DNA of 40,550 bases from Bacteroidota bacterium (GTDB lineage: Bacteria > Bacteroidota > Ignavibacteria > UBA10030). The notes under the pieces were generated by a model. The model was not told the origin of the DNA. It made no database searches and was given only the letters and a program-made list of their open reading frames with translations. The stretch lies in contig JAFGLB010000181.1 of the NCBI GenBank assembly GCA_016928255.1, forward strand, positions 1 through 40,550, read 5' to 3'. The translations under genes were made by a program, and so were the position numbers. Numbering within the stretch: the first letter of the stretch is position 1; every line of letters starts with the position of its first letter. Shown piece by piece: positions 1 through 40,550 of this stretch.

Positions 1-23
1 ATCGATTATTAAGGAAATACAGT

Positions 24-1700
24 ATGGAAGCCATCGGACTCTCTTTAATAGACTGGATGATCATTCTTATCTATTTCGGATTTGTTTTAGGTATAGGACT
101 CTATCTCCGCAAATTTACTAAAAGCCAGGAGGATTTTTTCCTTGCGGGGCGGAGAAACTCATCCTGGGTTGCGGGACTTGCATTCCTCTCAGCCAACCTT
201 GGAGCGCTTGAATTGCTGGGTATGACGGGAAATACATTCAAATACGGGATGTATGTCGCTCACTTCTATTGGATTGGCGCAATACCGGCTATGCTTTTCC
301 TGGGCATTTATATGATGCCTTTCTACTACAGCAGTAAAATTAATTCTATTCCGGGCTATTTAAAACTCAGATTTGACGAGAAAACAAGAGTGCTGAACGG
401 CATTTCCTTCGCGATAATGACACTCCTTGTCTCCGGAATTAATCTTTATGCTATGGCGCTTGTTCTCCATACATTCCTTGGCTGGAACTGGGATTATAGT
501 ATGTGGGCTTCAGCTATAACTGTGGCCGGTTATGTAACATTAAGCGGATTAATGTCTGCAATCTTTACAGAAATTGTTCAGTTTTTCCTGATATGGTTTG
601 GATTGTTTCTTGTTTCAATTCTGGGAATTTTTGAAATCGGAAGCATCGAAGAGATATTGGCACGAATCAATACGTACAGCTCACAAGTATCGTTTACAAC
701 TCTCTGGTCGTCTTCCACAGATCCAAACCAAAACGGCATGCTGGTGCACTGGGCCGGTATAGTGCTGGGACTCGGTTTCGTTCTATCTTTTGGCTATTGG
801 ACAACAGATTTTCTTGTAGTGCAGCGTGCATTTTCTGCAAGAGATTTACGTGCAGCTCGTATGACGCCGATTCTTGCATCCTTCTTCAAGATGGCTTTAC
901 CGTTTATTGTTATTCTTGCAGGATTGATTGCTATCGCACTGTCAATTGATCCGAAGAGCGGATTTAAATTATTGCAGGATGGAACGAGAGTGAATTATGA
1001 TTCTGCATTGCCGATGCTGATCGCACGGTACTATCCGCCCGGTCTTGCAGGCCTGGGCGTAACGGCACTGCTTGCCGGATTTATGGCCGGACAGGCCGGG
1101 AATATCAGCGCGTTTAATACCGTATGGACATATGATATTTATAAATCGGTCTTAAATAAAAAAGCTTCAGATGCAAATCTTCTTTGGATGGGACGAACTT
1201 CGACAATCGTAGGTGTTGTTATATCACTGGTAACTGCATATTGGGCGAAAGAATTCCCCAGTATTATGGATTATATGCAGGCAATTTTTTCATGGGTGAA
1301 CGCTCCGCTTTTTGCTACAATGCTGCTCGGCATGTTCATCTGGTGGATCACACCTAACGGAGCTTTTTGGGGACTTATTGTCGGTATGCTTTCGTCGTTT
1401 TTTATGTACCTGGCTGTTAAGTTTCACTGGTTTGCTGAAAGCATGATTACACTGTCCGGAGTACAAAGCGATATGGCTGCGAATTTCTGGAGAGCATGGT
1501 GGGCATGGCTGATTTGTGCCGTAGTGACTGTGGCGGTAAGCCTGTTTACTAGAAAGAAACCGAAAGAAGAACTCGTAGGCCTGGTAAAGGGATTAACAGA
1601 TGAAAAACACGATAAAGATATTCCGTTTATAAAAAAACCGGAATTCTACGCAGTCATTTCTTTAATAATATTTATAGCGCTTAATATCTGGTTTTGGTAA
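24..1700 (+). CDS. Sodium/solute symporter (SSS/SLC5 family), probably for galactose or a related sugar
   Basis: Inner-membrane sodium-coupled transporter of 558 residues, the normal length for the SSS family. About 13-14 hydrophobic segments run along the whole chain, beginning at residues 8-28. The family signature is visible near residues 355-373 (GQAGNISAFNTVWTYDIY), as is the early segment with FFLAGRR that follows the first helix. An AAGGAA ribosome site lies 8 bases before the ATG. The gene is followed 14 bases later by a small membrane protein, then galK and galT, so galactose or a galactose-containing sugar is the most likely substrate. That substrate is inferred from context only; the family also carries glucose, sialic acid, proline and inositol. 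The promoter must lie upstream of the window. Confidence 0.9.
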   Translation: MEAIGLSLIDWMIILIYFGFVLGIGLYLRKFTKSQEDFFLAGRRNSSWVAGLAFLSANLGALELLGMTGNTFKYGMYVAHFYWIGAIPAMLFLGIYMMPFYYSSKINSIPGYLKLRFDEKTRVLNGISFAIMTLLVSGINLYAMALVLHTFLGWNWDYSMWASAITVAGYVTLSGLMSAIFTEIVQFFLIWFGLFLVSILGIFEIGSIEEILARINTYSSQVSFTTLWSSSTDPNQNGMLVHWAGIVLGLGFVLSFGYWTTDFLVVQRAFSARDLRAARMTPILASFFKMALPFIVILAGLIAIALSIDPKSGFKLLQDGTRVNYDSALPMLIARYYPPGLAGLGVTALLAGFMAGQAGNISAFNTVWTYDIYKSVLNKKASDANLLWMGRTSTIVGVVISLVTAYWAKEFPSIMDYMQAIFSWVNAPLFATMLLGMFIWWITPNGAFWGLIVGMLSSFFMYLAVKFHWFAESMITLSGVQSDMAANFWRAWWAWLICAVVTVAVSLFTRKKPKEELVGLVKGLTDEKHDKDIPFIKKPEFYAVISLIIFIALNIWFW

Positions 1701-1714
1701 TTAAGGAGAAAAAA

Positions 1715-1936
1715 ATGCCTGATAAAAACATGAAACCGATATGGTATTTTGTCGGATTGATATTAATTGTGACAGGTGGACTGATTCTGTCAAGCGGAAT
1801 ATACCTGTATTTTAATCCGCCTGATATTAAAACTGTCCTCGCAGATACACATCCAAATATTTGGTGGGGCGGATTGATGATCGCTTTCGGTGGAGGCATG
1901 TTTTTAAAAACGCGGGAAAAACACAGTCGGAAATAA
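1715..1936 (+). CDS. Small two-helix membrane protein of the galactose operon
   Basis: A 73-residue hypothetical protein. Residues about 7-28 and 43-60 are hydrophobic helices joined by a short loop (about residues 29-42), so it is probably an inner-membrane hairpin. The start at 1715 is chosen because AAGGAG sits 6 bases upstream; an in-frame GTG at 1694 would add seven residues but overlaps the symporter and has no ribosome site. It sits 14 bases after the symporter and ends one base before galK, so it is clearly co-transcribed and probably translationally coupled. I do not recognise the family. It could be a subunit or stabiliser of the symporter, but nothing in the sequence proves this. 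Confidence 0.7.
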   Translation: MPDKNMKPIWYFVGLILIVTGGLILSSGIYLYFNPPDIKTVLADTHPNIWWGGLMIAFGGGMFLKTREKHSRK

Positions 1937-1937
1937 C

Positions 1938-3113
1938 ATGAATATAGTAAATTCCATTGAAAAACTTTTTCGTGAAACATTTCATGAGGAACCGTTGCTG
2001 TTCCGGTCGCCGGGACGTGTAAATTTGATCGGCGAGCATACGGATTATAATATGGGTTATGTCCTTCCGGCTGCTATCGATAAAGCAATTTATTTTGCTG
2101 TAACTCCCAGAAATGACCAGGAATGCCGGCTGCATTCGCTGGATATGAATGACATGCATGTTTGCTCTGTAAATAATCCGGTTCCTTCCGAAAAAGGATG
2201 GCCTAATTATCTGATGGGAGTAGTAGATCAGCTGAATAAATTAAACTATCGCATTAATGGATTTAATTGCGTTTTTGGAGGAGATATTCCCATCGGAGCC
2301 GGAATGTCGTCTTCCGCCGCCATTGAAGCAGGACTTGCTTTTGCATTGAACAATATGTTCGGACTAAATATTGAAAAGCTGGAACTGGTAAAGCTTGCAC
2401 AAAGAGCTGAAAATACTTTTGTAGGCGTTAAATGCGGAATTATGGATCAGTTTATAAATATTTTCGGTAATCGGGACAATGTTCTTCGAATCGATTGCAG
2501 GTCATTGGAATATAAATATTACCCGTTTGCTTTCGATAATATATCAATTGTTCTTTTTGACACTTGCGTGTCGCATTCCCTGGCTTCATCCGAGTACAAT
2601 AAAAGGAGAGAGGAATGCGGCGAGGGAATAAAAATTATAAAAAATAAATATCCCGAGTGCCATTATTTACGCGATGTATCCGTCGAAATTCTCGATGAAT
2701 TTAGAAATAGTTTGGATCCGATTATTTATAAAAGATGCAAATATGTGATAGAGGAAAATAACCGTCTGCTGAAAGCTTGTGTTGAATTGGAAAAAGGGGA
2801 TCTCAAATCTTTTGGAGTCTATATGAATAGCACTCATGAAGGATTGAGCAAGGATTATGAAGTGAGCTGTGCAGAACTTGATTTTTTGGCGGAATCGGTC
2901 AGAAATAATTCACATGTCTACGGTTCGCGAATGATGGGCGGCGGATTCGGCGGTTGCACAATTAATCTTATCGACGGGGAATATACAGAAGAGGTCAGGC
3001 AGGAATTAACTGAAAAATACAGACAAAAATTTAAAATCGATCTAAAGACATATATCACGCGGATAAGCACTGGAACAGGATTAATTACAATTCAGCAAGA
3101 TGGAAGCAATTGA
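1938..3113 (+). CDS. galK: Galactokinase
   Basis: Phosphorylates galactose with ATP to galactose 1-phosphate, the first step of the Leloir pathway, in the cytosol. A 391-residue GHMP kinase of normal length. Visible motifs are the galactokinase signature GRVNLIGEHTDYN near residues 26-38, the ATP-binding glycine/serine loop PIGAGMSSSAA near residues 117-127, the catalytic Asp170 in GIMDQF, and the C-terminal GHMP motif GSRMMGGGFGGCTI near residue 330. The start follows the preceding stop by one base, and the end overlaps galT by 14 bases, which suggests translational coupling. The pair is fed by the symporter at 24. Confidence 0.96.
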   Translation: MNIVNSIEKLFRETFHEEPLLFRSPGRVNLIGEHTDYNMGYVLPAAIDKAIYFAVTPRNDQECRLHSLDMNDMHVCSVNNPVPSEKGWPNYLMGVVDQLNKLNYRINGFNCVFGGDIPIGAGMSSSAAIEAGLAFALNNMFGLNIEKLELVKLAQRAENTFVGVKCGIMDQFINIFGNRDNVLRIDCRSLEYKYYPFAFDNISIVLFDTCVSHSLASSEYNKRREECGEGIKIIKNKYPECHYLRDVSVEILDEFRNSLDPIIYKRCKYVIEENNRLLKACVELEKGDLKSFGVYMNSTHEGLSKDYEVSCAELDFLAESVRNNSHVYGSRMMGGGFGGCTINLIDGEYTEEVRQELTEKYRQKFKIDLKTYITRISTGTGLITIQQDGSN

Positions 3114-4146
3114 TATAACACGGGTTCCCCATCGCCGCAAAAATATATTAACCGGCGAATGGGTGCTGGTCTCTCCCCAGAGAACGAATCGTCCCTGGCA
3201 GGGAGAGATATCCAAGCCGATGGAAGAAGAAAGACGACGGTATGAACCGGACTGTTACTTGTGTCCTGGCAACAAAAGGGCGAACGGCGATGTAAATCCC
3301 GACTATAAAAACACCTTCGCTTTTACAAATGATTATTCTGCATTGTTTGAAAATACTTTTCCTGCAGAGGTAAATAAAGGCGGCATAATCATGTTGAAGG
3401 CAGAAAAAGGTATCTGCAGGGTTATTAATTATTCTCCGAGGCATGATTTAACCTTGGCTGAAATGACAGCGGATGATATTGAAAGAGTCATAGATACATG
3501 GCAGGATGAGTTCCGTGTATTAAGCGGCAATCGGGGAATTAATTATATTCAGATCTTTGAGAATAAAGGGGCAATGATGGGAAATAGCAATCCACATCCG
3601 CATTGCCAGATCTGGGCACAGGGAAGTATTCCTAATGAACCTTCTAAAGAACAGAGGCAGTTTAAATTTTATTATAATAAAACCGGGAAAAGTCTTCTTG
3701 CAGAGTATCTCAAACTGGAAAAACGTTTAAAAACAAGAATTGTCTATGAAAACAGCACATTCTCGGTAATAGTCCCTTTTTGGGCGGTATGGCCTTTTGA
3801 AACAATCATAATTTCGAAAAGGCGAATTCAGACTATCCTGGATTTGAAAGAGAAGGAGAAAAAAGATTATGCCGATGCGATAAGCATAATAACAAAGAAA
3901 TATGACAACTTGTTCAGAACATCATTTCCATACTCAGCCGGACTGCACCAGGCGCCAACAGACGGCAAAAATCATCCCGAGTGGCATTTTCATATGCATT
4001 TCTATCCGCCGCTTTTACGATCCGCGTCTATAAAGAAATTTATGGTCGGATACGAAATGCTTGCCGAACCCCAAAGAGACATCACACCCGAATACAGTGC
4101 TGATGTTTTAAAAAAACTGCCGGTTATTCATTATAAGAAAAAGTGA
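3100..4146 (+). CDS. galT: Galactose-1-phosphate uridylyltransferase
   Basis: Exchanges UDP between UDP-glucose and galactose 1-phosphate, the second Leloir step. A 348-residue class I enzyme of normal length. The zinc cysteines Cys52 and Cys55 (CYLC) fall where they do in the E. coli enzyme. The active-site triad NPHPHCQIW carries the nucleophile His168; the Cys after it also occurs in animal enzymes, so it is not a defect. The second histidine cluster is HPEWHFHMHFYPP near residues 289-301. The start codon overlaps the last 14 bases of galK. No epimerase gene (galE) is visible in the window. Confidence 0.96.
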   Translation: MEAIDITRVPHRRKNILTGEWVLVSPQRTNRPWQGEISKPMEEERRRYEPDCYLCPGNKRANGDVNPDYKNTFAFTNDYSALFENTFPAEVNKGGIIMLKAEKGICRVINYSPRHDLTLAEMTADDIERVIDTWQDEFRVLSGNRGINYIQIFENKGAMMGNSNPHPHCQIWAQGSIPNEPSKEQRQFKFYYNKTGKSLLAEYLKLEKRLKTRIVYENSTFSVIVPFWAVWPFETIIISKRRIQTILDLKEKEKKDYADAISIITKKYDNLFRTSFPYSAGLHQAPTDGKNHPEWHFHMHFYPPLLRSASIKKFMVGYEMLAEPQRDITPEYSADVLKKLPVIHYKKK

Positions 4147-4434
4147 TAATTGTCACTATAATTGCCGCAATATCAGTGTTGCCGCGAGAAACAAGAAGAT
4201 TTTGAAGGATTTTTCGCTTAGAAAAGGTTCGATCGGCCTGGAATCTTGATTTTCGTTTAAAGACTTGCTACTCTTGTACCTGGATTGTTAAATAAACAAC
4301 AACGAAGAATGGTTTATAAATATATTTGTGTAATTGAATCATTAAAAATATTCAGTTACTCATAACATAGGAACAGCAGCGTATCTTTGCAGGAATCGAC
4401 TTCAGGATTAAAGCTATAGCGGAGGTATAAAGAT
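4147..4434. other. Intergenic region between galT and the hybrid kinase
   Basis: 288 bases with no convincing gene. A weak 5-bp hairpin (AGTGA/TCACT, 4142-4157) overlaps the galT stop and lacks a T tract. TATATTTG at 4321-4328 matches the Bacteroidota -7 element TAnnTTTG, but no TTTG or TTGAC lies at the right distance upstream, so I do not call a promoter. A good ribosome site, GCGGAGG, lies about 10 bases before the ATG at 4435. Confidence 0.5.
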
Positions 4435-7400
4435 ATGGCACAACAAAAAGAAGCTTTAGGAAAGTCGAAAAACATTATATTTGAAAAATTGCAGTCACTG
4501 CAAATCATTCTGGTTGAAGACGAACCAACGCATGCTGTTGTTATGCGCCATACAATCAGGTCTGCTAATCCCAATATCACTCTCAAAGTTGCTGCTTCAT
4601 TGAAAGAATATCGCAAAGCGATCGATAATTCCACTCCTGATCTGGTTTTAATGGATATGTACCTGCCCGATGGAAAAGCGCTTGACACACTGAAATCTCC
4701 TTTGGAAGATGGATTATTTCCCGTTATTGTTATGACAAGTTCCGGAGATGAAAAGACTGCTGTAAAAGCGATGAAAGCGGGGGCACTCGATTATATCGTA
4801 AAATCTACCGATGCTTTTAAGTCAATGCCCCACACAATAGAAAGGGCGTTAAATGAATGGAGACTTATAAAGGAGCACAAACAGGCTGAAGAAGAGTTGC
4901 GCGAGAGCGAGCTTAGGTACAGATCATTATACGAAAATGTATCGGTTGGACTGTACAGGACTACTCCTTCGGGAAAAATATTGATGGCCAACAGGTCATT
5001 GGTACAAATGCTCGGGTATGAAAATTTCGAACAGCTTTCCGAAAGAAATTTAACGAAAGCCGGTTTTGGTAGAACAACATTACGCAAGGAATTCCTGAAG
5101 AAGATTGAAACAGAGGATGAGATAAATGATTATGAATCGACTTGGACACGGCAGGATGGATCTCTTATTATTGTAAAGGAAAACGCCCGTGCAATCCGTG
5201 ATGCTCAGGGCAGGACGATGTATTACGATGGAACAGTGGAGGATATAACCGAACAGAGACTGGCGGAATTGGCAGGCAAGTATGCCGAGGATGCATTATG
5301 GGAAAGTGAAAAAAAATATCACAGCCTGTTCGATAATGCAGTCGAGGGTATTTATTATACAACTCCAGAAGGAAGATTTACAAACGTGAACAGGGCGTTT
5401 GCCAAAATGCTTGGATTTGAATCTCCGGAAGAAGTAATAAAAAGCATTACCGATATTACCAAACAGCTGTATGTGAATCCGGATGAAAGAAAAAAGGCGC
5501 TTGCTATTCTTAAAGAAGACGGATTCATTAAAGATTATGAAATCCAGATGCGCAGGAAAGACGGTGAAGCAATATGGACTTCTGTAAATGCACGTACAAA
5601 AAAAACCGCTGGCGGGAGCATTGAATTTGAAGGTTCAGTAACCGACATAACAGCTCATAAAATTGCCGAGCAATTGATTGAAAAAGAGCGGGAAGAATTA
5701 AAACTCCTTATCGATACCGTCCCGCTGATTATATTTTACAAAGACAGGGACGGCAGGTTTATCCGTGTTAAAAAAGCATTTGCAGAATCCCTAAAAATCA
5801 AAGAAGAGGAATTTATTGGAAGAACAGTCTTCGATTTATATTCAGATGAAATTGCTCAAGCGATGACAAAAGACGATAAAGAGGTAATAGAGACAAAGCA
5901 GCCGAAACTCGGCATTCTTGAAAAATATGAATCTGCCGATGGCCTAAAATGGGTCCAAACCGATAAAATTCCGATCCTCGATAAAAAAAACAACATAGTT
6001 GGCTTAATCGGTATAGCTCAGGATATGACAGATAAACTGAAGAGCGAGAAAGCGTTGCGAGAGAGTGAGGAAAAGTTCAGGAAAGCTTTCATGACCACGC
6101 CTGACGCAATAAACATTAATCGCATGCAGGATGGAATGTATGTTTCGGTGAATAAGGGTTTCACCAAAATAATCGGCTACAGCGAAGAAGAACTAATCGG
6201 CAAAACTTCTCTGGAATTAAATATATGGGTTGATCCGGAAGACAGAAAAAATGTCGTCAGTAAATTAAAAAAGGAAGGAATGGTCGAAAATTATGAAGCG
6301 AAGTTTCGTACTAAGAAAGACGAAATAAAAACAGGTCTGATGTCTGCTACTTCAATAGAATTGAATGGAGTTCAGCATTTACTCACGATCACAAGAGATA
6401 TTACAGAACGAAAATATTACGAAGAGCACCTCAGGCAGATGCAGAAACTGGAGGGACTTGGGACATTGGCCGGAGGCATCGCGCATGATTTCAATAATAT
6501 TCTTGGAATCATTCTTGCATACAATTCGAGTATTAAAAGATTCAAAGATGATACGAAGAAGCTTGAGTTTGCCGCCGAGACTATAGCGAAAGCAGTGGAC
6601 AGAGGCAAGACAATAGTTCAGCAAATATTGACATTTGCCAGAAAATCAGAGACGACATTTGGTGCGGTAAATGTTAACGAGATTGTGATGGAAGTAATGA
6701 CAATGGTTTTCGAAACATTTCCGAAAACCCTGACTTATGCTCAGAATTATGAAAAAGGAATGCCGTTTATAAATGCAGATCATACACAATTATATCAGGC
6801 GATCCTGAATTTGTGCGTAAACGCGCGGGATGCAATGCCGGACGGCGGTTTATTAACAATTAATACCTGCATAGTGACCGGTGTTAGTCTGTGCACAAAA
6901 CATCCTGATGTCGTCAATAGTGACTATGTATGCATTGAAGTCAGCGATACCGGTGAAGGAATGGATGAAGAAATAAGAAACAGGATTTTTGAACCATTCT
7001 TTACGACAAAAAGCATAAGCAAGGGAAGCGGACTGGGACTGGCAGTTGTATTCGGAGTGGTTCAGACTCATAAAGGTTTTATCGATGTAGAAAGCCAGAA
7101 AGGAAAAGGCACTACATTCAGGATCTACCTGCCGGCAGTGCATGCACAGGTATCTGCAGTTATCAAGGAAGTGGAAAATCTGGAGGATATACCGGGTGGA
7201 ACAGAAACCATCCTGCTGGTAGAGGACGAAGAGATGCTGATGATGTCTCTTCAAATGATGCTGTTTGAAAAAGGATATAACATTTTGACTGCAAATGACG
7301 GCCTGGAAGCGTTGAAAGTATATCAGGAGAATAAGAATGATATATCTCTTGTATTGACGGATCTTGGGCTGCCTACTATAACCGGACTGGAAGTATGCCA

Positions 7401-7575
7401 GAGAATAAAAAAAATCAAGCCGAATGAACGCATGGTGCTTGCAACAGGTTATCTCGATCCGGATATGAAAACGGAATTCCTGGATGCAGGAATACAGCAT
7501 TTTCTTTTAAAGCCCTACGATCCCCAAAAAGTAATAAAAGTGATCAGGCAAATTCTGGATGAGAAGACGGATTAA
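4435..7575 (+). CDS. Hybrid histidine kinase: REC, four PAS, HisKA/HATPase, REC
   Basis: A 1046-residue cytosolic signalling protein with no membrane helix. In order: receiver domain at about 18-140 with phospho-acceptor Asp74; PAS at about 154-285, 288-415, 422-540 and 540-660; HisKA with His684 in [11 protein letters not shown]; HATPase at about 785-905 with the N box ([14 protein letters not shown]) and glycine boxes (DTGEGM, GSGLGL); a second receiver at about 922-1045 with Asp976. The HDFNN box belongs to the kinase group that often carries PAS domains and a C-terminal receiver. With receivers at both ends it can accept a phosphoryl group from another kinase and pass one on. No DNA-binding domain is present, so its output partner is unknown. 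The next gene is a kinase/regulator pair 131 bases downstream. Confidence 0.93.
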
Positions 7576-7579
7576 AGTT

Positions 7580-7616
7580 TATCAAGCGATTTAATTCAAC
7601 GGCTGCCTGCTTGATA
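7580..7616 (+). other. 8-bp inverted repeat after the hybrid kinase
   Basis: TATCAAGC at 7580-7587 is repeated as its exact inverse GCTTGATA at 7609-7616, with a 21-base spacer, five bases after the stop codon of the hybrid kinase. No T tract follows, so it is not a textbook intrinsic terminator. It may be a transcript 3' end structure or a regulator site. Confidence 0.4.
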
Positions 7617-7706
7617 CTGCCGTATTATTCCAGTAACATGAAAAGTAAATTAATCAAAATGTGTATGGTAATTATCAGGCGGTAACTATTTTATCAAAGC
7701 TAATTT

Positions 7707-8504
7707 ATGTCATCGCTATTATTAGTAAATCAGGCGTCTTTTATTGGCACTGTAGTATTCAAAATAATTATAACTGTTCTGGCTGTGGTTATAATCATAA
7801 TTCTGTTTTACAGAAGGAGACGGTACAATAGATCGTTAAAAGAAAGAAATCTATTCACGCGCCAGTTAATCGACTCCATGGAAGCGGAAAGGAAACGGAT
7901 CGCCGCAGAATTGCATGACAGTATAGGCCAGGATTTACTCATTATAAAAAACAGGGCGCTGCTGGCATTAAACGGCCTGAAAGACAAAAAGGTAGTGAAA
8001 GAACAGCTGAATGAGATTTCTATCACGGCATCACAGGCCATCAGAGAGGCAAGAGAAATCACAAATAATCTTCGCCCGTATCAGATTGACAGGCTTGGAT
8101 TAAAAAAATCAATTGAATCAATTATTGAAAGAGCTGCCAGGACGACAACCATTTCTTTCACATCCGATATTGATCCTATTGATAATCTTATTCCCAAAGA
8201 AATGGAGATTCATGTTTACAGGATAATTCAGGAATGTGTTAATAATATCATTAAGCATGCAGATGCAAACGCCGGAAAAGTAACAGTGAAACGATGGTTT
8301 AACCGTTTAAATATAGATATTGAAGATGACGGCACAGGGTTTGATGTTCTATCTCAAAAAACAAAAAACGACCGGGGGATTGGCATACAGGGTATAATGG
8401 AACGCATTAATTTTTTAGGCGGAACGATCAGGATTGAATCAAATCCCGGCAGGGGAACAAGAGTACTAATAACAATTAAAACATACGACAGGATAGATGA
8501 CTAA
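7707..8504 (+). CDS. NarX/LiaS-type sensor histidine kinase with one membrane helix and no sensor domain
   Basis: A 265-residue kinase. Residues about 14-34 form a membrane helix followed by a basic stretch (RRRR). A HisKA_3 dimerisation domain follows, with phospho-acceptor His70 in AAELHDSIGQD, then a HATPase with the N box (RIIQECVNNIIKHA near 170-185), a D-box (DDGTGF) and the GIQGIMERINFLGG motif. Autophosphorylated His70 should transfer to Asp58 of the regulator encoded next, whose gene overlaps by 8 bases. Only about 13 residues precede the helix, so there is no periplasmic sensor. The chain resembles the part of Reg_prop/Y_Y_Y kinases from the membrane helix onward. This suggests that it takes its signal from another membrane protein. 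Confidence 0.92.
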   Translation: MSSLLLVNQASFIGTVVFKIIITVLAVVIIIILFYRRRRYNRSLKERNLFTRQLIDSMEAERKRIAAELHDSIGQDLLIIKNRALLALNGLKDKKVVKEQLNEISITASQAIREAREITNNLRPYQIDRLGLKKSIESIIERAARTTTISFTSDIDPIDNLIPKEMEIHVYRIIQECVNNIIKHADANAGKVTVKRWFNRLNIDIEDDGTGFDVLSQKTKNDRGIGIQGIMERINFLGGTIRIESNPGRGTRVLITIKTYDRIDD

Positions 8505-9153
8505 ACCAAAAATAAAAGTTGTTATTGCGGATGATCATCCGATATTTCGAAAAGGATTAATGCTGGCCTTTGGATCTGAGTATTCAATAGAAGTTGTTGG
8601 CGAAGCTGCAGACGGATTGCAGGCGCTGTATCTTGCCGAAAAGCAAAAACCGGACGTAATAGTCCTTGATATTGAAATGCCGGGATTGAATGGACTGCAG
8701 GTCGCCGGAGAAATATTAAGAAGACAGCTTCCATCCGGTATTATATTTTTAACTATGTACAAAGAAGAGGATATGTTTAATGAGGCTATGAATATGGGTG
8801 TCAGAGGGTATGTATTAAAGGAAAGTGCAGTCAGTGATATTACGGATGCCATCAAAACAGTTGCCTCAGGTCAGAATTATATCAGCCCGTCCATTTCTGA
8901 ATATCTTGCGAAAAGAAACGATTATGCGATCTCACTATTAAAGAAAAAGCCGCAATTGGAGAATCTTACGCAGATGGAAAGAAAGGTGTTAAGGTTAATA
9001 GCTGGAAATAGGACGAGTAAAGAAATAGGCGACGAATTACATATCAGCCACAGAACAGTTGAAAATCATAGAGCTAATATCTGCAATAAACTTGAAATTC
9101 ATGGCAGTCATTCCCTGCTTAAATTCGCGATAGAGTTTAAAGCCGTATTGTAG
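8497..9153 (+). CDS. NarL/LuxR-family response regulator
   Basis: A 218-residue DNA-binding regulator of typical length. The receiver domain covers residues 1-125 with an acidic pocket (ADDH near 10-13), phospho-acceptor Asp58 in VIVLDIEMPG, and Thr and Lys at the usual later positions (FLTMYKEED, YVLKES). The LuxR-type helix-turn-helix lies at about residues 150-213 (LTQMERKVLRLIAG then SKEIGDELHISHRTVENH). The ATG overlaps the end of the kinase gene by 8 bases, so the pair is translationally coupled and almost certainly works as a two-component system. The target genes are not evident from the sequence. Confidence 0.95.
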   Translation: MTKPKIKVVIADDHPIFRKGLMLAFGSEYSIEVVGEAADGLQALYLAEKQKPDVIVLDIEMPGLNGLQVAGEILRRQLPSGIIFLTMYKEEDMFNEAMNMGVRGYVLKESAVSDITDAIKTVASGQNYISPSISEYLAKRNDYAISLLKKKPQLENLTQMERKVLRLIAGNRTSKEIGDELHISHRTVENHRANICNKLEIHGSHSLLKFAIEFKAVL

Positions 9154-9631
9154 ATATTTGACAGTTGATTTCTGCACATCAAATAAATTTGCGTAAAACC
9201 TGAATGCCCGAATTTATAGGCTCAAACGCAAATGAATCTAAGTATGCAGTATTGGCAGAAAAAATCATAATTATCCCGCCTTTTAATTCAATTTAGCATA
9301 TTAATATGTGTAAGCACTGGCTTTATACTAAATACCCATAAATAAAGCTCACTAAACAGCGATATTTTTGATGGTTTTAATGTATTTACACATTATTTGA
9401 TGAAAAATGGACAATAATCAAACAGTGCGAATGATTAAAATGCCGGTAAGTATTGCTAAAACCGCACATTTGCAGCCGATCAGACATTGTCCTATATGTC
9501 AATTCATATATTCTTACCCAATATACAGAAAAAGCTTATATCTTCACTTTGTTATTTTCTTATTTTATTAAGCGAAATGCGATAATATGCGGTTGAATAA
9601 ACTTGTTGTTTAAAAGGATAGTGACAGAATT
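9154..9631. other. 478-base AT-rich intergenic region
   Basis: No open frame with family resemblance was found on either strand. TTTGACA at 9157-9163 and TAAATTTG at 9184-9191 each match promoter elements of this group, but the 20-base spacing between TTGACA and TAAATT is longer than the 17 seen elsewhere in the window. A perfect 8-bp inverted repeat, ATTTGCGT (9187-9194) and ACGCAAAT (9226-9233), lies just downstream. The rest holds nothing I can name. It probably contains the promoter of the five-PAS gene. Confidence 0.4.
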
Positions 9632-11890
9632 GTGAAAAAAATGAAGCGTAAAGCCAGAACATCAGCCGACCTTCTAAAAGAGATATCTCGATTGCGTAAA
9701 AGCATTAAAGAAAAGAAGTCTACGGCAGCAAAAAACAAAAAAGTAATTATGCCGTCTTTTTCGGAATTACAGCACATTTTCCTGAACAGTTTAAACGACG
9801 GGATATTTATTTTTGAATGTCCGGCAAAAGAAGGAGCAGCATTCAGATTTTATGAAGCGAATGCAGTTGTTTGCAAACTGCTGGGTTATTCAAAAGAAGA
9901 ATTGTTCGATAAAAATATATTTGAAATATTTGCCCCTGAGACTATCCTTCATGTCGAAAAGATGCTGCATATGCTTATGCTGCAAAAGCATTGTGTATGG
10001 GAAGGAATTCATCAAGCAAAAAACGGGCGCAGAATTCCGGTTGAAGTAAACAGCCACATTTTCAAATCAAGCGGAAAACAAGCCGTATTGCTGGCAGTGA
10101 AAGATATAACATTACGAAAAAGAGCTGAAGAGGAGCATAGAAAAGCGGAAGAAGCAATGAGGAGCAGTGAATCCAGATTCAGAACTCTGGCTGAAGCATC
10201 ATTTGAAGGGATCGCTGTAACAGAAAACGATGTTATTATAGATTTGAATGATCAACTTGCAAAAATGTGCGGGTATAACAGGAATGAGCTCATCGGGAAA
10301 CCTTTCATTAATATTGTGGCTCCAGAATTGCAGAATAAAATTAAACAGGCAATAAAAATAGAAAAAAAAGATATTATTGAAATTCAGGGGATGCGCAGGG
10401 ATAGTACTATATTCTCTGCGGAAATTCGCACCAGATCAAATATAATAAACGACAAAGAACTGCAGATATTTACGGTTCGTGATATAACAGAGCGGAAAAA
10501 GGCCGAGGAAGATTTGATAAACGAAAAAGCTTTTTTAGATGCTTTGATGGATAATATTCCCGACAGTATCTATTTTAAAGATCGGCATTGCCGGATTATG
10601 CGTGTTAATCGGAAAGAAATGAGAGATCTTAATATCAGCGATATGAACCTGATCGTAGGAAAAACAGATGAAGAACTTTTTGGCGAAGAATTCGGGAAAG
10701 AGACAACATTGAGCGAACAGCATCTTATGGAATCAGGAGAGCCGGTTATTGGTCTGGTTGAAATTAGAAAAATGAAGAATGAACAATTAAACTGGACATC
10801 AACTACTAAAGTACCGTTGCGCAATAGTAATAACGATATAGTAGGATTGGTCGGGATTACGCGTGAAATCAATGAAATAATGAAGGCACAGGAAGAACTT
10901 AAGCATGAACGTACTCTTCTCCGTACGTTAATAGACAACCTTCCTGATTATATATATATAAAAGATACGGAAGGCAGGTTTGTAATAGGCAATAAAGCAG
11001 TCGTAAACAGCTTCGGATTTTCATCTGAAAAGAGTCTTATAGGAAAAACGGATTTTGATTTATTCCCCGAAGATATAGCAAAGAAATTCAGGGAACATGA
11101 GCAAAGCATAATTGTAACTGGAAAAGGAATATTCGATCATGAAGGAACGACCATTGATATCAGTAAAAAAGAAAAGGAGCGCTGGATATCTACAACTAAA
11201 GTGCCTATATGGGATACACATGGGAGAGTGATAGGAACCGTTGGGATTGGCCGCGATCTAACAGAGCGCAAGCGTATGGAAGAAGAATTGCGTGAAAATG
11301 CAGACAAGTTCAGGTTCATTTTCGAAAACGCTTACGACGGAATAAGTATATTTGAAGAAACGTATGATCCAAAAACGAGGCGGCTTGTTAATTGCAATAA
11401 GAGTTATGCTGAAATGTCGGGAAGAACCCGGGAGGAATTGCTGGAAATCGGCAATACAATCAATATAGCGAAAGCACTCACAGAAAATAATAGTGGTTCA
11501 GACAGTGATAATGTTGTTTTTAGAGGATCGTTCAGCTGGATAAGGCCGGATAAAAAGGAAAATGTCATTGAATACACTGCCGTGCCTATAAAGGTAAAAG
11601 GAAAGACAATAACAATAGGGATCGACCGCGATATTACCGAACGTAAACGGATAGAAGAAGAGCGGGAACGGCTTATTAAAGATCTGCAGGGAGCTCTTGC
11701 GGATGTTAAAACGCTAAGCGGCCTTGTTCCTATCTGTTCAAATTGCAAAAAGATACGCAATGATAAAGGATTCTGGATGCAGGTAGAATCTTATATACAG
11801 GAGCACTCGCAAGCACAGTTCAGCCATGGAATTTGCCCTGATTGTATGAAAAAATTATATCCGAATATTATGCCCGAGGAAAGCGATTAA
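9632..11890 (+). CDS. Five-PAS protein ending in the Cys4-His tail; no kinase domain
   Basis: A 752-residue cytosolic sensor without signal peptide or membrane helix. A short basic coiled coil (about 8-35) is followed by PAS domains at about 45-165, 178-287, 293-415, 422-547 and 553-675; several end in the PAC-like DITERK motif. A helix (EERERLIKDLQGALADVK) leads into the C-terminal tail, residues about 696-746, with Cys702, Cys705, His732, Cys735 and Cys738. There is no HisKA, HATPase, receiver, GGDEF or EAL domain, so the tail is the only candidate output. The GTG at 9632 has AAAAGGA 13 bases upstream; the ATG at 9641 is an alternative start. It lies 55 bases before four membrane proteins with the same tail. 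Confidence 0.85.
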   Translation: MKKMKRKARTSADLLKEISRLRKSIKEKKSTAAKNKKVIMPSFSELQHIFLNSLNDGIFIFECPAKEGAAFRFYEANAVVCKLLGYSKEELFDKNIFEIFAPETILHVEKMLHMLMLQKHCVWEGIHQAKNGRRIPVEVNSHIFKSSGKQAVLLAVKDITLRKRAEEEHRKAEEAMRSSESRFRTLAEASFEGIAVTENDVIIDLNDQLAKMCGYNRNELIGKPFINIVAPELQNKIKQAIKIEKKDIIEIQGMRRDSTIFSAEIRTRSNIINDKELQIFTVRDITERKKAEEDLINEKAFLDALMDNIPDSIYFKDRHCRIMRVNRKEMRDLNISDMNLIVGKTDEELFGEEFGKETTLSEQHLMESGEPVIGLVEIRKMKNEQLNWTSTTKVPLRNSNNDIVGLVGITREINEIMKAQEELKHERTLLRTLIDNLPDYIYIKDTEGRFVIGNKAVVNSFGFSSEKSLIGKTDFDLFPEDIAKKFREHEQSIIVTGKGIFDHEGTTIDISKKEKERWISTTKVPIWDTHGRVIGTVGIGRDLTERKRMEEELRENADKFRFIFENAYDGISIFEETYDPKTRRLVNCNKSYAEMSGRTREELLEIGNTINIAKALTENNSGSDSDNVVFRGSFSWIRPDKKENVIEYTAVPIKVKGKTITIGIDRDITERKRIEEERERLIKDLQGALADVKTLSGLVPICSNCKKIRNDKGFWMQVESYIQEHSQAQFSHGICPDCMKKLYPNIMPEESD

Positions 11891-11945
11891 TATTGACAAA
11901 ATCAATATAAGGCATATAGGATTTTAATAAAGGTATAAATTGATA

Positions 11946-14900
11946 ATGAAAAAAATACTTATACAAAAATATATTTCAAATATCTTTAAATGTTTATTGC
12001 CGATAGGAATACTGATATGTGTATTGATCAATCCTGTCTATCCGCAGGAAAAGAATGTAAAGTTCAAGCATTTAAGTATCAACGACGGCTTGTCGCAAAA
12101 CGTGGTTTATTGTATAATGCAGGATAAATACGGAATGATATGGATAGGAACTGATGATGGTTTGAACCGTTATAACGGATATTCTTTCCAGATATTTAAA
12201 AATGTTCCGCGAAACAGCGAATCAATAAGCAACGGAAGCATCAGGGCGATATTTGAGGACAGCAGGGGAAAAATGTGGATTGGCACCAGGAGAGGTATGA
12301 ATCTGTTCGATAGGAAAAGCAATAAATTCACAAGGCTGCCCAAATGGTCGGATTTTATAGTAGTCTCTATTGCAGAAGATAAAAAAAATAATATATGGAT
12401 TGGTACTAATGTCGGACTATATAAATACGATTTGATAAGTGACAGTGTTACTGTATTTAGTCCCGATAATACATCCAGAAATATTGTAAGCCGAATGATC
12501 AACGGACCATTGAATGAAGTATTTGTCGACAGCAGGAACTATTTGTGGATATGTTCAACGGATGGCCTTCATTTATATGATAGCGACAATAACTCCTTTA
12601 TCAATTATTACCATGATGAAAATATTTCTAAAAGTATTGCAAGCAATGATGTACGGACAATACTGGAGGATAAAGCGGGAAGAATATGGGTAGCGACGTC
12701 AGACGGCCTGGATTTATTTGAAAATGCGCATGAACACCCGCTTGATGGGAAATTTATTCATCATAAAAATGATATAAACGATACTCGAAGTATATCGAAA
12801 GGCACGGTTCTTTCTCTTTTAGAAGATGATAAAAACAATTTATGGATAGGTGTTGAGAACGGAGGTGTTAACGTGCTTAATCTTAATACCTATACAAATA
12901 ATAATTCTGAATTTGTCCATTATGAAAGCGATCTAAAGCGTAAAACGGCTCTTAATAATAACTCGATTTATTCGATTTATCAGGATAGACAGGGCATTAT
13001 ATGGATCGGAACCTGCGGCGGAGGCCTTAATATACTGAATCCTGGTTCGGATAATTTTATCCATATTAAGGGTGAGCTCGGCAGCGATAATTCATTAAGT
13101 AATAATCAGGTAAATGTTATGCTGGAGGAAGATAAATTTATCTGGATAGGCACGGAAGGCGGATTGAATCGATACGATAAAACAAACGGCACATTCAAGC
13201 ATTATGTTCATGATAATTTTAATAGAAATAGTATAGGTTCTAATGCAGTATGGGCGCTTTGTAAAGACAAAAGAGGAAATTTATGGGTAGGAACATGGGC
13301 AGGCGGTCTTAACAGGTATGATTACAAGACCGAAAAGTTTGAGCGTTATTATAAAAATCCCCAAGATACGACTAGTATCGGCAGTAATAATATATTTTCC
13401 ATATGTGAAGACAGTAAAGGAAATCTCTGGATAGGTACTATGGGCGGAGGATTAAATAAATTTATCAGCAGAAATAAAACATTTAAAAGGTATAACGTAA
13501 ATAATTCGCCGATAAATACGAACTATGTGCCTTCAATTATTGAAACAAAAAACGGGGATTTATGGCTCGCGAATGAAACATCGTTTATATATTTTAGTCC
13601 TGACAGGGAAGAATTTAAAACATATTTACATTCCGAAACGGACAGTACGAGCCTGAGCAGCAATAAAGCGATAGCAATTTATGAGGACAGTAAAGAGAAC
13701 ATCTGGATGGGTACAGATGCCGGACTTAACCTGTTTAATAAATCGACTAAAAAATTTAAGTGTTATCAAATAGAAGACGGATTGCCTGATAACTCTATTA
13801 ATAGTATACTTGAAGATAACAATGGAAATCTCTGGTTGGCTACAAATAAAGGCCTGTCAAAATTTATTAATGCTGTAAATCTGCCTGATAAACCTGAATT
13901 CACGAATTATGTAGACGCAGACGGTATGCAGGGCAATCAGTTCGGACCAAGGTCATGCTTAAATGGATCGGATGGAATGCTTTATTTTGGAGGCGCGAAC
14001 GGATATAATGTTTTTAATCCGGATCGTTTATCGGATAACACATTTATCCCGCCTGTTGTAATAACAGGATTTTATATATTCAACCAGCCGGAAAGTATCG
14101 GAGACCTGGGATTTAACATGGAGTCGGGAAGCAGCGAAAATCTGGTATTGTCCTACAGACAATCTGTTATTTCGTTTGATTTCGCCGCACTGAATTATAT
14201 ATCACCTTTGAGGAATCAGTATGCATACAAGATGGAAGGATTCGATAAAGAGTGGAATTATGTCGGGACTAAACATTCAGCAACATACACAAATCTAGAT
14301 CCTGGTGAATATGTTTTTCGAGTAAAGGGATCAAATAACGACGGTGTGTGGAATGAAAAAGGTATATCGGTACCTATTGTAATCACTCCTCCATTCTGGA
14401 AGACATGGTTATTCCGGATATTGGTTATAGCGATAGGCATTATTTCCATTGTAATGTTCTATAAATACCGCACATATGCAATAAGAAAGCGTAATAAGGA
14501 ACTGGAAAAGAATATTGAAGAACGTACGCGGGAATTGGCTGACAAGAAAAATCTGCTGCAGACAGTAATAGATATGGTGCCGGATCCGATATATGTGAAA
14601 GACAAGGAACACAAATATATTTTAAATAACCGTGTGCATATAGAATCATTAGGTTTAAAAACACAGGAAGACCTGATAGGGAAATCGGATGCGGACTTTT
14701 TTAAACCTGACCAGGTGAATGAAGCACGCGAGGATGAGCGTACGATTATGGAGACGGGAACGCCTGTAATCAATAAAGAAGAGAAGGGTGCTGATCCGTT
14801 GTCGGGAATGGAAAGCTGGGTGTTGACATCGAAGGTACAGTTTAAAAACGACCGAAAAGAATTATTAGGCATAGTTGGTATCAGCCGTCTTATAACAGAG

Positions 14901-15158
14901 CGCAAACGTGCAGAAGAGGAGCGTGAACGTCTGATATCTGAACTTCAGGAAGCACTGGCGGATATAAAAATGTTGAGCGGATTGGTGCCGATATGTGCAA
15001 ATTGCAAAAAAATCCGGGATGACCAGGGATACTGGACTCAAATTGAATCGTATATACAGGACAGATCAAATGCGAAGTTCAGCCATAGTATTTGTCCGGA
15101 TTGCGCAAAAAAAATATATCCACAATATAATCTTGATAATATTTCAAAAAAGGAATAA
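11946..15158 (+). CDS. Propeller sensor A: 14 Reg_prop repeats, Y_Y_Y, membrane helix, one PAS, Cys4-His tail
   Basis: A 1070-residue inner-membrane receptor with a large periplasmic part. A signal peptide covers about residues 1-34. Fourteen repeats of the form D..G.lWIGT..GLNry follow, enough for two seven-bladed propellers as in known hybrid two-component sensors. Next are a Y_Y_Y domain (about 745-815, ending in TNLDPGEYVFRVKGSNNDG), a membrane helix (about 820-840), a PAS domain (about 858-985), a signalling helix, and the tail with Cys1017, Cys1020, His1047, Cys1050 and Cys1053. The expected kinase, receiver and AraC domain are absent. A TTG at 11940 is an alternative start, closer to AAAGG at 11930-11933. 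Such sensors usually bind glycan fragments; the ligand here is unknown. Confidence 0.88.
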   Translation: MKKILIQKYISNIFKCLLPIGILICVLINPVYPQEKNVKFKHLSINDGLSQNVVYCIMQDKYGMIWIGTDDGLNRYNGYSFQIFKNVPRNSESISNGSIRAIFEDSRGKMWIGTRRGMNLFDRKSNKFTRLPKWSDFIVVSIAEDKKNNIWIGTNVGLYKYDLISDSVTVFSPDNTSRNIVSRMINGPLNEVFVDSRNYLWICSTDGLHLYDSDNNSFINYYHDENISKSIASNDVRTILEDKAGRIWVATSDGLDLFENAHEHPLDGKFIHHKNDINDTRSISKGTVLSLLEDDKNNLWIGVENGGVNVLNLNTYTNNNSEFVHYESDLKRKTALNNNSIYSIYQDRQGIIWIGTCGGGLNILNPGSDNFIHIKGELGSDNSLSNNQVNVMLEEDKFIWIGTEGGLNRYDKTNGTFKHYVHDNFNRNSIGSNAVWALCKDKRGNLWVGTWAGGLNRYDYKTEKFERYYKNPQDTTSIGSNNIFSICEDSKGNLWIGTMGGGLNKFISRNKTFKRYNVNNSPINTNYVPSIIETKNGDLWLANETSFIYFSPDREEFKTYLHSETDSTSLSSNKAIAIYEDSKENIWMGTDAGLNLFNKSTKKFKCYQIEDGLPDNSINSILEDNNGNLWLATNKGLSKFINAVNLPDKPEFTNYVDADGMQGNQFGPRSCLNGSDGMLYFGGANGYNVFNPDRLSDNTFIPPVVITGFYIFNQPESIGDLGFNMESGSSENLVLSYRQSVISFDFAALNYISPLRNQYAYKMEGFDKEWNYVGTKHSATYTNLDPGEYVFRVKGSNNDGVWNEKGISVPIVITPPFWKTWLFRILVIAIGIISIVMFYKYRTYAIRKRNKELEKNIEERTRELADKKNLLQTVIDMVPDPIYVKDKEHKYILNNRVHIESLGLKTQEDLIGKSDADFFKPDQVNEAREDERTIMETGTPVINKEEKGADPLSGMESWVLTSKVQFKNDRKELLGIVGISRLITERKRAEEERERLISELQEALADIKMLSGLVPICANCKKIRDDQGYWTQIESYIQDRSNAKFSHSICPDCAKKIYPQYNLDNISKKE

Positions 15159-15299
15159 AGATTTGTTGCTCCGAATAAAGAATCATTTTCTCAGAGAAAA
15201 TTGTTTATACAAAAATATATATGAAGTATTGAAAATATATTATTTGTGCCTTGGCAGATATACGAAGAATAATACTAATTGATAAGTTAGGTCTGCGAA
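15159..15299. other. Spacer between propeller genes A and B
   Basis: 141 AT-rich bases. A 7-bp hairpin ATTTTCT/AGAAAAT (15185-15201, loop CAG) follows the stop of gene A by 26 bases but has no T tract, so any termination would be weak. No clear promoter or ribosome site was found before the ATG of gene B at 15300. Confidence 0.4.
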
Positions 15300-18200
15300 A
15301 TGAAAAATAAATCTATTTATTATATTCTAATTTTATCTTTTCTAATCTTTAAAGCAGAAATGCATTCACAGGAAAAGATAAAATTTGAACATATAACAGA
15401 TAAAGACGGGTTACCTTCGAATGCAATAACAAGCATATGCCAGGATACAACAGGTTTTTTGTGGTTTGGTACTTATAGCGGACTGGTAAGATATGATGGA
15501 AACAATTTTAAAGTCTATCAAAGTGATCCCAAGAGTTCCGACAGTATTAGTCATAGTTTTGTTAGATGTTTATTGGTAGATAAAAATGGCACTCTCTGGG
15601 CAGGCACCTGGGGAGGCGGCCTGAATATGTATAACGATAAAAAAGATGCTTTTGTATCCTTTCAGCATGATTCTAAAGATCCAAATACTATAAGCAACAA
15701 TTTGATAAACGCAGTCAGTCAAGATCAAGACGGAAACATTTGGATAGCTACCTGGGGAGGTGGACTTAATAAAATTGAATATCAGGCGGTTGACAAGCTT
15801 GGTGAAACAGACGGGAATAATTTAAAGAATAAAATTAAGTTTATACATTTCCAGAATGATTCGACAAATCAAAACAGCCTGCCCGGTGATAAAGTTAATT
15901 CAATTTATGAAGACAAAAATGGTAAGCTATGGATTGCTACAAAGTTCGGTGCCAGTAAGTATGACACGCGTAAAAATGAATTTGTTAATTTTAGGCATTC
16001 TTCGAATGATTTTTACAGCTTAAGTAGTAATAATGTGACATCAATATGTGAGGATAAAGACGGAATTATATGGTTAGGAACATGGGATGAGGGACTTAAT
16101 AAACTTGATCAAATAAGTGGTAAAATATTCAGATACAGATCTAATAAAACGAAAGATTCAGGAATTAGCAGTGATAAAGTTATGAAATTATATAAGGATC
16201 GTTCTGATAATCTTTGGATAGGTACATGGGGCGGAGGACTGATGAAGCTTGTTATTTCTCCTGTGAATAAATCGAATAAAACAGCTGGGAAGAAAAAAAA
16301 TGATGAATTTATAACCTTCAGAAGTGATTCGTATGATCCGTACAGTATAAGCGGGATGTCTATTTATTCGATATTTGAAGATAAAACGAATGTTCTATGG
16401 ATTGGAACAAATAACAACGGTCTGAATAAAATTGATAAAAGACGGATGCAGTTTACTTATGCAAAAAGCGATCCTTTAAACCCGAGAAGTTTAATTGAAG
16501 AAAGAGTTATCTCAATTTGTGTGGATCGATCCGGTTTGATATGGATTGGCACAAGTACAAACGGAATAAATATATTTGATCCGAAAAAGAAGACCACAAT
16601 AAATTATTTACATAACGCTAAGGATCCTTTTAGTATCAGCGGTAATTATGTAAGAGCGATATACCAGGACAAACTTGGAACAATGTGGATGGGGACTTCA
16701 AGTGGTTTTAATAAATACGATCAGGTAAATAAACGATTTATTAGATACTATTTTAGCTTTCCGAATCCAAGTGATACTCATATAAATGCTATCTGTGAAG
16801 ATAGGCACGGATATTTATGGCTTGGAAGTTATGGCAATGGGCTCGTTAGATATGACCGCAAGAAAAAAGAATTCAAATACTATCGGAATAATCCCAATGA
16901 TACAATGAGTATCAGCGATAATATTTTATGGGCAATTTATGAAGATCGAAAAGGTGATCTTTGGATAGGAACTGATAATGGAGGGCTTAATAAATATGAC
17001 AGACAGAATGATAATTTCCATAGATATATGCATAATCCCAACGACAGTACATCTATAAGTTCAAATTTTGTTGAGACAATATTTGAAGACAGTGAAGGAA
17101 TACTATGGGTGGGGACAGGCAAAGGGATTAATAAAATAGCTGAAAATGATGATGGATCTTCGCAATACTCATTTATTGCATACACAACAGAGAACGGATT
17201 GTCTTCAAATTCAATTTCGGCAATTCTGGAAGATGATAAATACAATTTATGGATAAGCAGTATAGCCGGGATTTCAAAATTCAATAAAAATACCTTGAAA
17301 ATTAATAACTACAATGAAAGCAATGGATTACTGGGAAATGAATTTGCTCAGGGTTGTGCGTCGATGAACAAAAAGACAGGCATCATGTATTTTGGAGGAA
17401 CTAATGGATATAACTACTTTCATCCAGACAGCATAAAAGAGAGCATATTTGCTCCGCCGGTTGTTATTGTTGATTTGAAAATATTTAATAAGAGCATACC
17501 GGTTAATAAAGAGATCGATGGTAAGGTAATTCTCAGCAGTTCTATCATTACAACAAAAGAAATAGTACTCTCTTATAAAGAAAATGTTTTATCGTTTAGT
17601 TTTGCAGCTTTACAGTATAATTCACCAAAGAATAATAGTTACGCATATATGATGGAGGGTTTTGATAAAGATTGGAATTATCAAGGTAATAGAAATGAAG
17701 TAACTTACACAAATTTAAATCCCGGTAAATATATTTTCAAGGTCAAGGGATCGAATAATGATGGAGTATGGAATGAAACAGGTGTTTCTCTTCCCATATT
17801 TATTACACCGCCATTTTGGCAAACGTTTTGGTTTATAATTTTATTAGCAATTATTTTCTTAGGCTTGATTATTTGGATAATTAAATGGCGAAGTCAATTA
17901 AGAGAACTGGCAACACAAAAACGGATAGATGCCGTTCTGGCAAAGGAGAGAAATTTATTGAGGACATTAATAGACAACTTGCCGGATATGGTTTATGTAA
18001 AAGATACTAAAAGCCGCAAACTCATCAGCAACTTAGCCGACATAAAAAACATGCGTCTTCAATCAGAAGCTGATGTTATTGGAAAAGATGATTTTGAATT
18101 ATTCACGCGAGAACTGGCAGAAGGTTTTTTAAAAGATGATCAGGCCGTTATTCAAAGCGGCAATCCCGTTATAAATAGAGAAGAGTTTGTCTTTGACGAG

Positions 18201-18926
18201 AACAATCAAAAACGATGGCTTAGTACAACTAAGATACCTTTAAAAGATAACGAACAGATTATTGGATTGGTCGGCATTAGTCGCGACATCACAGAGCGCA
18301 AAATTGCAGAAGAGGCATTGAGACAAAAAACAGCGCTTCTGGAAGCGCAGCTTAACTCATCCATTGATGGAGTTTTAGTGGTTGACAGAGAGGGAAAGAA
18401 GATTCTCCAAAATCAGCGGACGGCGGAACTTTGGAAGATACCGCAAGAGATTGCGGATAATCCCGACGATCGACAACAGGTAGATCATGTGATGAATCTA
18501 ACAAAGAATCCTGAACAGTTTGTTATCCAAGTAAAATACCTTTACAGCCATCCGGATGAAACAAGCAGTGACGAAATCGAACTTAAGGATGGAACCATTC
18601 TTGACCGATATTCGGCTCCAGTTCTAGGAAGTGACGGACAATACTATGGAAGAATCTGGTCGTTCCGCGATATTACCAAACGTAAGCACGCTGAGGAAGA
18701 GCGAGAAAAATTAATATTAGAGTTACAGGATGCACTTGCCGATGTAAAATTACTGAGCGGATTGGTGCCTATATGCGCCAGTTGTAAAAAAATCCGGGAT
18801 GACCAGGGATACTGGACTCAAATTGAATCGTATATACAGGACAGGTCAAATGCGAAGTTCAGTCATAGTATTTGTCCGGAATGTGCTAAAAAACTTTATC
18901 CTAATTATAACATAAAGAAACAATGA
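15300..18926 (+). CDS. Propeller sensor B: 14 Reg_prop repeats, Y_Y_Y, membrane helix, two PAS, Cys4-His tail
   Basis: A 1208-residue membrane receptor. A signal peptide covers about residues 1-23, followed by 14 propeller repeats, a Y_Y_Y domain (about 770-838), a membrane helix (about 843-862), PAS domains at about 880-1000 and 1010-1125, a signalling helix (KLILELQDALADVKLLSGL) and the tail with Cys1159, Cys1162, His1189, Cys1192 and Cys1195. Its propeller is the most divergent of the four paralogues: the order and spacing of repeats differ from A, C and D. Yet its tail is almost identical to those of A and C at the DNA level, and its second PAS closely matches the third PAS of C. This suggests exchange of C-terminal modules. 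No enzymatic output domain is present. Confidence 0.88.
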   Translation: MKNKSIYYILILSFLIFKAEMHSQEKIKFEHITDKDGLPSNAITSICQDTTGFLWFGTYSGLVRYDGNNFKVYQSDPKSSDSISHSFVRCLLVDKNGTLWAGTWGGGLNMYNDKKDAFVSFQHDSKDPNTISNNLINAVSQDQDGNIWIATWGGGLNKIEYQAVDKLGETDGNNLKNKIKFIHFQNDSTNQNSLPGDKVNSIYEDKNGKLWIATKFGASKYDTRKNEFVNFRHSSNDFYSLSSNNVTSICEDKDGIIWLGTWDEGLNKLDQISGKIFRYRSNKTKDSGISSDKVMKLYKDRSDNLWIGTWGGGLMKLVISPVNKSNKTAGKKKNDEFITFRSDSYDPYSISGMSIYSIFEDKTNVLWIGTNNNGLNKIDKRRMQFTYAKSDPLNPRSLIEERVISICVDRSGLIWIGTSTNGINIFDPKKKTTINYLHNAKDPFSISGNYVRAIYQDKLGTMWMGTSSGFNKYDQVNKRFIRYYFSFPNPSDTHINAICEDRHGYLWLGSYGNGLVRYDRKKKEFKYYRNNPNDTMSISDNILWAIYEDRKGDLWIGTDNGGLNKYDRQNDNFHRYMHNPNDSTSISSNFVETIFEDSEGILWVGTGKGINKIAENDDGSSQYSFIAYTTENGLSSNSISAILEDDKYNLWISSIAGISKFNKNTLKINNYNESNGLLGNEFAQGCASMNKKTGIMYFGGTNGYNYFHPDSIKESIFAPPVVIVDLKIFNKSIPVNKEIDGKVILSSSIITTKEIVLSYKENVLSFSFAALQYNSPKNNSYAYMMEGFDKDWNYQGNRNEVTYTNLNPGKYIFKVKGSNNDGVWNETGVSLPIFITPPFWQTFWFIILLAIIFLGLIIWIIKWRSQLRELATQKRIDAVLAKERNLLRTLIDNLPDMVYVKDTKSRKLISNLADIKNMRLQSEADVIGKDDFELFTRELAEGFLKDDQAVIQSGNPVINREEFVFDENNQKRWLSTTKIPLKDNEQIIGLVGISRDITERKIAEEALRQKTALLEAQLNSSIDGVLVVDREGKKILQNQRTAELWKIPQEIADNPDDRQQVDHVMNLTKNPEQFVIQVKYLYSHPDETSSDEIELKDGTILDRYSAPVLGSDGQYYGRIWSFRDITKRKHAEEEREKLILELQDALADVKLLSGLVPICASCKKIRDDQGYWTQIESYIQDRSNAKFSHSICPECAKKLYPNYNIKKQ

Positions 18927-19043
18927 ATAATATGTATACAACATAAATTAAATGAAAACGCTGACTAGATATAGTTATGAACTAAAACTGTAATTTATTA
19001 GATTTTAGACACAAAATTAAGCAATGAGATGGTCAGATAATAC

Positions 19044-19210
19044 TGAAATAATTTCAATGTCTATCAGAGCGATCCAAAGAATACCAATAATATCAGTCAT
19101 AATTATATCAGATCATTCCTTGTCGATAGGATGTGCAATCTCTGGATAATCATATGGAGGAGTATTACAAGTAAACATGATACAGAAAACATCAATCCAA
19201 CATCTGACTT
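19044..19210 (+). pseudogene. Decayed fragment of a fifth propeller gene
   Basis: Within the 303-base gap between genes B and C (18927-19229), bases from 19047 translate as NNFNVYQSDPKNTNNISHNY and continue as IRSFLVDR. This matches residues of gene B around 15505-15595 (NNFKVYQSDP, then ISHSFVRCLLVDK). A TGA stop precedes the match at 19044. After 19131 a frameshift and divergence set in, although NLW and a later KHDTENINP-like stretch can still be aligned. DNA identity to gene B is evident by eye. It is a relic of a lost or partly deleted paralogue. The rest of the gap (18927-19043) holds nothing recognisable. Confidence 0.75.
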
Positions 19211-19229
19211 TAATACAAATTGACTTTCT

Positions 19230-22200
19230 ATGAAAAAAGTAATCTTTTTGGTCGTACTTAACATCCACTTTATTACACTTCAGACGAATTACGTTTTAGC
19301 ACAACCTAAAGATATACGGTTCAAACATTTGACCGTCAATGATGGACTTTCATACGGCGGGGTGATTACTATTACGCAGGATAAATACGGGTTTATCTGG
19401 ATCGGTACAGATGACGGTTTGAATAGATATGATGGCAACAGCTTCCAGATTTATAAAAATGACAGGCGAAATATAAATTCGATAAGAAGCGGCACGGTAT
19501 CGAAGATTTACGAGGATAGCAGGGGTGTCTTTTGGATAGGCACTGCAAATGGTGTGGATATTTATGACAGACAAAATGATAGGTTTATCAGGGATCCCAG
19601 ATTTTCAAATCAAAAAATTGCATCTATAGTGGAAGATGTAGATGGGAGCCTCTGGATAGTATCGACTTTCAATATCTACCATCTTGATGTTAAGAATGAC
19701 AGTGTTGAAATATATTCACAAAATGATATCACAGGAGGCAGAACCCGCACTGAAGAAACAAACAGAGAAATGATTATAAGCAGGAGGGGGGAGGTGTGGA
19801 TAGGTTCTTCTAGTGGCATACACATTTATGATAAAAAAAGGAAATTATTCATTCAGGTTCTTCATGACAATAATAAACCTAATAGTTTACTCAGTAATAA
19901 TGTCCGTTCATTGTTAGAGGATAATGCAGGAAGAATATGGATCGGCACCGATGCAGGTTTGGATGTAATTGATAATTTTGATAAAAATCCAGTTGATTAT
20001 ACTTTTTATCATTTTAAAAACAGCAATGATCCAAGAAGCATTACTGGAGGAACAGTTCGGACATTATTAGAGGATGATAAGCAGAATTTATGGATAGGAA
20101 CAACGAACAGTCTGGATCTTCTTGACCTGAAAACATTTAAGAAAGGAATTAACAGCTTTATACATTATAAGAACGATCCAGGCAAACGAACAAGCCTTAA
20201 TAATAATTCCATCTATTCTCTTTTCCAGGATAACCAGAAAAACATCTGGATCGGTACATACAGCAATGGTATAAATATTATAAGTTCAATCCCTGAGAAA
20301 TTCGATTTATTTATGAGTGAACCTGGCTTTAAAAATACCTTGAGCAACAATCAGGTTAATTGCTTCTTTGAAGACGGCGACATTTTATGGATAGGTACAG
20401 AGGGGGGATTGAATAGGTACAATAAAAAAGATGATACATTTAAGCACTATATTCACGATCCGTTAAACAGAAAAGCATTAAGTTCGAACAACATTTTGAG
20501 TATTTGTAAAGACCGATATGGAAGTCTCTGGATAGGAACATGGGGAGGGGGGTTAAATAGGTTTGATTATGGCACAGAGACGTTTGAGTATTATTACAAT
20601 GATCCTAATGACACCAATAGCATAAGCAGTAATGATATATTTTCAGTAATTGAAGATAAAGACGGTAATTTATGGATTGGTACACTAGGCGGCGGTCTTA
20701 ATATGTTTGATAGGACAAAAAAAAGATTTGTTAGACTAAACACTCAGAATTCTGGTATTTATTCTAACTTTGTATTAGAAATTAAAGAATCAAAAAACGG
20801 TGATCTATGGCTAACCAATTATACAGCAGCTGTTCGATTCGATAAAAAGAAAGGAAGTTATGAGTGCTTTGTGCATTCCGATAGTGACAGTGGCAGTATA
20901 TCCAGCAATAGAATTGTATGTATCTTTGAAGATAGTAATGGAAATATCTGGATAGGTACGAATGCAGGACTTAATCTATGGAATAAAACGACGGGGAAAT
21001 TTACTTGTTATCAGAAAGCAGATGGATTGTCAGACAATTATATCAACAGCATTCTCGAAGATAATGATGGAAATCTGTGGATGGGAACGAATAATGGCTT
21101 ATCAAAATTTTTAAATGCCGTAAATTTACCTGAGAAGCCGAAATTCAAGAATTACACTTACGAAGATGGATTACAAGGCGTCGTCTTTGCAAAGCGTTCA
21201 TACCTGAAAGGTAAAAATGGAATTATGTATTTTGGCGGCACAAACGGGTTCAATGCGTTTGATCCGGGAAAAATTATGGAAAACACATACATTCCTCCAA
21301 TTGTTATTACAGGCTTTGAAGTATTTAATAAACCGGTTAGCATCGGAGAAAGGGGATTAGGAAAAAACTGGTTTGCCGATGAGCCGCTGGTTCTTTCATA
21401 CAAACAATCTATGTTTTCGATTAGCTTTGCAGCATTGAATTACATTTCTTCAAAAAGAAATCAATATGCATATAAACTTGAGGGATTCGATCAAGATTGG
21501 AATTATGTCGGTACAAGAAATACTGCAACTTATACAAATTTAGATCCAGGCAAATATTTTTTTCGAGTTAAAGGATCCAATAACGATGGTGTTTGGAATG
21601 AAATTGGTGTTTCCCTACCAATAGTAATAAAGCCGCCTTTTTGGGAGACGTTATGGTTCAGATTGATACTGCTTGCTGTTTTAACAGTTGTTGTATACTG
21701 GATTTATAAGTGGCGTATGCAAACAAGAGAATTCGCGGAACAAAAGCGTATGGATGCAGTTTTAACAAAGGAGCACAATCTTCTTCGTACATTAATCGAT
21801 CTAATACCCGATTATATCTATCTCAAGGACACCGAAAGCCGCTTCATTCTCGCAAATAAAGCGCTCCTGCAAAGCTTTGGGAAAGAAAACATGGATGAAA
21901 TCTATGGGAAGACCGATTTCGACTTTCACCCTTTAGAAAATGCCCGCGTTTATTTTGCCGATGAGCAGGAAATTATCCGTTCGGGGCAGATGCTGCTTAG
22001 TAAGGAAGAGCCTGTGGTTGAAGCTACGGGCCAGCGGAAATGGAACATATCCACAAAAATACCTTTCAAAGATCTCCAGGGAAGGATCGTAGGCCTAGTA
22101 GGCATTGGCCGCGATATTACTGAACGTAAACTAACCGAAGAGGCGTTGCGCAAAAGCAAAGCTCAATTGAATAATGCTTTGAAGATTGCCAATCTGGGTT

Positions 22201-23198
22201 ATTGGGAATTCGACAATGCAACCCGTCTTTTCATATTTAATGATCAATTTTACAATCTTTTTCACACAACCGCCGAAAAGGAAGGGGGCTATTCGATGTC
22301 TCCTGCTCAATATATTCGGCGCTTTGTTAATTCTGATGATGTACATATCGTTGATGATATTATTCAACGAGGCGTTGAATCTACTGATCTAATAAAGACT
22401 GAAGCACAATTAGAACACCGCATTATATACGCTGATGGTGGTACTGGATATTTCTCAGTTCGCATTTCTATCGTTAGAGACGAGAACAGCCGCACAATCA
22501 AGGTGTACGGCGTTAATCAAGATATCACAGAGCGCAAACTGGCTGAAGAAGCGTTAAGCCAAAAAACGGCACTCCTTGAAGCCCAACTCAATTCTTCAAT
22601 CGATGGAGTTTTGGTGGTCGACAAACAGGGGAAGAAAATCCTACAGAATCAGCGGACTGTTGAACTTTGGAAGATCCCGCAAGAGATTGCGGATAACCCA
22701 GATGATCAGATGCAGGTAGCTCACGTTATGCACGCAACCAAGGATCCGGATCAATTCGTCAGCAAAGTTAAATACCTTTATAGCCATCCTGATGAAACCA
22801 GTCGGGATGAAATCGAACTAAATGATGGAACGGTTCTTGATCGATATTCAGCCCCAGTAATAGGCAGTGACGGACGATACCATGGGAGGATCTGGTCATT
22901 CCGCGACATCACTGAAGGTAAACGAGCTGAAAAGGAGCGTGAAAAATTAATAGGAGAACTTCAGGATGCACTTGCAGATGTAAAATTACTGAGCGGATTG
23001 GTGCCGATATGTGCAAATTGCAAAAAAATCCGTGATGACCAGGGATACTGGACCCAAATTGAATCGTATATACAGGACAGGTCGAATGCGAAGTTCAGTC
23101 ATAGTATTTGTCCGGAATGTGCTAAAAAGTTATACCCGAATTACAATACAGACAAAATGGTAAAAAAGAATAACGATCCTGGCGAGGAAAATAAATAA
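19230..23198 (+). CDS. Propeller sensor C: 14 Reg_prop repeats, Y_Y_Y, membrane helix, three PAS, Cys4-His tail
   Basis: The largest paralogue, 1322 residues. A signal peptide covers about residues 1-24; 14 propeller repeats follow in the same order as in A and D; then a Y_Y_Y domain (about 735-803), a membrane helix (about 807-826), PAS domains at about 845-970, 975-1105 and 1110-1225, a signalling helix, and the tail with Cys1261, Cys1264, His1291, Cys1294 and Cys1297. The middle PAS (LKIANLGYWEF...) is not present in the other paralogues. A short basic/acidic extension follows the tail. The ATG at 19230 begins a good signal peptide, but no strong ribosome site is visible. No kinase or DNA-binding domain is present. 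The next gene begins 32 bases later. Confidence 0.88.
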   Translation: MKKVIFLVVLNIHFITLQTNYVLAQPKDIRFKHLTVNDGLSYGGVITITQDKYGFIWIGTDDGLNRYDGNSFQIYKNDRRNINSIRSGTVSKIYEDSRGVFWIGTANGVDIYDRQNDRFIRDPRFSNQKIASIVEDVDGSLWIVSTFNIYHLDVKNDSVEIYSQNDITGGRTRTEETNREMIISRRGEVWIGSSSGIHIYDKKRKLFIQVLHDNNKPNSLLSNNVRSLLEDNAGRIWIGTDAGLDVIDNFDKNPVDYTFYHFKNSNDPRSITGGTVRTLLEDDKQNLWIGTTNSLDLLDLKTFKKGINSFIHYKNDPGKRTSLNNNSIYSLFQDNQKNIWIGTYSNGINIISSIPEKFDLFMSEPGFKNTLSNNQVNCFFEDGDILWIGTEGGLNRYNKKDDTFKHYIHDPLNRKALSSNNILSICKDRYGSLWIGTWGGGLNRFDYGTETFEYYYNDPNDTNSISSNDIFSVIEDKDGNLWIGTLGGGLNMFDRTKKRFVRLNTQNSGIYSNFVLEIKESKNGDLWLTNYTAAVRFDKKKGSYECFVHSDSDSGSISSNRIVCIFEDSNGNIWIGTNAGLNLWNKTTGKFTCYQKADGLSDNYINSILEDNDGNLWMGTNNGLSKFLNAVNLPEKPKFKNYTYEDGLQGVVFAKRSYLKGKNGIMYFGGTNGFNAFDPGKIMENTYIPPIVITGFEVFNKPVSIGERGLGKNWFADEPLVLSYKQSMFSISFAALNYISSKRNQYAYKLEGFDQDWNYVGTRNTATYTNLDPGKYFFRVKGSNNDGVWNEIGVSLPIVIKPPFWETLWFRLILLAVLTVVVYWIYKWRMQTREFAEQKRMDAVLTKEHNLLRTLIDLIPDYIYLKDTESRFILANKALLQSFGKENMDEIYGKTDFDFHPLENARVYFADEQEIIRSGQMLLSKEEPVVEATGQRKWNISTKIPFKDLQGRIVGLVGIGRDITERKLTEEALRKSKAQLNNALKIANLGYWEFDNATRLFIFNDQFYNLFHTTAEKEGGYSMSPAQYIRRFVNSDDVHIVDDIIQRGVESTDLIKTEAQLEHRIIYADGGTGYFSVRISIVRDENSRTIKVYGVNQDITERKLAEEALSQKTALLEAQLNSSIDGVLVVDKQGKKILQNQRTVELWKIPQEIADNPDDQMQVAHVMHATKDPDQFVSKVKYLYSHPDETSRDEIELNDGTVLDRYSAPVIGSDGRYHGRIWSFRDITEGKRAEKEREKLIGELQDALADVKLLSGLVPICANCKKIRDDQGYWTQIESYIQDRSNAKFSHSICPECAKKLYPNYNTDKMVKKNNDPGEENK

Positions 23199-23230
23199 TT
23201 ACAATCAAAGAGTATTCAGTTTAATTAGAA

Positions 23231-26002
23231 GTGGAAAAAATAAGATCATCTATGATGAGCAGGATTAGTTTAATATTATCAGCATATATTTTGATTCCAA
23301 TATTTACGTACTGCGTTAATGCCCAGCCGAAGCACCTGCAATTCAGACAGATTACGACAGATCATGGACTCTCGAACAGCTGGGTACATACTGTTATGCA
23401 GGATAAATATGGTTTTATTTGGATAGGTACGGATGACGGTTTAAATCGTTATGACGGATATGATTTCCGTATATATAAATACAACATGAACGATGCATAT
23501 TCCATCAGCAACAGCAATGTCATAGCCATACTGGAGGACAGACAGGGAAATTTATGGTTTGGAACAAGGGAGGGGCTTAATCTTTATGACAGAGAAAACG
23601 AAAGGTTTATACGCCATCCAAAATTGTCGCAAGAAGAGATATTTTCAATCAAGGAAGATATGGACAGTAACCTTTGGATGGCCGGAACAAGATATTTGTT
23701 CCGCCTGGATTTGAAGAATGACAGCCTGTATACATATCATCAGGATATTATGCCGCAGGATGGGATTATTGTAAGCGGAGGAGGGAACAGGAAAATAATT
23801 ATCGACGGAAGTAATTCTGTTTGGATCGCCTCAAATTACGGTCTGTTTTTATATAATAGGACCAAGGATTCGTTGACAAGTTACTTCCATGACAGCAAGG
23901 ATACTTACAGCATCAGCAGTAACGATATATATTCGATTTACGAGGATAAGTCGGGAAGAATATGGATCGGTACATCCGCCGGATTGGATTTGTTTTTGAA
24001 TTCAAGTGTGTACCCTCAAAAAGGGACATTCGTACATTATAAAAATAATATAAACGATAAAAAAAGTATATCAAAAGGTGCGGTTCTTTCACTTTTAGAA
24101 GATAGTGACAGGAATTTATGGATAGGCATTGAGAACGGCGGCCTGGATATAATGAATCTTGATGGTTTTAAACCGGGTAACAGTAATTTCGTTCATTATA
24201 GAAACGAGCCGGGCAGATCGGGGAGTCTGAGTCATAATTCCATTTATTCTCTTTTTCAGGACAGGCAGGGCAGTATTTGGATCGGCACGTTTGGCAATGG
24301 TTTAAATATGGTGAATCCGGCGGGAGAAAAATTTATTCATATAAAAAGCGAAATAGGAGTAAAAAATTCCTTGAACAATAATCAGGTACATGCTTTTTAT
24401 GAAGAGAATGATTACCTGTGGATAGGAACCGATGGGGGTCTGAACCGTTATGATAAGAAGAATGGCACATATAATCATTATGTTCATGATCCTTTAGATA
24501 ATCGAAGCATCGGCTCGAATGCAGTATGGTGTATCTTTAAAGACAAAAGCGGAATGCTTTGGGTCGGGACATGGTTCGGAGGCCTGAATAGATTTGATCA
24601 TAGGACCGGGACATTCGAACATTTCTATTATAATCCTGAAGACACCAGCAGCATCGGCAGCAACAATATATTTTCCATTTTTGAAGATAGTGATCAAAAT
24701 CTCTGGATCGGAACTATGGGAGGCGGTTTGAATCTTTTAGACAGGAAAAATAAAGTATTTGTCAGATATAACACATTAAACTCGAACATATATTCTGATT
24801 ATATTCAGGATATAATCGAATCAGACGACGGGTATTTATGGATTGCGAACGTAGGCGCTTTTTGCTGTTTCGACAAACAAAATAAAACGTTTGAAACATT
24901 TATGCATTCAAAAAACGACAGTACCAGCCTGAGCAGCAATAGGATGAGATCAATATTGAAAGACAGCAAGGGTAATTTGTGGATGGGTACAAACAACGGA
25001 TTGAATCTTTTTAATAAATCTACAAGAAGATTCAAACACTACAGGACAAAAGACGGACTGGCGAATAATTCAATCAACAGCATTCAGGAAGATAAATACG
25101 GGAACCTCTGGATAGGAACGAACGGCGGATTATCGACGTTCGCTAATGCGGTAAATCTTCCGGAAAAACCCAGGTTCAGAAGTTTTACAAGTGAAGACGG
25201 ATTGCAGGGCAACGAATTCGGCAGGCGTTCGGCTTATAGAAATGCGAATGGGACGCTGTATTTTGGAGGCCCGAACGGGTTTAATATAATTGATCCGGAT
25301 AAAGTAACGGAAAACAAATTTATTCCTCCGGTTGTAATTTCGGGTTTTCAGATTTTCAATAAACCTGTGGCCATAGGCATCAGGGGATTGAAAAACAACG
25401 AGGAATGCAGCAATGACCTGATACTATCATACAAACAATCGGTATTCTCAATTGATTACTCTGCGCTTAATTATATCGCGCCGTTAAAAAACCAGTATGC
25501 ATATATAATGGAAGGATTTGACAGAGATTGGAATTATGCAGGAACCAAACACAGTGTAACTTATACCAATCTGGACCCAGGAAAATATATTTTTAGAGTC
25601 AAGGGATCTAACAACGACGGTGTATGGAATGAAGAAGGAACATTTTTGTCTATTGTGATTACTCCGCCTTTCTGGCGTACAAAATGGTTTTACGGTTTAA
25701 TATTTCTTTTTACAATAAGCGCTGCGCTGGGATTGTACAGGTGGCGCGTCTTGAGGCTGTTGAAACATGAAAAAGAGCTGAATATCCGCATACAGGAAGC
25801 ATTGGCAAAAAACAGAATACTCAGCGGGCTTCTGCCGATTTGTTCTAATTGTAAAAAAATCAGGAATGATAAAGGATATTGGGATCAATTGGAGAAATAT
25901 ATTCAGACACATTCTGAAGCCCAGTTTACGCATGGAATTTGTCCGGAGTGTGCAAAGAAACTTTATCCTGATTATGACTTGAACGAAGAGAAAAATTCCT
26001 GA
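23231..26002 (+). CDS. Propeller sensor D: 14 Reg_prop repeats, Y_Y_Y, membrane helix, Cys4-His tail, no PAS
   Basis: The minimal paralogue, 923 residues. A signal peptide ends near residue 32. Fourteen propeller repeats, a Y_Y_Y domain (about 742-812) and a membrane helix (about 817-838) are followed directly by a helix of about 30 residues (LNIRIQEALAKNRILSGLLP) and the tail with Cys871, Cys874, His901, Cys904 and Cys907. It shows that the tail can be joined to the receptor without any PAS domain. The tail DNA differs clearly from that of A-C and its HSEAQFTHGICPEC part is closer to that of the five-PAS protein. The GTG at 23231 is used here; ATGs at 23252 and 23255 also fit a signal peptide. 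A terminator follows at 26061. Confidence 0.87.
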   Translation: MEKIRSSMMSRISLILSAYILIPIFTYCVNAQPKHLQFRQITTDHGLSNSWVHTVMQDKYGFIWIGTDDGLNRYDGYDFRIYKYNMNDAYSISNSNVIAILEDRQGNLWFGTREGLNLYDRENERFIRHPKLSQEEIFSIKEDMDSNLWMAGTRYLFRLDLKNDSLYTYHQDIMPQDGIIVSGGGNRKIIIDGSNSVWIASNYGLFLYNRTKDSLTSYFHDSKDTYSISSNDIYSIYEDKSGRIWIGTSAGLDLFLNSSVYPQKGTFVHYKNNINDKKSISKGAVLSLLEDSDRNLWIGIENGGLDIMNLDGFKPGNSNFVHYRNEPGRSGSLSHNSIYSLFQDRQGSIWIGTFGNGLNMVNPAGEKFIHIKSEIGVKNSLNNNQVHAFYEENDYLWIGTDGGLNRYDKKNGTYNHYVHDPLDNRSIGSNAVWCIFKDKSGMLWVGTWFGGLNRFDHRTGTFEHFYYNPEDTSSIGSNNIFSIFEDSDQNLWIGTMGGGLNLLDRKNKVFVRYNTLNSNIYSDYIQDIIESDDGYLWIANVGAFCCFDKQNKTFETFMHSKNDSTSLSSNRMRSILKDSKGNLWMGTNNGLNLFNKSTRRFKHYRTKDGLANNSINSIQEDKYGNLWIGTNGGLSTFANAVNLPEKPRFRSFTSEDGLQGNEFGRRSAYRNANGTLYFGGPNGFNIIDPDKVTENKFIPPVVISGFQIFNKPVAIGIRGLKNNEECSNDLILSYKQSVFSIDYSALNYIAPLKNQYAYIMEGFDRDWNYAGTKHSVTYTNLDPGKYIFRVKGSNNDGVWNEEGTFLSIVITPPFWRTKWFYGLIFLFTISAALGLYRWRVLRLLKHEKELNIRIQEALAKNRILSGLLPICSNCKKIRNDKGYWDQLEKYIQTHSEAQFTHGICPECAKKLYPDYDLNEEKNS

Positions 26003-26060
26003 TATACACATCAATCTCCAATTTCCATTTGTGCCTTCTTAATAACTTATTAATATTATT

Positions 26061-26087
26061 CCGGGTTTTATAACCGGTGTTTTTTTT
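26061..26087 (+). terminator. Intrinsic terminator of the propeller array
   Basis: A GC-rich stem CCGG...AACCGG (26061-26077, one bulged G, loop TTAT) is followed by eight T at 26080-26087. It lies 59 bases after the stop of propeller gene D and points the same way, so it should end the array transcript. Confidence 0.65.
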
Positions 26088-26141
26088 ATCTGCATTAAGA
26101 GTCTGTTTCCTAGAGCACTTTTATTAAGAAATATTTTTGAT

Positions 26142-26170
26142 TTGACAAAAACCCCAAGGTTTTGTATGTT
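26142..26170 (+). promoter_or_regulatory. Promoter TTGACA-17-TATGTT of the candidate small RNA
   Basis: TTGACA at 26142-26147 and TATGTT at 26165-26170 are spaced by exactly 17 bases. The same bases also read TTTG and TAtgTTgC, similar to the Bacteroidota promoter form. The spacer holds a 6-bp inverted repeat AAAACC/GGTTTT (26148-26163). The promoter lies after the array terminator and no protein gene follows on this strand. Confidence 0.65.
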
Positions 26171-26175
26171 GCAGT

Positions 26176-26246
26176 GTGTTGTCTCCCAGACAACACAAAA
26201 TAGCCTCCCTAACCCCTGGCGTCTGGTAGTGCGTCGGGGGTTTTTT
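26176..26246 (+). ncRNA. Candidate small RNA of about 70 nt, two hairpins and a C-rich linker
   Basis: A probable start near 26176 follows the promoter at 26142-26170. The transcript would open with a perfect 10-bp hairpin, TGTGTTGTCT/AGACAACACA (26175-26197, loop CCC), then a single-stranded linker with CCTCCCT (26204-26210), then the terminator hairpin at 26211-26242 and a T tract. The linker is complementary to purine-rich ribosome sites (AGGGAGG), a feature of several small regulatory RNAs. No open frame of useful length lies inside. I do not recognise it as a known RNA family. Confidence 0.6.
26211..26246 (+). terminator. Strong intrinsic terminator of the candidate small RNA
   Basis: AACCCCTGGCGT (26211-26222) pairs with GCGTCGGGGGTT (26231-26242) in a continuous 12-bp stem with three G-U pairs and an 8-base loop, followed by T to 26246. 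The reverse strand lacks a T tract after the stem, so it works only on the plus strand and cannot serve the rluE-like gene that converges from the other side. Confidence 0.75.
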
Positions 26247-26308
26247 ATTATCGGTATGTCGTCATGGAAAAAGCGAAAAGCAGTATAATGAAAGAGCCGT
26301 TGAAGTGA

Positions 26309-26893
26309 TCAACAAAGACAGAGTGTACTGTACAATTTTTCTATTTCGTGCCGGGTAAGTTTACGGTATTTCCCCGGTTGCAGTCCGTCGAGTGTCAGGA
26401 ATGCTATTGAAGTGCGCACAAGTCTTAACGTAGGATGTCCGACTGATGCAGTCATTTTTCGTACCTGACGGTTGCGCCCTTCGCGAAGTTTTATTTCAAT
26501 CCATGCCGTCGGGACATCCTTTCTAAATCTTATCGGAACTGAGCGTTCAGGGAATGAGGGATCAAGATCATATTTACGTACGAAAGCCGGTTTTGTACGC
26601 CTTTTGCCGATCAATACTCCGTCCCGGAGGCGTAACAGAGCATCATCGTCCGGAATTCCTTCTACCTGAACGGAATAAGTTCTTTCATGCCCGAATTCCG
26701 GATCCATAAGTCTGTGTTTTACGGCATTATCGTTTGTAAGCAGCAATAGTCCTTCACTGTCGGCATCGAGTCTTCCAGCGGCATATATGTCTTTTGGAAA
26801 AGGGCCGAAATCGCATAGAGCTTTATAGTTGTTTTCCCGGGTAAACTGGGAAAGAACGCCAAACGGTTTATAGAATAATATATAAGATTTCAC
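26309..26893 (-). CDS. rluE: RluE-type 23S rRNA pseudouridine synthase
   Basis: A 194-residue RsuA/RluB/RluE-family enzyme that isomerises a uridine of large-subunit rRNA. It begins directly with the catalytic domain and has no S4 domain, which fits RluE rather than RluB or RsuA. The catalytic motif AGRLDADSEGLLLLTND carries Asp43; the KPFGVLSQF motif (about 9-17) and the late REGRNRQVRKM motif (about 138-148) are also present. The start is GTG with no clear ribosome site. It lies 86 bases downstream of clpC on the same strand, but a terminator between them suggests that it depends on read-through or on its own promoter. Confidence 0.9.
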   Translation of the reverse strand: MKSYILFYKPFGVLSQFTRENNYKALCDFGPFPKDIYAAGRLDADSEGLLLLTNDNAVKHRLMDPEFGHERTYSVQVEGIPDDDALLRLRDGVLIGKRRTKPAFVRKYDLDPSFPERSVPIRFRKDVPTAWIEIKLREGRNRQVRKMTASVGHPTLRLVRTSIAFLTLDGLQPGKYRKLTRHEIEKLYSTLCLC

Positions 26894-26930
26894 TTGATTG
26901 CGGATTGTCTGCTTAAAGCATTGGAAAAAG

Positions 26931-26958
26931 AAATCCCCCTGTTAACACAGAGGGATTT
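26931..26958 (-). terminator. Intrinsic terminator after clpC
   Basis: An 11-bp stem (26931-26941 with 26948-26958, one G-U pair, 6-base loop) follows the clpC stop by about 21 bases. On the minus strand it is followed by CTTTTTCC; on the plus strand by TTTTATAT, so it may work in both directions. It separates clpC from the pseudouridine synthase gene. Confidence 0.75.
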
Positions 26959-26979
26959 TATATAAAAAGAGGTTAACGC

Positions 26980-29487
26980 TTATTTTGTATCAGCAATTTC
27001 TTCCCCGTATTCCTTCAATTGATCTCCTTCGATATCATTGGAAGCATCTACGAAGAAAATCTCTTCTGTTTTCTTATTAAACTTTACACGGACCATGCTG
27101 CCCTGGGTATATGTCCCTTTCAGAATCTCTTCAGCCAGCGGATCCTCGATGTACTTCATGACGGCCCTTCTCAGAGGGCGCGCGCCGAAGGCAGGATCGT
27201 AACCTTTGTCGGCGAGAAAATCTTTTACTTCCTGTGTAAGTTCGATGGATATGCCCATCGTTTTTATGCGGCTGAAGAGATCTTTTGCCGCTATATCGAT
27301 GATCTTGTAAATATGAGAGCGTTCAAGCTGATGGAAAATCAATGTATCATCGACTCTATTAAGAAATTCAGGATTAAAAACCCTCTTCATTGCGTCTTCA
27401 ATACTGGATTTCATCGCCTTGTATTTATCTTCCTGCGTATTTGTACTGAAACCGAGTCCGCCCGTTACTTTAATATCGCGGGATCCAAGGTTTGAAGTCA
27501 TAATTAAAATTGTATTCTTGAAATCGACGCGGCGGCCCAGGCTGTCGGTTAAAAGACCGTCATCAAGAACCTGCAGAAGGATATTGAATACATCCGGATG
27601 CGCTTTTTCAATTTCATCCAGAAGAACAACGGAATACGGCTTTCGACGGACTTTTTCTGTCAACTGTCCGCCTTCTTCATATCCGACATAGCCGGGGGGA
27701 GCACCAACGAGCCGGGAGACTGCAAATTTCTCCATAAATTCGCTCATGTCAATTCTTACCAGAGCTTCATCAGAATCGAAGAGATAGCGTGCAAGTGCTT
27801 TTGCCATCTCGGTTTTTCCGACGCCTGTTGGGCCGAGGAAGATAAATGATCCGATAGGACGTTTGGGGTCCTTTAATCCTGCACGGGCGCGCCTGATTGC
27901 CTTTGTAAGTTTCGTAATTGCTTCTTCCTGCCCGACGACCATTTCTTCCAGCGCTTCCTCCATTTTCAGCAGTTTTTCAGATTCGCTTTGTGCTACTTTC
28001 TGCACTGGAATATTGGTCATCATCGAAACGACAGCTGCACAGTCTTCTTCTGTAACGTCGTAAATGGTGTCATGAGCTTTAAGTTCCCATTCACGTTTAG
28101 CAAACTCCAGGTCGTTCAGCAGTTTCTTTTCAAGATCGCGCAGGCGTGCCGCTTCTTCGAAATTCTGGTTCTTTACCACCTGGTTTTTTGACTGGCGGAT
28201 TTTTTCAATTCCGTCTTCAAGCTGCAGAATTTCTTTAGGGACTTTAATATTTGCCAGGTGCACCCTTGCTCCTGCTTCGTCAATTACATCTATCGCTTTA
28301 TCCGGCAGATAGCGATCGGTTATGTATCTGTCACTCAGGCGGACTGCTGCATCGACTGCTTTCTCGCTGTACAGGACGCCATGATGTTCTTCGTATTTAT
28401 GTTTAATATTCTGAAGAATTTTTGTTGTTTCATCTATTGTAGTGGGATCTACCATAATTTTCTGGAATCGGCGGTCAAGTGCTCCGTCTTTTTCGATGTA
28501 TTGCCTGTATTCGTCAAGAGTCGTTGCACCGATGCATTGCAGATCCCCGCGGGCCAAAGCCGGCTTGAACATATTTGAAGCGTCAAGCGAACCGCTGGCT
28601 CCGCCGGCACCGACTATGGTATGAAGCTCATCGATAAACAGAATAACGTCTTTTGCTTTCTCAAGTTCATTCATTACCGCCTTCATACGCTCTTCGAATT
28701 GGCCTCTGTATTTTGTTCCGGCGACCAGAGCTGCTAAATCCAGCGTAATAACCCGTTTGTCATGAAGTACACGGGATACTTTCTTCTGAACGATCCGCAG
28801 TGCTAATCCTTCTGCAATTGCGGATTTGCCCACTCCGGGTTCACCGATAAGAACGGGATTATTTTTCTTGCGCCTGCTCAACACTTGTGCAACGCGCTCG
28901 ATTTCCTTTTCGCGCCCTACAATCGGATCGAGTTTATCTTCAAGCGCCATTTTGGTAAGATCTCTGCCGAAGTTGTCGAGCACAGGTGTTTTTGAACGGT
29001 CCTGTTTCTTTTCTGCAAGAGAATGCGGTTGTCCGGGAGGGGATGAGGGCTTGCCCGAGACAATATTGTCCAGTTCATTACGAACAACGTCATAATGTAT
29101 ATTATATTGATGCATTATCTGAGCGGCAATGTTGTCATCGTCTCTTAGAAGCGAAAGCAGCAGGTGCTCAGTGCCGATAACGTCAGATTTGTAAAGTTTT
29201 GCTTCGAGATATGTAATTTTCAGGACTTTTTCGGCCTGTTTGGTCAGGGGAATATTGCCGATAGTAAGAGTACCGCCTGAAGTACGAACAGTATCTTCAA
29301 CTGATTTCTTTAATTTATAGAGATCCACTCCCAGATTGCGGAGTATTTTAACTGCAATTCCTTCACCTTCCCTGATAATTCCAAGGAGGAGATGTTCGGT
29401 ACCGATATAGTCATGACCAAGCCTTAATGCCTCTTCGCGGCTTAGTCTAATAACATCCTGTACTCTATTTGAAAAATTACCTTCCAT
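26980..29487 (-). CDS. clpC: ATP-dependent Clp protease ATP-binding subunit ClpC
   Basis: An 835-residue AAA+ unfoldase that feeds proteins to ClpP. Two Clp_N repeats cover residues about 1-145, each with GTEHLLLxxxR; the first AAA module has Walker A GEPGVGKS at 215-222 and Walker [10 protein letters not shown]; a UVR-like middle domain (about 420-460, [14 protein letters not shown]) marks ClpC rather than ClpA or ClpB; the second AAA module has Walker A GPTGVGKT at 552-559 and [11 protein letters not shown]; a D2-small domain ends the chain. The length is normal. AAGGAA precedes the ATG. A promoter is visible at 29585-29613 on the same strand. No clpP or McsB-type adaptor gene is present in the window. 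Confidence 0.96.
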
Positions 29488-29504
29488 ATTCTTAATTCCT
29501 TCAC

Positions 29505-29523
29505 AGGCGGAACGAATCCGCTT
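29505..29523 (-). other. Hairpin in the clpC leader next to the ribosome site
   Basis: A 7-bp stem with a 5-base loop (arms 29505-29511 and 29517-29523) lies in the roughly 90-base 5' leader, ending 18 bases before the clpC ATG and directly before the AAGGAA ribosome site. It is not a CIRCE element. It could tune translation, but this is speculation from position. Confidence 0.35.
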
Positions 29524-29584
29524 TGAGGGACGTCTGATTCATTACTAAATAAACGTCTAACATTTATTGAAAGTTTCCTTAAGC

Positions 29585-29613
29585 AATATAAACATTTTTA
29601 CAGGGTCAGTCAA
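29585..29613 (-). promoter_or_regulatory. Promoter of clpC, TTGACT-17-TATATT
   Basis: Read on the minus strand, TTGACT (29613-29608) and TATATT (29590-29585) are spaced by exactly 17 bases. Transcription would begin near 29578 and give a leader of about 90 bases. It diverges from the uppS promoter about 60 bases away. Confidence 0.65.
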
Positions 29614-29671
29614 GAAACATGGCTTTAACCTGCCAAAACTGCACTCCATTGTTATTATTAGATGCTTTTTT

Positions 29672-29700
29672 TTGACTATCGTTCCAAAAAAGGTTAAATT
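29672..29700 (+). promoter_or_regulatory. Promoter of the uppS-bamA envelope operon, TTGACT-17-TAAATT
   Basis: TTGACT at 29672-29677 and TAAATT at 29695-29700 are spaced by exactly 17 bases; the same bases read TTTG and TAaaTTTa in the Bacteroidota style. Transcription should begin near 29707, leaving a leader of about 35 bases before the GTG of uppS. No long hairpin or riboswitch is visible in the 254-base divergent region shared with clpC. Confidence 0.6.
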
Positions 29701-29741
29701 TATAGATAAATTCATTTCTTAATTACGAATATGGAGAAATT

Positions 29742-30557
29742 GTGCCGTTAGCTAAGGCAACGGGAACCGATAAGAAAAATCAGGATCAACTTATTGCGGG
29801 AGGACCGATACCAGCGCATATAGCGGTAATTATGGATGGAAATGGGCGCTGGGCAAAACGAAGGGGATTGCCAAGGATTGCCGGCCATAACGAGGGTGTT
29901 AATTCTGTCCGTGATATTGTTGAGGCCTGTGCCCAGATTGGTGTGAGGTATCTCACACTTTATACATTTTCAACTGAGAACTGGAAACGTCCTCAGGATG
30001 AAGTGTCCATGCTGATGCGTCTTATTGTTAAAGCACTTCGTGATGAACGGGACAAGCTTCACCAGAATGAAGTAAGGCTTAAAGTCATCGGGGAATTTGA
30101 TATGCTTCCGGGTGATGTATCTGGTGAATTGCGGGATGCGATGGAAATGATGAAGAATAACGGCGGTCTGACACTTGTACTTGCTTTAAATTACAGCGGC
30201 CGATGGGATTTGATAGAAGCAGTAAAAGGAATATGCGGCGATATTCAAACGGGATTATTAAAAAAAGAACAGATTACAGAAGAGATTATGGCAAGACATC
30301 TCGCCACAGTGGATATTCCGGATCCAGACTTATTGATCCGTACAAGCGGTGAATTGCGTATCAGCAATTTTCTTCTCTGGCAGCTGGCTTATTCCGAAAT
30401 ATATATATCACATCAGCTGTGGCCGGCTTTTCGGCGCACACAGCTTTATGAAGCAATAAAGGATTTCCAGAAACGCGAACGGAGATTCGGTATGGTGAGT
30501 GAACAACTGCATTCCAAAAAAAATGCAATCAGCAAGGCTTATAGAAAGGTCCAATAA
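29742..30557 (+). CDS. uppS: Undecaprenyl diphosphate synthase (cis-prenyltransferase)
   Basis: Condenses isopentenyl diphosphate units onto farnesyl diphosphate to make the C55 carrier for peptidoglycan and lipopolysaccharide. A 271-residue enzyme with a slightly long N-terminus. The family motif IAVIMDGNGRWAKRRG begins at residue 27 and contains the catalytic Asp32; the later motifs TLYTFSTENWKRP (near 75) and DLLIRTSGELRISNFLLWQ (near 198) bind substrate and magnesium. The start is GTG with GGAGA 5-9 bases upstream; the nearby ATG at 29731 runs into a stop after six codons. bamA begins two bases after the stop, so the two are coupled. Confidence 0.95.
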   Translation: MPLAKATGTDKKNQDQLIAGGPIPAHIAVIMDGNGRWAKRRGLPRIAGHNEGVNSVRDIVEACAQIGVRYLTLYTFSTENWKRPQDEVSMLMRLIVKALRDERDKLHQNEVRLKVIGEFDMLPGDVSGELRDAMEMMKNNGGLTLVLALNYSGRWDLIEAVKGICGDIQTGLLKKEQITEEIMARHLATVDIPDPDLLIRTSGELRISNFLLWQLAYSEIYISHQLWPAFRRTQLYEAIKDFQKRERRFGMVSEQLHSKKNAISKAYRKVQ

Positions 30558-30559
30558 AA

Positions 30560-32956
30560 GTGTCTCGAAATAATCTTCTCGTCCTCTTTTTATTCTTCTT
30601 AATTGCTTTTAACGGCTTCCTGTTAGGGCAGCAGCCGGGAGTCGAAGTACATAAAATACTAGGTATAACCGTAGAAGGGCATAGTACGGTTGAACCTGCG
30701 GCAATTATTGCTAATGCGGGACTGAGAGTAGGCGGAGATATTGCGATTCCGAGCGAAGAGACGAGAACAATTATTAAAAGACTGCATAATCTCCGATTGT
30801 TCGAAGATGTGCAGATTTATATTGAAAAAAAGACCGAGGACGGTATATATCTTTTAATTAAGCTGAAAGAAAATCCAAGATTAGAACGTATTGAAATATC
30901 CGGAAATGATGAACTTGACGAAGATGACATACTGAAGAAAATCGATTTGGTCAAAGGCCAGATTATAACTCCGCAGGATATTTCCACGGTTAACAGACTA
31001 ATCAAGAACCAATATGACAGCGACGGGTATCTGAATGCAAAAATCGAATCCAAAACAATTACCGCCAATGATACCACAGACCGCGTCGTTCTGAAAATTG
31101 ATATTGATGAAGGTCCGAAAGTAAAGGTCGATAATATTCGTTTCCACGGCAATAAAATATTTAATGAGGGCGATCTTAAGAGTGAAATGAAGGAAACGAA
31201 TGAGCGCAGCTGGTGGAAATTCTGGCAATCCAATAAATTTGATGAGAAAAAGTACAAAGAAGACAAGGAACTTATTCTTGCTTATTACAGGAAAAACGGT
31301 TTTCGTGATGCGGAAATTTTATCAGACTCCGTTAGTTATGACGAGACAAAAAGATATTTGACCCTGGATATCTTCCTGGCGGAAGGGAATCAATATTTTG
31401 TGCGCAATATAAACTGGAAAGGGAATACGGTATATCCATCGGAATTATTGACTGAGAGACTGGGCTTTAAAAAAGGCGATATTTATAATGCGGAGAAATT
31501 TGACCAGAACCTGAGGCGGAATGAAGAGGAGTCGGATGTAACTTCGCTTTATGCGGATAACGGTTATCTCTGGTTTCAAGTGGAACCTGAAATAGATATA
31601 GTAGGCGCAGACAGCCTTGACATAACACTTCAGATACATGAGCGGAATCAGTTCAGGGTCGGCAGGGTTCTGGTATCGGGCAATACAAAGACGTACGAAA
31701 AAGTAATCAGGCGGGAATTGCTGACAAAGCCCGGTGATTTTTTCAGCAGGCAGCTTATAATCAGGAGTCTCAGGCAGCTTCAGCAGCTCAATTATTTCAA
31801 TCCTGAAAGTCTCAAGCCGGATGTACGCCCGGTTGATGACAAGACTGTGGACATTGAGTACACTGTCGAAGAAAAATCAAGCGATACATTCAACATGTCT
31901 GTAGGTTACAGCGGGGCGTTCGGATTCAGCGGGGGCATTGGAGTTTCGTTCAATAATTTTTCTCTGAGTGAACCGCAGCGCGGAGGCGCCGGCCAGCAAA
32001 TGACGTTCGACTACCAGTTCGGTGTCAGCAACTATTACCGCACATTTTCAATCGGCTTTACGGAGCCGTGGATGTTCAATACACCGACTTTATTTGGATT
32101 CAATATATACGATACAAAGCAGTCATATTATGCAGATCTGCATATGCGCGGAGCGGCGATAAGATTGGGGCGGCGCTTCAGGTGGCCTGATATGTATTTT
32201 CGCGGCGATTGGACACTGCGTGTCGCAGAAGTCACTTATCATCCGCTTAGTTCCCAGTATTCATATTACAGCTACATGTATCCTGAGGGAACAATGACTC
32301 AAATCGGTATATCGCAGGTCATTTCGCGAAACAGCACGGACAGCCCGATTTTCCCTGCACGCGGATCAAACTTTTCACTTTTAACGGAAATTTTCGGCGG
32401 TCCAAAACTTGGGGATGCTATGAGCGCTGCAAAGTATCATAAACATATTTTCAGTGCAGATTGGTATATCCCGCTTATAAGCTCGGGAAGAATAACAATT
32501 ATGAGTTCCAATACAATTGGGCTGATTTTTCCATATGGCGGAGGTACCGACGCTAATATTCCGTATCAGGATAAGTTTTATATGGGAGGTACAGGACTCG
32601 GGCAGATCTCTGTTACACCGCTTCGCGGCTATGAAGACAACAGTATCGGGCCTTATGAAACCACAGGATACGGCGGCAAAGCGATGATGAAATATACGGC
32701 AGAGATGCGTTTTGCGATTTCTCTGAATCCAATCCCGATTTATGCGCTTCTTTTCGGAGAAGCTGGAAATGTATGGCTGGATCATTCTCAAATGGATATG
32801 ACGGACTTACGGAGATCGGCGGGATTCGGCGTGAGATTGCTTGTAAATCCGATAGGACTTATCGGGTTTGATTACGGATATGGATATGATGCCGCAACAC
32901 CTGACGGTTCGCCGCCGGGATGGAAGTTTCACTTCCAATTTGGAAAATCATTTTAA
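30560..32956 (+). CDS. bamA: Outer-membrane protein assembly factor BamA
   Basis: The central beta-barrel of the machine that inserts outer-membrane proteins. 798 residues: a signal peptide (about 1-23, LFLFFLIAFNGFLLG), five POTRA domains (about 28-435) and a 16-strand barrel from about 440 to the end. The POTRA repeats show the usual pattern of LFEDVQIYIE and GNxxxxxxxI. The chain ends in FHFQFGKSF, with the terminal aromatic residue typical of barrel proteins. The start is GTG two bases after uppS, with AAAGG about 10 bases before it inside the end of uppS. The neighbours are two OmpH/Skp chaperone genes, a standard arrangement. Confidence 0.95.
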   Translation: MSRNNLLVLFLFFLIAFNGFLLGQQPGVEVHKILGITVEGHSTVEPAAIIANAGLRVGGDIAIPSEETRTIIKRLHNLRLFEDVQIYIEKKTEDGIYLLIKLKENPRLERIEISGNDELDEDDILKKIDLVKGQIITPQDISTVNRLIKNQYDSDGYLNAKIESKTITANDTTDRVVLKIDIDEGPKVKVDNIRFHGNKIFNEGDLKSEMKETNERSWWKFWQSNKFDEKKYKEDKELILAYYRKNGFRDAEILSDSVSYDETKRYLTLDIFLAEGNQYFVRNINWKGNTVYPSELLTERLGFKKGDIYNAEKFDQNLRRNEEESDVTSLYADNGYLWFQVEPEIDIVGADSLDITLQIHERNQFRVGRVLVSGNTKTYEKVIRRELLTKPGDFFSRQLIIRSLRQLQQLNYFNPESLKPDVRPVDDKTVDIEYTVEEKSSDTFNMSVGYSGAFGFSGGIGVSFNNFSLSEPQRGGAGQQMTFDYQFGVSNYYRTFSIGFTEPWMFNTPTLFGFNIYDTKQSYYADLHMRGAAIRLGRRFRWPDMYFRGDWTLRVAEVTYHPLSSQYSYYSYMYPEGTMTQIGISQVISRNSTDSPIFPARGSNFSLLTEIFGGPKLGDAMSAAKYHKHIFSADWYIPLISSGRITIMSSNTIGLIFPYGGGTDANIPYQDKFYMGGTGLGQISVTPLRGYEDNSIGPYETTGYGGKAMMKYTAEMRFAISLNPIPIYALLFGEAGNVWLDHSQMDMTDLRRSAGFGVRLLVNPIGLIGFDYGYGYDAATPDGSPPGWKFHFQFGKSF

Positions 32957-33002
32957 TTATTAATTTTATTAAATATATAATCACTAAAAAAAAGAGGTTA
33001 TC

Positions 33003-33533
33003 GTGAAAAAAATCATTCTTACAGCTGTTATTTTAATGCTTGCTGTTTCAGTCAGCTCAGCGCAGCAAAATGCAAAAATTGCCTTCGTAAATTCAGAGAC
33101 TATCCTGCGCGAACTTCCTGAAGCCCAGGCGCTTAGAAAAGAACTAGAATCGACAATCAAAGTCTGGCAGGACGAACTTGAAAAAATGAGCAAAGAGCTT
33201 CAGGAAGGAATAGAAGATTACCAGAAAAAGCAGGCTATGCTTGACCCGAAAGCAAAAGCCGATAAGGAAAAAAGTCTTCAGGATCTACAGCAGAAGGCCC
33301 GCGATTACCAGTACCAGAAATTCGACTCGCGCGACGGTGAAGCCGTAAAGTTAAGAGAGAAAAAATTTGCCCCCATCCAGGATCGTGTTATGAAAGCGAT
33401 TGAAAAAGTGGCAAAAGAAGGCAAATTCAATTTTGTTTTTGACAAACTGGATGTTACATCAAACCTGCTGTATGCAGATTCTAAATACGACCTTACTTAT
33501 AAGGTGATAGACAGACTAAAGACCGGAAACTAA
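33003..33533 (+). CDS. OmpH/Skp-family periplasmic chaperone, copy 1
   Basis: A 176-residue periplasmic chaperone for unfolded outer-membrane proteins. A signal peptide ends near residue 20 (VSVSSAQQ), followed by the OmpH start motif KIAFVNSETILRELPEAQ, a charged coiled coil (about 40-125) and a C-terminal strand region (FNFVFDKLDVTSNLLYAD). The start is GTG with AGAGG about 6 bases upstream. It lies 46 bases after bamA and 74 bases before a second copy. It has the size and layout of Skp, though sequence identity with the E. coli protein is low, as is usual for this group. Confidence 0.9.
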   Translation: MKKIILTAVILMLAVSVSSAQQNAKIAFVNSETILRELPEAQALRKELESTIKVWQDELEKMSKELQEGIEDYQKKQAMLDPKAKADKEKSLQDLQQKARDYQYQKFDSRDGEAVKLREKKFAPIQDRVMKAIEKVAKEGKFNFVFDKLDVTSNLLYADSKYDLTYKVIDRLKTGN

Positions 33534-33607
33534 AAAGCATATTTGTTACATATCAGGTTGATACAAATGATCGATAGTATTTATTCTATTAAATCGGGAA
33601 TAAGAAA

Positions 33608-34144
33608 ATGAAAAATATTTTCGCTTTTATCGCATTAGGCATATTGTTATTTACCATACCATTAAGCTCACAGGTTAAAATTGCGCATTTTAATTCCGAG
33701 GCAATTATTAAAGAATTACCCGACGCGATTGACGCCCAGGCCCAGCTGGATAAAATGGTGGCAGAATGGCAGCAGGAGCTGAATAAAATGGAGGGAGAAT
33801 GGAAAAGTAAATACGAAGAATACGACAAGCGGAAACTCATTATGACAGATCAGCGCCGCGCACAAGCGGAAAATGAACTGCAGGAAATGGACAAAAAAAT
33901 TGTCGATTACAGAAATAAGTACTTCGGACAGAACGGAGAGTTGTTTAAAAAACAAAATGAGCTGATGAAACCTGTGCAGGATAGGATTTTTAAAGCCGTA
34001 CAGGATGTCGCTGTAGAAGAAGGCTACGATTATGTGCTGGATAAAAGCGGCGACATTCTGCTGATGTATGCGAACGAGAAATATGATTTGACACAAAAAA
34101 TATTCGAAAAACTCAAGGTGTCTATTGCGGGCGAGAAAAAATAA
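33608..34144 (+). CDS. OmpH/Skp-family periplasmic chaperone, copy 2
   Basis: A 178-residue paralogue of the preceding protein. A signal peptide (about 1-19) is followed by VKIAHFNSEAIIKELPDA, a coiled coil (about 40-125) and the C-terminal DYVLDKSGDILLMYANEKYDLT, which aligns with the same region of copy 1. The two copies share the motif pattern but differ along the whole chain, so the duplication is old. Skp works as a trimer, so the two could form mixed or separate trimers. A possible promoter TTGATA-18-TATTCT at 33558-33587 lies before this gene. lpxD begins nine bases after the stop. Confidence 0.9.
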   Translation: MKNIFAFIALGILLFTIPLSSQVKIAHFNSEAIIKELPDAIDAQAQLDKMVAEWQQELNKMEGEWKSKYEEYDKRKLIMTDQRRAQAENELQEMDKKIVDYRNKYFGQNGELFKKQNELMKPVQDRIFKAVQDVAVEEGYDYVLDKSGDILLMYANEKYDLTQKIFEKLKVSIAGEKK

Positions 34145-34153
34145 GACCGGCCT

Positions 34154-35218
34154 ATGACTATTCAAGAAATTGCCGATTGGCTTGAAGGAGAAGTTGTTGG
34201 TGAGAAGATAGATAAAGCACCGGATATTTTACGCGTAGCAAAAATTGAAGAAGCGGATTCCGGCAGTCTTACATTTCTGGCAAATCCGAAATACGAGAAA
34301 TTCATAAACTCCACCCGTGCAACGGCAGTTCTGGTTTCCCGAAAGCTCGACCTGAATAAATATCGGGATAGAGCATCGCTCATATTTATCCGGGTGGACG
34401 ATCCTTATGTTGCATTTCTGCATGTATTAAAGCGCCTTACACCTTCAATTGAATTGTTTGAAAAAGGAATTCACGCTTCTGCAGTCATATCGCCGAGTGC
34501 GGCAATCGGGCAGAATGTTTCCATCGGTGCGTATGCCGTGATCGGCAGCAATTCAAAAGTGGGGGATAACACGAAGATCGGGGCAGGCTGTGTAGTAGGA
34601 AATTATGCACAGATCGGATCTGACTGCACACTTTATCCGAATGTTGTGGTTTACCATCAATGCATGATAGGGCAGAGAGTAATTATTCATGCAGGAGCTG
34701 TAATCGGATCGGACGGATTTGGTTTCGCTCCAAAGCCGGACGGGAAATTTGAAAAAATTCCCCAGCTCGGGATTGTTGTTATTGGTGATGATGTCGAAAT
34801 AGGCGCCAATACAACAATTGACAGGGCAACAATGGGGGATACCCATTTGCATAACGGAGTTAAAATTGATAACCTTGTTCAGATTGCGCACAATGTTGTA
34901 ATAGGGGAAAATACGGTAATTGCAGCTCAGGCCGGTATCAGCGGGAGCACGAAAATCGGGAAGAATTGCATGCTTGCCGGACAGGTAGGCATTGCAGGCC
35001 ATATAGAAATTACCGACCACACTATAATCATGGCGCAATCGGGAATTCATCGGAACATCGAAGAACAGGGGAAGTCGTATTTCGGTTCTCCTGCCGACGA
35101 AGCGAGAAAAGCACAGCGTGTATATGCAGCGATGAAAATGCTTCCTGATATGATCAGGGAAATCGGCGCGATACAGAAGAAGATCGATGCATTGGAAAAA
35201 GAGCTTCTAAAAAAATAA
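34154..35218 (+). CDS. lpxD: UDP-3-O-acylglucosamine N-acyltransferase
   Basis: Adds the second acyl chain in lipid A synthesis. A 354-residue enzyme with an N-terminal uridine-binding domain (about 1-100, including [12 protein letters not shown]), a left-handed beta helix of hexapeptide repeats (about 105-320) and a C-terminal helix. The catalytic histidine is His246 in [14 protein letters not shown], at the position expected from E. coli LpxD (His239). [15 protein letters not shown], a hallmark of the family, is present near residue 177. It lies nine bases after the second ompH and 15 bases before lpxC-fabZ, as part of one operon. Confidence 0.96.
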
Positions 35219-35233
35219 TTTGAGAGGAAAAGA

Positions 35234-36646
35234 ATGTTTGTACAGCAGATGACAATTAAAAAGCCGGTAACAATGGATGGTGTGGGCCTTCACACAGGTG
35301 TATCCACAACCATGGTGTTCAAGCCGGCGCCGGAGAACTATGGCATCAGGTTTCGCAGAGTTGATCTTCCCGACTCGCCCGAAATACCTGCCGATGTTGA
35401 CCATGTTGTTGATCTTCAACGCGGTACTACTCTCGGCATTAACGGTGCGCGCGTGCACACAGTGGAGCATGTGCTGGCGGCTGTTGCCGGATTGCAGATA
35501 GATAACCTGATAATTGAACTTAATAATATTGAACCGCCCATAGGTGACGGCAGTGCCAAGCCGTTTGTTGATATGCTTATTGACGCGGGTCTGGAAGACC
35601 AGGAATCCCCGAAGGATTACCTGATTATCGACCAGGTTGTGCATTATCAGGATCCTCAAAGGGGAGTGGAAATAGTTGCATTGCCGACGGATGATTTTCG
35701 TTTAACGGTTATGATCGATTACAATAATCCCGCACTGGGCAGCCAGCATACAGGATTATTTAATCTTGAAAAGGAATTTGTAACCGAGTTCTCTTCTGCA
35801 CGCACATTCTGCTTTCTGCATGAAGTGGAAATGCTGTACGATCAGGGACTTATAAAAGGCGGCAATCTCGACAATGCCGTGTGCATTGTGGACCGCGATA
35901 TGTCTGATGATGAAATACGAAAACTAACACATAAATTAGGCCTGGATCACTCGGTAATTCTGGGTTCATCGGGTGTGTTGAATGATAAAAAACTTCATTA
36001 CCGAAACGAACCGGCACGGCATAAACTGCTTGACCTGATCGGCGATCTGGCGCTTATAGGCGCCCCGATTAAAGCACAGATTCTTGCCGCGCGACCCGGC
36101 CATGCGGCAAACATCGAGTTTGCACGCAAGGTGCGAAAATTGTATCAGCAGAATAAAATTGTCCGTAAGTACCAGCATGAGAAAAAAGAAGGAATAGTAT
36201 TCGATGTAAACGCAATACAGCGTATTCTTCCGCACCGTTATCCGTTTCTTCTCGTGGATAAAATCATTGAATTTCAAATTGATGAACGGGCTGTGGGAGT
36301 AAAAAATGTAACCTTGAATGAACCATTCTTCCAGGGTCATTTTCCAGGCCAGCCGATTATGCCCGGTGTATTAATAGTCGAGGCTCTTGCTCAAACAGGC
36401 GGTGTTCTGATGCTGAACGGCATTGAAAATCCGGGGAATAAACTTGTTTTCTTTATGGCAATTAATAACGTAAAATTCCGCAAACCTGTTGTCCCCGGTG
36501 ATCAGTTAATCCTGGAAGTACAGGCGGTAAGCCGCAGGTCAAAAGTGATACAGATACGCGGCCAGGCGTATGTGGATGGTAATATCGTGGCAGAGGGTGA
36601 TTTCACAGCGGCGATTGTAGACAGGAATGAAGATAAAGTAAAATAA
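35234..36646 (+). CDS. lpxC-fabZ: Fused LpxC deacetylase and FabZ dehydratase
   Basis: A 470-residue bifunctional protein. Residues about 1-310 are UDP-3-O-acyl-N-acetylglucosamine deacetylase, the committed step of lipid A synthesis, with zinc ligands His79 (HTVEHVL), His263 and Asp267 (HKLLDLIGD). Residues about 322-466 are 3-hydroxyacyl-ACP dehydratase, with catalytic His334 (ILPHRYPFLLVD) and Glu383 (PGVLIVEALAQ). The two enzymes compete for 3-hydroxyacyl-ACP in other bacteria; the fusion fixes their ratio. Such fusions are known in Bacteroidota and Chlorobiota. GAGAGG lies about 9 bases before the ATG. lpxA follows after 24 bases. Confidence 0.97.
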   Translation: MFVQQMTIKKPVTMDGVGLHTGVSTTMVFKPAPENYGIRFRRVDLPDSPEIPADVDHVVDLQRGTTLGINGARVHTVEHVLAAVAGLQIDNLIIELNNIEPPIGDGSAKPFVDMLIDAGLEDQESPKDYLIIDQVVHYQDPQRGVEIVALPTDDFRLTVMIDYNNPALGSQHTGLFNLEKEFVTEFSSARTFCFLHEVEMLYDQGLIKGGNLDNAVCIVDRDMSDDEIRKLTHKLGLDHSVILGSSGVLNDKKLHYRNEPARHKLLDLIGDLALIGAPIKAQILAARPGHAANIEFARKVRKLYQQNKIVRKYQHEKKEGIVFDVNAIQRILPHRYPFLLVDKIIEFQIDERAVGVKNVTLNEPFFQGHFPGQPIMPGVLIVEALAQTGGVLMLNGIENPGNKLVFFMAINNVKFRKPVVPGDQLILEVQAVSRRSKVIQIRGQAYVDGNIVAEGDFTAAIVDRNEDKVK

Positions 36647-36670
36647 TAAAAAGAATGAAAGAGAAATATT

Positions 36671-37462
36671 ATGAGTGTTGTGGTTGATCCGCTTGCATCG
36701 GTCGGTAAAAAAGCACAGCTCGGCGAAAACGTAACAGTAGGACCTTCTGCAATAATTGGCGACGATGTTGTGATAGGCGATAATTCGGTAATTGCGCCCT
36801 ATGCAATTATCCAAAATGGAACACGGCTTGGAAAGGGATGCAGGGTGGCTTCATTTGCAGTCGTAGGCGGCCCTCCTCAGGATCTGAAATACAAGGACGA
36901 ACCTACAATTCTAACAATCGGGGATCAGTGTGATATCCGCGAATATGTAACGTTAAACCGCGGTACTCTTGAGACAGGTAAAACTGTCATCGGGAACAAT
37001 TGTATGTTTATGGCAAATACACATGTAGCACACGATTGCGTTATGGGAAATTTTTGCATAATGGCAAACAGCGCCGCTCTGGCGGGACATGTTCATCTAG
37101 GCAGCTGGGTAATTATAGGCGGGCTGGTTCCCATCCATCAATTCGTGCATATAGGCGACCATGTAATAATTGGCGGCGGCTACAGGGTTCCGAAAGATGT
37201 GCCGCCGTACGTTCGAGCCGGCCGTGAGCCCTTATGTTATGAAGGATTAAATTCTGTCGGCCTGAGGAGGCGCGGATTTTCGACGGATGCCGTAAATCAG
37301 ATCGAGCAGGCATACAACATCATATACAAATCTAAATTAAACGTATCGCAGGCTGTGGCCCGTATTAAACAAGAGATCGAATTATCGCCGGAGATACAAA
37401 ATATTCTGAATTTTATTGCAGACAGCAAACGCGGGATTATTCCCGGACCCGATCGTCATTAG
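36671..37462 (+). CDS. lpxA: UDP-N-acetylglucosamine acyltransferase
   Basis: Carries out the first acylation of lipid A synthesis with a 3-hydroxyacyl-ACP. A 263-residue enzyme of usual length with a left-handed beta helix (about 1-190) and a C-terminal helical domain. The catalytic histidine is His121 in THVAHDCVMGNF, near E. coli His125, and NSAALAGHVHLG follows as expected. It is the last lipid A gene in the row; lpxB is not in the window. The stop is seven bases before the lipM-like start, and a terminator-like hairpin lies just inside that next gene. Confidence 0.96.
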   Translation: MSVVVDPLASVGKKAQLGENVTVGPSAIIGDDVVIGDNSVIAPYAIIQNGTRLGKGCRVASFAVVGGPPQDLKYKDEPTILTIGDQCDIREYVTLNRGTLETGKTVIGNNCMFMANTHVAHDCVMGNFCIMANSAALAGHVHLGSWVIIGGLVPIHQFVHIGDHVIIGGGYRVPKDVPPYVRAGREPLCYEGLNSVGLRRRGFSTDAVNQIEQAYNIIYKSKLNVSQAVARIKQEIELSPEIQNILNFIADSKRGIIPGPDRH

Positions 37463-37469
37463 GAAAAAA

Positions 37470-38231
37470 ATGAATTGGCGATTCGAAAACACCGGAATCC
37501 GTTCCGGTGTTTTTAATATGGAATATGATATTAATCTTGCACAGGAACTTGCAAGAGGTGCTGGAAATCCGACAATTCGTGTATATGCCTGGCAGCCGTC
37601 TGCAATCTCGCTTGGATGGAACCAGTCGATGGATGAAATCGACCTGGCAAAAACATCGGTGCATGGAATTGATGTTGTAAAACGTCCAACAGGCGGAAGA
37701 GCCGTTCTGCATTCAGAAGAACTTACCTATTGTGTAATCATGCATTCCTGTGGAAAAAATATACATGAAGTTTACGATGATATCAGCAGGGCATTAGTTG
37801 CCGGGTTATCGAAATTGGGAGTAACGGCAGCAATAGAAAAAAGCCAGCCGGATTTCCCGTCGCTTTATAAAACATCATCTGCAGCAGCATGTTTTTCCAG
37901 TACAGGCAGGTATGAAATTAAATGCAGCGGAAAAAAACTGGTAGGCAGTGCACAAAGGCGTTATGCGGCCGGTAACGGCGAAGAGATCGTTCTGCAGCAT
38001 GGTTCAATTCTTACGGGCCCGGGCCATAAAAAGATCATTGATTACATAAACTTTCACTCTGAAAAAGAAAGAAGTATATTGCGAAAAGAGCTTGATGAAA
38101 AAACAACAGATCTTTCGGAAGTTTTGAATCGGGCTGTTTCATACGAAGAAGTTGCAGAATCGGTACTGGAAGGATTCCGGACATCCCGGTTAATCAGGCC
38201 TGAAAGTGCCGGTGAAATCAGTCGAGAATGA
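37470..38231 (+). CDS. lipM: Lipoyl/octanoyl transferase of the LipM/LplA family
   Basis: Moves an octanoyl or lipoyl group between protein lipoyl domains or attaches free lipoate. A 253-residue protein with the LplA/LipB/LipM fold: WRFENTG...NMEYD at the N-terminus, RPTGGRAVLHSEELTY near residues 73-88, and ACFSSTGRYEIKCSGKKLVG near 144-163 with a Cys in the position used by LipM as acyl nucleophile. The lysine in GKKLVG is the lipoate-binding lysine. The start at 37470 has AGGAA upstream; a longer form from 37416 overlaps lpxA and adds residues unlike the family. LipM fits best, with a lipoate ligase as the alternative. A 12-bp hairpin covers codons 6-15. Confidence 0.82.
   Translation: MNWRFENTGIRSGVFNMEYDINLAQELARGAGNPTIRVYAWQPSAISLGWNQSMDEIDLAKTSVHGIDVVKRPTGGRAVLHSEELTYCVIMHSCGKNIHEVYDDISRALVAGLSKLGVTAAIEKSQPDFPSLYKTSSAAACFSSTGRYEIKCSGKKLVGSAQRRYAAGNGEEIVLQHGSILTGPGHKKIIDYINFHSEKERSILRKELDEKTTDLSEVLNRAVSYEEVAESVLEGFRTSRLIRPESAGEISRE
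37486..37514 (+). terminator. Terminator-like hairpin inside the first codons of lipM
   Basis: The arms 37486-37497 and 37502-37513 form a perfect 12-bp stem with a UNCG-type loop (TCCG), and the stem runs into five consecutive T (37510-37514). It lies 24 bases after the lpxA stop and 16 bases inside the lipM reading frame. By form it is the best intrinsic terminator in the window. It could end the uppS-lpxA transcript or attenuate lipM. Confidence 0.7.
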
Positions 38232-38243
38232 AAGGCAGGAAAT

Positions 38244-39068
38244 ATGAAAAACTCATCTACAACATCGGGTCCGAAAAAAGTCACGACAAAAGTAATTGCC
38301 GCAATGAAAAAAGAAAAAAACCGCATTGCGTGCTTGACAGCGTATGATTATATTACGGCGCGATTGTTGGATCAGGCAGGAGTGGATTTGATTCTTGTCG
38401 GTGATTCACTGGGAATGGTGTTTCAGGGACATGAGACCACGATACCTGTTACCATGGATGAAATGATATACCATGCCAAAGTTGTTGTGCGCGCAGTTGA
38501 TAGGGCAATGGTTATAGTCGATATGCCTTTTATGTCGTACCAGGCGAATGATGAAGAAGGATTCAGAAATGCGGGCCGCATAATGAAGGAAACGGGAGCA
38601 GGTGGTGTTAAGTTTGAGGGCGGAGAGCGTATAGCAAATCTGGTGCGGATGACTGTGAGGGCAGGTATTCCGGTAATCGGGCATCTCGGTTTGACTCCGC
38701 AGTCAATTCATCAATTCGGCGGCTTTACTCCCAGAGGTGTGACGCCGGCCGAGGCAAAACAAATATTCAAAGATGCTGTTGCCCTGGAAAAAGCAGGCGC
38801 GTTCAGTATAGTGCTGGAAAAAATTCCTGCGTCGCTTGCGGAAAAAATAACCAAATCAATAAAAATACCGACAATCGGCATCGGAGCAGGAATGCATTGC
38901 GACGGACAGGTTCTGGTAGTGTCGGATATACTTGGATTGAATGAAGATTTCCATCCCCGTTTTATCCGCCGTTATGCACGACTGGCCGAAACGATTCGCC
39001 AGGGTGTAAGTGCCTATGTAAAAGATGTAAAAGAAGAAAAATTTCCGAACAAAAAGGAAAGCTATTAA
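38244..39068 (+). CDS. panB: 3-methyl-2-oxobutanoate hydroxymethyltransferase
   Basis: Makes ketopantoate from 2-oxoisovalerate and methylene-tetrahydrofolate, the first committed step of pantothenate and coenzyme A synthesis. A 274-residue TIM-barrel enzyme. Visible motifs are CLTAYDYITARLLDQAG (about 31-47), LVGDSLGMVFQGHETT with the magnesium aspartate, VDMPFMSYQ, GGVKFEGG, the catalytic glutamate in VLEKIP (near 192) and IGIGAGMHCDGQVLV. AGGAA lies 3-7 bases before the ATG, and the gene begins 12 bases after lipM. No panC or panD is in the window. Confidence 0.96.
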   Translation: MKNSSTTSGPKKVTTKVIAAMKKEKNRIACLTAYDYITARLLDQAGVDLILVGDSLGMVFQGHETTIPVTMDEMIYHAKVVVRAVDRAMVIVDMPFMSYQANDEEGFRNAGRIMKETGAGGVKFEGGERIANLVRMTVRAGIPVIGHLGLTPQSIHQFGGFTPRGVTPAEAKQIFKDAVALEKAGAFSIVLEKIPASLAEKITKSIKIPTIGIGAGMHCDGQVLVVSDILGLNEDFHPRFIRRYARLAETIRQGVSAYVKDVKEEKFPNKKESY

Positions 39069-39135
39069 GTTTATATAAAAAACGCTCTAAACAGGTAAAA
39101 AAAATCTGTAAAAAGTTATTACGGTATTCTGAAGA

Positions 39136-39918
39136 ATGAGATTAAAAAACAAACTTGAAATACTTGTCTCCAATGATGATGGAATAGATGCATCCGGTAT
39201 TTATTCGCTCGTTCAGGAGATGAAGAAAATAGGCAATGTAACAGTTGTCGCACCGGACAAGCAGCAAAGCGCAGTAGGGCATGCCATAACCATGAACTAT
39301 CCTCTGCGAGTTAAAGAGTTTAAGAAAAATGGAAAGTTTTTCGGCTATGCTGTCCAGGGCACTCCGGCTGATTGTGTAAAACTTGCTGTTCGCGCAATTT
39401 TAGAGCGTACTCCGGATTTGATTGTTTCGGGCATAAACCATGGTTCAAACACAGCTATCAGTATAATATATTCCGGAACCGTATCGGCAGCAACTGAGGG
39501 AACAATACTAGGCATACCGTCGATTGCGATTTCATTGACGACATACGGCGCGGCAGATTTTCATTACCCTGCTCAGATTGCCAGAAAGCTGGCGCTTCTG
39601 ATCGGCAAGCATGGACTGCCGTCCGGTACACTCTTAAATGTCAACGTTCCCCCGCTTAAACCTAAGGACATTAAAGGCGTGCTTATAACACGCCAGGGCA
39701 AAGCGATATGGAATGATACATTCGACCTTCGAAGGGACCCGAACAACAGAGAATATTACTGGCTGACAGGCGGCCTCGAAAAGGTGGATACGGATATTGA
39801 ATTTGACGAAGCAGCAGTGCAGAACAGTTACGTATCAATTACTCCCATTCAATACGACCTGACCGATTATAAGATGCTTGATGCAATGAAGAAATGGGGA
39901 GTGGGAAAAATCAAGTGA
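39136..39918 (+). CDS. surE: 5'/3'-nucleotidase SurE
   Basis: A metal-dependent nucleoside monophosphate phosphatase linked to stationary-phase survival. A 260-residue protein of usual length. The N-terminal motif ILVSNDDGIDASGI carries the metal ligands Asp14 and Asp15; VVAPDKQQSAVGHAIT, GTPADCVKLA and VSGINHGSNT with the conserved Ser and Asn follow. It lies 67 bases after panB with no clear terminator between them, so the two may be co-transcribed. mutS follows 135 bases later. Confidence 0.95.
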   Translation: MRLKNKLEILVSNDDGIDASGIYSLVQEMKKIGNVTVVAPDKQQSAVGHAITMNYPLRVKEFKKNGKFFGYAVQGTPADCVKLAVRAILERTPDLIVSGINHGSNTAISIIYSGTVSAATEGTILGIPSIAISLTTYGAADFHYPAQIARKLALLIGKHGLPSGTLLNVNVPPLKPKDIKGVLITRQGKAIWNDTFDLRRDPNNREYYWLTGGLEKVDTDIEFDEAAVQNSYVSITPIQYDLTDYKMLDAMKKWGVGKIK

Positions 39919-40053
39919 TTATTATTGCCGGTGGATATAAGTTATACTTGACAAAAAAAACTGAGTACAATACTGCAGAATTAATCCGGTACCGTATATT
40001 ATAAGTTAAGCCGGCAGAATATTTTTAACACAAAAGAATAACCATCTCATTTT

Positions 40054-40550
40054 ATGTCAACGCCGTTAATGCGACAGTATCAACAGGTAAAAGCCAAATA
40101 TCCGGATACTGTACTTCTTTTCAGGATGGGAGATTTCTTTGAGACTTTCGATGAGGATGCAAAAATTACATCGAAAGTACTGGGAATTGTACTGACGAAA
40201 AGAGGCAACGGTACTGCAGGCGAAACACCGCTGGCCGGATTTCCCCACCACGCGCTTGATACATATCTTCCGAAATTATTAAAAGCAGGATACAGGGTAG
40301 CAATATGCGAGCAGCTGGAAGATCCGAAGTATGCAAAAGGAATAGTAAAACGCGACGTGATAGAAGTCGTAACACCCGGAGTCTCGTTTTCCGATAAAGT
40401 ATTGGAACAGAAACAAAATAATTATCTGGCCGCGGCTGCTTTGCCGTCGCCGATATCTGCGAGTACTGAAAAAATCGGATTTGCCTACATAGATGTTTCA
40501 ACAGGCGAATTTGGAATAAGCGAGTTTCCCTTAAAACAATTTACGGAACA
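40054..40550 (+). CDS. mutS: DNA mismatch repair protein MutS, N-terminal part
   Basis: The first 165 residues of MutS; the gene runs off the end of the window. The mismatch-recognition domain begins at the start: MRQYQQVKAKYPDTVLLFRM followed by GDFFETFDEDA, where the Phe-x-Glu motif that contacts the mismatch lies. LTKRGNG..AGETPLAGFPHHALDTYL and VAICEQLEDPK...VKRDVIEVVTPG are also typical. The connector domain begins near residue 130 (IGFAYIDVSTGEFG). The ATG at 40054 is the natural family start, although no strong ribosome site precedes it. Confidence 0.95.
   Translation, partial: MSTPLMRQYQQVKAKYPDTVLLFRMGDFFETFDEDAKITSKVLGIVLTKRGNGTAGETPLAGFPHHALDTYLPKLLKAGYRVAICEQLEDPKYAKGIVKRDVIEVVTPGVSFSDKVLEQKQNNYLAAAALPSPISASTEKIGFAYIDVSTGEFGISEFPLKQFTE

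Follow-up and report, generated by a model that had tools for sequence, protein, structure and literature searches.

The four sensor genes A to D in the window, the whole stretch of 40,550 nucleotides that was analysed, end in a shared Cys4 tail, which is a widespread C-terminal output module that can replace the kinase on one type of sensor and that keeps helix register. We assign a probability of roughly 0.6 to the reading that A to D are periplasmic double-propeller sensors whose output would be this Cys4 module, switched via the register of a coiled coil and acting on a putative partner.

All features of the array lie on the forward strand of a 3.16 Mb genome. A hybrid kinase with the Pfam architecture REC-PASx4-HisKA-HATPase_c-REC, thus with a receiver at both ends, is encoded at 4435..7575 upstream of P6 (7707..8504), a sensorless HisKA_3-HATPase_c kinase of 265 residues with a hydrophobic N-terminal helix. 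P6 overlaps by 8 bases with the gene for a REC-LuxR(GerE) response regulator (8497..9153). After a gap of 479 bases comes P5 (9632..11890), which encodes five PAS domains and then the Cys4 tail (11696..11866); this gene 5' of A is a fifth tail gene, overlooked in the original prediction. It is followed by A (11946..15158, tail at 14955..15131), B (15300..18926, tail at 18735..18911), C (19230..23198, tail at 22971..23147) and D (23231..26002, tail at 25802..25978), with intergenic gaps from P5 to D of 56, 142, 304 and 33 bases. In each of A to D a Reg_prop and Y_Y_Y sensor half leads to a membrane helix and, at the end, to the tail. One PAS domain lies in between in A, two in B and three in C, and D, without a PAS domain, has a coil in this position. 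A terminator-like hairpin of 12 pairs (7 of them G-C) with a T run follows D at 26211..26242 and is the strongest forward site of the region.

The domain content of A to D was examined with Pfam. Reg_prop and Y_Y_Y are found in all four proteins, together with one PAS domain in A, two in B, three in C (residues 857-967, about 1054-1096 and 1125-1234) and zero in D. Our own PAS HMM returns the same counts of 1, 2, 3 and 0 for A, B, C and D, so that the series of none to three PAS domains described in the original prediction is confirmed. The 14 Reg_prop repeats claimed there are what two propellers of seven blades each would be expected to have; the stretches that score separately number 12 in A, 13 in B, 10 in C and 12 in D. 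The signal peptides and the single membrane helix are a reading by eye. There is no Pfam match to HisKA or HATPase_c in any of the four, and C-terminal REC, AraC HTH and any other DNA-binding HTH are likewise absent from the Pfam results. A kinase concealed by a frameshift was considered and excluded, because stop codons occur in all three forward frames shortly 3' of each of A to D, the terminator-like site follows D and genes of this architecture are found in sister genomes too. The absence of a kinase is therefore borne out, with none in hidden frames downstream of any of the four genes. On the whole, what the original prediction had observed is right and its interpretation is half right. 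The layout reported for Bacteroidota HTCS is Reg_prop-Y_Y_Y-TM-kinase-REC-HTH (PMC3243724). A to D resemble these proteins in the periplasmic double propeller and Y_Y_Y, and one full-length HTCS (on contig C67) is encoded in the same genome; they differ in having no DHp, ATPase, receiver or AraC part and in carrying the Cys4 tail at the end.

The tail is a C-terminal Cys4 module of about 60 residues common to A to D and P5. The C-terminal consensus of A to D is L.G[LIV][LIV]PIC..CKKIR.D.GYW.Q.E.YI...S.A.F.H.ICP.CAKK.YP, and the end of P5 is alike. No Pfam or NCBIfam model scores above its cut-off over the tail on A to D, the best being zf-C4pol on D with an E-value of 0.098. In PHROGs, D and A match no family, and the two families matched by P5 are hit by its PAS part. 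An assignment of the tail to a Pfam, NCBIfam or PHROGs family was rejected, since none covers the tail of A to D. None of six tail peptide strings was found in a set of 5.39 million open-access papers. Two AlphaFold2 jobs, the second of them with the tail alone, gave best-of-five pLDDT values of 90.1 and 89.2, with the other models at 65-78. The predicted fold consists of a long helix, a small strand pair and a helix, followed by a CPxC that opens a last helix; the CPxC stands at the helix start in both models. Foldseek searches of the PDB with both models gave no fold match (best E-values of 2.3 and 3.4), and by sequence the best PDB hits, 7yjw with an E-value of 0.019 over 25 residues and another with 0.14, were judged to be chance. 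The tail is probably a zinc-stabilised fold.

The genome of the window has 12 tail matches: the five of the array, two contig-end fragments and one each on C186 (D-type), C81 (REC-tail, 212 residues), C155 and C43 (both PAS-tail) and C224 (HAMP-GAF-PAS-type), with the domains of these last five read by eye. The tail is present in 21 of 148 genomes of the phylum and in 49 of 61 genomes of relatives. When named genomes were scanned, 577 relatives came up, and the 80 loci kept from these span more than 10 phyla according to the record titles, including Desulfobacterota, Acidobacteria, Ignavibacteriae, Spirochaetes, Chloroflexi, Nitrospirae, Verrucomicrobia and Riflebacteria; cultivated carriers include Geothrix and Desulfopila species. 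On mobile elements, one partial match was found among 72,556 plasmid records and none among 50,697 phage records. From 79 of the 80 loci (L087 gave no frame), 80 tail proteins of at least 100 residues were extracted by pattern. Pfam assigns to them PAS_9 (25), REC (18), Reg_prop (6), Y_Y_Y (5) and HAMP (5), and also Cache, GAF, SBP, MASE3 and 7TM sensors. The 25 commonest of the 40 families found are input, receiver or linker domains only, with no kinase, cyclase, phosphatase, DNA-binding output or HTH among them, and the remaining families have at most two members each. Of 191 unique tail proteins, none matches a hybrid-kinase HMM or contains GGDEF, HD-GYP, PP2C, MCP or cyclase motifs, and a HisKA_3 HMM finds a single weak match (L316, 13.8 bits). 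No more than 60 residues follow the last Cys in 186 of the 191. The tail thus occupies the place of an output domain. It is not strictly terminal, as judged by eye, in L035, where a glyoxalase-like stretch follows, and in L358, where a GAF-like stretch does.

The two CxxC motifs are 29 residues apart in 184 of the 191 tails. The four Cys residues are constant in all tails, but the pattern used for collection demanded them. Across the 184 tails with a length of 39 residues, conservation reaches 99% at K, W and H and 97% at E and Y. The retention of so many polar residues suggests a working surface and not a metal site alone. Genes for kinases occur among the neighbours of tail genes in 10 of 73 near cases and 3 of 73 far cases (Fisher p 0.08), a weak enrichment; near neighbours were the 73 of 139 on the same strand with a gap of <300 bases, far ones were 73 drawn at random from 180, and 7 of 79 loci were missing from the comparison.

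The distance between the input domain and the tail steps by seven residues within each class of input in 98 of the 100 proteins measured; the other 91 of the 191 tail proteins have no measurable anchor or lie outside the classes. From the K/R/Q-P anchor of REC to the P of PIC, the distance is 32 (2 proteins), 39 (1), 46 (15), 53 (5) or 67 (1) residues, with 24/24 in register. From the AIER anchor of REC it is 32 (5) or 39 (2), with 7/7 in register, and L094 has a distance of 25 by eye. From Y_Y_Y it is 57 (11), 71 (2) or 78 (1), with 14/14 in register. From PAS it is 12 (2), 19 (2), 22 (1), 30 (1), 33 (46), 40 (2) or 47 (1), with 53/55 in register, the linkers of 22 and 30 being the two exceptions; one of the two scored as 19 (L075) measures 33 by eye. 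Two REC proteins with a 109-residue stretch (L174 and L299) and two with a domain between (L115 and L271) were left out of the classes. Twelve of the 14 distinct non-modal linker lengths are in register (binomial 5e-9 at a chance of 1 in 7), with anchor patterns that were fixed after an exploratory look at the data. As a control, the same script was applied to the distance from Y_Y_Y to the His of HisKA_3, which does not step by seven (57 six times, 58 once and 61 four times), and to that from Y_Y_Y to HisKA, where only a majority class (11/26) emerged. The coil before the tail follows an a..de.. hydrophobic pattern at positions -22, -19/-18, -15, -12(A)/-11, -8, -5 and -1. Discrete linker lengths and an a..de.. 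coil beside the effector are described for Rec-GGDEF and PAS-GGDEF enzymes such as DgcR and WspR, where they are tied to a register switch (PMC8041772), and for the LOV kinase YF1 the effect of linker length is described as having a period of seven (PMC6798134). The tail proteins share the steps of seven with the GGDEF enzymes and differ in the effector, which is a 60-residue Cys4 domain and no cyclase. Linker lengths quantised by seven fit what a helix-register signal predicts. The proposal of a mechanical input from the helices to the tail, of the kind that a kinase would receive, thereby gains real support from the sequences.

In the mechanism that we favour, binding of a ligand at the propeller/Y_Y_Y part would move the membrane helices, as may be reasoned from the HTCS family. 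The movement would pass along an unbroken coiled coil, with no relay in D and by way of one, two or three PAS domains in A, B and C. A shift of register would then occur at the LxxALxxVKxLSGLLPIC coil abutting the tail, as the linker lengths support, and the tail would bare or conceal its conserved surface (K, R, D, W, E, Y and H) and so act on a partner. The tail is in this view a general and exchangeable output module, carried by REC domains too. In this genus, P6 and the LuxR regulator might be among the candidates for a partner to the sensors or tails. In a wider and more tentative version, the tail would be a bacterial output domain, widespread yet undescribed, that reads coil register where kinases and diguanylate cyclases do. 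Propellers, PAS domains and REC domains would be interchangeable as its inputs, and in this genus it would work with the severed kinase half of the same sensor family; we lean against this full version while taking it seriously.

The outputs of Reg_prop/Y_Y_Y sensors in general were surveyed in the phylum, where Y_Y_Y is found in 104 of 148 genomes. The census comprised the best-scoring 80 of 672 matches in rank order, with the genome of the window, G078 and G140:C49 (near a contig end) excluded; one of the 80 proteins (L246) runs off its contig. By Pfam, their C-terminal parts contain HATPase_c (65), HisKA (33), HisKA_3 (27), Guanylate_cyc (4), SpoIIE (4) and MCPsignal (3), and further members have only a DHp-like piece (three) or the tail (one). 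HATPase_c is missing from 15 of the 80, and the counts of the non-kinase classes sum to 15. A kinase output is thus the rule and not a requirement for Reg_prop sensors, and HisKA is present in under half of them, which does not support the assumption that the helix normally leads to HisKA. Individual sensors of the phylum are joined to an MCP part (L211, L212 and L257), a guanylate/adenylate cyclase (L206, L226 and L249) or a SpoIIE-type phosphatase (L220, L227, L244 and L248). Three others (L192, L219 and L250) have Y_Y_Y and a HisKA-like DHp helix pair without an ATPase, with the conserved end [RK]DQ.MIDLTG[DE], and are possibly another split or kinase-dead form. Reg_prop proteins with GGDEF outputs occur in Xanthomonas and Lysobacter, the same sensor again with a non-kinase output, although their output domain differs from the Cys4 tail. 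The 10 Y_Y_Y matches in the genome of the window are five tail proteins (A to D and one on C186), four kinases (on C122, C90, C181 and C67) and one protein stopping after Y_Y_Y. This last one, the 819-residue Reg_prop-Y_Y_Y frame G000:C122:49563 (L160), ends before the membrane helix, with no continuation in another frame.

The original prediction took the PAS series as a sign of modular growth, which is contradicted by mosaic identities within the array and by differing PAS numbers in sister arrays. The sensor halves of A, C and D are mutually 53-54% identical, and that of B, the most divergent of the four, is 34-36% identical to each. The last PAS domains of B and C are nevertheless 83% identical (82.6% over 622 bases through the tail), although their sensors are only about 35% identical. 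The tail DNA of A is 88-89% identical to that of B and C, and the tails of D and P5 stand at about 71-74%. The first PAS domains of A, B and C are 38-46% identical to one another, compared with 39-48% to the fourth PAS of P5. Exchange of C-terminal blocks between paralogues would fit these identities better than stepwise PAS insertion. Sister arrays have PAS numbers of 2, 2 and 1 in G159, 1 in G168, and 0, 1 and a split gene with 2+2 in G078; single genes with 4 PAS domains occur in G170 and G171. The split gene of the G078 array (L159:10344-14593), of the Reg_prop-multi-PAS-tail type, consists of two overlapping frames of 1132 and 301 residues. Between B and C, the interval 18927-19230 holds a decayed remnant of a B-like sensor N-terminus (19030..19101, 76% over 72 bases), indicating duplication and loss within the array. 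The form without PAS is the common one (14 of 19 Y_Y_Y-tail proteins) and is found also in acidobacterium and Opitutae records (L066 and L070); among the loci examined, Reg_prop-tail proteins with PAS occur only in this genus and family. Since the form without PAS is usual and a sensorless kinase of the same family is encoded upstream, it is doubtful that the sensors have lost a kinase half.

That upstream kinase opens an alternative. P6 contains HisKA_3 and HATPase_c by Pfam, a hydrophobic N-terminus (a membrane helix by eye) and nothing else. Its orthologues in G159 and G168, of the same genus, start with MTT.FFV.QPPFWET, the motif that follows Y_Y_Y, and P6 therefore has the look of a kinase half that came away from a Reg_prop sensor. 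The best P6 matches beyond its own genome include frames of 1000-1100 residues, among them L260, in which Reg_prop, Y_Y_Y and PPFW were identified by pattern and by eye. A tree built from 19 kinase-domain rows, some with very long branches, pairs P6 with the L075 orthologue (100/100). L260, a Reg_prop kinase of full length (88/83), and a G078 kinase that has no sensor (96/94) join this pair, and the group adjoins Reg_prop kinases (87/86). The order P6-RR-(PAS-tail)-(Reg_prop-tail) is kept in three genomes of the genus, and regulator orthologues 79-80% identical lie beside P6 in two same-genus genomes. Finding kinase-free sensors next to a sensorless kinase suggests that the system is split, but the wider distribution of the tail is independent of this. 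A to D might accordingly sense in trans with P6 and the LuxR regulator, the kinase being detached and not lost and the tail serving as an accessory docking piece. We consider this unlikely, if the strongest of the rival accounts: other lineages also have Reg_prop-tail proteins (L052, L066, L070 and L092), with no such kinase noticed there, the P6-like pair of G078 is located away from its tail array, and the 479 bases between regulator and P5, the small tree with its long branches and a membrane helix read by eye all count on the same side.

The two CxxC motifs would also suit a nucleic-acid-binding zinc finger, in which case A to D would be one-component membrane transcription regulators. Y_Y_Y is reported in 7.7% of transmembrane transcription regulators (PMC10269533), and HalOD2, a haloarchaeal C-terminal output domain linked to REC and likewise bearing two CXXC motifs, has been proposed as a DNA or RNA binder (PMC5847659). 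The CXXC spacing of HalOD2 is given there as 20-25 residues, compared with 29 in the tail, and the domain is described from few halobacteria only, whereas the tail spans many bacterial phyla and is carried by PAS proteins and membrane sensors as well. The 191 tails have a mean net charge of -1.15, with only 18% positive, and DNA-binding families are absent from the 25 commonest domains of tail proteins given above, so we regard a nucleic-acid-binding role as improbable. It is still harder to see the tail proteins as decoys or decaying receptors, that is, as truncated sensors without output that pile up by duplication. The remnant between B and C, the Reg_prop protein on C122 ending after Y_Y_Y and the split gene of G078 are what such decay would leave, but the tail is strongly conserved across phyla, the linker register is kept and four-fifths of the relative genomes have the tail, which makes this account very improbable.

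The reading of the tail as a register-switched output module bears on sensing beyond this array, because an output domain determines what a bacterial sensor does, and the tail is carried by many receiver, PAS and membrane sensors in more than 10 phyla. Inside one phylum, a single sensor module is wired to kinases, cyclases, phosphatases and MCPs as well as to the tail. Thanks to the steps of seven in the linkers, a role of the tail as a register-switched effector can be tested directly, and a size of 60 residues makes the tail tractable.

What the first reader, a model, noticed from the sequence alone, without database searches (positions are those of the whole stretch)
26142..26246. Candidate small RNA with its own promoter and terminator
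After the terminator of the propeller array (26061-26087) come a TTGACA-17-TATGTT promoter, a perfect 10-bp hairpin with a CCC loop, a linker with CCTCCCT and a 12-bp terminator stem with a T tract, all within 105 bases and without an open frame. The second terminator would be redundant unless a separate transcript ends there. The exposed CCTCCCT could pair with ribosome sites of target messages, perhaps including those of nearby genes.
Basis: partly seen in the sequence, partly recalled or inferred. Interest (0 to 1): 0.62.

Follow-up and report, generated by a model that had tools for sequence, protein, structure and literature searches.

The report
New stress-linked small RNA family, Ignavibacteriota
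The 105-base stretch is a real small-RNA gene, one copy of an undescribed family found across a family of Ignavibacteriota bacteria; its ancestral copies sit behind a stress-type promoter and carry a complement of the ribosome-binding site that fits mainly genes for cell-envelope proteins.

Summary
26142-26246 is an intergenic sRNA gene: TTGACA-17-TATGTT promoter, 10-bp hairpin, single-stranded ATAGCCTCCCTA, 12-bp terminator. It belongs to a family absent from Rfam: 3 copies in this genome, 2-12 per congener, usually 1-2 elsewhere, in 25 of 32 genomes of its taxonomic family, with compensatory changes in both stems.

Two promoter classes occur. The window copy is class A (sigma70-like, multicopy, mainly this genus). 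Class B, the form in most other genera, has GGAAC-N17-NGTT, the consensus of SigH/SigR-type stress sigma factors. A homologous ECF sigma gene, with an HxxxCxxC anti-sigma gene behind it in other genera, carries the same motif upstream in 14 of 19 genomes.

The class-B linker is the complement of a whole ribosome-binding site (AGGGAGG-N5/6-AUG). In other genera, gene starts matching it over 10 or more bases mostly encode signal-peptide or membrane proteins (11 of 13 versus 25% baseline). Best reading: an Hfq-independent, stress-induced sRNA that blocks translation of envelope mRNAs, like MicA/RybB or FoxI/FoxJ but of separate origin. Transcription, sigma dependence and targets are inferred; targets in the window's own genus are not established.

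The parts
26142..26170 (+). class A promoter TTGACA-17-TATGTT (sigma70-like)
   Evidence: conserved in 16 class A copies at fixed distance
26175..26197 (+). 5' hairpin, 10 bp, C-rich loop (UCUCCCAGA; CUCCCCG in most paralogues); inferred 5' end of transcript about 26175-26178
   Evidence: compensatory changes
26198..26211 (+). single-stranded linker AAATAGCCTCCCTA, proposed pairing site; CCTCCCT (26204-26210) invariant in alignments A1 and A4
   Evidence: unpaired in the predicted fold
26211..26248 (+). terminator hairpin (12 pairs) with genus-conserved apex GGCGTYTGGTAGTGCGTC and T tract
26061..26087 (+). weak terminator-like hairpin of the upstream propeller gene; not part of the sRNA
   Evidence: -5.8 kcal/mol
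26309..26893 (-). rluE/rsuA-type pseudouridine synthase, convergent neighbour; flanks the family's ancestral class B locus in other genomes
   Evidence: Pfam; synteny
26980..29487 (-). clpC, second conserved neighbour of the ancestral locus
   Evidence: Pfam; synteny

Best explanation
26142-26246 is a gene for a trans-acting, base-pairing sRNA of about 72-75 nt. The family's ancestral gene (class B, usually one per genome, beside gltA and rluE-clpC) is transcribed by an ECF sigma factor of the SigH/SigR (ECF12-like) type held by a zinc-type anti-sigma factor. Under thiol or envelope stress the sRNA is made, and its linker, the complement of SD-spacer-AUG, pairs with start regions of envelope-protein mRNAs and blocks ribosome loading, without Hfq. 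In the window's genus the gene has been duplicated behind housekeeping-type promoters (class A); the window copy is one of these and now stands at half of the ancestral site. Shown here: family, structure, covariation, promoter classes, synteny, motif shared with the sigma gene, absence of Hfq, target-class enrichment in other genera. Inferred: transcription, sigma dependence, repression, and any target of the window copy.
For: Family: paralogues in own genome, congeners and family. Structure: 94.6% of cells paired, 10 of 20 pairs with two-sided changes, 34 double-change cells against 10.6 shuffled, collapse when slid. Footprint: sRNA mostly 74-97% identical between orthologous sites, flanks about 15-60%. 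Promoters: 23 of 47 copies GGAAC-N17-NGTT (shuffled 0.14), 16 of 47 TTGACA type (0.5), mutually exclusive. GGAAC-N17-18-cGTT is the SigH/SigE consensus (PMC10012870). Sigma homologue best matches TIGR02947 SigH_actino, is found in 26 of 32 genomes, is followed by HxxxCxxC in all 19 non-genus loci and preceded by the motif in 14 of 19 against 0.09 shuffled. Same motif, 24 against 9 control in own genome, lies before mrp (own genome and G003), htpX, ferritin-like, NDH-2, flavodiiron and lipoate-ligase genes. Hfq absent in 32 of 32. Targets: 11 of 13 matched starts encode proteins with hydrophobic N-termini against 54 of 214 (p 2.6e-5), 10-17 contiguous pairs; one membrane protein keeps the site in three genomes of two genera.
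Against: No expression data. In the window's genus AGGGAGG-N-ATG is below its control count (8 against 21 in G000, 16 against 28 in G003), so targets there are unproven; in eight other genera it is near control overall. In the 15-genome set AGGGAGGYTR-N-ATG is not more frequent than its control; only the class of genes hit is unusual. Gene starts were called by simple rules, and some excess of strong SD sites in secreted genes could contribute (AGGAG starts 15 of 40 hydrophobic; difference still p 0.004). In the window's genus the sigma gene lacks the adjacent anti-sigma gene and the motif. Sigma assignment rests on motif identity; many ECF factors read GGAAC.
Confidence: 0.62

Rival explanations
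1. It is an sRNA, but the linker and conserved terminator apex bind a protein or another RNA; mRNA pairing is incidental.
For: The genus-conserved apex GGCGUYUGGUAGUGCGUC is not explained by SD pairing; AGGGAGG starts are not enriched in the window's genus.
Against: Enrichment of envelope genes among matched starts; linker mirrors a full RBS with AUG at correct spacing.
Confidence: 0.2
2. A dispersed repeat (MITE- or REP-like terminator element) that happens to carry promoter-like bases.
For: Up to 12 copies per genome, some degenerate, several clustered (G004 C74, G003 C1).
Against: Conserved promoter classes, two-sided stem changes, the same locus kept across species and genera; single copy in many genomes.
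Confidence: 0.05
3. The functional strand is the reverse one: AGGGAGG-N6-ATG is a true ribosome site for a short peptide.
For: Reverse complement reads as SD plus ATG in many copies.
Against: Promoter and T tract are on the + strand; reverse frames run from 9 to 87 codons without common length; the window copy has no ATG there.
Confidence: 0.04
4. A plain second terminator or attenuator with no separate transcript.
For: It follows the propeller gene's weak terminator.
Against: Paralogues lie beside unrelated genes with their own promoter at constant spacing.
Confidence: 0.04

Closest known systems
FoxI / FoxJ, sigmaE-dependent sRNAs of Fusobacterium nucleatum (PMC11005410)
   Same: ECF-sigma promoter shared with the sigma gene, C-rich pairing region, envelope-protein targets, host without Hfq or ProQ
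   Different: Different phylum and sigma type; here the linker complements SD-spacer-AUG, and paralogues exist behind sigma70-type promoters; no experiment yet
MicA / RybB of enterobacteria (PMC1804206)
   Same: Noncoding arm of an ECF-sigma stress response that lowers outer-membrane protein synthesis
   Different: No Rfam match to them; Hfq is absent here; sigma resembles SigH/SigR rather than RpoE
LhrC1-5 of Listeria (PMC4132741)
   Same: Multicopy sRNA, redundant CU-rich sites, envelope stress, cell-wall-associated target, Hfq not required
   Different: Controlled by two-component system LisRK; no Rfam match
RoxS / RsaE of Firmicutes
   Same: C-rich motif pairing with ribosome sites under redox control (from own knowledge)
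   Different: No Rfam match; different regulator
SigH/SigR-RsrA thiol-stress system of Actinobacteria (PMC10012870, PMC4960319)
   Same: GGAAC-N17-18-cGTT promoter, homologous sigma, HxxxCxxC anti-sigma
   Different: Sigma is below the TIGR02947 cut-off; my literature searches found no such sRNA arm in that system

Membership tests
any Rfam RNA family | score at or above gathering threshold | tested here: not met
   no match in the window; best sub-threshold PyrR 19.2 bits against 54
bacterial trans-acting sRNA gene | own promoter and intrinsic terminator, conserved | tested here: met
bacterial trans-acting sRNA gene | discrete transcript | not testable with these tools
   no RNA data
ECF-sigma-dependent envelope sRNA (MicA/RybB/FoxI type) | promoter motif shared with the sigma gene | tested here: met
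   class B and other genera only; the window copy itself has a sigma70-type promoter
ECF-sigma-dependent envelope sRNA (MicA/RybB/FoxI type) | pairing at start regions of envelope mRNAs | tested here: inconclusive
   met statistically in other genera, not in the window's genus
ECF-sigma-dependent envelope sRNA (MicA/RybB/FoxI type) | induction by the sigma and repression of targets | not testable with these tools
   needs bench work
Hfq-dependent sRNA | host encodes Hfq | tested here: not met
   PF17209 in 0 of 32 genomes, 5 of 14 controls positive
SigH/SigR (TIGR02947) sigma | score over curated cut-off | tested here: not met
   best family, 177.5 bits against 251.55: homologue, not a member by that cut-off
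SigH/SigR (TIGR02947) sigma | adjacent HxxxCxxC anti-sigma | tested here: met
   19 of 19 loci of other genera; not found beside the gene in the window's genus

The most novel reading that the evidence does not exclude
An independently evolved noncoding arm of a SigH/SigR-type redox-stress sigma response in an Hfq-less phylum: an sRNA carrying a built-in complement of an entire ribosome-binding site, which shuts off envelope-protein synthesis, and whose gene was later copied behind housekeeping promoters so that the same repressor acts constitutively in one genus.
Probability: 0.42. Interest if true: 0.72.

Novelty: new variant of a known kind. Interest (0 to 1): 0.6.

Why it matters
My searches found no described regulatory sRNA in Ignavibacteriota, a phylum beside Bacteroidota and Chlorobiota. 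The finding gives an sRNA family with a proposed regulator, pairing site and target list that can be tested with reporters. It would add another lineage, with a different sigma type, to the pattern of ECF stress responses gaining an sRNA arm that lowers envelope-protein synthesis, without Hfq.

Tried and rejected
Rfam at gathering and permissive thresholds: nothing credible. Members outside the taxonomic family: 13 hits of E 0.0008-0.01 in about 359 further genomes of the class, not far above the rate expected by chance with a roughly calibrated model; those read (L077-L079) look like ordinary terminators. Two within-family weak hits (G024, G026: L072, L073) were also dropped, leaving 25 of 32. 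Broad 7-mer SD targeting: not enriched. Targets among window genes: none convincing; OmpH at 33003 (-12.6 kcal/mol) is not conserved in G004. C-rich loop of hairpin 1 as a universal second pairing site: rejected, since some genera have purine-rich loops there (G017, G027). Literature on Ignavibacteria sRNAs: nothing found.

Full report
Observation. Promoter-like hexamers alone are at chance frequency in the region, so the case had to be made by comparison.

Family. A BLAST of the stretch against its own genome gives two paralogues, C44 (79%) and C164 (93% over the core). Congeners have several copies each and other genera fewer. A covariance model of the core (R1) finds matches in 27 of 32 genomes of the taxonomic family; I accept 25 after reading the weakest. 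Copy number is 3 in this genome, up to 12 in G004, 9 in G003 and 7 in G009, and mostly 1-2 elsewhere. Among about 359 other genomes of the class only marginal hits appear. A pattern scan of named genomes places close relatives in Ignavibacteriae MAGs from fen samples (phylum Ignavibacteriota). Rfam has no match.

Structure. In 14 class A sequences 94.6% of cells pair, 10 of 20 pairs change on both sides, and 34 double-change cells compare with 10.6 in shuffles; sliding the partner by one column drops pairing to about 30%. At two orthologous sites in six species the sRNA is mostly 74-97% identical while the flanks are about 15-60%. CCTCCCT is invariant in alignments A1 and A4.

Two promoter classes. 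Of 47 copies, 16 carry TTGACA-type/17/TANNNT about 30 bases before the linker, and 23 carry GGAAC-N17-NGTT about 45 bases before it; no copy carries both; shuffles give 0.5 and 0.14. Class B is the form in most other genera, with one copy per genome in the window's genus. GGAAC-N17-18-cGTT is the published SigH/SigE consensus of Corynebacterium (PMC10012870).

The sigma factor. The genome encodes an ECF sigma whose best NCBIfam match is SigH_actino, TIGR02947, below that model's cut-off. Its orthologue is in 26 of 32 genomes. In 19 loci of other genera it is always followed by an HxxxCxxC protein, as expected for a zinc-type anti-sigma, and 14 of 19 have GGAAC-N17-NGTT close upstream against 0.09 in shuffles. 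In the window's genus both features are missing beside the gene, so the circuit may be rewired there. In the own genome the motif GGAAC-N17-YGTTM occurs 24 times against 9 for the control and lies upstream of a mrp-type Fe-S carrier (also in G003), htpX, a ferritin-like protein, NDH-2, a flavodiiron protein and lipoate ligase (names by sequence reading).

Synteny. In G005 the ancestral site is intact: hem genes-hydrolase-glycosyltransferase, gltA, sRNA, S9 peptidase, rluE, clpC, uppS, bamA (gene names by reading and by homology to window genes). gltA is divergent from the sRNA in 11 genomes and rluE convergent in 9 besides the window. In the window genome the left half sits with the class B copy on C164, the right half with the class A copy in the window. 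The break falls at the sRNA, which suggests recombination between copies; a misjoined contig is not excluded. The C44 class A copy is at the same site (AMP-ligase upstream in all six, cysK/cysE downstream in most) in six species.

Targets. Perfect 7-mer SD matches before ATG are not enriched overall. The reverse complement of the linker, however, reads AGGGAGG-N5/6-ATG, a whole ribosome site, in most other genera. Asking for three further matched bases, in two independent sets of genomes, and keeping hits that are real gene starts, leaves 13 gene families; 11 have a signal peptide or N-terminal membrane segment against 54 of 214 baseline genes (p 2.6e-5). A rule-based rerun gives 11 of 14, one of the failures being the sRNA's own antisense strand, and 12 of 26 for other AGGGAGG starts before removing two duplicates. 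Cognate duplexes have 10-17 contiguous pairs, -19 to -34 kcal/mol. One membrane protein keeps the site in three genomes of two genera. Hfq is absent from all 32 genomes.

Judgement. That this is an sRNA gene of a conserved family is close to certain for a sequence-only case (about 0.93). Stress-sigma control of class B is likely (about 0.75). Envelope-mRNA repression by RBS pairing is the best mechanism (about 0.6) for other genera and weaker for the window's genus. It works like MicA/RybB, FoxI/FoxJ and LhrC; it is not a member of any of their sequence families.

Noticed in passing
window 26142-26893 with L261 (G000:C164) and L260 (G005:C93): The ancestral class B locus is split in this genome exactly at the sRNA: right half here with a class A copy, left half on C164 with the class B copy. 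Recombination between paralogous sRNA genes, or a contig misjoin.
   Followed up: partly
L194-L199 (sigma gene in the window's genus): The ECF12-like sigma lacks an adjacent anti-sigma gene and the upstream GGAAC-N-GTT motif seen in other genera, while the sRNA gained sigma70-type copies in the same genus.
   Followed up: partly
L086 (G004:C74:11000-25500) and L082 (G003:C1:134000-140000): Clusters of several partly degenerate sRNA copies within a few kilobases, suggesting local duplication and decay.
   Followed up: no
L096 (G020:C121), 2043-2229: Two tandem class B copies 136 bases apart; the second lacks an obvious promoter of its own.
   Followed up: no
L097 (G028:C138): Two divergent core copies about 3 kb apart with unusual 5' parts and no GGAAC-N17-NGTT promoter.
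   Followed up: no
window 11940-26002: Several large two-component-propeller (Reg_prop/Y_Y_Y/PAS) sensor genes in tandem.
   Followed up: no
G017 and G027 class B copies (L055, L054): The 5' hairpin loop is purine-rich (GAGGAGA) and could pair with the CCUCCCU linker of the same molecule, a possible self-masking switch.
   Followed up: no
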